Below are positions 1-47,637 of a DNA stretch of 47,637 nt, one piece after another. Every line of letters begins with the position of its first letter. Position 1 is the first letter of the stretch. Position numbers and translations under genes: made by a program. Origin of the DNA: Luteitalea sp. (lineage in GTDB: Bacteria; Acidobacteriota; Vicinamibacteria; Vicinamibacterales; Vicinamibacteraceae); assembly GCA_009377605.1 (NCBI GenBank), contig WHTT01000017.1, positions 1 to 47,637 on the forward strand. Direction: 5' to 3'. Below the pieces are notes generated by a model. The model saw only the letters and a list, made by a program, of their open reading frames with translations, did no database searches and was not told where the DNA came from.

Positions 1-98
1 CGTTCCCCTCCGCCGCCGGCAAGATCCTTCTGGAATCCGAAGGCTTCGAGATCCTCTTCCGCCGGTTCGAGCTGCAGCCGCTCCGGCGGAGGCCCTGA
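1..98 (+). CDS. 3-keto-disaccharide hydrolase / DUF1080 domain protein, C-terminal end (partial)
   Basis: Only the last 31 residues are in the window; the frame begins at base 3 and ends at the TGA at 96-98. The tail reads GKILLESEGFEILFRR followed by FELQPL, the typical last beta strands of the DUF1080 (PF06439) jelly-roll fold. It closely resembles the end of the complete DUF1080 protein at 44370-45242 (GGKILVQSEGAEIYVRRIEL). Members of this family include enzymes that cleave 3-keto glycosides, usually exported. The next gene on the same strand, 150 bp downstream, is a Tat-exported Gfo/Idh/MocA dehydrogenase, a common partner. The N-terminus, any signal peptide and the active site lie outside the window, so the activity is inferred from family only. 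Confidence 0.6.
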   Translation, partial: FPSAAGKILLESEGFEILFRRFELQPLRRRP

Positions 99-250
99 AT
101 GGATCGCGGCCGGCCGCGACGCGCTTCATCGCACCTTGACTTCGACGGAGCCGATGTATCACATTAGATGCCTCTTTATATTGCGGTACACAAGAAAGCT
201 CCCAGCCCACTCGATCGGCCGGCGTACTGACATCGAAAGGATCGCGGACT

Positions 251-1552
251 ATGAAGGGCTCCAACTCGACCAGACTCGCGTCGCTCTCCCGTCGTGATTT
301 CCTCCGATCGTCGAGCGCCGCCGTCGTGACCGGCGCGCTCGCCAGCGCTAATCCGCCATCGGCGCGGGCGCAGGAAAGAAGCGACCTGCTGCGCGTCGGC
401 CTCATCGGATGCGGCGGCCGCGGCATCGGCGCCGCGATGCAGGCGCTGGCGGCCGATCCGAACGTGAAGCTCACCGCCATGGGCGACGCCTTCGAGGACC
501 GCCTGGAGCAGAGCCTGCGCCTCCTGCAGGGTAAGAGCGCCGCCGACAAGATCGATGTGCCGCCGGAGAGGCGGTTCGTCGGGTTCGATGCCTACCAGCG
601 CGTCATCGACAGCGGCGTGGACGTCGTGCTGCTCGCCGAGCCGCCTCACTTCCGTCCGAGGCACCTGAAGGCGGCCATCGATGCCGGCAAGCACGTCTTC
701 GCCGAGAAGCCGGTCGCCGTGGACGCTCCAGGCGTGCACGCCGTGCGCGCCATCTGCGAGGAGGCCAAGAAGAAGCACCTGTCGGTCGTCTCGGGGCTCT
801 GCCTGCGCTCGTCGTACGGATTCCGGGAGACCGTCAAGCGAATCCACGACGGCGCCATCGGCGAGATCCGCGCGCTCCAGGCGAACGACTATCGCGGCCC
901 CATCTGGGTCAAGCCGCGCGAGGCCGGCTGGAGCGACATGGAATGGCAGATGCGCAACTGGTACTACTTCACCTGGCTCTCCGGAGATTTCAACGTCGAG
1001 CAGCACGTGCATTATCTGGACGTCTGCGCCTGGCTCATGAACGGTGAGTATCCGGTCAGCGCGATCGGGATGGGCGGCCGCCAGGCCCGTACGGGGGCCG
1101 AGTACGGCAATATCTACGACCACCACTCGGTGATCTACGAATACGCCAACGGCGCCAAGCTGTTCTCCAACTGCCGGCAGCAGGAGGGCTGCCGCAACGA
1201 GATCAGTTGTTATGCCCTGGGCTCGAAGGGGACGGCCGAGGTCTCGGAGCAGAGGCTGACGATCGACGCCGGGAAGCGCTGGGTCTACGAGGGGAAGAAG
1301 AACAACATCTACCAGACCGAGCACGACGAGCTCTTCGCCAGCATCCGCAGCGGCACGCCCATCAACAACGGCGACTACATGGCCAAGAGCACGCTGCTCG
1401 CCATCATGGGCCGCATGGCCACGTATACGGGCCAGCTGGTCACCTGGGAACAGGCCATGAGCTCGCAGGAGGATCTCACGCCGGCGAAGTACGAGTGGAG
1501 CGACATCCCCACGCCGTCAGTGGCGATCCCCGGCGTCACCGCGCTCTCATGA
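251..1552 (+). CDS. Tat-exported Gfo/Idh/MocA family oxidoreductase
   Basis: A 433-residue NAD(P)-dependent sugar or polyol dehydrogenase of the glucose-fructose oxidoreductase family. A twin-arginine signal is visible (SRRDFLR at residues 13-19, then an Ala-rich hydrophobic stretch to about residue 40), so it should work in the periplasm with prebound cofactor, as in classical glucose-fructose oxidoreductase. The Rossmann glycine motif GLIGCGGRGIG lies at 51-60 and the EKP signature that carries the catalytic lysine at 152-154. The C-terminal alpha/beta domain is full length for the family. It follows a DUF1080 tail on the same strand; that pairing fits oxidation of a sugar at C3 before cleavage, but the substrate cannot be read from the sequence. 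Its last bases overlap an antisense remnant of another Gfo/Idh/MocA gene. Confidence 0.88.
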   Translation: MKGSNSTRLASLSRRDFLRSSSAAVVTGALASANPPSARAQERSDLLRVGLIGCGGRGIGAAMQALAADPNVKLTAMGDAFEDRLEQSLRLLQGKSAADKIDVPPERRFVGFDAYQRVIDSGVDVVLLAEPPHFRPRHLKAAIDAGKHVFAEKPVAVDAPGVHAVRAICEEAKKKHLSVVSGLCLRSSYGFRETVKRIHDGAIGEIRALQANDYRGPIWVKPREAGWSDMEWQMRNWYYFTWLSGDFNVEQHVHYLDVCAWLMNGEYPVSAIGMGGRQARTGAEYGNIYDHHSVIYEYANGAKLFSNCRQQEGCRNEISCYALGSKGTAEVSEQRLTIDAGKRWVYEGKKNNIYQTEHDELFASIRSGTPINNGDYMAKSTLLAIMGRMATYTGQLVTWEQAMSSQEDLTPAKYEWSDIPTPSVAIPGVTALS

Positions 1553-1690
1553 GCGCGCTGCGGCCGCGAGCGCGCCGGCCGCGTCGAGCTCGGCGAGCGC
1601 GACGGGACGCCCTTCCGCGGCCGACAGGTCCGCCGCGAAGACCACTTTGTGGGTTCTCGCCGCCGTGTTGAAGTCGCTCGTGACCTGTCC
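1547..1690 (-). pseudogene. Remnant of a Gfo/Idh/MocA oxidoreductase (C-terminal end only)
   Basis: Reading the minus strand, an open frame of about 46 codons ends at TGA 1549-1547 and encodes [20 protein letters not shown] followed by EGRPVALAEL. This matches the C-terminal helix and tail of the intact Gfo/Idh/MocA protein at 43277-44314 ([30 protein letters not shown]). No start codon or Rossmann domain precedes it; upstream on this strand is the 3' end of the TonB-dependent receptor. It appears to be the leftover tail of a deleted gene that once followed the receptor, and it overlaps the stop of the convergent gene by a few bases. Confidence 0.6.
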
Positions 1691-1700
1691 AGCGCCGAGC

Positions 1701-4700
1701 TTACCAGAGAACCTTGAGACCGAGCTGAATCTCCCGACCGGCGCCGGCCGTCGTGATCTGCCCGAAGCGCGCGGAGCTCAGGCCCGTGTCAGGATTGCCG
1801 AAGTTCGGCCGGTTGAACAGATTGAAGAATTCGGCGCGAACCTGGAGGCGGGCGCCCGGCGTGAGCGGCAGGGGGAGATCCTTCAGGATCGCCAGGTCGA
1901 CGATCGCGCTTCCCGGTCCGCTGAGCAGCCCCTTTCCGGCGTTCCCGTACGTTCCGATGTCAGGCATCGCGAACGCCGCGGTGTCGAAGTACTCGGTGAT
2001 CTGGTCGTGCCGCGAGCCGTGCTCCCGCGCCGGATTCGCGAGCGCCATGGGATGCTGGTCGCTGACCCCGTCCAGCGCGCGATCCTCTCCCGTGAAGAAC
2101 TCCAGCGGGCTCCCGGTGGCGAGCCGCACGATCGGCCCGAGCTGCCAGCCGGCGAAGATCGTATCGGCGAACCCGCTGAAGGTCCCGAGCTCGATGGGCG
2201 TCCAGAGCGCGGAGATCGTGGCGACGTGGCGGCGATCGAACTCTGCGAGCCCCTGCTCCGACTCCGCCAGCAGGAATGGGTTTGGCGTGTCGCCGCCCAG
2301 CGTGAAGGTGGAGTTCTGGTCGATCGCTTTGGAGAACGTGTACGACCCCAGGATCGACAGTCCGTCGCGCAGGCGGCGATTCACCTGCACCTCCAGGCCG
2401 TGGTACCACGAGTCGAACATGCTCCTCAGCATCAGGTTGCCGGAGGTCCCGTAGATGCCCGGACTGTGAAGCGCGCGCTCGTCGACGTTCTCGAGCGTCG
2501 ACAGCGGATTGCCATCCTCGTCGGTGCCGGGAATGAAGATGGCGGGGTTCCACGGCACGAAGGCCTGCTGCTTCTTCCCGATCTTGCCGATGTAGTCGAT
2601 CGAGATGCCGAGGTCCTCGGTCAGTTGACGTTGGATGCCCACGTTCCAGTGGTAGAAGTACGGCGTGCGCAGCTCGAGATCGGTGAAGAGTCCGGTGACG
2701 GGACGGCTGAAGATGCCCTGAGACGGGTCCGGCTGGACGTCGGACGGCGGCAGGGGCCCGGACGCGCCCGCGTTGGGCGCTCCCAATCGGCCGTTGACCA
2801 GCGTGCGCGTGCTCGAGAACGGCGGGTTCACCTGCGCGAGCGTGTCGGCATTGCCGGTGTCGTAGAAGACGCCGCCCCCGGCGCGCAGGCTGGTCGTCCC
2901 ATCGCCGAAGACGTCCCACGCCAGACCGAGGCGCGGAGCGAAGTTGTTCTTGTCCGCCTCCACCAGTCCCGCCGGCAGATCGTAGTTGGCGAAGAGGTAC
3001 CCCGGCGGCACATTCGGTATGGGAGCGGACGTCTGGTGATCCGCGATCGGGAACGCGACCGTCGACAGCGCCAGCTCGCGTTTGTCGTTCCAGGGCGACG
3101 GCAGCTCGTAGCGCATTCCCAGGGTGAGCGTCAGCCGCGGATGCGCGCGCCACTCGTCCTGAAAGTAGAAGCTCCAGTGCCAGGGCTGAACGGTATCGTT
3201 CTGGCGAAGACCGAAGCTGACGTTCGCCTCGCGCCACGCGCCCATCATGAAGTCGAGCATCGGGTCGCCCGAGCGCGCACCGTTGAAGGTGAACGACGGC
3301 GGCGACAGCCATCCCTGGAAGAACGTCAGCCGATAGAGCTCGCCCCCGAACTTGAGCGTGTGGCTGCCTTTGATCCAGGTGAGCTTCTCCGCGATGCTGT
3401 AGGCGTCCGACCTGTTGGTGAAGCCGTTGTCGGAGCTCAGCGAGAAGTGGCCCGACACCGAGAACTGCGGCGAGCCCTGGGGATGGTAGTTTGGAAAGTC
3501 CATCCCGATCGCGTCGAAGCCGCGATCGACCAGCGGATCGTTCGCCTGCGTCGTGCGCGTGAAGCCGACGGTCGTCTCGGCGAGCAGGTTCGGCTTAATC
3601 GTGTAGAGGTGGTTCACGCCGACATTCCAGATGTCCGCGTCGCTCGCATACGCGCCCCATTCGGGAATGTTCCCCGCCAGTCGGGTGGGCCGCTCGTTCC
3701 TGTTCCAGTAGAGATGCCAGAACACGCTCTGGCGCTCGTTCACCTGAACGTCGTTCCTCAACAGCACGAGGTTGTTGTCGTTCGGGTTGGGATTGTTCGT
3801 GACCAGACGGCCGTCGGGCGTGTTGGGCAGCGGCAGCGTCTCGAGCCGCGCGACGCTGACGGGATCGAAGAGCGCCGGGTCGATCCGGTTGTTCGGGAGC
3901 GGGTCGCCGGTGAACGGGTTCACCAGCTGCGCCGTCCGGTCGGAGAAGTTCCCTGCCCGCTCGGCCGCTGTGGGCGGAAAGGCATCGGTAGACGAGGGCT
4001 CCGGCCGATCGCGGAACCCCTCATAGGCGCCGAACAGGAAGACCTTGCCGGGCACGATGGGGCCGCCCGCGGCGAATCCGAACTGATTCTGCGTCCGCTC
4101 CGGCTTGGTCGTGTCGAAAAAGCTCCTGGCGTTCAACCCGTCGTTGCGATGGAACTCCCAGATCGATCCGTGGAACTCGTTGGTCCCCCGGCGGCTGACG
4201 ACGCTGACCGTCGCGCCGGCATTGCGCCCGTCGGCCGCGCCGAAGTTGTTGGTCTTGATGCGGAACTCCCGAACGGCGTCCGGCGGAGGCGGATTCAGCC
4301 CGGTGTTCCTGGACGGATTGTTGAAGTACGTGCCGTTCAGCGTGAAGAAGTTCTGATTGGCGCGGCCGCCGTGGACCGTCAGCCGCGGGCCGCCGCGGGT
4401 GTCTTCCTGGATCTGCGGGGCGTGTACCGTCGAGACGCCGGGGAGCAGCTTGGCGAACTCGATGACGTTGCGCCCGCTCAGTGGAAGGTCGGTCATGCGC
4501 TTGTCGTCGACGAGACCGGAGATCTCCGCCGTGCGCGTGTCGACGACGGATCCTCTGCCCTCCACCGTGACGGAGTCGGACAGCTCGCCCACGTCCAGCG
4601 TCGCGTCCACGCGAACCGTCTGTCCCACGGACACCTCGACGCCGCGCTGTTCGTAGCGCCTGAATCCGGACAATTCGGCAACGATGACGTACGTGCCCGG

Positions 4701-4922
4701 CGGAAGGGCGTCGAATCGGTAGTAGCCCTGCTCACCGGTGACGGCATGCCGGACGAGTCCCGTCTCGGCCTCCGACGCCGTGACGCTCACACCCGGAATC
4801 GATGCCTGGGTCGTGTCCGTCACCGTCCCGTGAACCCCACCCGTGACCGTCTGAGCGGGTGCGTATGGCGGCACGGCAACGGCACACGTCAGAACAATGA
4901 CAACGCTGACAATTGCACGCAC
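1701..4922 (-). CDS. TonB-dependent receptor, Oar/carboxypeptidase-regulatory-like type
   Basis: A 1073-residue outer-membrane beta-barrel transporter. Residues 1-24 form a signal peptide ending PPYAPAQ. Residues about 26-115 are a carboxypeptidase-regulatory-like (Ig-like) domain (GTVTDTTQASIPGVSV and later GYYRFDALPPGTYVI). A plug domain follows (DLPLSGRNVIEFAKLLPGVS), then a long barrel with repeated DGR/NNRI turns, ending in the aromatic residue W (LGLKVLW), as usual for barrel insertion. Proteins of this size and architecture are abundant in Acidobacteriota, where they are thought to import oligosaccharides; the ligand here is unknown. It faces away from the ROK regulator at 5185, with 262 bp between the starts. 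A very long antisense reading frame over the gene is a high-GC shadow. Confidence 0.93.
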   Translation of the reverse strand: MRAIVSVVIVLTCAVAVPPYAPAQTVTGGVHGTVTDTTQASIPGVSVTASEAETGLVRHAVTGEQGYYRFDALPPGTYVIVAELSGFRRYEQRGVEVSVGQTVRVDATLDVGELSDSVTVEGRGSVVDTRTAEISGLVDDKRMTDLPLSGRNVIEFAKLLPGVSTVHAPQIQEDTRGGPRLTVHGGRANQNFFTLNGTYFNNPSRNTGLNPPPPDAVREFRIKTNNFGAADGRNAGATVSVVSRRGTNEFHGSIWEFHRNDGLNARSFFDTTKPERTQNQFGFAAGGPIVPGKVFLFGAYEGFRDRPEPSSTDAFPPTAAERAGNFSDRTAQLVNPFTGDPLPNNRIDPALFDPVSVARLETLPLPNTPDGRLVTNNPNPNDNNLVLLRNDVQVNERQSVFWHLYWNRNERPTRLAGNIPEWGAYASDADIWNVGVNHLYTIKPNLLAETTVGFTRTTQANDPLVDRGFDAIGMDFPNYHPQGSPQFSVSGHFSLSSDNGFTNRSDAYSIAEKLTWIKGSHTLKFGGELYRLTFFQGWLSPPSFTFNGARSGDPMLDFMMGAWREANVSFGLRQNDTVQPWHWSFYFQDEWRAHPRLTLTLGMRYELPSPWNDKRELALSTVAFPIADHQTSAPIPNVPPGYLFANYDLPAGLVEADKNNFAPRLGLAWDVFGDGTTSLRAGGGVFYDTGNADTLAQVNPPFSSTRTLVNGRLGAPNAGASGPLPPSDVQPDPSQGIFSRPVTGLFTDLELRTPYFYHWNVGIQRQLTEDLGISIDYIGKIGKKQQAFVPWNPAIFIPGTDEDGNPLSTLENVDERALHSPGIYGTSGNLMLRSMFDSWYHGLEVQVNRRLRDGLSILGSYTFSKAIDQNSTFTLGGDTPNPFLLAESEQGLAEFDRRHVATISALWTPIELGTFSGFADTIFAGWQLGPIVRLATGSPLEFFTGEDRALDGVSDQHPMALANPAREHGSRHDQITEYFDTAAFAMPDIGTYGNAGKGLLSGPGSAIVDLAILKDLPLPLTPGARLQVRAEFFNLFNRPNFGNPDTGLSSARFGQITTAGAGREIQLGLKVLW

Positions 4923-5184
4923 GAGGCCCCCCCTGGCAAACTTTCATGTACACCGCAATATTATGGCCGTGAAAAACTAACAAACGCGCTGGGGGAAGTC
5001 AATACAGCCGCGCCAGCCCCAGCCCGGCGCAGCCGTGTGCGGTCATCTTGCCAGATCACGACACCGCGCTCGGGCCGACCGCTCGGGGCACGCGTCAGAC
5101 GCACGCGACAACGCACGCGTCAGACGCTTGACGCCTCCCGGGCAATGCCCTAGGCTTTCTTGCATTATCAACGAAAGCGCATGC

Positions 5185-6483
5185 ATGCATCCCCCGTCGA
5201 AGAGACAGCAGATCCTGCGGCCGAACGAGATCCGCCGGAACAACCGGGCGGTCGTCCTGCGCATGCTCCGGCAGTCGGGCCGGCTTTCGCGGGCCGAGAT
5301 CGCGCGCGGCAGCGGCCTTTCCGAGGGCACGATCTCGCGTATCGTCGCCGATCTGATCGCAGACTCGCTGGTCGTCGAGGACGGCGCCGAGAACTCGACC
5401 GGCGGCCGTCCCGGAACCTGTCTGCAGCTCGCGCAGGACCGCTTCGGGATCGGCGTCAACATCGAGACGTGGGAAACGCGCTTCTCGGTCGCCAACCTGC
5501 GCGGCCGCATCGTCGAGAGCAAGGCCGTGCGGACGCCGCCGGCCCCCGACCGGACGCTGGAGGTGATCGCGGCGCAGTTTCGTGCCTATCAGGCGCAATA
5601 CGGCGCCGACCGGCTCGAGGGCCTGGGCGTGACGGCGCGAGGCATCGTCGACAGCCACTCGGGCGTCGTCAAGATGGGCAACGATCCGCGCTGGCGGCGC
5701 GTTCCAGTGCGCGAGCCCCTGCAGCGCAAGCTCGGCGTTCGGGTGGACGTGGAGAACAACGCGCGCGCCGCCGCCGTGGCCGAGTATCACTACACGAACC
5801 CCGACCTGCACAACTGCCGCTGCGTGCTGTTCGTCATGGTCACCGAGGGGTTCGGCGTCGGCATCATCCTCGACGGAAGACTCTACACGGGGCCGCACAT
5901 GGCGGCCGGCGAGTTCGGCCAGATGGTCGTCGCCGACGTCGGCGACTCCGAGCCTCACGATCGGCGCGGATGCCTGGAGCAGCTCGTCTCGAACCAGGCC
6001 ATCTGCGCCCGCTACGCGGCGCTCACCTCCGACACCGCAGCCAACACTTCCGGCGATAGCTCCGCGCGTGTGCGTAGGATCTGTCAAGCGGCCATCAACG
6101 GCGATCCCCAGGCGCACGAGGCGCTGCGCGAGACGGCTCGCTACCTCGGTCTGGGCATCGCGAATCTCATGTGGGGCCTGGACCCCGACGCCGTGATCCT
6201 CTGGTCGACGATGGACCTGGTCTGGCCGATACTCCTGCCGCTCATCCAGCAGCAGCTCCCGGATCTCGGCCACGGACCGAGCTTCCGGAGCGTGCAGATC
6301 CGCCTTTCGATGCTGGGCGAACAGTGCGCGGCCGTTGGCGCAGCGACCCTTCCGTTCAGTTCCTTGTTCAACGCCGGTGAGAGCGCCCGAACGCCTGGCG
6401 CGGCGGTGAGGCCAATAGAGCGTCAGGACCGCAGGACGCACGCACGGAGCCACCGGCTGTCGACGGGCGGCTCTCGCCCCTGA
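5185..6483 (+). CDS. ROK family transcriptional repressor (XylR/NagC-like)
   Basis: A 432-residue protein: an N-terminal winged helix (about 15-65, NRAVVLRMLRQSGRLSRAEI, then SGLSEGTISRIVADLI) fused to a ROK sugar-kinase-like domain (GFGVGIILDGRLYTGPHMAAGEFG). I chose the ATG at 5185, just before the conserved LRPNEIRRNNRA segment; the open frame extends upstream but that part has no family resemblance. The usual ROK zinc motif CXCGXXGCXE is degenerate: only the last Cys remains (HDRRGCLEQ), and the His normally in GE(I/F)GH is Gln (GEFGQM). The ATP-binding DxGxT is also absent, so kinase activity is unlikely. It probably senses a sugar and controls neighbouring sugar genes. No clear Shine-Dalgarno sequence precedes the chosen start. 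Confidence 0.87.
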   Translation: MHPPSKRQQILRPNEIRRNNRAVVLRMLRQSGRLSRAEIARGSGLSEGTISRIVADLIADSLVVEDGAENSTGGRPGTCLQLAQDRFGIGVNIETWETRFSVANLRGRIVESKAVRTPPAPDRTLEVIAAQFRAYQAQYGADRLEGLGVTARGIVDSHSGVVKMGNDPRWRRVPVREPLQRKLGVRVDVENNARAAAVAEYHYTNPDLHNCRCVLFVMVTEGFGVGIILDGRLYTGPHMAAGEFGQMVVADVGDSEPHDRRGCLEQLVSNQAICARYAALTSDTAANTSGDSSARVRRICQAAINGDPQAHEALRETARYLGLGIANLMWGLDPDAVILWSTMDLVWPILLPLIQQQLPDLGHGPSFRSVQIRLSMLGEQCAAVGAATLPFSSLFNAGESARTPGAAVRPIERQDRRTHARSHRLSTGGSRP

Positions 6484-6596
6484 GGATGGTCGACGCCAGA
6501 CGACAGGGCGGCGGGTGAGAGCGGCCCGACCGCCGCGCGGCCGCGTGGGCCTGGCGTCCGACCGGCACGGCGTCCCCTATTGGTAGTCGACAATCC

Positions 6597-7892
6597 ATGA
6601 CCAATCTCGAGCGATCACTCAACGCGTACGTCGACACTCATGCCTCGCGGCTGGTCGAGATCTCGCGCGATCTCGTAAGTCTGCCGTCGGAAAACAGGGC
6701 GCCGCACGGCGACGAAGCGTCCTGTCAGCGCTACGTCGCCGACCTGCTCCGGCGCTGCGGCTGCGACCCGATCCTCTACACGCCCGACGAAGCCCCCGGC
6801 ATCCGATCGCATCCGCTCTACTGGCCGGGACGCGACTACCGCAACCGTCCCAACGTCGGCGCGCGCCGTGCCGGCACGCGGCACGGCCGCTCGCTCCTGC
6901 TCTCGGGTCACATCGACACCGTGCCCGTGGGATCCGCCCCGTGGACCCGCGATCCCTTCGGCGGCGAGATCGACGGCAACCGGCTCTATGGCCGCGGCGC
7001 GAACGACATGAAGGGTGGCATTGCGGTCAACCTGTTCGTTGTCGAGGCGCTGGCCGGCATGCGGCTCGAGCTCGCCGGCGATCTCCTGTTCGAGAGCGTG
7101 GTGGACGAGGAGTTCGGCGGCGTCAACGGCACGCTTGCCGGACGCTTGATGGGCTTCCAGGCGGACGCCGCGGTCATCTCCGAGCCTTCCTTCCTCCGCA
7201 TCTGTCCCGCCCAGCGCGGCGGGCGGACCGTCGATCTCACGTTCCACGCGCCCAACCACGGCATCCTCGCCCCGGACGGGAACGATCCCCGCGTCGTCCG
7301 CCAGCTCACCACGTTTCTCGCGGCGCTCGACGACTTCAAGCGCGCGCGGCGCCAGGCGCGCATCCATCCACTGTATGCGGCGGCCGCCGAGCCGGTCCCG
7401 GTGCACGTCACGCGGATCTCCACGGCGCCCTGGGGTACGTCCGAGCCGACCAACACGCCGGCCTCCTGCCGGCTGCAGCTCTTCTGGCACACGATGCCGG
7501 GCGAGGATGTCGAGCGGATCGACAGGCAGTTCTTCGAGTGGCTCGACGCGCTCGTGGCAGCGCACCCCGACACGTTCACGGCCCGGCCGCAGGTGGACTA
7601 TCCGATTCGGTGGCTGCCCGCGTCTGCCATCGACGTCTCCGAGCCACTCGTCACCGAGCTCGAGGCGGCGGCCACCGCGCTGCTTGACGAGCGGCCCAGG
7701 ATTGAGGCCATCGAGAGCCCCTGCGACATGTATGTCTTCCATCAGCTCGGCGTGCCGGCCGTCCTCTGGGGGCCGAGCGGCGGCAACACGCACAGCACCG
7801 ACGAGTACGTCGAGATCGACTCGCTCGTTCGGGCGGCCAAGGCGCTCCTCGGGCTCGTGTGCCGGTGGTGTGACGTGATTCGATCGGCTTGA
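6597..7892 (+). CDS. M20 family metallopeptidase (ArgE/DapE/ACY1 type)
   Basis: A 431-residue cytosolic di-zinc amidohydrolase that removes acyl or aminoacyl groups. Visible metal and catalytic residues: SGHIDTVP (His105, Asp107), GRGANDMKGG (Asp137), VDEEFGG (Glu171 base, Glu172), the ISEPS Glu, and the late metal His399 in GGNTHSTDEY. There is no signal peptide, and the length is normal for the ArgE/DapE group. It lies 113 bp after the ROK regulator gene on the same strand and converges with the TIM-barrel gene. The substrate is not evident; acetylornithine, succinyl-diaminopimelate or an N-acylated amino sugar derivative are all possible, and no arg or dap genes are nearby. Confidence 0.85.
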   Translation: MTNLERSLNAYVDTHASRLVEISRDLVSLPSENRAPHGDEASCQRYVADLLRRCGCDPILYTPDEAPGIRSHPLYWPGRDYRNRPNVGARRAGTRHGRSLLLSGHIDTVPVGSAPWTRDPFGGEIDGNRLYGRGANDMKGGIAVNLFVVEALAGMRLELAGDLLFESVVDEEFGGVNGTLAGRLMGFQADAAVISEPSFLRICPAQRGGRTVDLTFHAPNHGILAPDGNDPRVVRQLTTFLAALDDFKRARRQARIHPLYAAAAEPVPVHVTRISTAPWGTSEPTNTPASCRLQLFWHTMPGEDVERIDRQFFEWLDALVAAHPDTFTARPQVDYPIRWLPASAIDVSEPLVTELEAAATALLDERPRIEAIESPCDMYVFHQLGVPAVLWGPSGGNTHSTDEYVEIDSLVRAAKALLGLVCRWCDVIRSA

Positions 7893-7934
7893 ACTGCTCG
7901 AGCGGCGCGGCCTCGCCATCGACCAGCGCGGTGT

Positions 7935-8873
7935 CTACGCGTTCTGGAGCCCTCGAATCACGAGCTCCAGGTATTCGCGCGCGATGCGGGCCAGGTTGTC
8001 CACGCCTTCCGGCGTCGAAGGACGCGGGATGACGGGGGCGAAGATGTTCTCGCAGGCGAGCGGCATGTCCAGGCCGGTGAACGCAACGGGGGCCAGCAGA
8101 CGGTAGTGATCGATCTCGCCGAAGCCTGGCCCGCAGTCCTGGTCCTCCGGATAGTTGCGGTGATCCTTGATGCAGAAGCTTCGAATCACGTCCGCGCACT
8201 TCCGCACGTCGGGAATCGGGTCGACGTTCAGGTAGTCCATGACGTTGCCCGCGTCGTAGTTCACGCGCACGGCCTCGTGGCCCACTTCACGAACGATCTT
8301 CGCGGTGGCCTCTCCCGTGCCGGTCTCGCCGCCATGCTGTTTGACGACCACGGTCACGCCCGCCGACGTCGCAAACGGACCGAGCTCCTGGAGGTTCTCG
8401 ATCCACTGGCGATACTTCCCCTTCTCCGTGTGACCGAAGGTCAGCACCTGCGGAATGCCGGCGGCCTCGGCCTGCTCGATCCGACGTTTGTGGGCCTCCA
8501 CGGCGCCGTCGGCCTCGACGTAGATGCCTGCGAACATCATCACGGGCTCCAGTCCCAGGTCTCGACAGCGATCGCCCAGCTTCCGAGCGTCGGCCGGCTT
8601 GGCGTCCGGTGCAACGACCGGCACCTTCCCTGACGTTTCGACGTGCGTGGTCCCCCACGCCACGTACTTGTAGCCGCCGGCCGCGATGCCCTCCAACGCT
8701 CTCTGGAGAGGGAACCTTGCGTACGGCAAGGTCATGCAGGCGATCTGGAAGCGCGTCGGCTTCTGGCCCTGCGTCGCAATGCCAGGCGCGGCGCCGGCAC
8801 GGGAAGCTCGCGGCATGGCCAGCAGCGACAGACCTGCCGGCGTGTCGATCAGGAAGCGTCGTCGGGTCATCAT
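7935..8873 (-). CDS. Tat-exported sugar phosphate isomerase/epimerase-like TIM-barrel protein
   Basis: A 312-residue protein of the AP-endonuclease-2/xylose isomerase-like TIM-barrel superfamily. It starts with a Tat-type signal (MMTRRRFLIDTPAGLSLLAM, cleavage near residue 30). Barrel strands carry likely metal ligands: VKQHGG, VNYDAGN, FCIKDHRN and ACENI. It lies 49 bp downstream of the YjhG-like dehydratase on the same strand, so the two are probably one transcript. Exported proteins of this superfamily are found beside Gfo/Idh/MocA and DUF1080 genes, where they may hydrate, epimerise or cleave keto-sugars; that role is inference here. Either of two adjacent ATG codons (8873 or 8870) could start it. 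Confidence 0.82.
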   Translation of the reverse strand: MMTRRRFLIDTPAGLSLLAMPRASRAGAAPGIATQGQKPTRFQIACMTLPYARFPLQRALEGIAAGGYKYVAWGTTHVETSGKVPVVAPDAKPADARKLGDRCRDLGLEPVMMFAGIYVEADGAVEAHKRRIEQAEAAGIPQVLTFGHTEKGKYRQWIENLQELGPFATSAGVTVVVKQHGGETGTGEATAKIVREVGHEAVRVNYDAGNVMDYLNVDPIPDVRKCADVIRSFCIKDHRNYPEDQDCGPGFGEIDHYRLLAPVAFTGLDMPLACENIFAPVIPRPSTPEGVDNLARIAREYLELVIRGLQNA

Positions 8874-8922
8874 AGAGGCGCATTATAGACGGCGCCTCGA
8901 CGTCACCGAGGTGGAGAGCTAG

Positions 8923-10956
8923 CTACATATCTGGGGAGGGGAAGAGAGTCCGTGTAACGAGACGTGAAGACCGCTCAATCAGCGACGAGGGATGATCGCT
9001 CGTGGGAGGTGCACCTCGAGGCGTCGCCGCTTCCGCGAGCGCGGCCTCCAGCAGGCTCGTGATCCGATCGGTGTCGTACACGCAGCCGCCCCACGTCCCA
9101 CCGCTCGCTTTCTGCAGCCCGGCCCAGAGACGCGTATCGGCCGGCACGCGTGAATCGCGCTGCAGGTCTGGGTGTGGCGGCCGGGCTGCCAGCGCGTGCG
9201 AAGGGGGATCGACGATATCAGCGGTTCCCTCGAGCGCGCGCGTGTCGATGCGCAGCCTGATCGTATCGCCGTCCCGGACGCGCCCGATCGGACCTCCCGC
9301 CCACGCCTCCGGGCTCACGTGGCCGATGCACGCGCCGGTCGAGACGCCCGAGAAGCGTCCGTCGGTGAGGAGGGCGATCTTGTCGCCGTCGCGCAGGTGC
9401 TTGAGCGCCGAGGTGATCTGATAGGTCTCCGGCATGCCGATCCCCGGCCCCACGCCGATGAGCACCATGACGTCGCCGGGTTGAACGGCGCCGGCCTTCA
9501 CGGCGGCGATGGCCGCCTCCTCCGTCGCAAACACCCGTGCCGGTCCCTCGTGGAAGAAGATGCCGTCGGCACCCACGCGGTCCCGCGCGATGGCGGTGCT
9601 CTTGACCAACGCCCCTTCTGGCGCGAGGCTGCCGCGCACGAACGTGATTGTGCTGGTCAGCCCGCATGCATGCGCCCGCGCCGGGCCCATGATGACGTCA
9701 TCCGGATCGACGCCGTCGAGCGCGTGTAGCCTGTCGCGCAGCCGGCGGCGCCGATCGCTCGCTTCCCACCACGTGAGGTTCTCCTCGAGCGTGCGGCCGC
9801 TGACCGTGCGCGCCCCGAGCCGCAGGAGCCCGGCATCGCGCAGATGCAGCATCACCTCCGGCACACCGCCGGCGAGAAACACCTGCACCGTGGCGAAGTG
9901 CCGCGGTCCGTTCGGGAGGACGTCGACGAGCCTCGGGATGGTGCCGTTGACACGCGCCCAGTCGTCCACCGTCGGCCGGGGCAGGCCTGCGGCATGCGCA
10001 AAGGCGGGCACATGCAGCACGAGGTTCGTGGAGCCGCCGATGGCCGCATGGAGCACCATGGCGTTGTGCAGCGAGTCCTCGGTCAGAAGGCCGCCAGTCG
10101 TGGACCCGCGCTGCTCGAGCGCCAGGAGGGCGAGCGCCGATCGATGGGCGAGGTCCCGCCAGATCGGAGCGCCGGACGGAGCGAGCGCGCCGTGCGGCAG
10201 CGTGAGCCCGAGCGCTTCACCGACGGCCTGCGTCGTGGCGGCCGTCCCCATGAACTGGCAGCCGCCGCCTGGGGATCCACAGGCGCGACATCCCATCTCC
10301 GCGGCGTGGTCGAGCGTGACCTCGCCGCGCGCAAAGCGGGCGGCGAGGGTCTGCACGGTGCCGGCGTCTTCACCGCCGTCAGCCAGAAGCGTCACACCGC
10401 CCGGTACGAGCACCGCCGGGAGATCGGGCGTTCCGGCCAGCGCCATGATCATCGCCGGCAGGCCCTTGTCACACGTCGCCACGCCCAGCACGCCACGACG
10501 CGTCGGCAGCGAGCGGATCAGCCGCCGGAGCACGACCGCGGCATCGTTGCGATACGGCAGGCTGTCGAGCATGCCGGCCGTGCCGTTGGTCCGCCCGTCG
10601 CAGGGGTCACTGACGTACGCGGCAAAGGGCACCGCGTCCGCGGCCGCCAGCGTGCGGGCCGCCTCCTCCATGAGCAGGCCGACCTCCCAGTGCCCCGTGT
10701 GGTAGCCGAGCGCGATGGGCGTACCGTCCGGCGCCCGTATGCCGCCTTGGGTGCTGAGGATCAGGAATGGCTTGCCGAGCATCCGCGCCGGATTCCAGCC
10801 CATGCCGGCGTTCTGCGTCCAGCCGAAGAGATCGCCGCTGGCCATTCCGCGCAGTTGATCCGGCTGGAGCGGCAGGCGACCGCTGGGACCGGACGCCCTC
10901 GTCTGCAGCGCATAGATCGACTCGTCGGCTGAATCCAGGATGGGATCGCGCATCAT
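8923..10956 (-). CDS. yjhG: YjhG/YagF family aldonate (D-xylonate) dehydratase
   Basis: A 677-residue iron-sulfur dehydratase of the IlvD/EDD superfamily. It is close in length and along its whole sequence to the E. coli YjhG/YagF subgroup rather than to Ilv[54 protein letters not shown] and [11 protein letters not shown] are near-identical to that group. Cluster cysteines are in [14 protein letters not shown] and the Cys-rich [16 protein letters not shown]. YjhG-type enzymes convert D-xylonate (and some other aldonates) to the 2-keto-3-deoxy acid in the cytosol. The gene leads the two-gene unit with the TIM-barrel protein. The paired ATG at 10956/10953 leaves the exact start open. A sugar-oxidation pathway in this block would supply its substrate. 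Confidence 0.9.
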
Positions 10957-11129
10957 ACGACTCGAGCCCCTCAGAGCGAGAAGCTCGACTCACTGTATCA
11001 AGTTTCCCGCGTGGGACCGACCGCGCGCCCGTCGGCCGACCTCGTCGATACGAGCGTTCCTCCGACCACATCGCCGGCAGGGTGCTGTGCGATCATGTTG
11101 AATCACTGTATGTGCGAGGAGTTGAGACG

Positions 11130-11663
11130 ATGACGAAGCCGAGGAGCCTCCCCAAAGTCGTGTCGCGAGAGGAGTGGCGTGCAGCGCGTGAGGCGCTGCT
11201 CGCCAACGAGAAGGCGCACACCCGCGCGGGCGACGCGTTGAACGCCGAGCGTCGCCGGCTGCCGATGGTCAAGATCGAGAAGAAGTACGTCTTCGCAGGA
11301 CCACACGGCGAGGCGACCCTCGTGGACCTATTCGAGGGCCGCCGCCAGCTCGTCCTCTACCACTTCATGTTCGGCCCCAATCAGAACGAGGGCTGTGACG
11401 GTTGCTCGATGGTGGTGGACAACATGGGACACCCGGCCCACCTGCATGCCTGCGACATCACACGCGTGCTCGTCTCACGGGCATCGCTCGAGAGGATCGA
11501 GCCGTTCAAGACACGGATGGGTTGGACGATCCCTTGGTATTCCTCGTACGGAAGCGACTTCAACCACGACTTCGGCGTCGGGCCCGAGCGCCCGCAAGCG
11601 GGTGTCTATCAGGACGGTGAGATGTTCGGCATGAGCGTCTTCCTGCGCGACGGTATCATGTAG
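11130..11663 (+). CDS. DUF899 family thioredoxin-like protein, C-terminally truncated
   Basis: A 177-residue thioredoxin-fold protein. The ATG at 11130 has a good ribosome site, GAGGAG at 11116-11121 with 8 nt spacing; the open frame upstream of it has no family similarity. Family hallmarks are present: SREEWRAAREALLANEKAHTR, then YVFAGPHGEATLVDLFEGRRQL, the CDGCSMVVDNMGH motif (CxxC at the expected place) and GWTIPWYSSYGSDFNHDFG. Members are usually about 210-250 residues and end with an F(H/R)TY...RG...YLD block. Here translation stops right after MSVFLRDGIM and I do not find the missing block clearly in another frame. The protein is therefore either a shortened variant or the product of a recent 3' truncation. 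Function of the family is not established. Confidence 0.75.
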   Translation: MTKPRSLPKVVSREEWRAAREALLANEKAHTRAGDALNAERRRLPMVKIEKKYVFAGPHGEATLVDLFEGRRQLVLYHFMFGPNQNEGCDGCSMVVDNMGHPAHLHACDITRVLVSRASLERIEPFKTRMGWTIPWYSSYGSDFNHDFGVGPERPQAGVYQDGEMFGMSVFLRDGIM

Positions 11664-11786
11664 CGCACGGTTATTCGCTCCTTGTCGGCCGCTTCACTCC
11701 GGGTCAGCTTGCGGGGCTGCCCGGTGATCGGCCTCTATTCTGACGTCGATCGAGGAGCGCCGAAATCGACACGCGGCCGAAAGCGG

Positions 11787-12263
11787 TCAGGCTCGCTGTA
11801 CAGCTTGACCGTTGGCCTCCAGCTTGCGGCGGAGCGCCATCATGACGCGGCGGGTCGTTTCTATGTCCTTGACCAACAGTCCGTCCGACAGGCTGTTGAT
11901 CCAGGGAGCCTGCAGGCGCATGGCGGCGTCGAACGTCTGGCTTCCCTTCTTGGTCAGAACCACGAGTTGCGCCCGCCGGTGATGCGGGTTCGCCTCGAAT
12001 GCGACGAGGCCGCTTCTCTGCAGGTCGTTGACGATTCGCTGGACATTCTGCCGGTTGGCGCCCAGGTTGCGGGCGAGCCAGGCCACCGGCTGTGGGCGTT
12101 CGGCGGCGACGATGGCGCCGAGGATCTGCCAGCGGGCGCTCGTCAGCCCCAGCCGCGCCACCAGCCGATCGCCCGCAGTCAGCACCAGGTTGTTGAGCCT
12201 GAAGAGGTCGAGGATCAGGCCGGTCAGGGCGTCGCCCGCTGGCGTTCGCTTGGCCTTCGTCAT
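11787..12263 (-). CDS. MarR family transcriptional regulator
   Basis: A 158-residue winged-helix dimer-forming regulator. The core runs from LTSARWQILGAIVAAERPQP through LARNLGANRQNVQRIVNDLQ (recognition helix) to the wing (HHRRAQLVVLTKKG), flanked by the usual dimerisation helices. I use ATG 12263; a GTG two codons upstream (12269) is also possible. It is divergent from the membrane protein gene at 12380, with a strong palindrome between them, so it probably represses both. On its own strand the order TTGACA, 18 nt, TCTATA, 6 nt, ATG suggests a leaderless mRNA. Its ligand is unknown. Confidence 0.88.
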   Translation of the reverse strand: MTKAKRTPAGDALTGLILDLFRLNNLVLTAGDRLVARLGLTSARWQILGAIVAAERPQPVAWLARNLGANRQNVQRIVNDLQRSGLVAFEANPHHRRAQLVVLTKKGSQTFDAAMRLQAPWINSLSDGLLVKDIETTRRVMMALRRKLEANGQAVQRA

Positions 12264-12280
12264 AGTCACTATAGAACTCT

Positions 12281-12300
12281 ATTGACATTATGATGTCAAT
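12281..12300. promoter_or_regulatory. Palindromic MarR operator overlapping divergent promoters
   Basis: The 20-mer ATTGACATTATGATGTCAAT has perfect 8-bp arms (ATTGACAT / ATGTCAAT) around TATG. Each arm contains a TTGACA hexamer, one per strand. On the plus strand TTGACA (12282-12287) is followed 17 nt later by TATTGT (12305-12310), serving the membrane protein gene. On the minus strand TTGACA (12299-12294) precedes TCTATA and the MarR start. A weaker related sequence, GTGACATCATGACAC, lies near 12327-12341. One bound dimer would cover both -35 boxes. Confidence 0.7.
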
Positions 12301-12379
12301 AGTCTATTGTCATCCATGATGCCATAGTGACATCATGACACCATACTAAGGAACTCGTCAGTAAGAAGACAGGCACGCC

Positions 12380-12853
12380 ATGTTGAAAGTGATCCATCCG
12401 GTGGCTGGCACCGTCGCGCTCCTCACGATCGCGACCTTCTGGCTCTCGACGGCGGTTACTGAGCTGTTTGCCTCGAAGGCGACTGTGACCATGGTCAAGA
12501 TGGCCATCCCCTGGGGCTTCCTGTTGCTGATTCCGGCGCTGGCGGCCGCGGGTGGGTCGGGCTTTGTGCTGGGAAAGGGCCGGAGGGGCGGGTTGGTCGC
12601 AGCGAAGACGAAGCGCATGCGGCTCATCGCCGCCAACGGCATCCTGGTTCTCGCTCCGTCTGCGCTGTTCCTCGCATCCAAAGCGAGAGCCGCGGAGCTC
12701 GACGCCGGCTTCTACACGGTGCAGGCACTGGAGCTTGTCATGGGAGCGGCGAACATCGCGCTACTCGGCCTCAACATGCGCGACGGCCTCACGATGAAAG
12801 GCCGGCTCCGCCGCCGGCTGGTGCAATCGACGAGAAGAGCTCGTCCTGCTTGA
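12380..12853 (+). CDS. Small four-helix membrane protein, MarR-linked
   Basis: A 157-residue integral inner-membrane protein with about four hydrophobic helices: HPVAGTVALLTIATFWLST (6-24), MAIPWGFLLLIPALAAAG (about 41-58), MRLIAANGILVLAPSALFLAS (about 80-100) and FYTVQALELVMGAANIALLG (about 111-130). The tail is Arg-rich and probably cytosolic. I do not recognise a named family with certainty, although similar small proteins occur next to MarR genes. The divergent layout and shared operator suggest it is induced when the MarR ligand is present; a role in tolerance to a small molecule is only a guess. Confidence 0.72.
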   Translation: MLKVIHPVAGTVALLTIATFWLSTAVTELFASKATVTMVKMAIPWGFLLLIPALAAAGGSGFVLGKGRRGGLVAAKTKRMRLIAANGILVLAPSALFLASKARAAELDAGFYTVQALELVMGAANIALLGLNMRDGLTMKGRLRRRLVQSTRRARPA

Positions 12854-13037
12854 GCGTCGAGAGCATTGTGAAATCGTGGGACAACGGTGACGGACTTCGC
12901 TCTCTTCTCCCGGCGAAGTCTAGAGTGGAGAGGCGATGGTCGTCTTGCCGACCTGGCGGGACCGGCTCGAGGCGCCGCCGGTGCTCTCGAGCCAGCGCGA
13001 GAGCTGGCAGGTGCGTCACCTGCAATCGACGTCTCCA

Positions 13038-13541
13038 CTACTCGACCGCATATCCGAGCGCTTCGGCATTTTCGCGGACGCGAACGTCCCGACTCACGAT
13101 GGTCATCAACAGAGGCGGTTCGCCAAGCAACTCCGCCGTCGCAAGATGTACGGCATCGAGTGTGCGAATAGGCTCGATAGGAAACGGCGCCCGGACGCGT
13201 GCGAGCACGGCGTCTGTGACGGCGGCCACGTAGCAGCGACGCTCGAACCGCCGGAGCGCGCGGACGCACGCCCGCTCCTGTTCGGCCGTCAGGCGGCCCG
13301 CAGCTCGAGCGCGAACGATTGCGCGGGCGGTTTCTGCGAGGGTCAACGCGGATGTGACCCGGCGCCCCCTTTTTCGGATGGCATTCCGTGCGTCGGCATG
13401 ACGCTCGAGAAGCGCTGCGACCAATGCGCTGGACTCGATGTAACGAGCACCAGCAAGTGCATTCGTTTGAGCGGGTACCCGTGTGGGCGGGGAGCGCCGG
13501 GCCCCCAGTCTGCGGCTACGCTTCGCCACGGTCAGCGTCAA
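13038..13541 (-). CDS. PIN-domain toxin (VapC-like)
   Basis: A protein of up to 167 residues with a PIN ribonuclease fold. Acidic active-site positions are visible in order: RYIESSALVAALLE (Glu in place of the more usual first Asp), TLAETARAI, RTLDAVHLATA and IVSRDVRVRENAEALGY. The longest frame opens with a TTG at 13541; a GTG at 13529 is also possible. No ATG lies upstream of the YIESS strand, so a non-ATG start is needed. It overlaps the antitoxin gene by 26 nt, typical of translational coupling in toxin-antitoxin pairs. VapC-type toxins cleave tRNA or rRNA; the target here is unknown. Confidence 0.82.
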   Translation of the reverse strand: MTLTVAKRSRRLGARRSPPTRVPAQTNALAGARYIESSALVAALLERHADARNAIRKRGRRVTSALTLAETARAIVRARAAGRLTAEQERACVRALRRFERRCYVAAVTDAVLARVRAPFPIEPIRTLDAVHLATAELLGEPPLLMTIVSRDVRVRENAEALGYAVE

Positions 13542-13803
13542 TCAGTTCCGCAGCCGTTCCTGGAGGAAGCCCAATATCGGGCCAGTTCTCGGTCGGGTCA
13601 CCGGCCTCGAGCGGCGGCCGAATCACTCCAGAGGCAACCAGCTCGTCGAAGCGTCCAGACCTGCCGGCCGTCTTCGCGCCGGGTGGGACGAGCTCGGCTA
13701 CCACACGGCCATGCGCGGTGATGGCGATGCGCTCGCCGACTTCAATCCGCCGGACGTAGCGGCTCAAGTTGTCCTTGAGCTCGCGAATGCCTACAGAAGT
13801 CAT
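13516..13803 (-). CDS. Phd/YefM family antitoxin
   Basis: A 95-residue DNA-binding antitoxin. The N-terminal Phd/YefM fold is clear (TSVGIRELKDNLSRYVRRIE, then VGERIAITAHGRVVAELVPP); the Pro-rich acidic C-terminus (ENWPDIGLPPGTAAELIDAD) would wrap the toxin. I start at the ATG at 13803 rather than the upstream in-frame codon, because the Phd fold begins there and a promoter -10 box ends only 6 nt before it. The antitoxin precedes and overlaps the PIN toxin, giving the usual antitoxin-first order. The pair likely autoregulates through the repeats in its promoter. Confidence 0.85.
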   Translation of the reverse strand: MTSVGIRELKDNLSRYVRRIEVGERIAITAHGRVVAELVPPGAKTAGRSGRFDELVASGVIRPPLEAGDPTENWPDIGLPPGTAAELIDADRGEA

Positions 13804-13809
13804 GACTGA

Positions 13810-13838
13810 ATTATAGCCACATGTAGCCACATTGCCAA
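13810..13838 (-). promoter_or_regulatory. Promoter of the toxin-antitoxin operon with tandem operator repeats
   Basis: On the minus strand: TTGGCA (13838-13833), 17-bp spacer, TATAAT (13815-13810), then six bases and the antitoxin ATG. The spacer holds two direct copies of ATGTGGCTA (13832-13824 and 13822-13814) with a 10-bp period, one helical turn, as expected for cooperative antitoxin binding. The short distance from -10 to ATG means transcription would begin at or next to the start codon, i.e. a leaderless mRNA. Confidence 0.7.
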
Positions 13839-13970
13839 CCGTCTATCGATTGGCGGAGTACGTGAGTATAGCCCCTCGGAAGAGAAGGATGGGAAGAGCA
13901 ACGGTCATTTCGGACGATCTCTAACAGGTCCGAATGTCAAGGTTGATGTCCCTAGCTAGATGGGGGCTAG

Positions 13971-14200
13971 ATGCGTCTAGACGCTGGAACCCTGGTTTTC
14001 TCGGCAACGGATCTGTCGAACTTCCTGAACTGTAAGCACCGCACGGCGCTGGAGCTGGGCGAGGCACGCGGCAAACGGAAACGGCGTGTCTGGACGGATC
14101 CCCTGCTCGAGGCCTTGTTTGCTCGCGGTCTGGAGCATGAACGCAATTACGTGTCGAGTCTGAGCGCGACCGGCAAGAAAGTGCTCGACCTAAGCGACAT
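13971..14200 (+). pseudogene. 5' fragment of a TM0106-family RecB-like nuclease
   Basis: The first about 76 residues match the N-terminus of TM0106-family RecB-like putative nucleases: LVFSATDLSNFLNCKHRTAL (the Cys that usually helps bind an iron-sulfur cluster), DPLLEALFARGLEHERNYV and ATGKKVLDLSD. Resemblance then stops abruptly, and the sequence becomes the antisense of an ABC permease. The nuclease motifs and the other cluster cysteines are missing, so this is a broken gene. A perfect 12-bp palindrome, GCGTCTAGACGC, spans codons 1-5 (13973-13984). Confidence 0.65.
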
Positions 14201-14221
14201 CAGGTGTCGCGACGAGGTTGT

Positions 14222-14743
14222 CGCGCCCTGGAGCACAACCATGCGGCGCACGGCTTTCACCTCCGCGCCGAGCGCCATGCGCACGCCGATCTCCTGCGTC
14301 CGCTGAGTCACGCTGTACGAGAGGACGCCGTAGAGACCCACCGCGCCGAGGATCACCGCGAGCGCCGCCGCGATGCCGAGCATCAGCATCGTGAACGAGA
14401 GGCTGGCCATCGTGTTCGCGGCCAGGCGCTCCATGGTGAAAACGCGGTACATCGGGGATTCGGGCATGACCTCGCGGATGGTGGCACGAACCTCGGGCGC
14501 GAGCTGATCTGCACGGGTTGACTTCACGACGTACGCCGGCGACACGGACACGGCCGGCAAGTACACCATCGGCTCCGGGGACGCGCGGCGGAAGTCATCC
14601 AGCAGAACGTCCTCGACCACGCCCACGACGGTGTACCACGTGTCGTCATCGCTGCCGGCGGGACGGAGCTGCTTGTCGAGCGGGTTCTCGCCGGGGAACA
14701 ACAGGTCAGCGGCGGAGCGGCTGATGATCACGTTGGGGGTCTT
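14222..14743 (-). pseudogene. Fragment of a MacB/FtsX-type ABC transporter permease (ADOP-like)
   Basis: About 174 codons on the minus strand match the periplasmic MacB domain and first following membrane helix of the large permeases common in Acidobacteriota: ISRSAADLLFPGENPLDKQL, then TWYTVVGVVEDVLLDDFRR, MVYLPA, VRATIREVMPESPMYRVFTM, the helix LMLGIAAALAVILGAVGLYG, and RTQEIGVRMALGAEVKAVRR. The final two helices are absent because the sequence switches to the nuclease remnant near 14210. The N-terminal half is missing or out of frame beyond 14745. No signal or ATPase gene accompanies it, so it is a decayed piece. Confidence 0.7.
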
Positions 14744-15078
14744 CCACCAGGATGCGGCGGCTGCCGCCCAGCTCTTTGCCCAGATACGCGCGGGAGAATT
14801 GCAGCGCCGCCGGCAGAGTATTCCCACCTACCTCCCTGCCAGCTCAGCGCGAGGCGAGAGACGGCCGCGGGATCATCCACGGCGAGAATGCCAGAGTCGA
14901 CGGCAAGGTGCGCCTGCTGCAGTTGTGGCTGGTGCTGCCAAAGGCGGACCGTTGGACGACGCCCGGCTTCCAGGACATTCACGCTGACCGCGTGCCCGTT
15001 CGACGTGAACCGGGCGTCGACCGCGGCATGACCAGGAAGGCGCGGTCCGCCTCACCCGAGAACACATATGCCGGTTGC
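14744..15078. other. Degenerate stretch without an intact gene
   Basis: No convincing gene is seen. On the minus strand, short open segments in different frames (for example AYVFSGEADRAFLVMP, then VNVLEAGRRPTVRLWQHQPQ, then GGNTLPAALQFSRAYLGKEL) look like pieces of one or two decayed, frameshifted genes, but I cannot name the family. It lies between the permease fragment and the acetyltransferase, consistent with an eroding accessory strip. Confidence 0.4.
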
Positions 15079-15642
15079 TCATTCAGAGATCGCGCGGATT
15101 ACTTGGCAGGGATTGCCTGCGGCGAGCACGGCCTCTGGGACATCTCGCGTGACGACGCTGCCAGCTCCAATCACGGCTCGCGAGCCGATCCGTACGCCGG
15201 CGAGAATAATCGCCCCGCCGCCCACCCAGACGTCGGCCCCGATGTCGATCGGCTTGCCGAATTCTTCGCGGCGCCGTTGCTCGGCGTTAAACGGGTGCAG
15301 CGGCGTGTAGATCTGCACCGCTGGCCCGAACAGGGTGAAGTCGCCGATCCGCACCGGGCAGACGTCCAGAACGATGCAGTTGAAATTGAAGAAGACCCGC
15401 TCGCCGAGCTCGATGTTCGCTCCGTAGTCGCAATAGAACGGCGGTTGCATCCACACACTGTCGCCGCCCTTGCCGAACAGGTCGCGCAGAATGCGGCGAC
15501 GTTGCGCTTCCTCCGACTCGCGCGTGGCGTTGAGCTGCTGACAGAGATCGCGTGCCCGGGCACGCGCCGCCACGAGCTCGGGATCGAACGGGTCGTACAA
15601 CTCGCCGGCCAACATCTTCCGGCGTTGAGTCATCATCGCCAT
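15079..15642 (-). CDS. Sugar O-acetyltransferase (maltose/galactoside acetyltransferase family, left-handed beta-helix)
   Basis: A 187-residue trimeric acetyl-CoA transferase of the Maa/LacA/NodL group. It has the N-terminal maltose-acetyltransferase domain (MTQRRKMLAGELYDPFDPEL), then hexapeptide repeats: PFYCDYGANIELGERVFFNF, CPVRIGDFTLFGPAVQIYTP with the catalytic His in LHPF, IDIGADVWVGGGAIILAGVR, and IGAGSVVTRDVPEAVLAAGN. Three Met codons cluster at 15642, 15636 and 15633; the upstream open frame has no family match. Such enzymes acetylate sugars or sugar-like side groups in the cytosol. It is isolated from other sugar genes here and sits next to perfect inverted repeats. Confidence 0.88.
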   Translation of the reverse strand: MAMMTQRRKMLAGELYDPFDPELVAARARARDLCQQLNATRESEEAQRRRILRDLFGKGGDSVWMQPPFYCDYGANIELGERVFFNFNCIVLDVCPVRIGDFTLFGPAVQIYTPLHPFNAEQRRREEFGKPIDIGADVWVGGGAIILAGVRIGSRAVIGAGSVVTRDVPEAVLAAGNPCQVIRAISE

Positions 15643-15680
15643 GGACCGTATCACGACAAGGTGATTTTCAGCGCGTAGTC

Positions 15681-15785
15681 CACCAGTGAAGCTGCGCCTC
15701 AAACCGCCCAGTAAGAACCGGCGCACTCCGATGGCGCAGCTTCACTGGTGTCCTTTTGCTGGCTGGGCCCCGCTACGCGGGGCCT
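15681..15785. repeat. Perfect 18-bp inverted repeat with an adjoining GC hairpin
   Basis: CACCAGTGAAGCTGCGCC (15681-15698) is repeated exactly in reverse complement at 15733-15750 with a 34-nt loop. Just beyond it, GGCCCCGC TAC GCGGGGCC (about 15766-15784) forms a second hairpin containing the GCTAC sequence seen in the other REP-like palindromes of the window. It lies upstream of the acetyltransferase gene and downstream of the hydroxyacid dehydrogenase gene. Confidence 0.8.
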
Positions 15786-15846
15786 GACATCTCCTAAGGA
15801 CCAAAAACTTGCTCCATTCGTCACGATGGGGGCCTTAGGAGATGTC
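15786..15846. repeat. Perfect 14-bp inverted repeat at the 3' end of the dehydrogenase gene
   Basis: GACATCTCCTAAGG (15786-15799) and CCTTAGGAGATGTC (15833-15846) are exact reverse complements with a 33-nt loop. The right arm touches the stop codon of the 2-hydroxyacid dehydrogenase, so the RNA could fold just after that gene. There is no U-tract, so it is not a standard intrinsic terminator; it may belong with the neighbouring 18-bp repeat to one small mobile element. Confidence 0.7.
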
Positions 15847-16865
15847 TAGTAGCCTTTCCGTTTGTCGACAACATTGATCAGCGGCAAGCCCTCCGCAAAG
15901 CGCCGAATGTTCGCCTTGACCGTATCGGACATACGCCCGCGATCCAGATCCGAGCGGCCGGCAATGTGCGGCGTGATAATCACGTTGTCACGCTTCCACA
16001 ATGGATGGCCTGCAGGGAGCGGCTCAGGATCGGTCACGTCGACGCCTGCCCCGGCAAGCTTCTCGCTCTCGAGCGATGTGGCGAGAGCGTCCAGGTCATA
16101 GAGCGCCCCGCGGCTCACGGCGATGAAATATGAGCCCTGCTTCATGCGCTCGAATTGGGCACGGCCGATCATGTGGTGGCTTTTCTGTGTGTGCGGCGCG
16201 GCCACGAACAGCACGTCTGCCTCGCCGATCACCTCGTCCAGTTGGTCTGGCTTCACAATCCGTTCGATGAACGGCGTCATGGGAATATCTTCCGGATCGA
16301 CGCCAACAACGCGCATGCCGTGAGCCCACGCACGAATCGCAATCTGCGTGCCGATGCCTCCAACACCAACAATGAGGGCGGTCTTTGTATTGAGCTCAAT
16401 CACCTTGTTCGATTTCCCGTCCCAGACTTCGTGTGCCTTTTGATCCAGCCATCTCGGAATTTCGCGCGTCAAGGCCAGCAGCATGGCCATTGCATGGTCC
16501 GCGATCTCGGGGCCCTGCACGATCTGGTTGTTCGTCAGGACGATATCGCTATCGCGGAGATCATCCGAGCCGGACAGATGCAAGACGCGTTCGACGCCCG
16601 CGCTGTAGGTTTGGACCCACTTCAGGTTCTTGCCGGCCCGCACCCACTCGGGCCGGATGCTCCCGATAAAGGCATCGGCATCCGCGATCTCGTCCATCAC
16701 GGTGTCTTCTGAAACCGGGACGATCTCCACCTGGTCGGAAGCGGATCGCCAATCTGCCAGAATTTCGTCGGACTGGTCGAGCACCAGGATTTTCTTTGTT
16801 TGGGCGGATAGGATAGCCCCGGAGAGGAGTAGAAGAACGACTATCAGCGTCCGACGCATGGGCAC
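15846..16865 (-). CDS. Exported D-2-hydroxyacid dehydrogenase family protein
   Basis: A 339-residue member of the D-isomer 2-hydroxyacid dehydrogenase family. The Rossmann motif is GVGGIG (167-172) with Asp190 as the NAD-ribose ligand. The catalytic triad is complete: Arg252 (SRG), Glu281 (DPEPLP) and His300 (TPHIAG). Unusually for this family it begins with a typical Sec signal peptide, residues 1-21 (MPMRRTLIVVLLLLSGAILS, then AQ). The ribosome site GGAGGTG lies just before the ATG, supporting that start. It follows the HEAT/cytochrome gene by 46 bp, so it may be the last gene of the receptor-cytochrome unit. Periplasmic use of NAD is unexpected; a tightly bound cofactor or a different role is possible. 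Confidence 0.87.
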   Translation of the reverse strand: MPMRRTLIVVLLLLSGAILSAQTKKILVLDQSDEILADWRSASDQVEIVPVSEDTVMDEIADADAFIGSIRPEWVRAGKNLKWVQTYSAGVERVLHLSGSDDLRDSDIVLTNNQIVQGPEIADHAMAMLLALTREIPRWLDQKAHEVWDGKSNKVIELNTKTALIVGVGGIGTQIAIRAWAHGMRVVGVDPEDIPMTPFIERIVKPDQLDEVIGEADVLFVAAPHTQKSHHMIGRAQFERMKQGSYFIAVSRGALYDLDALATSLESEKLAGAGVDVTDPEPLPAGHPLWKRDNVIITPHIAGRSDLDRGRMSDTVKANIRRFAEGLPLINVVDKRKGY

Positions 16866-16911
16866 CTCCAGAAATCTGGGAGGATTTTAGCCTCGGAAGC
16901 GAATTCTGCGC

Positions 16912-19900
16912 CTAGTTCAAGCTGTGCAGGTACGCGACCAGGTCGCCCAGCTCCTGCCGCGACAGGAGCCGCTCCAGCCCGGACGGCATCAGTGACATGG
17001 GCGAAGGCTCCATCGTCTGGATCTGGTCACGCGGCACGGCCACCGGCTCGCCAGTCACCGAGGTCACGTAAATGGTGTCCGGCGTCTCCCTCGGGATCGT
17101 GCCCATGTACGTCTTGCCGTCGCGCGTGCTGACGTTATACGCCTCGTAGCCGCGCGCAAAGCCGCTCTCGGTCGGATACACGATGGCATCCAGCAGTTGC
17201 TGGGCGCTGCGGCTGCGGCCGATGGTCGAGAGGTTGGGGCCGATCTCCCCGCCGCTGTCGCCGACACGGTGGCACACGATGCAGCTGCCCTTGCCAGACA
17301 CGAAGACCTGACGCCCGCGCTCCGGATCGCCGTCAGCCGCGGCGGCCTGGAACTCCGCCAGGTGGGACTCCTTCTCCCGATCCCGCTGCACCAACTTGGC
17401 GACGAGCGCTTCGGCTTCGGCAACGACCGGCTCCGGGTAGTCGCTGAACGATCGGCGGATGTACCCGGCGTTGAGACTGAAAAGAGCAGGAGACTTCGAG
17501 AGAGCGCGAATCAGGGCGCTGCCAACAGCGGCGTTGCTCGTTTGCTCGAACGCGGGCATCAACGCCTTCAGCTCCATCGGTCCGGCATCCCCGATGAGCG
17601 GCGCCAGCCGGCTCACCTGCTGAGCGCTCAAGATGGCGCCCGCCAGCATTTCGGCGGACTGTACGCGCACCGGCACGCTGTCGCCGGAGTGGAACAGCGT
17701 CGCCAGAAGCTCGAAGGCCGGCTCGGCAATCGGTCCCGTCTTCCCCGAGATCGCCTGAAGAGCCGCCACGCGTACGAGCGGGTCACGCGCTGAATCGTTC
17801 CCGATCCGTTCCAGCTCCGCGTCGAACGACTTCGATTTGGATGGCCGAATGACCTCCGTCACCATGACGGCGTCGGCATCGTCCGACGAACGTAACAACC
17901 GCTTCAAAGGCGGAATCCACGTGCTGTGCAGCGTCCCACCAGGGATCTGCGCGATGGCCTGGAGCACCAGCTGCCGGCGCTCGGAGGGCAGGCTCGGCCG
18001 CATGAGCAGCCGCCCGATCAGCTCGCGCACGACCGGCTGCGTGCCGAAGGCCACCAGCAGATCACTGGCCGCCTCGTGCCGACCAGGCGGGAGGGCGGGT
18101 CCTTCCAGCCAGCGGCCCAACAGCGCGGCAACCGGCTCCCTCCATTCGTCTCGCTTCTCGACGACCATCAACGCCGCCCGCCGCAGCTCGGGGACGTCCG
18201 AGTCCAACATCGGCAGGACCTGTCCGGCGCTGAGGCGCCCGCTCTCCATTTCCGAGAGCGCCATGAGGGCGGCCCGCTTCACCGCGGGGTTGGCGCTCGA
18301 AAGTCCCTGCGCCGTCGTCTGCGGCTGATCGATCTCGATCAGGGCGTAGGTCAACGCATGCTGCAGCAGGGGATCCTCACCGGTTGCCGCAACGGCGGCC
18401 AGCAGGCCGTCGACCGCCCCCGCCGCATGTAGCCGGCCGAGCGCCGCGGCCGCTTCGCGCCGCACCGCGGCTGCTTCGTCGCGCAGCAGTGCCGTCAGCC
18501 GCGCAGACGCCGCCTTGTCGCGGGTGATGGAGATGCTCTGGCACGCGGCCTGGCGCACGCCGGCATCATCGTCGTCCAACGCACGTCGAATCGCGTCGCG
18601 CGCCGGCTCGCTCTCGATGCGCGTGAGCGTCCAAACGGCCTGCAGCCGTGCCCGGCGGCTCCCATCGGCGAGCGCGGCTTCGAGCGCCGGGACGGCGGCG
18701 TCTCCGCGGCGGGCCAGCTCGGAAACGGCTCGGTCGCGGACGGCGAATCGATCGTCGTCGAGCAGGCGCGTCAGCTCGGCGACCGGGGCGTCCGCCCAAT
18801 CCTCCTCGAGCCCGCGCGGGTCGGAGACCGCGGGCGCGTCGATCTTGCGCACGCGGTAGATGGCGCCTTGGACGTTCGGCTTGGCCACGCCGGAAGTCGG
18901 ACAGCCCTGTGTGAACCATCCGCCCGTGTCGATCAACAAGAGGCTCCCGTCGGCGTCCTCAACGAGATCGGTGAAATGCACGTCCGGACTGGACGACGAG
19001 ACGAATACTTCCGTATGACCGGAGAAGGAAGAGCCGTCGCGCTCCAGGACAATGCGCATGATCCGCTGCGCGTTGAACTCCGCCAGGAACAGGTTGTCCC
19101 GGTAGGCCGCCCCGAACTGGCCGCTCCGGTAGCGCAGAACGCCGGCCGGGGCGACGTGGCCGAGATCCACCGCGGGAGGAAGCAGATCTCCGGTCCTCCT
19201 GAACTCCGCCAGCACCTGCTCACGGTCGGTCCGGGGGTAGACGCCTCCATGGACCCAATGCACGATGGCGTCCGCGCGCGGGTTGGACAGGAATATGTTG
19301 ACGGTGCCCAGGACGTCGCCCTCGTCCGTGAAGGCCAGTTCGGTGGGATTGTCCATGCCGCCGCCTGCGAACACCTGCAGGTCGGAGCCGTCCGGACGCG
19401 CGGTCCAGATCCGCGCGCCCGTAGCCTTCGAGACGAGACGGTCCCCCTCGTAGACCTCGTGGCCCTTGCGGCCATGACACCAGAAGAGGCGCCCCGCCGG
19501 ATGGAGGAACGGCCCGTGGATATCGGCGGCGTTGCCGGTGAAATCGAATCCGGTCGCCACCTCCTCTCGGACGTCGGCCACGCCATCGCCGTCGCTGTCC
19601 TGCAGGCGCCACATGCTGGGCGGCGACGCCACATACAGCGAGCCCTCATGCCAGAGGGCCCCCTGAGGAAAGGTCATCTTATCGGCAAACACGGTCGACT
19701 CGTCGAAGACGCCGTCACCATCGGTGTCTTCGAGCCGGCGAACCTCGCTCGGCAGCTGCTTCAGCAGGTCCTCGTCTGCGAGATTCACGCCCGCGTTCTC
19801 GGCGACGAAGAGACGCCCGCGCTCGTCGAAGCCGGCCATGACCGGGTAGTCGACGAGAGGGGGGCCGGCCACGAGCTCGACGGTGAACCCCTCGGCGACC

Positions 19901-20025
19901 TGCAGCGGCGACCGTTGGAAGTCGTCGAGGGAGCGCTCGCTCCCTCGAGACACCCTATAGAGGGCAAGCGCCGCGACGCCGGCGACCACGATGGCTGCAA
20001 CGGGCCAGCGTCCTTTCCTCGTCAT
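16912..20025 (-). CDS. Membrane-bound dehydrogenase-like protein with HEAT repeats and cytochrome c domain
   Basis: A 1037-residue periplasmic protein anchored by an N-terminal helix (about 7-23, WPVAAIVVAGVAALALY). An N-terminal six-bladed propeller of the 'putative membrane-bound dehydrogenase' type follows (GFDERGRLFVAENAG, DSDGDGVADVREEVATGFDF), then many HEAT repeats, then a heme-binding domain with CIVCH at about 915-919 and a closing YLHSLN. This is the PVC-type architecture also common in Acidobacteriota; it is thought to oxidise a sugar or alcohol and pass electrons to heme, but no activity is proven. ATG 20025 is chosen because AGGAGA lies just before it. It is 70 bp behind the receptor gene. 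Confidence 0.88.
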   Translation of the reverse strand: MTRKGRWPVAAIVVAGVAALALYRVSRGSERSLDDFQRSPLQVAEGFTVELVAGPPLVDYPVMAGFDERGRLFVAENAGVNLADEDLLKQLPSEVRRLEDTDGDGVFDESTVFADKMTFPQGALWHEGSLYVASPPSMWRLQDSDGDGVADVREEVATGFDFTGNAADIHGPFLHPAGRLFWCHGRKGHEVYEGDRLVSKATGARIWTARPDGSDLQVFAGGGMDNPTELAFTDEGDVLGTVNIFLSNPRADAIVHWVHGGVYPRTDREQVLAEFRRTGDLLPPAVDLGHVAPAGVLRYRSGQFGAAYRDNLFLAEFNAQRIMRIVLERDGSSFSGHTEVFVSSSSPDVHFTDLVEDADGSLLLIDTGGWFTQGCPTSGVAKPNVQGAIYRVRKIDAPAVSDPRGLEEDWADAPVAELTRLLDDDRFAVRDRAVSELARRGDAAVPALEAALADGSRRARLQAVWTLTRIESEPARDAIRRALDDDDAGVRQAACQSISITRDKAASARLTALLRDEAAAVRREAAAALGRLHAAGAVDGLLAAVAATGEDPLLQHALTYALIEIDQPQTTAQGLSSANPAVKRAALMALSEMESGRLSAGQVLPMLDSDVPELRRAALMVVEKRDEWREPVAALLGRWLEGPALPPGRHEAASDLLVAFGTQPVVRELIGRLLMRPSLPSERRQLVLQAIAQIPGGTLHSTWIPPLKRLLRSSDDADAVMVTEVIRPSKSKSFDAELERIGNDSARDPLVRVAALQAISGKTGPIAEPAFELLATLFHSGDSVPVRVQSAEMLAGAILSAQQVSRLAPLIGDAGPMELKALMPAFEQTSNAAVGSALIRALSKSPALFSLNAGYIRRSFSDYPEPVVAEAEALVAKLVQRDREKESHLAEFQAAAADGDPERGRQVFVSGKGSCIVCHRVGDSGGEIGPNLSTIGRSRSAQQLLDAIVYPTESGFARGYEAYNVSTRDGKTYMGTIPRETPDTIYVTSVTGEPVAVPRDQIQTMEPSPMSLMPSGLERLLSRQELGDLVAYLHSLN

Positions 20026-20095
20026 TCGCTCTCCTTCGTGATCATCCCTCGTCCTCACATCCGATTCCGCCGGTGTCCCGGTCAATCGGCGCCGG

Positions 20096-23000
20096 CTACC
20101 ATTCCAGGCGGAGCAGCATCGATATGCGGCGCTCCGACTCGTTCTCGGCGCTCCATCCCGGCGTAGAGGTGATCTGCCCGGGGTTCGAGGTGCTGATGTC
20201 GTTGCGCGGATCGCTGAAGTGCGGATGATTGAACAGGTTCGACACCGCGGCGTTGTATGTGAGCGTGAAGCGATCGTTCAGCCGGAAGCGCTTCACGAGC
20301 GCCAGATGGTGCACGTTCAGCCCCGGCCCTTCGAGCACATTGACGCCGCTATCGCCGAAGCGGCCGGCCGGAGGCACCGCGAAGCAGCTCGCATCGAACC
20401 ACCCCTCGATCGTCCGGTCGCTTCGCGGCAGGTTGCCGTCGCACACGCGATCCGGCAGCCCGCCGGAGGTGTTGGTACCGGAGGGATCGAAGCCGGAGAA
20501 ACGAGGGGAAAAGTACTTGCCCGATGCCAGGTAACTGATGGTCTGCAGCCGCCATCCGCCGAGGATCTGATCCACCACCGCCGGCGCATTGCTGAGGAAC
20601 CGCTGCCCGTGGCCCCACGGGAGCTCGATCATCGTGGAGATCACGGCGCGGTGGCGGGGATTGGAGGCGTCGCGGCTCCAGTGCCGAGTCACGTCGTAAG
20701 GGTTCTCGGTGTTCAGGAAGTTGTGCAGGCTCGAAGACCAGGTGTAATTGGCGTTGAATGTGAAGAGGCCGGCGCGGCGAACAACCTCCACCTGCATCGA
20801 GTCATAGTTGGAGCTGCCGTCCTCGCGCACGAAGGAGTTTCCGACGAACTGCGGATAGGGCCGCCGCTCGGGGGCGAAGGGGATGGAGCTCGGCTCCGGC
20901 TTGTTGATGTTGAGCGTGTAGTTGAGGCCGCGGCTGCGGGAGCCGACATAGGAGAGGCGAAGCCCCACATTGGCGATCTGCTTCTCTACGCTCACGTTGA
21001 ACTGGTGGATATGGCCGTTGTGCACCGTCATCGGATAGCCAGAGACACTCTGGGACGGGACACTCGCCTCCGCGAGCGACTCAGGGAATGGGTTGGGGAA
21101 GCTGAAGAGCGGCTGCCCGTTCTCGATGCGGTTGAAGTACGTCTCCTCGATGTCGAAGGGGCCGCCGCCGTTGGCGCGGGCAAACGGGCTCAGGCGCTCG
21201 GTGTAGAGGCCGTATCCGCCGCGTAGGACGAGATCGTTCCGCATGCGGTAGGCCACGCCGACCCTTGGCCGGAAGTTGCTCTTCTGCGCCTCCGGAACCA
21301 CGTCGCCAGCTTGGACCGTGATGGTATCCGGATAGAGTGAGCTGACGGATGAACGCGCCTCTTGGGAAACGATCACGTTGCCCGTCTGCGGATCCCAGTT
21401 GTACTGGAGGCCGTCACTGTAGCTCGGCGAGGCGAAGTAATCCCATCGCAGCCCGTAGTCGACCGTCAGATTGGAGGTGAGCCTGAACGTGTCCATGACG
21501 TAGAGGCCCAGCTCGGATGCCCGGCGCCAGCGATCCTGCAGCGGATCACGGCGCGTGCTGCTGAACGGCATACCCAGCAGGAAGTCGGCGTAGCCGACGC
21601 CGGTATACGTGCCGTCAAACTCGAAGTCGCCGTAGGTGCCCTCCTCGACGACGGCGCGAAACGTATTGAAATCGTTGTACTGAAAGCCGAACTTCACGAC
21701 GTGCCGCCCCGTGGCCCACGTGACAGCGTTGTCGAGCGACCAGTCATAGCCATCCTCGAGAATCCCCCCGGGCGGTGTCTGGAGCGACGTCAGGCCGGCG
21801 ATATCCATCCGGGGAAAGCCTGCGCCCTGCAGGCCATTCGGGTTGACCCCCTGCAGACCGATGGCGGTCACGGCCTCGTTCCCGAACGGGGGCGTGAAGC
21901 CGTCGACCGTGATGCCATCCTTCACGTCGTTTCCGTTCAGCCCGAAGCGGAAGGTGTTCAGCAGTGACGACGAGAAAACGTGGGTGTCGGAGAAGACAGC
22001 CTTGTCGTGGTAGCGCGTCCGCGTGCGCGCGAACCCGGGCAGGTCGTTCGCGAGCACATAGGGCGAATAGTAGTACATGTACCGGAAGAACATCGAGTTG
22101 TTCCCGGTGAGGTTGTGGTCCACGCGGAAGGTCGGATAGTCGGCCAGGTAGTAGTCGTCCGGATACGGGAACAAGTAGCCGTGGTTGTTCGTGAGCTCGT
22201 CGGGGCCGCCCAGATTCGGCTCCGGGAGGTATAGGTCCTGTACCTGCTTCGAGGTTGGATTGATGCGATTGGCCGGAATGCGGTTGTTCGGGAACGGCGC
22301 GCCCGTCAGCGGATCGACGATGCGCTGGCTGAACTGCGAGAAGTCGCTACGGCGCATCTCCTGGGTCGGAACGCTCGCAATCGGGAACGAGCTCGCGGGC
22401 ACGTCGATGTGCGTCCAGCCGACGTAGAAGAACGTCCGGTCGCGGATGACCGGACCACCGAGCTCGACGTAGGCATCGTGAAACTTGTAGGGCGTCTTCT
22501 CTGGCGCGAAGAAGCTTCGGGCGCCGAGCGCGGAATTCGTGTGCTTGTAGTACGCCGTTCCCCTGAAGCTATTGGAACCGCGCTTGGTCGTCGTGTTGAG
22601 GCTGGCGGCACGCGCCTGGTCGGCGCTGTTGTTCACCGTGACGACCCTGACCTCTTCGTAGGTGTTCATGTTCACCGACTGGTTGCCTGACCGGTCGTTC
22701 TGCACGCCATCGTCCTGCAGGGTGATCCCCGTTCCGCTCTGGCCCGCGATGGAGACGTTCCAGCCCTGGCCCACGACCCCTGGCAGGGTGCTGAGCATGC
22801 CCTGCCAGCCTGGATACGGAATTACGTCCACGATGGGCGCGTCCTTGTACTGGAGCGAGCTCACCGCTCCGCTGACGGTGCCCGTGTCGGTGGTGATGAC
22901 GGCCGATCCGGACTCCACTGTTACATGCTCGGCAGGCTCGCCGATCTCGAGCGCGATGTCGATGCGCCGGACCTGTCCGCTGTCGAGCACGATACTCTCT

Positions 23001-23323
23001 GCAACGAACGACTTGAAGCCCGCCAGCTCCGCCGTCAGCCGGTAGATGCCAGGTTTCAAGTCGGGAATCTCATAGTTACCGCGGTCGTCGGACACGACGC
23101 TGCGCGCCCGCACGTTCGTGCTCACTTCGGTCACGACCAAAGCAACCCCGGGAACGACGGCATCCGAGGAATCAACGACGGTTCCGCGAATCGTGGACAG
23201 CGCCGACTGCCCTCGGACGCCGGTCGCGAGCACGAGTCCCAGGATGAGGACGAAAGCGCCGCACTGCCAACGAGAACGAAGAGCGATCGCTTGGCTTGCT
23301 CTTGTGCGATGCGGTGTATCCAT
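20096..23323 (-). CDS. TonB-dependent receptor, carboxypeptidase-regulatory-like type (paralogue A)
   Basis: A 1075-residue outer-membrane receptor. The ATG at 23323 follows GGAGAAGG, a good ribosome site; the signal peptide ends near residue 38 (VLATGVRGQ). The regulatory-like domain starts LSTIRGTVVDSSDAVVPGVA, followed by the plug and a long barrel; the C-terminus is RLEW. It is closely related over its whole length to the receptor at 26488-29715, which has the same predicted length. It heads a likely operon with the HEAT/cytochrome protein and the exported dehydrogenase. Upstream, the region shared with the TPR gene holds a TATAAT on this strand (23445-23440) and an ATTC-AAAC-GAAT inverted repeat (23427-23438) that could bind a regulator. 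Confidence 0.93.
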   Translation of the reverse strand: MDTPHRTRASQAIALRSRWQCGAFVLILGLVLATGVRGQSALSTIRGTVVDSSDAVVPGVALVVTEVSTNVRARSVVSDDRGNYEIPDLKPGIYRLTAELAGFKSFVAESIVLDSGQVRRIDIALEIGEPAEHVTVESGSAVITTDTGTVSGAVSSLQYKDAPIVDVIPYPGWQGMLSTLPGVVGQGWNVSIAGQSGTGITLQDDGVQNDRSGNQSVNMNTYEEVRVVTVNNSADQARAASLNTTTKRGSNSFRGTAYYKHTNSALGARSFFAPEKTPYKFHDAYVELGGPVIRDRTFFYVGWTHIDVPASSFPIASVPTQEMRRSDFSQFSQRIVDPLTGAPFPNNRIPANRINPTSKQVQDLYLPEPNLGGPDELTNNHGYLFPYPDDYYLADYPTFRVDHNLTGNNSMFFRYMYYYSPYVLANDLPGFARTRTRYHDKAVFSDTHVFSSSLLNTFRFGLNGNDVKDGITVDGFTPPFGNEAVTAIGLQGVNPNGLQGAGFPRMDIAGLTSLQTPPGGILEDGYDWSLDNAVTWATGRHVVKFGFQYNDFNTFRAVVEEGTYGDFEFDGTYTGVGYADFLLGMPFSSTRRDPLQDRWRRASELGLYVMDTFRLTSNLTVDYGLRWDYFASPSYSDGLQYNWDPQTGNVIVSQEARSSVSSLYPDTITVQAGDVVPEAQKSNFRPRVGVAYRMRNDLVLRGGYGLYTERLSPFARANGGGPFDIEETYFNRIENGQPLFSFPNPFPESLAEASVPSQSVSGYPMTVHNGHIHQFNVSVEKQIANVGLRLSYVGSRSRGLNYTLNINKPEPSSIPFAPERRPYPQFVGNSFVREDGSSNYDSMQVEVVRRAGLFTFNANYTWSSSLHNFLNTENPYDVTRHWSRDASNPRHRAVISTMIELPWGHGQRFLSNAPAVVDQILGGWRLQTISYLASGKYFSPRFSGFDPSGTNTSGGLPDRVCDGNLPRSDRTIEGWFDASCFAVPPAGRFGDSGVNVLEGPGLNVHHLALVKRFRLNDRFTLTYNAAVSNLFNHPHFSDPRNDISTSNPGQITSTPGWSAENESERRISMLLRLEW

Positions 23324-23479
23324 GGCCCTTCTCCACAGACCCTGCACGTGCCGGCAGGGTCCCTTACGTTCTTCCACTGCCGGGATCGACTCGGCCGCTC
23401 GTTTGCGGCGGCGGAGCCCTCGACGTATTCAAACGAATTATTATAAGCTTTTATCAAGGCCGGAGCCGCGTCAAGCGGC

Positions 23480-23488
23480 TGCTATAAT
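23480..23488 (+). promoter_or_regulatory. Extended -10 promoter of the TPR/CRTAC1 pair
   Basis: TGCTATAAT gives a perfect -10 hexamer with the upstream TGN extension. Only eight bases separate it from the ATG at 23497, so the mRNA would start at or within a base or two of the start codon. No good -35 is present, as expected for an extended -10 promoter. No Shine-Dalgarno sequence exists for this start. Confidence 0.6.
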
Positions 23489-23496
23489 CCACCCGT

Positions 23497-24579
23497 ATGC
23501 TCCATTTGGTGGTCGCCGGCCTGGCGCCACTGCTAATCGCGCCGCCGTGCGGAGGCGGCGAGATGGCTCCAGACGCAATCCGCGCACGGCCCGCCTTTGG
23601 CCTGCGCCCGCATCTCGCGGCGGTGAGCGCCGGCTCCTCGAGCCAACGGTCCGCGTCGTTCGAGGAGCGCCTCGCACGCGCACGGGAGCAGGTGCGCGGC
23701 GGACGCCACGACCAGGCGATCCCGCTGTTGAAGGAGCTGTTGGCCGAAGATGCGCAATCGGCGGAGGCGCACATGCTGCTTGGCGTGGCGTTCCGCTCGC
23801 GCGCAACCCCAGAGCTCATCGGCGAGGCGCAGGCGGAGCTGCGCCAAGCCCTCGCGCTCGATCCGCGATTGCATTGGGCACGCTTCGCACTCGCACGGAT
23901 CTACCTCGATCTCGGACGCTACGGCCGCGCACGAGAGGAGCTGGAGGAGGGCTTGAAAGGATTGCCCGATCAACCGCTTTTCCTCTCGCTTCTCGCAGAG
24001 GCCCACCGCTTGCTCGGAGATCCACAGCGTGCCTTGGAGCTCGCCGGACGGGCGTTGGAGCTCGCGCCGAGCCTGTCGCTCGCACGGCTCCAACTGGCGC
24101 GTGCGTCCCTGGATCTGGACCGGCCGGAAGAGGCGCTGCGCCAACTGGAGCCGGCACTTCACGCAGAGCCCATGCTGCCCGAAATACTCCAGACGCTCGG
24201 GGAGTTGTACCTTCGAGCCGGAAGGCCCCAAGACGCCACGCAGGTTTTGCAGAAGGCGATCGCGCTGGATCCTTCGAGCGCGAAGGGGCGTGTCGAGCTG
24301 GCGCGAGCCTATCTCCGGCAGAACGACGTGGACAAGGCGCTCGACCAGCTCGAGGGGGTGTTCCCCGAGGGAAGCGAGATGCTGAGCTCCGCGTACTTCC
24401 AGGAGCTGGAAGCAGAGGTCTACTTCTTGACGGGTGAGGCGAATCGGATGAAAGGACGCAAAGACGAGGCGCGCCAGGCGTATCGGCGCGCCATTGAGAT
24501 CGATCCGGCGCATCAAGAAGCGCGGCAGCGGTTAACCGATCTTCACTCCTCCATCGGAGATCCAAAACGCCCACAATGA
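23497..24579 (+). CDS. Tetratricopeptide repeat protein
   Basis: A 360-residue protein with a short N-terminal hydrophobic stretch (LHLVVAGLAPLLIAPP) that may be an export signal, then about seven to eight TPR units from residue 52 to the end. Clear units include HDQAIPLLKELLAEDAQSAE, AQAELRQALALDPRLHWARF, PQRALELAGRALELAPSLSL, PQDATQVLQKAIALDPSSAK and EARQAYRRAIEIDPAHQEAR. TPRs mediate protein-protein contacts. The last four bases (ATGA) overlap the start of the CRTAC1 gene, indicating coupled translation and a shared job; TPR plus CRTAC1 pairs are frequent in Acidobacteriota, but their function is not established. Confidence 0.85.
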   Translation: MLHLVVAGLAPLLIAPPCGGGEMAPDAIRARPAFGLRPHLAAVSAGSSSQRSASFEERLARAREQVRGGRHDQAIPLLKELLAEDAQSAEAHMLLGVAFRSRATPELIGEAQAELRQALALDPRLHWARFALARIYLDLGRYGRAREELEEGLKGLPDQPLFLSLLAEAHRLLGDPQRALELAGRALELAPSLSLARLQLARASLDLDRPEEALRQLEPALHAEPMLPEILQTLGELYLRAGRPQDATQVLQKAIALDPSSAKGRVELARAYLRQNDVDKALDQLEGVFPEGSEMLSSAYFQELEAEVYFLTGEANRMKGRKDEARQAYRRAIEIDPAHQEARQRLTDLHSSIGDPKRPQ

Positions 24580-26267
24580 GCCCTCATCGACCGCGTACCG
24601 CCCCGTCGATGACCGCGGCGTGGGTTTCGATCCTTCTGCTGGCGCTCCTCACGTCACTCCGCGGATGGTCCGCGGCCGGATCGCCGACCGGGGACGCCGC
24701 CGTGAAGCTGGTGGATGTCGCCCGCGAAGCCGGCATCACGTTCGTTCACGAGAGCGGCGCGACCGACGACAAGCTGATGGTCGAGACGTTCGGGTCGGGT
24801 GTTGCCTGGATCGACTACGACAACGACGGCTTTCTCGACCTCTATTTCGTGAACGGCGCCGCCGTTGGCCGTCGCGCTGCCTCGCCAGGCAACGTGCTGT
24901 ACCGAAACGACGGCCGCGGGCGGTTCACCGATGTCACCGCGCGCGCGGCGGTAGCGGGAGGAGGCGGCTACGGTACAGGAGTCGCCGTGGGCGACTTCGA
25001 CAACGACGGCTGGCTGGATCTGTACGTCACCAACTTCGGGCCGAACATCCTCTACCGCAACAACGGCGATGGCAGCTTCACCGACGTCACGGCGGAAGCC
25101 GGCGTCGCGGGAGGAACCGAGTGGAGCAGCAGCGCCGGGTTCTTCGACTACGATCGCGACGGCGACCTGGATCTCTACGTCGTGAACTACGTCGACTCTG
25201 ATGCCGCCGACAATCCGTACTGCGGCTTCAAGAAGAAGGGCTACCGGATGTACTGTACCCCGACGATGTTCGACGGCGTCTCGGATCGGCTCTTCCGCAA
25301 CGACGGCGACGGCACCTTCACCGACGTCTCCACGGAGGCGGGCATCGCGAACCCGGGCGGAAAGGGCCTCGGCGTGACGTTCTGCGACGTGAACGGCGAC
25401 GGCCACGTGGACATCTACGTGGCCAACGATCTCGTCCGCAACTTCCTCTACCGCAACAACGGTGACGGGACCTTTCGAGACGTGGGCTACGGCGCTGGCG
25501 TCGGCTACGACCTGAATGGAAAACCGCAGGCAGGCATGGGAACTGACTGCGGCGACGTCAACGGTGACGAGGCGCAGGACTTGTTCGTCACGAACTTCTC
25601 CGCCGAGCTGAACACGCTGTACGTCAATCGCGGAGATTTCGCGTTCGAGGATGCGTCCGAGGCGGTTGGTCTGGGCAGCGGCTACTGGCCGCTGGGGTTC
25701 GGTACCCGGCTGTTCGACGTCGACAACGACGCCGACCTCGATATCTATGTCGCCAATGGGCACGTCATCGACAACGTGCAGCTGTACCAACCGCAGCTCA
25801 CGCACGCGCAGCGCGACCTGCTGTACAGAAACGACGGCGGCCGCTTCGCCGACATCTCCGCCCAGGCGGGATCCGGCCTCGAGATCACACGCGTGGGTCG
25901 CGGGCTCGCGGTTGGTGACTTCAACAACGACGGCGCGCTGGACGTGGCGATCGCAAACCTCGACGATCGGCCGGTTCTCTTGCAAAACACGTCGTCTACC
26001 GGTCACTGGCTGCTCGTCGAGGCACGCGGACGCCGCAGCAACCGGTTCGGGCTCGGCGCCGTCGTGCGCGTCGAGACGGCGCGAGGCGTGCAAGTACGAG
26101 AGATCAACAACGCCGCGAGCTATCTGAGCAGCAACGACATCCGCCTCCATTTCGGCTTGGGCGACGAGGAGCGCATCAAGAAGCTCGAGGTGCGCTGGCC
26201 AAGCGGCGTCGTTCAGGTGTTGGAGGGGATCGAGGCTGATCAGATCCTGAAAGTCGAGGAGCCGTAG
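24576..26267 (+). CDS. CRTAC1 family protein: FG-GAP/VCBS propeller with ASPIC/UnbV domain
   Basis: A 563-residue secreted protein. The signal peptide covers about residues 1-36 (SMTAAWVSILLLALLTSLRG). Seven FG-GAP/VCBS blades carry calcium-binding loops: DYDNDGFLDLYFVNG, DFDNDGWLDLYVTNF, DYDRDGDLDLYVVNY, DVNGDGHVDIYVAND, DVNGDEAQDLFVTNF, DVDNDADLDIYVANG and DFNNDGALDVAIANL. The C-terminus is the ASPIC/UnbV domain (NRFGLGAVVRVETARGVQVR, then FGLGDEERIKKLEVRWPSG). It is translationally coupled to the TPR gene through ATGA. ATG 24576 or an in-frame ATG at 24609 could be used. The role is unknown; extracellular binding or scaffolding is likely. Confidence 0.92.
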   Translation: MSPHRPRTAPSMTAAWVSILLLALLTSLRGWSAAGSPTGDAAVKLVDVAREAGITFVHESGATDDKLMVETFGSGVAWIDYDNDGFLDLYFVNGAAVGRRAASPGNVLYRNDGRGRFTDVTARAAVAGGGGYGTGVAVGDFDNDGWLDLYVTNFGPNILYRNNGDGSFTDVTAEAGVAGGTEWSSSAGFFDYDRDGDLDLYVVNYVDSDAADNPYCGFKKKGYRMYCTPTMFDGVSDRLFRNDGDGTFTDVSTEAGIANPGGKGLGVTFCDVNGDGHVDIYVANDLVRNFLYRNNGDGTFRDVGYGAGVGYDLNGKPQAGMGTDCGDVNGDEAQDLFVTNFSAELNTLYVNRGDFAFEDASEAVGLGSGYWPLGFGTRLFDVDNDADLDIYVANGHVIDNVQLYQPQLTHAQRDLLYRNDGGRFADISAQAGSGLEITRVGRGLAVGDFNNDGALDVAIANLDDRPVLLQNTSSTGHWLLVEARGRRSNRFGLGAVVRVETARGVQVREINNAASYLSSNDIRLHFGLGDEERIKKLEVRWPSGVVQVLEGIEADQILKVEEP

Positions 26268-26389
26268 GTTTCGCGCGCGTCATGCCTGCCGCGTCCGCCT
26301 GCCAAGCCGCGATTCTGTCGCGACGCCCCCTTCAGCGCGCTGCTTTCCCCTAAAGGTAAGCCCGGAATTCATCTGAGCGCCCGGAGTAG

Positions 26390-26418
26390 TTGACACCGCA
26401 GGCCAAATCTGCTTGAAT
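26390..26418 (+). promoter_or_regulatory. Candidate sigma-70-type promoter of the receptor-ceramidase-cytochrome unit
   Basis: TTGACA (26390-26395), 17-bp spacer and TTGAAT (26413-26418, four of six matches to TATAAT) lie 70 bp before the receptor start. The intergenic stretch from 26268 otherwise shows nothing recognisable. Confidence 0.4.
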
Positions 26419-26487
26419 CCTTTTCATAAATCGCTTCAATCCCCTCTCTGGAGACACCCTGCCCCAAGCTTTGAGGTTCGAGGCGCC

Positions 26488-29400
26488 ATGACAACGACGA
26501 TGACCGGTCCCAAAAGCGCCCGTCGCATTCTGATGCGCTCAGCGCTGTCGCTGAGCGTCGTGCTCCTCAGTCTCATGGCCTCCGCGACCGCCGCCGCTCA
26601 AGCGCTGTCCACCATTCGAGGGACGGTGACCGATCAGAGCGGAGGCGTCATCCCCGGAGCCACGGTGACGATCACCGACGTCGGAACGAACGTCCGCGTG
26701 CGCACCGTCGTATCGAACAACAGCGGAGACTACGAAGCGCCGGATCTTCACCCGAGCACCTACCAGGTGCGAGCGGAGCTCTCGGGATTCCGCACCTTCG
26801 TCGCCGACAGCGTCTTGCTCGACGGCTCACAAACCCGCCGCCTCGACATCGTCCTCCAGCTCGGCGAGCTGAGCGACCAGGTGGTGGTGGAAGCCGGCGC
26901 CGCCGTGATCACGACCGATAGCGGCGACATTTCGTCCAAGTTCACCGAGGAGCTGTTCGACGCCAGCCCGCTCGTCAACACCTACTACCCGCAGTCGCTG
27001 CTGACGACGCTGCCGGGCATCGAGAGCCAGATGGGAAGCTGGTCGCTCCGGATGGCCGGCCAGCCTGCCTCGCAGAACGCGCTCGGGATGGACGGCGTCT
27101 ATGAGGACGGCACGGTGAATCTCATCAACAACATGATGGACTTCACCGAGCTGACGGTCACAGCGGTCGGGAACACCGCGGATCAGGCGCGTGTCTCGTC
27201 GTTCAACATGATCTCGAAGAGCGGGTCGAACGACTTCCGCGGCAGCCTTTTCTACACGCACTTCAATTCGGCGCTGAACGCCCGGAGCTTCTTCGACCCG
27301 ACCAAGCTGCCCGCCCGCGAGCACAAGGTCCACTTCGACGCCTCGGGGCCTATCTTCCGGGACCGCACGTTCTTCTACGCCTCCTACTTCCATCAGAACA
27401 TTCCTTCGGCATCGTTCAATCGCTCTACCGTCGCGACCGCGGCGATGCGCGACGGGGACTTCTCGCAATTGCTGGAGGGGCCGAACGCCACGCCGCTCAT
27501 CGATCCGCGGACTGGCCGCCCATTCCCCGGCAACGTCATTCCACGCGACCGGATCAACCCGCTCTCCGCGCAGGTCCAGGAGCAATACATCCCGGCGCCG
27601 AACCTCGGCGACGCCAATACGCTCGTCAACAACCTCGGGTTCGAGCATCCGTATCCAGACGATCTCTACCGCGCCGACTATCCCATGGTGCGGATCGACC
27701 ATCAGGTCACGGAGAAGAACTCGCTCTACGGGCGCTATATCCAGCGGTATACGCCCTACGTGCTCAAGCGCGGCCTGCCGGGATTCGACTGGACGCGCGT
27801 CAGGTGGCATCGAGGCACGGTCTTCTCGAACACGCACGTGTTCTCGTCGAACCTGGTCAACACGTTTCGCGCCGGATGGCTGTGGGACTTCGTCGAGGAC
27901 GGCACCGAAGTCGACGGCTTCACGCCGCGCCGCGGTGACGAGGTCGTCGACGCGATCGGGCTGCAGGGCGTCAATCCTCGCGGGCTCCAGGCCATGGGCT
28001 TCCCGAGGATAGACATCACGGGCATGACGGCGCTCGAGACCATCGCCGGCGGTGTCAAGGAGGACAACCACCAGATCAACATCTCGAACACGGTGACCTG
28101 GGCCCGCGGACAGCACGTCTGGAAGTTCGGCGGCGACGTCCGGCGAGTGAGCCAGTTCGACGGATCGATTCCCGAGCCCACCTACGGGCGGTTCAACTTC
28201 AACGGGCGCTTCACGGGCGACGCGTATGCCGACTTCCTGCTCGGCCTGCCGCACTCGAGCGAGCGGCTGGATCCGCTGACCAATCGTAGGCAGGCGGCGT
28301 ATGAGATGGGCTTCTTCGCGATGGATACCTACAAGGCCACCTCCCGTCTGACGCTCGACTACGGCGTGCGATGGGACATCTTCACCTCGCCACGCTTTGA
28401 CGACGGCCTCCAGTTCAACTGGGATCAGGCGACAGGTGACGTCATCGTGCCCGCCGACGCGATGTCCGCCGTGAGCCCGCTCTACCCCGAGAACATCACC
28501 GTCCGCGGCGGCGACGTCGTTCCCGACATCAAATGGACCAACATCCGGCCTCGGCTCGCCCTGGCCTACCGCTTGAAAGACGACCTCGTCGTGCGCGGCA
28601 GCTACGGCGTCTTCACGGAGCAGATCGGATACTTCGATCGGCTGCAGGGCAGCGGCCCCTTCCAGATCGCCGAGACGTACATCAATGAGGTCGTGGATGG
28701 GCGGCCGTGGTTCGCCTTCCCCACGCCATTCCCCGCCGATCTCGCCTCGGCCGAGATCCCGTCGCAGAGCATTCGCGGCTTCCCGTCCGAAACGCGGCAA
28801 GGCGCCATCCATCAGTTCAGCGCCAGTGCCGAGCGGCAATTCGGCAAGATCGGTGTCCGCCTGTCCTATATCGGCTCGCGGAGCCGGGGGTTGAACTACA
28901 ATCTCAACATCAACAAGCCCGAGCCCAGCTTGGTGCCCTTCGACCAGGAAAGGCGGCCGTATTCGCAGTTCATCTCGGCCTCGGTCGTCCGCGAGAACGG
29001 CGCCAGCAACTACGACGCCTTCCAGGCGCAGGTCAATCGGCGCGCCGGGCTGGTAACCTTCGACGTCCACTACACGCTCCAGTCCAACCGCTCCAACTTC
29101 CTGAGCCTGGAGAACCCCTATGTGCCGAACGAGTGGCACCGGGAGCAGTACAGCGCCAGGCACAAAGCGATCGTCAACACGGTGATCGATCTGCCCTGGG
29201 GACGCGGACGGCCGTTCCTCTCCGACGCCTCTCCGTTTGTCGACGCGCTCGCCGGCAACTGGACGATCGTGACGGTCACCTACTTCCAGACGGGCCAGTA
29301 CTTCTCTCCCACCTTCTCCGGCGCCGATCCGTCGAACACCGACACCGTGGGCGGGCGTCCGGACCGGACCTGCGACGGCACTCTGCCGCGCGGCGAGCGA

Positions 29401-29715
29401 ACGGTGGAGCGCTGGTTCGACGCGAGCTGCTTTGCGGTGCCGCAGCCCGGCTTCTTCGGCACCGCCGGCGTGAACATCCTGGAGGGACCCGGCCTCAACC
29501 TGCACCACCTGAGCCTCGTGAAGCGGTTCTCCCTGCGGGGCGGTGTGAATCTCGAGTACGTGCTCGGCGTGTCGAACCTCTTCAACACGCCGCAGTTCAA
29601 TTACCCGCGCAGCGACATCAACGCGGCGAACCCCGGCGAGGTAACGGCCGTGCGCAGCGGGCGCGAGAACTCGGGCTCGCGCATGATGGAAATGACCCTG
29701 CGCCTCCGGTGGTAG
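26488..29715 (+). CDS. TonB-dependent receptor, carboxypeptidase-regulatory-like type (paralogue B)
   Basis: A 1075-residue outer-membrane receptor. I use the ATG at 26488 (MTTTMTGPKSARR), which gives a normal signal peptide ending MASATAAAQ; the open frame extends 25 codons upstream without similarity. The regulatory-like domain begins LSTIRGTVTDQSGGVIPGAT, followed by the plug (TYYPQSLLTTLPGIESQ) and the barrel, ending RLRW. It is strongly similar along its length to paralogue A at 20096-23323. The next gene starts 2 bp after its stop, so receptor and ceramidase-like protein are expected to be coexpressed. The ligand is unknown. Confidence 0.94.
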   Translation: MTTTMTGPKSARRILMRSALSLSVVLLSLMASATAAAQALSTIRGTVTDQSGGVIPGATVTITDVGTNVRVRTVVSNNSGDYEAPDLHPSTYQVRAELSGFRTFVADSVLLDGSQTRRLDIVLQLGELSDQVVVEAGAAVITTDSGDISSKFTEELFDASPLVNTYYPQSLLTTLPGIESQMGSWSLRMAGQPASQNALGMDGVYEDGTVNLINNMMDFTELTVTAVGNTADQARVSSFNMISKSGSNDFRGSLFYTHFNSALNARSFFDPTKLPAREHKVHFDASGPIFRDRTFFYASYFHQNIPSASFNRSTVATAAMRDGDFSQLLEGPNATPLIDPRTGRPFPGNVIPRDRINPLSAQVQEQYIPAPNLGDANTLVNNLGFEHPYPDDLYRADYPMVRIDHQVTEKNSLYGRYIQRYTPYVLKRGLPGFDWTRVRWHRGTVFSNTHVFSSNLVNTFRAGWLWDFVEDGTEVDGFTPRRGDEVVDAIGLQGVNPRGLQAMGFPRIDITGMTALETIAGGVKEDNHQINISNTVTWARGQHVWKFGGDVRRVSQFDGSIPEPTYGRFNFNGRFTGDAYADFLLGLPHSSERLDPLTNRRQAAYEMGFFAMDTYKATSRLTLDYGVRWDIFTSPRFDDGLQFNWDQATGDVIVPADAMSAVSPLYPENITVRGGDVVPDIKWTNIRPRLALAYRLKDDLVVRGSYGVFTEQIGYFDRLQGSGPFQIAETYINEVVDGRPWFAFPTPFPADLASAEIPSQSIRGFPSETRQGAIHQFSASAERQFGKIGVRLSYIGSRSRGLNYNLNINKPEPSLVPFDQERRPYSQFISASVVRENGASNYDAFQAQVNRRAGLVTFDVHYTLQSNRSNFLSLENPYVPNEWHREQYSARHKAIVNTVIDLPWGRGRPFLSDASPFVDALAGNWTIVTVTYFQTGQYFSPTFSGADPSNTDTVGGRPDRTCDGTLPRGERTVERWFDASCFAVPQPGFFGTAGVNILEGPGLNLHHLSLVKRFSLRGGVNLEYVLGVSNLFNTPQFNYPRSDINAANPGEVTAVRSGRENSGSRMMEMTLRLRW

Positions 29716-29717
29716 CC

Positions 29718-31232
29718 ATGGAAACGATCGACATGCTTCGCTCCGCTGTATATCGACGGAAGGCGGCCGCCATCACGACTGCCGCGCTCGTCTTCCTGCT
29801 GACGCCCCTGCTGACGCCCCTGCCGCTCGCGGCCCAAGACGACCCGGATCGGCGCCTGCAGGCAGGGGCCGCAGCCAGCAACATCACGCCTCCGCTCGGA
29901 GAGCTGATCGTGGGCGGCTGGAGCCCGAAGCCGGCCACTCACATCCACGACGAGCTCTACGCTCGCTGCCTCGTCCTCGACGACGGTCGCACCCGGATCG
30001 GTATTGTCCTGGCGGACAACGTCGGGATTCCGAGCCACGTCATCGAGGAAGCGAAGCGGCTCACCTTCGAGCGCGCCGGCCTTCGCCCCGAGCAGCTCCT
30101 CATCGCCTCCACGCACACGCACTCCGCCAGCACCGCACGCGGAAAGAACCGCTACGACGAATCGAGCCCGCTCGACGACTACCAGCGGTTCCTCGCGGGT
30201 CGTATCGCCGATGGGGTCCAGCGCGCCATTAACAACCTCCAGCCGGCCCAGATCGGATGGGGATCCGGGAGTCTTCCCGAGCAGGTCTTCAATCGGCGTT
30301 GGTTCATGAAGCCGGGCGCGGATCTGACCAATCCCTTTGGCGGCGTCGACAAGGTCCAAATGAATCCGGGCGTGGGCAACCCCAATCTCTTGAAGCCGGC
30401 CGGCCCCACCGATCCGGAGATTCGCTTCCTCTCCGTCAGAACGCCCGAGGGCCGCCCCATCGCGCTCCTCGCCAACTACTCGCTCCACTACGTCGGTGGC
30501 GTGCCGACGGGCCACATCTCGGCCGACTATTTTGGGGTCTTCGCCGAGCGCATGAGCCGTCTGCTCGGCGCGGACGCGCAGGATCCTCCCTTTGTCGCCA
30601 TGATGTCCAACGGCACCAGTGGCAACATCAACAACATCAACTTCGCGGGGGGCCAGGCGAAGCTCCCACCCTACGGCCGCATGAATGTGGTAGCCAACCA
30701 AGTGGCGGGAGAGGTCTTCCGAGCGCTGCAGGAGATCCCCTACGACGATCGGGTCCCGCTCGGCATGATCCAGCGTGAGCTGACCCTGGAGGCACGGCGG
30801 CCAGACGAGGCCATGACCGCGCGTGCTCGGGATATCCTCGCGCGTCCGGAGGATGCGCCGCAGGGCCACATCCGGGAGCGCACCTACGCCAAGCGGATTC
30901 TGCAGATCGTCGAGGCGCCGCCCCGAGTCGATATCGTGCTGCAAGCGGTGCGGATCGGCGACCTGGCGATCACGGCCATTCCCTTCGAGGTGTTCGTGGA
31001 GATGGGGCTGGAGATCAAGGAGAAGAGCCCGTTCCCCGATACGTGCACCATCTCGATCGCCAACGGCGCCTTCGGCTATCTGCCGACCGTGCACCATCAC
31101 GAGCTCGGCGGCTACGAGACGTGGCTCGGGACCAACCGTGTCGAAGTCCAAGCGGCGCCGAAGATCGTGTCGACAATGCTGGCCATGCTCGACGAGCTGA
31201 AGCCGGCGGGCACTGCAAGCGCGGCACGCTAG
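29718..31232 (+). CDS. Neutral ceramidase-like (non-lysosomal ceramidase N-terminal domain) exported protein, copy 1
   Basis: A 504-residue protein. The open frame reaches far upstream, but that part is antiphase to the receptor; the ATG at 29718, 2 bp after the receptor stop, gives a signal peptide (about residues 10-33, ending LPLAAQ). The fold starts at AGAAASNITPPLGELIVGGW. Likely zinc ligands are in IASTHTHSAST; the SNGTSGNINNINF motif and the Tyr-rich ANYSLHYVGG segment follow the ceramidase/acylase pattern. The C-terminal half (FEVFVEMGLEIKEKSPFP, HHHELGGYETW) is also conserved in copy 2. Eukaryotic relatives hydrolyse the amide of ceramide; in these bacteria an N-acyl amino sugar or lipid amide is equally plausible. 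Confidence 0.85.
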   Translation: METIDMLRSAVYRRKAAAITTAALVFLLTPLLTPLPLAAQDDPDRRLQAGAAASNITPPLGELIVGGWSPKPATHIHDELYARCLVLDDGRTRIGIVLADNVGIPSHVIEEAKRLTFERAGLRPEQLLIASTHTHSASTARGKNRYDESSPLDDYQRFLAGRIADGVQRAINNLQPAQIGWGSGSLPEQVFNRRWFMKPGADLTNPFGGVDKVQMNPGVGNPNLLKPAGPTDPEIRFLSVRTPEGRPIALLANYSLHYVGGVPTGHISADYFGVFAERMSRLLGADAQDPPFVAMMSNGTSGNINNINFAGGQAKLPPYGRMNVVANQVAGEVFRALQEIPYDDRVPLGMIQRELTLEARRPDEAMTARARDILARPEDAPQGHIRERTYAKRILQIVEAPPRVDIVLQAVRIGDLAITAIPFEVFVEMGLEIKEKSPFPDTCTISIANGAFGYLPTVHHHELGGYETWLGTNRVEVQAAPKIVSTMLAMLDELKPAGTASAAR

Positions 31233-31244
31233 CAATCATGAAGT

Positions 31245-31297
31245 GTAGCGCGGGGCCTTCAGGCCCCGCGACGCGCGGGCTGAAGCCCGCGCGCTAC
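31245..31297. repeat. REP-like double palindrome
   Basis: Two hairpins lie side by side: GCGGGGCC TTCA GGCCCCGC (31250-31269) and CGCGCGGGCT GA AGCCCGCGCG (31272-31293). The outer arms GTAGCGCG (31245-31252) and CGCGCTAC (31290-31297) close the whole block. The block sits between the ceramidase-like and cytochrome genes and is flanked by a 10-bp direct repeat, CTAGCAATCA (31229-31238 and 31366-31375). Confidence 0.75.
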
Positions 31298-31379
31298 GTA
31301 TGTCAAGAAATGAGCGCGTACGATATCGCGACCGATTCAGCGGTTGCAGCCCACCAGCCCTGTCACTAGCAATCACGTC

Positions 31380-34376
31380 ATGAAGCCAAGCTCCGCCCTC
31401 CTCGTCGCCTTCCTCGTGCTCGGAGGAAGCCTCCACGGCTCGCGGCGCGCTCCCACCGGGCCGCTCTCGCCCGAGGAGGCGTTGGCGACCTTTCAGCTCG
31501 AGCCGGGTTACCGCATCGAGCTCGTCGCCGCCGAGCCGCTGGTCGTGGATCCGGTCGCGATGGCGTTCGATGAGCGCGGGCGCCTGTATGTCGCCGAGAA
31601 CCGCGGCTATCCGGATCCCATAGACGGCTCGAAGGCTGACCCGCCGGCGAGAGGCACCATCGCCCTGCTCGAGGACGTCGACGGGGATGGTCGGTACGAC
31701 AAGCGGACCGACTTTGCGAAGGGCCTCACATATCCCAACGGAATCATGCCGTGGAACGGCGGCGTCTTCGTCACCTGCGCGCCCGACCTCTTCTACTTGC
31801 AGGATACCGACGGCGACGGCCGAGCCGACGTCCGGAAGGTGGTGCTCACGGGATTCAACACCACGCGGACCGCGCAGATCCGATTCAGTCATCCCACGCT
31901 CGGCATCGACAACTGGGTCTACCTGACGAGCGGCCTCAACGGCGGCAAGGTCACCGCTCCGGATCATCCGGACCGCGCGCCCGTGGAGTTCGCCACGAGC
32001 GATTCTCGCTTCGATCCCGTCACGTTCGAATTCCAGTTAACCGGCGGCCAGGGACAATATGGGCTGACCTTCGATGACTTCGGCCGCCGCTTTATCTGCG
32101 CCAACCGCCACCCCGTCTGGCATGTCGTCATGGAGCCAGGGTATTTGAAGCGCAACCCGCATCTGGCGTTCTCCGAGACCGTGCAGGAGGTCTCCACGGT
32201 CGGTCCAGAGGCGGTCGTCTGGCCGATCAGCGCCGATATGACGACCGCATCGTTTCATCCCGACCTGATGAGCACGCCGCACGCGGGCACCTTCACGGCG
32301 GCGAGCGGTGTCCACCTCCACCGCGGCGACGCGCTGCCGAAGGATCACGACGGGAGCATCTTCATCTGCGAGTCGGCCCAGAACCTGGTCCAGCGGCAGG
32401 TGTGGCGCCCGAGTGGAGCCACCTACACGTCCACACCCGCGCGGCAAGGCGTCGACTTTCTGGCCTCGCCGGACAACTGGTTCAGGCCCGTGTTCGCGGC
32501 CAATGGTCCGGACGGCGCGCTCTACATCGTAGACATGTACCGCGAGAACATCGACCATCCCCAGTACGTGCCGGAAGCGAGCCGCGCGCTGCTGGACTTC
32601 CAGTCGGGGCGGGAATACGGTCGCATCTACCGCATCGTGGCCGCGGATTGGAAGGGGCGCCGCGAGCCGTTCGATCTGGCGCACGCCTCGGTCGAGGAGC
32701 TGTCTCGGACGCTCGAGCATCCGAACGCGTGGTGGCGCGAGACGGCCCAGCGGCTCCTGATCGAGCGCCGGGCCCGCGCGGCGATCCCGCACCTGCGGCG
32801 TCTCGTGCGCGAGGGCGTGAGCGCCTCCGCGCGCACCCACGCGTTGTGGACGTTGGACGGGCTTGAGGCGCTCCGCAAGGAAGACGTGCTGCACGGACTC
32901 GCGGATGGGGATCCGCGCGTGCGCGAAAATGCCGTCCGCCTGGCCGAGCCGCGGCTCGTCGAGTCGGGCGAGATCCTGGCGGCGATCCTTCGCCTGGCCG
33001 ACGATCGTGACAACCGTGTCCGGTTCCGGGTCGCCCTCGCCCTCGGAGAGAGCGGCGATCCCGGAGCCACGAAGGCGCTCGTCGATCTGGCGCGCCGGGA
33101 CGGCGCCGAGCTGTGGCCGCGCGTGGCGGTGCTCAGCTCGATCGGCGGCCGCGCGAACGACTTCCTACGAGCGTTCGCTGCTGCAGGTCCGACGCCGACC
33201 GAGGTCACGGCCGCGGTCATGCAGGACCTCGGTCAGCTCTTCGGGGCGGGCGAGTCTCCAGAGCGATGCTTGGATCTCTTCCTGCACATCACCGATCCGG
33301 ACAACGACTTCGCGTGGCAGCCCGCGGCGCTGTCCGGCATCGCCGAAGGGCTCCGGACGCGCGGGCTGGCCCGAGAGAAGGGTTCCCCGTTGGACGCGCT
33401 CGTCGCCCCGGACACGCCGAAGGCGGGGGAAGCGAGGACGCGGCTCGAGGTGCTGCTGCGGCGCTCCTCCGCGGTCGCGCTGGACGAGACGCAGCCGGTC
33501 GATCTCCGTCGGGCGGCGATCGAGCTGCTCGGTCACGGGACGTACGCTGCGGGCGGGAAGACGTTGGAGCGCTTGTTGGAGCCGCAGCACGCGTCCGAGA
33601 TCCAGACAGCGGCGGTTCGATCGCTCGGTCGGCTGCACGCCCCGGCGGCCGGCCGGTCGTTGGTGACGCGAGAGCGCTGGAACACCTACACTCGACAGGT
33701 CAGGGAAACGGTGCTCTCCGTGCTCATGGCGGAGACCATGCACCTCGACGCGCTCCTGGGCGCAATCGAGCAGGGCAACGTGGCGGCTGCAGCGCTCGGC
33801 CCCTCGCGGCGCACACAGCTCCTCACACACAAGGATGCCGCGATTCGCGAGCGAGCCACGAAGGTGCTCGCCGACATGGAATCTGGTGATCGGATGCAGA
33901 TCTACGAACAGCTGCGTCCGAAGGTCTCGAGCGCGACCGGCGATCCGGTTGCCGGCAAGCAAACCTTCGCCACCTACTGCGCCGCCTGTCATGCGTTCGG
34001 CGGGCGCGGACGGCGCCTGGGGCCCGACTTGAGCGGCATCAGCAACCAACCCGCCGATGCCATCCTGCTGCATGTGCTGGTACCGGATTACGAGATCACG
34101 CCCGGCTACGATGCGTACATCGTGGAGACGCGCGACGGAAGGACGCTCTCTGGTCTGCTCGAGTCGGAGTCAGCCACCAGCATCACGCTGCGCGACACCG
34201 CCAACCAGCCATCGGTGATTCTGCGGACCAACATCGTGTCGATGACGGCATCGCCCAACTCTCTCATGCCTCCCGACTTGGACCGAGCGCTGTCGCCGCA
34301 GAACCTGGCCAACCTGATCGCGTACTTGAAGGCCGGATCGAAAGGCGCCGCCAGGGGCTCCCCGGCGGCGCGCTAA
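31380..34376 (+). CDS. Membrane-bound dehydrogenase-like protein with HEAT repeats and cytochrome c domain (second copy)
   Basis: A 998-residue exported protein. The ATG at 31380 gives a short signal peptide (SSALLVAFLVLGGSLHGS). An N-terminal propeller (AFDERGRLYVAENRGYP, DTDGDGRADVRKVVLTGF, then the NRHPVWHVV segment) is followed by HEAT repeats (about 430-840) and a heme domain with CAACH at 867-871 and the closing SLMPPDLDRALSPQNLANLI. Same overall plan as the protein at 16912-20025, but clearly diverged, with the propeller closer to the TIGR02604 type. It is the third gene of the receptor-ceramidase-cytochrome unit, 147 bp after the ceramidase-like gene. Probably a periplasmic sugar or alcohol dehydrogenase feeding electrons to its heme; unproven. 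Confidence 0.88.
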   Translation: MKPSSALLVAFLVLGGSLHGSRRAPTGPLSPEEALATFQLEPGYRIELVAAEPLVVDPVAMAFDERGRLYVAENRGYPDPIDGSKADPPARGTIALLEDVDGDGRYDKRTDFAKGLTYPNGIMPWNGGVFVTCAPDLFYLQDTDGDGRADVRKVVLTGFNTTRTAQIRFSHPTLGIDNWVYLTSGLNGGKVTAPDHPDRAPVEFATSDSRFDPVTFEFQLTGGQGQYGLTFDDFGRRFICANRHPVWHVVMEPGYLKRNPHLAFSETVQEVSTVGPEAVVWPISADMTTASFHPDLMSTPHAGTFTAASGVHLHRGDALPKDHDGSIFICESAQNLVQRQVWRPSGATYTSTPARQGVDFLASPDNWFRPVFAANGPDGALYIVDMYRENIDHPQYVPEASRALLDFQSGREYGRIYRIVAADWKGRREPFDLAHASVEELSRTLEHPNAWWRETAQRLLIERRARAAIPHLRRLVREGVSASARTHALWTLDGLEALRKEDVLHGLADGDPRVRENAVRLAEPRLVESGEILAAILRLADDRDNRVRFRVALALGESGDPGATKALVDLARRDGAELWPRVAVLSSIGGRANDFLRAFAAAGPTPTEVTAAVMQDLGQLFGAGESPERCLDLFLHITDPDNDFAWQPAALSGIAEGLRTRGLAREKGSPLDALVAPDTPKAGEARTRLEVLLRRSSAVALDETQPVDLRRAAIELLGHGTYAAGGKTLERLLEPQHASEIQTAAVRSLGRLHAPAAGRSLVTRERWNTYTRQVRETVLSVLMAETMHLDALLGAIEQGNVAAAALGPSRRTQLLTHKDAAIRERATKVLADMESGDRMQIYEQLRPKVSSATGDPVAGKQTFATYCAACHAFGGRGRRLGPDLSGISNQPADAILLHVLVPDYEITPGYDAYIVETRDGRTLSGLLESESATSITLRDTANQPSVILRTNIVSMTASPNSLMPPDLDRALSPQNLANLIAYLKAGSKGAARGSPAAR

Positions 34377-34400
34377 GTGAACTGCCATGAGGTCAGATCA

Positions 34401-34530
34401 GGAAGGACACGAAGGATTTCACCACGAAGAGCACGAAGGACACGAAGAAAGAAATTGATTGGTTCTTCTTCGTGATCTTGAAACTTCGTGCTCTTCGTGC
34501 TCTTCGTGGTGAAATCCTTCGTGTCCTTCC
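34401..34530. repeat. Long perfect inverted repeat made of CACGAAG units (copy 1)
   Basis: The left arm 34401-34438 and right arm 34493-34530 are exact 38-bp reverse complements around a 54-nt loop. Both arms are built from irregular CACGAAG / CTTCGTG units (GGACACGAAG, CACCACGAAG, AGCACGAAG). The element fills the space between the convergent ends of the cytochrome gene and copy 2 of the ceramidase-like gene. A related, less perfect copy lies at 37455-37612. Spurious open frames rich in TKSTKST or FVLFVL come from it. Confidence 0.9.
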
Positions 34531-34557
34531 TCGTTTGGAGGTGGGCTGGAGGCGCGC

Positions 34558-36090
34558 TCAGGACGCGTGGAGGCTCTGGAAGAGCTCCAGGAGCGCCTTG
34601 ACGATCTTCGGAGACGCTTCGGCCTCGAGATAGCTCGATTTCGCTCGCCAGGTCTCGTATCCGCCGAGCTCGTGATGCTCCGGCGTCGGCAGATACCCGT
34701 TGTAGCCATTGGCGAGGGAGGTCGTGAACGTGTGCGTGAACGGACTCTTCTGCTTCAGCTCCAGCCCGATCTCGACGAAAACCTCGCACGGGATGGCGCC
34801 GATCACGAGAGAGCCGATGCGCAGCGCCTGGAGGATCACGGGCACGCGCGCGGGATACTCGCTCAGGAACAGCGTCTCGCGGGCGTAGATCTCCTCGCGC
34901 GTTTGCATGTTCGGCCCATCGGCCTGCGAGACGATCCGACGGGCGCGGTCGAGATCCTCGGCGCTCGGCATGCGAACCCCCAGGGTCAACTCAGTCGTGC
35001 GGGCGTCCAAGCCGACGCCCCGCTCGTACTGGAGCGTCTTGTAGACCCGCATCGCCTCGTCTGCGACGTCGTGCGCAACGCGCTGCATCTGAACGTAGGG
35101 CGCGTCCGACGGTCGCGCCTGGCGAAAGTTGATGTTGTTGATGTTTCCGCTCGTCCCGTTCGACAGAGCGGCGACGAACGGAGGGGGCCCCGGCGTGCCG
35201 TCGCGTCGCTTCGGCGCACTGGGTCGAAGCCGCTCTTCCATCCGGCGGGCGAACATGCCGAAGTAGTCGGCGGAGGCGTGACCTTCTCCCGTGCCTCCCA
35301 CGTAGTGCAGCGAGTAGTTCGCAAAAAGCGCGATGGGGCGGCCGCCCAGGGCACGCACTGAGATGATGGTCAGATCAGGATCGGTGGGACCGGCCGGCTC
35401 CACGAGATCCGGGCTCCCCACGGGCGGGTTCATCTGGACGAGGTCCTGCTCCCCGAACGGATTCGGCGGGATGGTGCCGGGGCGCATCTTCCACCGGCGG
35501 TTGAACACCTGATCCGGCACGCGCCCCACGCCCCACGCGATCTCGGCGGGCTCCACGTTGTTGACGGCCCGCCGCACCGCGTCCGCGATGCGGACGGTCA
35601 GGAGCTCGAGGTACTTCCGGTCCGGATCACTCTGGAACACCGGGCCCGCCGTCGGCGCCGAGTGCGTATGCGTCGCCGATGTCAGCATGTTCGCCACGGG
35701 AATCCCCGTGGAGGCGTGGACGAGCCGCTTCGCTTCGTCGAACACCGGCCGGGGGATCATGCAACTGTCGACCACGACGATCGCGAGGCGGGTCGCGCCA
35801 TCGTCCAGCACGAGCGCCCTGGCATGGAGCTCGTCGTGGACGTGCTCGACCTTGCGATCCTGCATGCTGCCGTTGATCGACAGCCCGAGCCAAGGCGTGA
35901 CGTTGCTCGTGGCGGCCCCCGCGCGCAAGCTGCCCGATGCTTGCGCCGCGCCGCGCGCGTCGGACGGGACCGCGGCGATCAGGAGACACAGCGACAGCAC
36001 AAAACCTGTTCGCTGCGCACGGTCGCAGCACACGCGAGACGCTCGCCGAAGCATATTTCCCGGCCCGATCTGCTTTGATTCAGCTGCCAT
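34558..36090 (-). CDS. Neutral ceramidase-like exported protein, copy 2
   Basis: A 510-residue protein with an N-terminal signal (TGFVLSLCLLIAAVPSDARG, cleavage near residue 50) and the same layout as copy 1: LRAGAATSNVTPWLGLSING, the TSATHTHSAPTAG His motif, NYSLHYVGGTGEGHASADYF, SNGTSGNINNINF and EVFVEIGLELKQKSPFTHTF, and HHELGGYETW near the end. It is divergent from the LacI regulator gene and convergent with the cytochrome gene. A promoter with TTGACC/TATTAA lies upstream, with a 7-bp GCACGGC/GCCGTGC stem-loop (36124-36141) in the leader. Start could be the ATG at 36090 or MLRRASR 12 codons later. Probably a periplasmic amidase. Confidence 0.86.
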   Translation of the reverse strand: MAAESKQIGPGNMLRRASRVCCDRAQRTGFVLSLCLLIAAVPSDARGAAQASGSLRAGAATSNVTPWLGLSINGSMQDRKVEHVHDELHARALVLDDGATRLAIVVVDSCMIPRPVFDEAKRLVHASTGIPVANMLTSATHTHSAPTAGPVFQSDPDRKYLELLTVRIADAVRRAVNNVEPAEIAWGVGRVPDQVFNRRWKMRPGTIPPNPFGEQDLVQMNPPVGSPDLVEPAGPTDPDLTIISVRALGGRPIALFANYSLHYVGGTGEGHASADYFGMFARRMEERLRPSAPKRRDGTPGPPPFVAALSNGTSGNINNINFRQARPSDAPYVQMQRVAHDVADEAMRVYKTLQYERGVGLDARTTELTLGVRMPSAEDLDRARRIVSQADGPNMQTREEIYARETLFLSEYPARVPVILQALRIGSLVIGAIPCEVFVEIGLELKQKSPFTHTFTTSLANGYNGYLPTPEHHELGGYETWRAKSSYLEAEASPKIVKALLELFQSLHAS

Positions 36091-36123
36091 TTCTCGACCT
36101 CGACTCTCGAAAGAACGGTTTGT

Positions 36124-36195
36124 GCACGGCGAGTGCCGTGCGGATGTATACTCGCACTGAATGCTTTTAATATATCAGCTTAGGCCCCAGGTCAA
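36124..36195 (-). promoter_or_regulatory. Promoter and leader stem-loop of ceramidase-like copy 2
   Basis: On the minus strand TTGACC (36195-36190), 17-bp spacer and TATTAA (36172-36167) form a good sigma-70-type promoter about 75 bp before the gene. The leader contains GCACGGC GAGT GCCGTGC (36141-36124), a perfect 7-bp stem with a 4-nt loop that could be an operator or RNA hairpin. Confidence 0.55.
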
Positions 36196-36269
36196 CACGT
36201 GGTCTCGGCGGTCGCCGGCCCCGGAGTGCCCCTCTGGTCCCCTGGCCGTCGCGCGACCACCGGTTAGAA

Positions 36270-36281
36270 TGAAACGTGACA
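36270..36281 (+). promoter_or_regulatory. Candidate LacI-family operator at the regulator's own promoter
   Basis: TGAAACGTGACA is a LacI-family-like palindrome (10 of 12 positions fit TGAAACGTTTCA). It abuts a TAGAAT sequence (36265-36270) that could be the -10 box and lies 18 bp before the ATG at 36300, so binding would repress the regulator gene. A related, more symmetric site precedes the NagB-like gene. Confidence 0.45.
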
Positions 36282-36299
36282 GTGATAGCGGCTTTCGAT

Positions 36300-37340
36300 A
36301 TGGCAATGGTAACCATCAAAGACGTGGCACGGGAAAGTGGGTTCGCTCCAACGACGGTTTCCATCGTCTTGAATGACGCACCGCTTGCGCAATACATTCC
36401 TGCGCGAACGAAGAACCTGATCAAGAGCGCTGCAGAGAAGCTCAATTACCATCCCAATCCGTATGCGCGCTCTCTCCGAAGCAATCGCAGTCATACGATC
36501 GGGGTGATGGTCTTCGATATCTCGGACCCGTACTGCGCGAACATCCTCAAGGGGATCGAGGATGGCCTCGACGAATCCCCCTATCTCGTCGTTCTTGCCG
36601 ACACGCAGAACGACAGAAAGCGGTTCGAGCGCGACATCGAGATGCTGCTCGCGCGACGGGTTGAAGGTCTCATTGCGGTCGCCAACTCGCTGTCGCTCGA
36701 GATCGACGTGTTGGCGGTCTTGAGGAAACGGGTGCTTCCGACGGTCATCATTGGCCGCAACTTTCGACAGGATTCGATGAGCACCGTCGTCGTCAACAAC
36801 GAGGCCGGAGGGCGCCTCGCCTTGCAACACCTCCATGAGCTGGGACACCGGGAGATCGCGTTCATCACCGGCCCGAAGATCATCGTCGACAGCGGCGATC
36901 GATGGAACGGTGTGCTCACTTATGCGCAGGAGGTCGGTCTGGCCATCGACCCTGGCCTGGTCATGGAAGTGAAGGAGCCCACGTCCAGTTACGAGAGCGG
37001 TTTCGAGCTCGCGCAAGAGCTCCTGCGCCGCCGCAAGAAGTTCACGGCAGTGCTCGCGTTCGACGATGTCACGGCCTTTGGCGTGATTCGGGCTCTCAAC
37101 AACGCGTCCAGGAGAGTGCCCGAGGACTGTTCTGTCATTGGCTTCGACGACGTGTCGATGGCTGGCTGCTATAATCCTCCGCTTACCACCATCCGCCAGC
37201 CGATGTCCGACTTGGGCTCGGTCGGGGTCAAGCTCCTGGTGGACGCCGTCAAGGCATCACTGGGCAAGACACCGTTCACGCCCGAGTCCATCAAGGTGGA
37301 GCCCGAGCTTGTCGTCCGGGAATCTACCCGCCATCCATAG
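36300..37340 (+). CDS. LacI family transcriptional regulator
   Basis: A 346-residue regulator. The N-terminal helix-turn-helix is textbook (VTIKDVARESGFAPTTVSIV, then LNDAP), followed by the hinge (NPYARSLRSNRSHTIGVMVF) and a periplasmic-binding-protein-like sugar domain (DISDPYCANILKGIEDG, VIIGRN, VTAFGVIRALNNASRRVPED, DVSMAGCYNPPLTTIRQP). I start at the ATG at 36300 (MAMVTIKD); MVTIKD at 36306 is also possible. The gene precedes the NagB/PIG-L/aldolase/kinase cluster on the same strand and is divergent from ceramidase-like copy 2, so it is a good candidate regulator for the island. Inducer unknown; a sugar or sugar phosphate is expected. Confidence 0.93.
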   Translation: MAMVTIKDVARESGFAPTTVSIVLNDAPLAQYIPARTKNLIKSAAEKLNYHPNPYARSLRSNRSHTIGVMVFDISDPYCANILKGIEDGLDESPYLVVLADTQNDRKRFERDIEMLLARRVEGLIAVANSLSLEIDVLAVLRKRVLPTVIIGRNFRQDSMSTVVVNNEAGGRLALQHLHELGHREIAFITGPKIIVDSGDRWNGVLTYAQEVGLAIDPGLVMEVKEPTSSYESGFELAQELLRRRKKFTAVLAFDDVTAFGVIRALNNASRRVPEDCSVIGFDDVSMAGCYNPPLTTIRQPMSDLGSVGVKLLVDAVKASLGKTPFTPESIKVEPELVVRESTRHP

Positions 37341-37385
37341 TCCACCCTTCGCATCCCACGCCGGCAAATCGCACCGAAATCTATC

Positions 37386-37434
37386 TTGACACGGGCAAAC
37401 CACGTGTATAGCCTGGATTTAATGAAACCTTTCA
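37386..37434 (+). promoter_or_regulatory. Promoter with downstream LacI-type operator for the sugar cluster
   Basis: TTGACA (37386-37391), 15-bp spacer and TATAGC (37407-37412) are followed by the near-palindrome TGAAACCTTTCA (37423-37434; arms TGAAA/TTTCA). An operator just downstream of the -10 box is a classical repression position. The site resembles the one before the LacI gene at 36270. The CACGAAG element lies between this promoter and the NagB-like start at 37633, leaving a leader of about 200 nt. Confidence 0.55.
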
Positions 37435-37454
37435 GGCCTTCCAGATACTTCGAC

Positions 37455-37612
37455 CACCAAGGACACGAAGGTCTTCACCACGAACACGAAGGACACGAAG
37501 AAAGGAAGGACACGAAGAAGAATTCAAGTGGTTTTCTTCGTGCTCTTCTTTCTTCGTGCTCTTCGTGCTCTTCGTCGTGAAATTCTTCGTGTTCTTCGTG
37601 GTTTGGTCACCA
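37455..37612. repeat. CACGAAG inverted-repeat element (copy 2, imperfect)
   Basis: A left part rich in CACGAAG (CCAAGGACACGAAGGTCTTC, ACCACGAACACGAAGGACAC) and a right part rich in CTTCGTG (CTTCGTGCTCTTCGTCGTGA, TTCTTCGTGTTCTTCGTGGT) can pair over most of their length with several mismatches and indels. It resembles the perfect copy at 34401-34530 but has diverged. It falls within the leader region of the NagB-like gene. Confidence 0.85.
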
Positions 37613-37632
37613 AATTCAGGGGCCATAGCGTA

Positions 37633-38559
37633 ATGAGACCTCCAAGCAAAATCGCGCGGGGCTGGTGGGACTACACGACGCTTGACGAGGCTGTCTTGAA
37701 GGAAGCCGCGCACCTCACTCCGGAGCGGTTGGCCGGCCTGGCACGCGAGGGATTTCAGATCCGGTTCTACGACACCCTCGAAGACTTCTATCTCGCGGAA
37801 GCGCTCGAGTACATCTCGGCCTGGTCGCGCTCGACGGCCGACAATCCCGTGGGCATCTGTGGTCCGATCGGACCGACCGAGCAGCTCCCGCTCGTCGCAC
37901 GCCTGGTCAACGAGCTGGGGCTCAGCCTGCGAGACGCGCACTTCTGGGCCATGGACGAATGGGCGATCGACGGGAAGGTCGTGCCATCGTCGCACCCGCT
38001 TTCCTTCGCGCGGACCAATTTGGAGCTCTGCTTCAATCGGATCGACAAGCGGCTCGCCATGCCAGCGGAGAACATCCATTTCCCCACCTGTCAGTCTGCC
38101 GACTACCGTCGGAGCTTCGACCACATCCACTGCGCCGTGATGCAGGGCGGGCAGGGGGAAGTGAAGCACTGGGCCTTCAACGATCCGTTGCCCCGCACCG
38201 GCCGATATCAGGACGAGCCGCCGTCGCCCGAGGAGTATCTCGCGCTCTCGACCCGCGTCGTCGACCTCCATCCCCTCACGCTCCTTCAGAACGCACGGAC
38301 GTCGGGCAACGGCAATTTGTGGCTGGTTCCGCAACAGGCGGTGACCGTCGGCCCGGTGGAAACATGGAAAGCGGAGAAGGTGTCCATCTGGCATGCCGGC
38401 ACTCATGACAATCCCTTCGGGCTCCGCCTGACGACGTTGATGATCGCAGAGAGGATCGTGGACACCTCCGTTCCCATGTCCCTGCTGGCGCGCCACCCCA
38501 ACGTGTGCTTCCACTTCTACCGCGGCGGCCTTGGCAGCACTGCTGTCGAGCTGCATTAG
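37633..38559 (+). CDS. NagB-like glucosamine-6-phosphate deaminase/isomerase homologue
   Basis: A 308-residue cytosolic sugar-phosphate isomerase-fold protein. The ATG at 37633 is chosen because the open frame upstream comes from the CACGAAG repeat. NagB landmarks: the phosphate loop [31 protein letters not shown] (MDEW at 107-110, equivalent to the catalytic Asp72 region), [10 protein letters not shown], and [14 protein letters not shown] (172-185). In that last motif E. coli NagB has DGH...NE; here the position of Asp141 is Val177 and Glu148 is Asp184, while His143 is kept (His179). Substrate or chemistry may therefore differ from glucosamine-6-phosphate deamination. It is the first enzyme gene after the LacI regulator and 65 bp before the PIG-L deacetylase gene. 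Confidence 0.8.
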
Positions 38560-38624
38560 GATTTGTTTGCGAGGAACCAGTGACCATGTGCGACATGGCG
38601 TGGCCACCTCTGATGTGAAAGCCG

Positions 38625-39455
38625 ATGTCCGAGACGCCCCCTCGCGTGCTCGTTGTCATGGCACATCCCGACGATGCCGAGATTCTGGTCGGCGCAACAT
38701 TGCTGCACCTGGCCGCCGAGGGCTGGAAGACTGGTATCGTCACCATGACCGCCGGTGACTGCGGCTCCAACGAGACGCGAACCAAGGAAGAGATTTCCCG
38801 CATCCGGTATGCCGAAGCAAAGGCGGCAGCTGATTCCATCGGTGCGTGGTACGCGTGCGCCGGCGCGATCGACATCGAAGTGTTCGCCGACAGAGACCGC
38901 GTCCGCAGCATCGTGGAGCTGCTCCGGACGTTCGTGCCGGACGTCGTGATCACGCATTCACCGGCGGACTACATGCTGGATCACGAAGAAACCGCCCGCG
39001 TCGTCCGCGCCGCCGTGTTCGCGGCTGCGATGCCCCTGTACCAGACGAGAGGCGTGCCGCCAGCACCGGCGGTCCCTGCGACGCCCGCTCTTTATTACGC
39101 CGATCCCGTGGAGGGCACGGATTCGCTGGGCGAGCGCATCCTCCCCCACTTCTACGTCGACGTCAGTGATCGGATGGACGCTAAGCGTCGGCTGTTGAGC
39201 CACCATGCGTCGCAGCGAGAGTGGCTGCGCGATCATCACGGCGTGGACGAGTATCTGGTGCGCATGACCGAGTGGGCGGCCCGTTACGGTCAGGAGTGCG
39301 GCGTCGCGCATGCCGAGGGCTTCCGCCAGCACCTTGGCCATGGCTATCCCCATGGGCCGCGGCTGCAGGACGCGCTCAAGCCTCATGTACGCACCCGGCA
39401 ACGTCCAGCAGTTAAACAGGGTGACGCAAATCATGGCGCAGAACGAGGGGGCTGA
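38625..39455 (+). CDS. PIG-L family deacetylase
   Basis: A 276-residue zinc-dependent N-deacetylase of the PIG-L/BshB/MshB family. The metal motif AHPDDAE is at 13-19, and the third ligand is in [17 protein letters not shown]. Relatives remove acetyl from N-acetylglucosamine groups of small glycosides or glycolipids. There is no signal peptide. The C-terminal 20 or so residues (from about PHVRTRQR) look unlike the family, and the stop codon TGA lies inside the loop of a REP-like hairpin (39444-39465), so the natural tail may have been replaced. Next to a NagB-like gene, the pair suggests breakdown of an N-acetylated amino sugar. Confidence 0.88.
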
Positions 39456-39511
39456 AGACCCCTCGCTACAGAATCTCTGGAGCGTACGTAGCGCGCGGTC
39501 TTTAGACCGCG
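39444..39511. repeat. Two REP-like palindromes
   Basis: CGAGGGG GCTGAAGA CCCCTCG (39444-39465) is followed by CTAC, and CGCGGTCT TT AGACCGCG (39494-39511) is preceded by GTAGCG. Both resemble the elements at 31245-31297 and 39972-39995 in having a GC stem, a short TGAAG- or TTTAG-like centre and a flanking GCTAC/GTAGC. Confidence 0.7.
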
Positions 39512-39552
39512 TATAGATGATTCCGATCGGCGGTTGTGCAGCAGGCAGCGAT

Positions 39553-39873
39553 ATGAAGAAGCTTTGGATCGCCATCATCCTTGCGGCGTTCACGCTGGGC
39601 GACGAGGTCGCCTTCGTCGGGTTTCCCGGCGATGCGTTCGTCGAGCTCGGCCTGAGCATCAAGACGGGATCGCCGTTCCCCTTCATGATCGTGAGCGAGC
39701 AGTCCGGGAACGGAGCCATCAGCTACGTGCCAAACCTCAAGGCTTTCTGGGAAGGGGGCTACGAGGTGACGAGCGCCCGGTTCCTTCCAGGCGGAGGGGA
39801 GCGGCTGGTGGAGGCGGTCCAGCAGCTGCTGATCGCGCTCTATCCTCACAAGCCGGTGGCGCCCGTGCAGTGA
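39553..39873 (+). pseudogene. C-terminal remnant of a ceramidase-like gene (copy 3)
   Basis: An open frame of 106 codons from ATG 39553. After a hydrophobic start (MKKLWIAIILAAFTLGDEVA) it encodes FVGFPGDAFVELGLSIKTGS, PFPFMIVSEQSGNGAISYVP and FWEGGYEVTSARF, which correspond to the last about 100 residues of the ceramidase-like proteins at 29718 and 34558. The whole catalytic domain, including THTH and SNGTSGN, is missing, so this cannot be an amidase. Whether the remaining piece is translated is unclear: the N-terminus mimics a signal peptide, but it more likely derives from an internal strand. REP-like palindromes flank it on both sides. Confidence 0.6.
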
Positions 39874-39971
39874 CGGCCTCGCTGCGCCCGCCAATGGCGG
39901 CATTGACTCGGTCGACGGGCAGCCGGCTCGGCAGCCGTCGATCGCGTTCGCACGACATCGATTCTTCGAAG

Positions 39972-39995
39972 GCAGGCCTGAAGGCCTGCGCTACG
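39972..39995. repeat. REP-like palindrome before the aldolase gene
   Basis: GCAGGCCT GA AGGCCTGC (39972-39989), a perfect 8-bp stem followed by GCTACGTA. It ends about 20 bp before the aldolase ATG. Same family as the other GCTAC-flanked palindromes in the window. Confidence 0.7.
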
Positions 39996-40012
39996 TAAAC
40001 GAAAGTGAGACT

Positions 40013-40852
40013 ATGCAACCGTTACCGCGACTTCATCGTTTGTTCGGCGCCGACCGTAAGTGCTTCGACGTCGCTATCGATCACGGCTTCTTCAACGAGC
40101 GCTCGTTCCTCGGCGGCATCGAGAACATCTCACGGGCAATCGACACCGTCGTCGAGGCATCGCCCGACGCGATTCAGTTGAGCCCCGGCCAGGCGATGCA
40201 CCTGCAGTCCCGGCCCGGCCCCGTGAAGCCGGCGCTGGTGATGCGCACCGACGCGGCCAACGTCTACGGGTCGAAGCTCCCGCGCACGCTGTTCAGCTAT
40301 CTCATCGAGGATGCGGTCGAGCGGGCGGTTCGCCTCGACGCTGCCTGCGTCGTGGTCAATCTGCTCCTCCTTCCCGACCAGCCGGAGCTCCACCGCCAGT
40401 CGGTGGAGAACGTCAGCCGTTTGAAGCCGCGGTGCGAAGCGCTGGGAATGCCGCTCATGGTGGAGCCGCTCGTGATGCAGCCCAACGAGGTCAAGGGTGG
40501 ATACATGGTCGACGGCACCCTCGACAAGATCCTCCCCCTCGTGCGTCAGGCCGTGGAGCTCGGCGCCGACGTGATCAAGGCAGACCCTTGCGACGACGTC
40601 TCCAGGTATCACGAAGTCATCGAGATTGCCGGCGGCGTGCCGGTGCTGGTGAGGGGCGGCGGCAAGGCGCCGGAAGAAGAGCTCCTCGAGCGGACCTTCG
40701 CCGTGATGCAACAGGGCGCGTCTGGCATTGTCTACGGCCGCAACATCATCCAGCACGCACAACCCACGCGCATGACCAAGGCGTTGATGGCCATCGTCCA
40801 CGATGCGGCCACACCAGCCCAGGCCGTGAAGCTCCTCAGGGATGCTCGATGA
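40013..40852 (+). CDS. Class I aldolase, FbaB/LsrF (DeoC superfamily) type
   Basis: A 279-residue TIM-barrel Schiff-base aldolase. Landmarks: DVAIDHGFF (19-27), the Schiff-base lysine Lys189 in GADVIKADPCDD, the phosphate-binding loop VLVRGGGKA (211-219) and GIVYGRNIIQH (238-248). LsrF and FbaB cleave or thiolyse phosphorylated ketoses; here it could split a phosphorylated keto-sugar made by the neighbouring kinase and dehydrogenases. A GAAAGTGAG sequence precedes the ATG. Its stop overlaps the start of the next Gfo/Idh/MocA gene (ATGA), so translation is coupled. The exact substrate is not readable. Confidence 0.85.
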   Translation: MQPLPRLHRLFGADRKCFDVAIDHGFFNERSFLGGIENISRAIDTVVEASPDAIQLSPGQAMHLQSRPGPVKPALVMRTDAANVYGSKLPRTLFSYLIEDAVERAVRLDAACVVVNLLLLPDQPELHRQSVENVSRLKPRCEALGMPLMVEPLVMQPNEVKGGYMVDGTLDKILPLVRQAVELGADVIKADPCDDVSRYHEVIEIAGGVPVLVRGGGKAPEEELLERTFAVMQQGASGIVYGRNIIQHAQPTRMTKALMAIVHDAATPAQAVKLLRDAR

Positions 40853-41994
40853 GCACGCGAGAGATTCGATTCGGCATCATCGGCGGCGGGATGATGGGGC
40901 GCGAGTTCGCCAGCGCCTCCGCACGGTGGTGCCACTTGCTCGACTTGGACTTCGCGCCGAAGCCCGTCGCGGTGTGCGACACGAGCGCCGCCGCCCTCGA
41001 CTGGTTCTCGCGAAGCATTCCAGGCATCACTGTGACGAGCAACCACGAGGACCTCCTGGGGCGAAGCGACATCGACGCGATCTACTGCGCCGTTCCCCAC
41101 CACCTCCACGCCGAGCTCTATCAGGCGGTCATCCGCGCGGGGAAGCACCTCCTGGGCGAGAAGCCCTTCGGCATCCATCGCGAAGCGAACCGATCAATTC
41201 TGGAGGCCATCGAGGCGCGCCCCGGCGTCGTCGTGCGCTGCTCGTCCGAGTTTCCCTTCTTTCCCGGCGCCCAGCGGATGCTGCACTTCATCCGCGAGGG
41301 CCGCTTCGGCCGGATCATCGAGGTCGAGGCAGGGTTCCATCACAGCAGCGACCTGGATCCCCACAAGAAGATCAATTGGAAGCGGCGCGTGGCGTACAAC
41401 GGCGAGTACGGCTGCATGGGCGACCTGGGGATGCACGTGCTGCACATCCCGCTGCGCTTCGGATGGCTCCCCGATAGGATCTTCGCCTGCCTCTCGAACA
41501 TCGTGACCTCGCGGCCGGACGAGCAGGGTGAGCAAGCCCCGTGCGAGACGTGGGACAACGCCACCCTCGCCGGCGAAGTGCCGATGGACGGCTATCGCTT
41601 CCCCGTGATCTTGTCGACAAAGCGCATCGCGCCCGGCGAGATGAACACCTGGTTCCTCCGAATCTTCGGGACCCGCTTCTCCGCGGAGTTCAGCACGAAG
41701 CTCCCGAAGCAGATCCGGACGCTCCCCTACGCGTCCGGACAGCCGCAGGCGTGGCACGTCGCCGACGTCGGGTACGAGAGCTGCTATCCCGCGGTGACGG
41801 GAGGCATCTTCGAGTTCGGATTTCCCGATGCGATCCTGCAGATGTGGGCCGCGTTCTGCGACGAGCTGGTGAACGGCCGGGAGCGGATGAAGCAGCCCTT
41901 CTACTGTGTCACACCGGAGGAGACGGCCCTCAGCCATCGCGTGCTGACGTCGGCGCTCGAGTCTCAGCGAAAGGGAACGGCCGTTGACGTCTGA
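40849..41994 (+). CDS. Gfo/Idh/MocA family oxidoreductase (cytosolic)
   Basis: A 381-residue NAD(P)-dependent dehydrogenase. The start ATG 40849 overlaps the aldolase stop. The glycine motif GIIGGGMMG is at about 9-17, and the EKP signature is at 104-106 (GEKPFGIH). The family's usual second half follows (GEYGCMGDLGMHVLHIPLRF, with the conserved Asp and His). There is no signal peptide, unlike the exported member at 251. It overlaps the following kinase gene by 11 bp, so aldolase, dehydrogenase and kinase form a tight operon. It likely oxidises or reduces a ring hydroxyl of the pathway sugar. Confidence 0.88.
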   Translation: MSTREIRFGIIGGGMMGREFASASARWCHLLDLDFAPKPVAVCDTSAAALDWFSRSIPGITVTSNHEDLLGRSDIDAIYCAVPHHLHAELYQAVIRAGKHLLGEKPFGIHREANRSILEAIEARPGVVVRCSSEFPFFPGAQRMLHFIREGRFGRIIEVEAGFHHSSDLDPHKKINWKRRVAYNGEYGCMGDLGMHVLHIPLRFGWLPDRIFACLSNIVTSRPDEQGEQAPCETWDNATLAGEVPMDGYRFPVILSTKRIAPGEMNTWFLRIFGTRFSAEFSTKLPKQIRTLPYASGQPQAWHVADVGYESCYPAVTGGIFEFGFPDAILQMWAAFCDELVNGRERMKQPFYCVTPEETALSHRVLTSALESQRKGTAVDV

Positions 41995-43186
41995 GAGAGA
42001 CGGTTCGTTCGGGCGCGAGGCGGAGGCCGTCATCGGCGGGCACATCTGTCTCGACATCATCCCGGAGATCAAGGGCTCCGACGTTGCCTTCGCCGAGGGC
42101 TTCCTCCAGGAGATCGGCAAGGCAGTTGTCTCGACCGGGGGTGCGGTCTCCAACACCGGCCTGGCGATGCGTCGTCTTGGGATCGCGACCCTGTTGATGG
42201 GCAAGGTCGGCAACGATCTCTTCGGGCAGGCCGTCCGGCAGATCGTCGGGCGCCACGATCCGTTGCTCGCTCAGGGCATGATCGAGAGCCCAGGCGCCGT
42301 GACGTCCTACAGCGTCATCCTCAGTCCGGTGGGACGCGACCGGATGGTGCTACATTGTCCCGGTTGCAACGACACGTTCTCTGCCGAAGACATCGCATAC
42401 GTGCGGCTCGGCGGCGTCAAGCTGTTCCACCTGGGATACCCACCGTTGATGCGCCGGTTGATCGAGCGGGACGGGGCGGAGCTCGTGGAGCTGTTTCGGC
42501 GCGCCAAGGCGACCGGTGTCACGACGTCGCTGGACATGAGCATGCCGGACGAAGCCTCGTTTGCCGGCGGCGTCGACTGGCGCACCATCCTCTCGCGCGC
42601 TCTGCCGTATGTGGACATCTTCATTCCGAGCTTCGAAGAGACGATCTACACGCTGTACCCGGACAAGTTCCGCGCGTTCTGCGGACATGCCGGCGGCTTC
42701 ATCGCCGCCGCCGCGCCGGACCTGGTCCGCTCGATCGGCCGCGACCTCCTGAATCTGGGGCCAAAGATCGCCGGCCTGAAGTTGGGCCGCCTCGGACTCT
42801 ACGTCGCCACAGCGCCGGCCTCTCGCTGGGCCGAACCGGGCCGGGCGCTGTCGGCTCGACCGGAAGAATGGCACGCCCGCGAGTTGTGGTCGCCCGGCTT
42901 TCGCGTGGACGTCGTGGGGACCACGGGCGCCGGAGATGCCACGTTTGCCGGCTTCTTGGCAGCGCTGCTCCGCGGTCGCCCTCCCGAAGCCTGCGTCGCC
43001 TTCGCGTGCGCGTCCGGCGCCTGCAACACGGAAGCGGCCGACGCGCTCGGCGGCGTCCTGAGCTGGGATCAAACCTGGGACCGGATAGCAGCCGGCTGGG
43101 ATCGCCTCGTCTTGCCATTCCCCATGAGCGGGTGGCGGTGGCAGGACGGCGAGGGGGTCTGGACGACCGCCCACACCCAGGTATGA
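41984..43186 (+). CDS. PfkB family carbohydrate kinase
   Basis: A 400-residue ribokinase-like sugar kinase that starts at TTG 41984 inside the end of the preceding gene; no ATG or better ribosome site is available before the conserved GGHICLDIIPEI strand. The substrate loop (STGGAVSNTGLAMRRLG) and the second PfkB signature DVVGTTGAGDATFAGF (Asp309 to Phe324, catalytic base Asp318) are intact. It is longer than typical ribokinases because of an extra segment around residues 200-300 (FEETIYTLYPDKFRAF and onward). It probably phosphorylates the sugar acid or keto-sugar that the aldolase cleaves. Confidence 0.87.
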   Translation: MTSERDGSFGREAEAVIGGHICLDIIPEIKGSDVAFAEGFLQEIGKAVVSTGGAVSNTGLAMRRLGIATLLMGKVGNDLFGQAVRQIVGRHDPLLAQGMIESPGAVTSYSVILSPVGRDRMVLHCPGCNDTFSAEDIAYVRLGGVKLFHLGYPPLMRRLIERDGAELVELFRRAKATGVTTSLDMSMPDEASFAGGVDWRTILSRALPYVDIFIPSFEETIYTLYPDKFRAFCGHAGGFIAAAAPDLVRSIGRDLLNLGPKIAGLKLGRLGLYVATAPASRWAEPGRALSARPEEWHARELWSPGFRVDVVGTTGAGDATFAGFLAALLRGRPPEACVAFACASGACNTEAADALGGVLSWDQTWDRIAAGWDRLVLPFPMSGWRWQDGEGVWTTAHTQV

Positions 43187-43224
43187 TGAGATGGATGCGT
43201 GTGACAACAGACGGTGATTTTCTC

Positions 43225-43253
43225 TTGACGTCTGAGGACGTCTTGGATAAAAC
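43225..43253 (+). promoter_or_regulatory. Candidate internal promoter before the second Gfo/Idh/MocA gene
   Basis: TTGACG (43225-43230), 17-bp spacer, TAAAAC (43248-43253). The spacer holds two GACGTC palindromes 10 bp apart (GACGTCTGAGGACGTC), which could be regulatory. The 90-bp gap after the kinase gene is the largest between enzyme genes from the aldolase to this point, consistent with a separate transcript. Confidence 0.45.
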
Positions 43254-43276
43254 CTTACATTAATTCGATTGAACAC

Positions 43277-44314
43277 ATGAGCGAGCGAAAAATCGGCATC
43301 GTAGGGCTGGGCTGGGTCGCCGGCGCGCACATCGCTGCGCTGAGCTCCGTCAAGGGCGCGCGTGTCACCGCGGTCTGCACGCGTCGCGACTTGAGCACGC
43401 AGGACGTCGAACGACAGGTCGGTATGCCGCTGAAGGTGTATCAGGACCTCGATTCGATGCTGAAAGACCCCGAGATCGACATCGTCGACATCTGCACGCC
43501 GCACCCGCTCCATCCCGAGCAGGCGATCGCCGCGGCGAAGGCGGGCAAGCACCTCATCATCGAAAAGCCCATCGCGATCGACTTCGAGAACGCGAAGGCG
43601 GTCGCCGCGGCGGTCAAAGCCGCTGGGGTGCACGCTTGCGTCTGCTTCGAACTCCGTTTCAGCCAGCACGCGAACGCAGTGCGATCGACGCTGGATCAGG
43701 GCCTGCTCGGTGAGCTCCACTACGCCGAAGTCGACTACTACCATGGCATCGGGCCCTGGTACGGCCAGTTCTCTTGGAACGTCAAGCGTGACTTCGGCGG
43801 GAGCAGCTTGCTAACGGCCGGCTGCCATGCCCTCGACCTGTTGCTCCACTTCATGGGCGGCGAGGTGGAGGAGGTGACGAGCTACAGCGGCCGATCGACG
43901 AGCCCTATCTTCGCGCCGTACGAGTACGACACCACGTCGGTGACACTCCTGAGGTTCTCGGACGGGCGTATGGGAAAGGTCTCGTCAGTGGTCGATTGTC
44001 TACAGCCCTATTACTTTCACATCCATCTCGTGGGCAGCGAAGGCAGCCTCCTGGACAATCGGTTCTATTCGCAGCGGCTCAAGGGGCTCCTGAAAGACCG
44101 CTGGAGCACGCTTGGGACGCCGCTCGTCGATTCGGGCGACGTGGCAGACCACCCGTATCAGCCGCAGTTCCAAGCCTTCATCGACAGCCTGGCCAACGGC
44201 GAGCCGATGCCCTGGACCAACTTCGACGCCGCCTTCGCATCGCATCGCGTCGTGTTCGCGGCAGACCTCTCCGCCCGCGATCGCCGTCCGGTGAAGCTCG
44301 CAGAGTTGGCCTGA
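43277..44314 (+). CDS. Gfo/Idh/MocA family oxidoreductase (cytosolic, second in cluster)
   Basis: A 345-residue dehydrogenase: glycine motif [12 protein letters not shown] (7-18), EKP at 96-98 ([10 protein letters not shown]), and the C-terminal domain with [20 protein letters not shown] (conserved His in the catalytic region). No export signal. Its C-terminus ([20 protein letters not shown]) is matched by the antisense remnant at 1547-1690, so a related gene once existed at the left end of the window. It is not closely similar to the Gfo/Idh/MocA protein at 40849, suggesting different substrates or steps. The DUF1080 gene follows 55 bp later. Confidence 0.9.
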
Positions 44315-44369
44315 TGACCTCGGAGACAGGTGGACGACCGTCGGTAGTCGGATTGAAAGGAGCGAGCCG

Positions 44370-45242
44370 GTGATAGTGACGCGAACCGTGCGGACCTGGC
44401 TTGTTGCGATTGCCATGACGGTCGGATGCCTGGAAACCGGCGCCATCATCGCCTCCGGTTCCGAGCAGGCCGTCAGACCGAGCGAGGTCATCCGGCTCTT
44501 CAACGGCAAGGACCTCACGAGCTTCTATACGTGGTTGGTGGACCATGAGCATGAGGATCCCGATCGGGTCTTCAGCGTGGTCGATCGAATCGATGGCGCG
44601 CCAGCCATCCGCATCAGCGGTGAGCACTACGGCGGCATCATCACTGAGAAGGCATATCGAGACTATCACTTGGTCGTCGAGTACCGGTGGGGCGTGGCGA
44701 CCTGGGGCGATCGCAAGGACCGCACCAAGGACAGCGGCGTCCTGCTCCATTGCCAGGGACCCGACGGAAACAGCCGTGAGGACTTCAACGGCCCGTGGAT
44801 GCAATCCGTCGAGTTTCAAATCATCGAGGGAGGCACCGGCGACGTCATCCTGGTGCGCGGTTATACGCAGGACGGGAAGCAGCTGACTCCCCGCCTTACA
44901 GCCACCGTCAGCGAAGACCGGAAGTGGGATCCGGACGGCACGCCGCGTGAGTTCGAAGGCGGGAGGATCGACTGGTACGGCCGCGACCCGGAGTGGAAGG
45001 ACGTGCTCGGCTTCCGCGGCCGCGAGGACGTGGAGCATCCCGACGGACAATGGAACCGCCTGGATGCCTTTGTCGAAGGCGACAGCCTCGTCTACATGGT
45101 CAATGGGGTCATCGTCAACAAGGGCAGCCATTCGACCCTTACCGGAGGAAAGATCCTGGTGCAATCGGAAGGCGCCGAGATCTACGTCCGGAGGATCGAG
45201 CTCGGTCCGCTCCCCGAGCCGACTTCCGCTGCCGCACGCTGA
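44370..45242 (+). CDS. Exported DUF1080 (3-keto-disaccharide hydrolase-like) protein
   Basis: A 290-residue protein starting with GTG 44370, preceded by AAAGGAG about 9 nt upstream. The signal peptide covers about residues 1-31. The DUF1080 (PF06439) jelly-roll fold is clear: VIRLFNGKDLTSFYTW, DYHLVVEYRWG, KDSGVLLHCQGPDG, QSVEFQIIEGGTGD, and the ending GGKILVQSEGAEIYVRRIEL. Family members act on 3-keto glycosides made by Gfo/Idh/MocA dehydrogenases; here a dehydrogenase gene precedes it directly. The protein would act in the periplasm, whereas the neighbouring dehydrogenases look cytosolic, so the partner may be the Tat-exported enzyme encoded elsewhere. Confidence 0.85.
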   Translation: MIVTRTVRTWLVAIAMTVGCLETGAIIASGSEQAVRPSEVIRLFNGKDLTSFYTWLVDHEHEDPDRVFSVVDRIDGAPAIRISGEHYGGIITEKAYRDYHLVVEYRWGVATWGDRKDRTKDSGVLLHCQGPDGNSREDFNGPWMQSVEFQIIEGGTGDVILVRGYTQDGKQLTPRLTATVSEDRKWDPDGTPREFEGGRIDWYGRDPEWKDVLGFRGREDVEHPDGQWNRLDAFVEGDSLVYMVNGVIVNKGSHSTLTGGKILVQSEGAEIYVRRIELGPLPEPTSAAAR

Positions 45243-45346
45243 AAGGGCTCGCTTCGCGAGCGCTGCAACCGATCCGCGCCGCCGAGGCTCATCGATCGAA
45301 CGAGGGGCCTGGCACACTCCTCGGCGGCGCGCGCCCGGCGGTTCTC

Positions 45347-46930
45347 TTGCGGTATCTGACTCCTTTGATCGCAGGTGCGTTACTGTCGAGCCTTCTACGG
45401 CTCCATGCTGGGGAGCCCCGGCCCATTCCCAGTGTTCAGCGCGGGCACGCCATCGAGACGATCGATGGAGAGCGCATCCGGCGAGGCAGGCAGCGTGCGG
45501 GCGTCTTCTGTAGCTCCTGTCACCTGAATCCGCCGCCGGAGATGCTGCCTCGCGACACGTGGGACTTCGTCCTGACCTGGATGGGCAATTTCCTGGGCTA
45601 CGAGCACCGGCAGCCGCCGTTCGCCAACTTGGTGCGGACGGAGCAGGTCGCTCGGCGACCCATGCTGTCTCGCCAAGACTTCGACGCCATCCGCGCATAC
45701 TACCGGCACGCCGCGCCGGAGCGGCCCCTGCCCCAGATGGCCAAGCCGGAGCCGCGAAGCGCCGCTTCGCGCTTCCGTGTCGCGCAGGCAGCCTTTCGTC
45801 TGATGGAGCCGCCACTGGTCACACTGCTCGCGGTGGACAAGGTGCGGGGCCAGGTGGCCGTGGGTGACGGGTTGGCGAAGGAGCTGCTGATCTTCACGCC
45901 GTCTGGAACGCTGCGTGAGCGGCATCGCGTGAGCAGCCAGCCGATCGCCATTCGCTTCGATCCCCAGGGGTTCGTGCTGACGCTCATCGGAGACCTGGAT
46001 CGCGATCGCATGCGGGGCCAGATTCTCCGGTATCGCCGGACACGCGACGGTTACGATATCGAGCCGATCTTGACCGGCTACCATCGCATCTCGCACACGC
46101 TGTTCCAGGATCTGGACGGCGACGGCCTGGAAGACATCGTCGTCTCGGCGTTCGGAGATCACGACCGCGGGCGCTTCTCCTGGCTCGAGAACCTCGGCGA
46201 TGGAGAGTATCGCGAGCACGTCCTCATCGATCGCTCCGGCGCGGTCAATGCCGTGGTGCACGATTTCACGGACGATGGGTTGCCGGAGCTGCTGGTGCTG
46301 TTGGCCCAGGGCCGCAACGAGCTGGTGCTCTTCACGAACCGTGGTGGGGGGCGATTCGAGCAGCGGCAGATTCTCGAGCAGCCTCCGGGATTCGGCTACC
46401 ATGCGCTGGCGGCCGCAGACCTCGACGACGATGGGCGTCTGGATCTCGTCACGGTCAATGGAAACAACATGGAGATTCCAGACGCTCCCCTGCGGAGCTA
46501 TCACGGCATTCGCATCTACCGAAACGAGGGGCGCCTCGAGTTCCGCGAGCGATACTTCTACCCGATGTACGGGGCGATCCAGGCCGCCGTCGCGGACTTC
46601 GATCGAAACGGCCTCTCCGACCTGGCCGTCGTGTCATACTTCCCGGACTGGTCGCTCGATCGGCCCGAGTCGTTCCTGATCCTCGACAACCAGGGGAGCT
46701 TCCGCTTCACACCGTATACGGTTCCGGGGACGTCGAGCGGGCGCTGGATGCGCGTGGAAGCGGCGGATGTCAACGCCGACGGCAGGCCCGACATCCTCTT
46801 GGGCAATGGCCTCAATGACAGCGGTGTCCCGCGAGACCTGTTGAAGCGCTATCGCCGGCAGGTCGCCAACAGCCCCGCTGTCCTCGTGCTCCTGAACGAC
46901 CACCGCGTGCCGACTGGCGCGGCGCCGTGA
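45347..46930 (+). CDS. Exported monoheme cytochrome c fused to an FG-GAP/VCBS beta-propeller
   Basis: A 527-residue protein. The best start is TTG 45347 (in place of Leu), giving RYLTPLIAGALLSSLLRLHA as signal peptide; no in-frame ATG fits and no clear ribosome site is seen, so the start is uncertain. The heme motif CSSCH is at 55-59, followed by LNPPPEMLPRDTWDFVLTWM. The rest is a propeller with at least five VCBS-type calcium loops: DLDGDGLEDIVVSAF, DFTDDGLPELLVLLA, DLDDDGRLDLVTVNG, DFDRNGLSDLAVVSY and DVNADGRPDILLGNG. The domain pairing suggests a periplasmic electron-carrying protein docked to a sugar- or protein-binding propeller. It sits 104 bp after the DUF1080 gene. Confidence 0.78.
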   Translation: MRYLTPLIAGALLSSLLRLHAGEPRPIPSVQRGHAIETIDGERIRRGRQRAGVFCSSCHLNPPPEMLPRDTWDFVLTWMGNFLGYEHRQPPFANLVRTEQVARRPMLSRQDFDAIRAYYRHAAPERPLPQMAKPEPRSAASRFRVAQAAFRLMEPPLVTLLAVDKVRGQVAVGDGLAKELLIFTPSGTLRERHRVSSQPIAIRFDPQGFVLTLIGDLDRDRMRGQILRYRRTRDGYDIEPILTGYHRISHTLFQDLDGDGLEDIVVSAFGDHDRGRFSWLENLGDGEYREHVLIDRSGAVNAVVHDFTDDGLPELLVLLAQGRNELVLFTNRGGGRFEQRQILEQPPGFGYHALAAADLDDDGRLDLVTVNGNNMEIPDAPLRSYHGIRIYRNEGRLEFRERYFYPMYGAIQAAVADFDRNGLSDLAVVSYFPDWSLDRPESFLILDNQGSFRFTPYTVPGTSSGRWMRVEAADVNADGRPDILLGNGLNDSGVPRDLLKRYRRQVANSPAVLVLLNDHRVPTGAAP

Positions 46931-46938
46931 CTCGCACA

Positions 46939-47637
46939 TCAGCGGTCCGGTGTTGCCTTGCAGGCCGTCAGGAAATTTGCCGTGATGCGCTGCACACGCT
47001 TGTCGGGACCGTGCGGCCGGCCGTAGTGCGAGTACGGAGGGACGAGCCCAGGCGGCGCCGAGAGTCCCATCGACCAGAAAATCGTCGCCGCGTTGAAGAC
47101 CCAATTCCCTCTCGGACCGGGATACACCGTCGCCGCATACGGCGACTCGAGGTCGCCGCTGTTGATCGTGGTCCCTTCCGCCACCACCTCGAGGCCGGGG
47201 ATGTCGGCCGGCTCGCCGTGATGCTCCCACCCGACGAGCCCCGGAATGCGGTCGCCGTTCCGCATCCCCGTTCCTTCGAAGATCCAATGATCCGCCTTGC
47301 TGACGATCCAGTCGGCCGAGCCGTTCGGTGGGAACGGATTCCGCGCGCCCATGAGCGTCCCTTCGTTCGGGAGCTCCAAGTCGAATGGCGCGGCGTAATT
47401 TGGTCTGGCCCGTTCGGCCTCGCTGAGCCCACCGAAGCGGCCGACGCGATGGAAGATGCGATGGGGGCGGCCCGCCGGATCCGGCACCGTCGACACCCGC
47501 TGGCCGCCGCGCGTCAACCCGGTTCGCTCATCGATGGTCTCCGGCTTCAAGACCGTGGCAGGCGCCAGGTCGATGGCCCATTTGATGGCGTTCCCGGAGA
47601 GGAATCCTGCGCTCAGCCCCTCGTCGACCGCCTGCTT
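46939..47637 (-). CDS. N,N-dimethylformamidase beta-subunit-like domain protein, C-terminal part (5' end outside window)
   Basis: The frame is open from the right edge of the window to the stop at 46939 (232 codons). Recognisable blocks: DHWIFEGTGMRNGDRIPGLV, GWEHHGEPADIPG, AEGTTINSGDLESPYAATVY, and GNWVFNAATIFWSMGLSAPP, ending KRVQRITANFLTACK. This order (DHW.F.GTG...GD.IPGLVG.E, then V.NA.TI.WS.GL, then RVQR.TANIL) matches the C-terminal region of proteins related to the DMF hydrolase large subunit, often exported and of unknown substrate. The N-terminus is not in the window. The convergent cytochrome-propeller gene ends 8 bp away. Confidence 0.5.
   Translation of the reverse strand, partial: KQAVDEGLSAGFLSGNAIKWAIDLAPATVLKPETIDERTGLTRGGQRVSTVPDPAGRPHRIFHRVGRFGGLSEAERARPNYAAPFDLELPNEGTLMGARNPFPPNGSADWIVSKADHWIFEGTGMRNGDRIPGLVGWEHHGEPADIPGLEVVAEGTTINSGDLESPYAATVYPGPRGNWVFNAATIFWSMGLSAPPGLVPPYSHYGRPHGPDKRVQRITANFLTACKATPDR

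Follow-up and report, generated by a model that had tools for sequence, protein, structure and literature searches.

A distinct NagB-like family

Judged from sequence comparison, the protein encoded at 37633–38559 belongs to a distinct and highly conserved NagB-like family that has no profile model of its own, and this membership is the main finding beyond a reading of its active-site residues. The gene lies in a 47,637-nucleotide stretch of Luteitalea sp. DNA (contig WHTT01000017.1, hereafter the window). We tentatively propose, with slightly less than even confidence, that the family consists of deaminating aldose-ketose isomerases whose substrate would be an unphosphorylated amino sugar, with glucosamine the probable one. 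The gene and its neighbors in the window are as follows.

36276–37340, + strand: LacI-family regulator, immediately upstream of the NagB-like gene (profile match)
37633–38559, + strand: NagB-like protein, 308 aa, ATG to TAG open reading frame, with the motifs CGPIGPTEQ (loop), MDEW (Asp108) and QNARTS (Arg222)
Within 37633–38559, + strand: two further motifs of the NagB-like protein, one carrying His179 and one replacing the Lys208 region
38625–39455, + strand: PIG-L/LmbE-type N-deacetylase, the conserved partner, 65 bases downstream (PF02585, 89.7 bits, cut-off 28.2; motifs AHPDDAE and HASQ)
40013–40852, + strand: DeoC/LacD-family class I aldolase (PF01791, 126.9 bits)
40852–41994 (start approximate), + strand: Gfo/Idh/MocA oxidoreductase 1 (profile match)
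41984–43186, + strand: PfkB-family sugar kinase (PF00294, 77.7 bits)
43277–44314, + strand: Gfo/Idh/MocA oxidoreductase 2, a recurrent neighbor (profile match)
44370–45242, + strand: 3-keto-disaccharide hydrolase domain protein (DUF1080; PF06439, 83.9 bits), the end of the block

By sequence alone the link to NagB is faint. The best phmmer E value is 0.026 and the best profile E value 9.4e-5, TIGR00502 (nagB) gives the window protein 26.3 bits vs a cut-off of 236.9, and the NCBIfam nagB model matches 67/81 family members weakly. At E 0.01, none of the 81 members has a Pfam match; PF01182 (cut-off 27 bits) is found neither in the window protein nor in any other member (0/81). AgaS belongs to a SIS-domain deaminase family, and by the same Pfam result an AgaS-type SIS domain is likewise absent from the 81 members. 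An AlphaFold2 model built on the 81-sequence alignment (mean pLDDT 89.0, pTM 0.88) nevertheless has a predicted NagB/RpiA-type fold, and its nearest solved structure is NagB. The best structural matches of the model are glucosamine-6-phosphate (GlcN6P) deaminases: 2bkv, with a Z score of 25.5 (rmsd 2.1 over 230 residues), followed by 5hj5 (24.8), 1ne7 (24.6) and 1dea (24.5; rmsd 3.1 over 236). Overall, NagB structures score Z 20–25.5 against this predicted model, vs about 17–19 for the 6-phosphogluconolactonases. These last scores, together with the Gfo/Idh neighbors, are what could be said for a sugar lactonase like 6-phosphogluconolactonase, a member of the same superfamily, with Gfo/Idh making the lactone. 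We consider such an activity very improbable: NagB gives the higher Z scores (up to 25.5), and the family's AFN[DE]P motif is of the NagB type. The 6-phosphogluconolactonase family model is absent among the profile matches of the window protein and the family.

A genome scan returned at least 577 relatives among at least 588 stretches, of which 80 were kept, giving 81 members with the window protein. The kept relatives are 65–71% identical and carry the labels of Planctomycetota, Verrucomicrobiota, Bacteroidota groups, Chloroflexi, Armatimonadota, Poribacteria, Ignavibacteriales and others, among which labels of metagenome-assembled genomes may be wrong. Match scores fall into two separate groups, at about 480–634 bits and below about 115 bits, fragments apart; therefore, the family is well bounded. 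Counting matches above 450 bits and including the seed genomes, we find it in 87/288 sampled genomes of Verrucomicrobiota (the phylum of locus L020, by its title), 24/294 of Planctomycetota (the phylum of L043), 6/199 of the window's own phylum and 3/395 of Bacteroidota (the phylum of L021). Two more Verrucomicrobiota genomes, G1116 and G907, have broken copies, interrupted by frame changes or stops; the family gene can decay in single lineages, or these assemblies contain errors. A PF01182 protein is present in 15/15 family genomes examined, with 6-phosphogluconolactonase and NagB counted together, and an argument that the family replaces canonical NagB was dropped because the two are not separated in that count. 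A search of open-licence PMC literature, by title and start of abstract, returned no account of the family or of a free-glucosamine deaminase, which is not proof of absence.

Residues that differ from NagB

The preliminary description of this gene placed Val177 at Asp141 and Asp184 at Glu148 of E. coli NagB, with His179 at His143, and read the protein as a NagB homologue lacking two catalytic acids. The E. coli sequence was taken from NC_000913 and aligned by profile to the window protein; in addition, 16 NagB-like proteins including E. coli NagB (7 NagB-type, 7 family and 2 cousin rows) were aligned with MAFFT. Both alignments give the same register, with Asp108 of MDEW at Asp72, and so both residue assignments stand. 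Asp108 is present in 81/81 members, as are Lys178, His179 and Arg222. In the Asp141 column the 81 members have I (50), V (25) or T (6), and in the Glu148 column D (80) or E (1). The pattern across 81 members is therefore, on sequence grounds, a family trait and not a sequence error or a mark of a decayed gene. To speak of two lacking acids is, however, an overstatement: Asp is a conservative substitute for Glu at 148, and all 81 members have an acid at position 176 (D 63, E 18), the residue just ahead of the Asp141 column.

The consequence drawn from the two acids by themselves is weak. The PDB sequences of the B. subtilis and S. mutans NagB proteins read GIGRNGH and GIGRNAH, showing that working GlcN6P deaminases have Asn at 141. 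In the MAFFT alignment, three other NagB-like paralogs of the same genome (L002–L004) combine Asn141 with Asp148, and the same-genome NagB, L001, is more canonical than the window protein, with Asn141, Glu148, the canonical loop and Lys208. An absence of deamination simply because both acids are gone was therefore rejected. The suggestion of isomerization without deamination, drawn earlier from the two missing acids, does not follow from them, as Asp72 and His143 are also kept; it is further opposed by the PIG-L partner described below, which points to a substrate with a freed amino group. The companion suggestion that the enzyme acts on another sugar is supported, by the phosphate loop, the Lys208 register, the separate L001 and the PIG-L and kinase neighbors. 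As for what the two acids do in E. coli NagB, PMC4008608 describes a Glu148 that contacts His143 when the enzyme is in the R state and Lys160 when it is in the T state, and PMC4281351 lists Asp141 and Glu148 among the contacts of the allosteric activator. The Lys160 column is Val in 7/7 family rows of the MAFFT alignment, which fits an enzyme without the E. coli allosteric switch.

The phosphate site

The known NagB proteins (E. coli 1dea, B. subtilis 2bkv; TIGR00502, PF01182), which turn GlcN6P into Fru6P and ammonia, share with the family the fold, Asp72, His143, AFN[ED]P and the Arg172 register. The window protein differs in being just 21–27% identical to E. coli NagB and in having some 40 extra N-terminal residues that carry WWDYTT; the family differs at the 141 and 148 columns, as above, and at the phosphate site. 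Arg172 and Lys208 are phosphate ligands of NagB. Lys208 is present in all 7 NagB-type rows of the MAFFT alignment and missing from that register in the 7 family and 2 cousin rows; its place in the family is taken by a G-x-H-D-[NS]-[PA]-x-G-x-[RK] stretch (HDNPFGxR), with H258 and D259 in 81/81 members. The E. coli loop PTGGTP, which begins helix 1, becomes P[IV]GPT in 81/81. According to PMC4281351, the substrate phosphate is bound by the helix at this loop.

Two features of the site point the other way. Arg222, the equivalent of Arg172, is invariant (81/81), and residue 265, one place off the Lys208 column, is basic throughout (R 80, K 1), so phosphate could still be bound, and a clean claim of lost phosphate binding was dropped. 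These residues, together with the retained Asp72 and His143 and an Arg near the Lys208 place in the cousin proteins P0001 and P0002 too, fit a divergent but ordinary deaminase of GlcN6P or another hexosamine 6-phosphate. In such a pathway PfkB would phosphorylate GlcNAc, PIG-L would stand for NagA and the NagB-like protein for NagB, with Arg222 and Arg265 holding the phosphate. We regard this as unlikely, since L001, with its canonical loop and Lys208, is already encoded in this genome, every family member has the altered loop, the TIGR00502 score is far under its cut-off (26.3 vs 236.9 bits) and we know of no sugar-6-phosphate substrate of PIG-L.

Conserved gene partners

The most constant partner of the family is the N-deacetylase, with a PIG-L match in 63 of the 80 relatives' loci. 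Genes were called by a codon-position GC caller, which recovered the NagB-like gene in 130/140 loci; 5 of the 10 missed (L218–L222) are cousin loci, not expected to pass. In 82/130 loci the same strand carries a member of the PIG-L cluster no more than 3 kb away, upstream in 62 and downstream in 20 (L021 and L202 being the same place). A Pfam scan of immediate neighbors, covering same-strand genes of up to 800 aa within 3 kb, finds PIG-L in 54/97 upstream and 18/90 downstream positions, and PfkB in 15/90 downstream. By tblastn, the 80 loci contain homologs of PIG-L (64), Gfo/Idh 2 (24), PfkB (14), DUF4432 (12), mannitol-dehydrogenase-like (10), XylA-like (9), MFS (8) and GH20 (3) proteins.

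The window PIG-L scores 118.1 bits with TIGR04001 (BshB1), under the cut-off of 182.5. The PIG-L partner in L043 matches 8bgn (E 7e-12), PH0499 (2e-9) and BshB1-type structures; by sequence this partner resembles both archaeal diacetylchitobiose deacetylase and BshB1, under the BshB1 and BshB2 cut-offs. A joining of NagB-like and PIG-L functions is also seen in the "glucosamine-6-phosphate deaminase-like" fusion NF002557/PRK02122, the second half of which we take to be PIG-L. This model matches 15/81 members weakly (best family E 7.4e-5, cut-off 384 bits) and the window protein not at all at E 0.01; unlike the fusion, the two functions here are on separate genes.

Other parts of the window block recur with the family. 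In L034 and L163 the family gene is accompanied by the DeoC aldolase, Gfo/Idh 1, a PfkB-like kinase and Gfo/Idh 2, an arrangement close to that of the window; the aldolases there are 65–66% identical to that of the window and the first oxidoreductases 48%. Homologs of Gfo/Idh 2 occur at 53–67% identity in the family loci L203, L034, L163, L006, L077 and L062, and at 44% beside the cousin in L091. The window PfkB shares 46% identity with its counterpart in L046, which directly follows the NagB-like gene there. The kinases of L043 and L034 are only 23–28% identical to these two and to each other, so a kinase has joined the NagB-like gene on more than one occasion. The NagB-like gene of L043 shares its row with a XylA-like isomerase, PfkB, DUF4432 and a mannitol-dehydrogenase-like protein. 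In Segetibacter koreensis DSM 18137 (L021), PIG-L and then the NagB-like gene are followed by a NagP-like permease (NF046060, 367 bits, under the cut-off of 625) and next by a GH20 hexosaminidase. GH20 also occurs in L036, together with a permease of this type, and in L066. With GH20 in 3/80 loci and the NagP-like permease in 2/80, the link to GlcNAc rests on few loci. Neither was found near the NagB-like gene within the window, and the best NagP match in its own genome is weak (23.9 bits).

Upstream of the block, the window contains two ceramidase-like proteins (28707–31232, + strand, and 34558–36090, − strand) that are ∼50% identical to each other and lie on either side of a large protein whose end is cytochrome-like. 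Comparable sets lie near the family gene in a few other loci (ceramidase-like in 5/80, the large cytochrome-ended protein in 7/80). A TTCGTG-rich repeat is found at 37500–37610, just upstream of the NagB-like gene; its 23-base core occurs three times in the genome at two or fewer mismatches, and a reversed control gives no occurrence.

Distant cousins

Our statements on more distant cousins cover L091, L094 and L224–L226; an automatic pattern search for more in L127–L132 gave 0/6. The cousins are 23–29% identical to the window protein. The P-V-G-P loop is present in P0002 and in the cousins of L224–L226 and absent from P0001, and none of these proteins has an Arg in the Arg172 register. In L091, Gfo, NagB-like and PIG-L-like genes (the last named from motifs) form one row.

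Haloarcula plasmids carry two NagB-like genes with a GlpR regulator, a prokaryotic ketohexokinase, a DeoC-family aldolase, Gfo/Idh and sugar transporters, the first three of these neighbors lying downstream of a NagB-like gene. The ketohexokinase was identified by a Pfam scan of L224 (PF25270, E 2.3e-137). On this plasmid, from Haloarcula sp. GH36, two divergent NagB-like genes adjoin the ketohexokinase and the class I aldolase (7928–12920); the NagB-like and kinase genes are annotated there as hypothetical proteins. On a Vibrio nigripulchritudo plasmid (L225, 2995–10221) the cousin, which aligns to residues 28–290 of the window protein at 27.5% identity, lies among a nucleoside hydrolase, an adenosine deaminase, a ribokinase, an adenosylhomocysteinase-like protein and a NupC-type transporter. 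No annotated PIG-L is found beside the haloarchaeal or Vibrio cousins in the stretches examined; their substrate, therefore, may not be an amino sugar. These rows suggest that the common chemistry may be aldose-ketose isomerization of free sugars, with deamination where a C2 amino group is present.

The same rows bear on whether the family itself might isomerize a neutral or keto sugar and not deaminate at all, with PIG-L and Gfo/Idh making or tailoring the sugar. The nucleoside-salvage setting in Vibrio, with its hydrolase and ribokinase, the haloarchaeal ketohexokinase with no annotated PIG-L, and the Gfo/Idh genes in 24/80 family loci would all be in keeping with this. We nonetheless give it a low probability for the family, as an N-deacetylase for most constant partner points to a freed amino group.

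Proposed function

On the free-amino-sugar reading, the scheme would run as follows. PIG-L would first deacetylate N-acetylglucosamine or some compound that contains GlcNAc. The NagB-like enzyme would then isomerize the unphosphorylated 2-amino-2-deoxy aldose and release ammonia to give the free ketose (glucosamine to fructose), with Asp108 acting as C2 base and His179, together with Asp184, opening the ring. The PfkB kinase would phosphorylate the ketose afterwards, and the class I aldolase of this genome would cleave the phosphorylated ketose. We infer the chemistry, the substrate and the order of these steps, taking the fold as a prediction and the conserved residues, altered loop and gene partnership as observed.

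What favors a free amino sugar as the substrate is the predicted fold closest to NagB, the AFN[DE]P motif and the kept Asp72 and His143; the PIG-L partnership, the recurrent PfkB, the L043 row and the L021 row with NagP-like permease and GH20; and the P[IV]GPT loop, the haloarchaeal cousin row with ketohexokinase and the separate L001 with Lys208. Counted against it are the invariant Arg222, the basic residue 265, the small number of GlcNAc loci, the Gfo/Idh genes (24/80), which have no clear place in the scheme, and the cousins without annotated PIG-L. A wider proposal, which joins a non-phosphorylating route (GlcNAc, PIG-L, free fructose, PfkB) to a larger P[IV]GP-loop clade for free sugars that includes the haloarchaeal and Vibrio plasmid proteins, is conceivable but doubtful.

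To our knowledge, known NagB-type deaminases act on 6-phosphates. If true, the route through a free amino sugar would offer a new and shorter way to use sugars like those of chitin, and the default reading of these proteins as GlcN6P deaminases would be corrected. Present in roughly 30% of the Verrucomicrobiota genomes sampled and tied to a deacetylase, the family offers a testable two-enzyme hypothesis for amino-sugar use by environmental bacteria.
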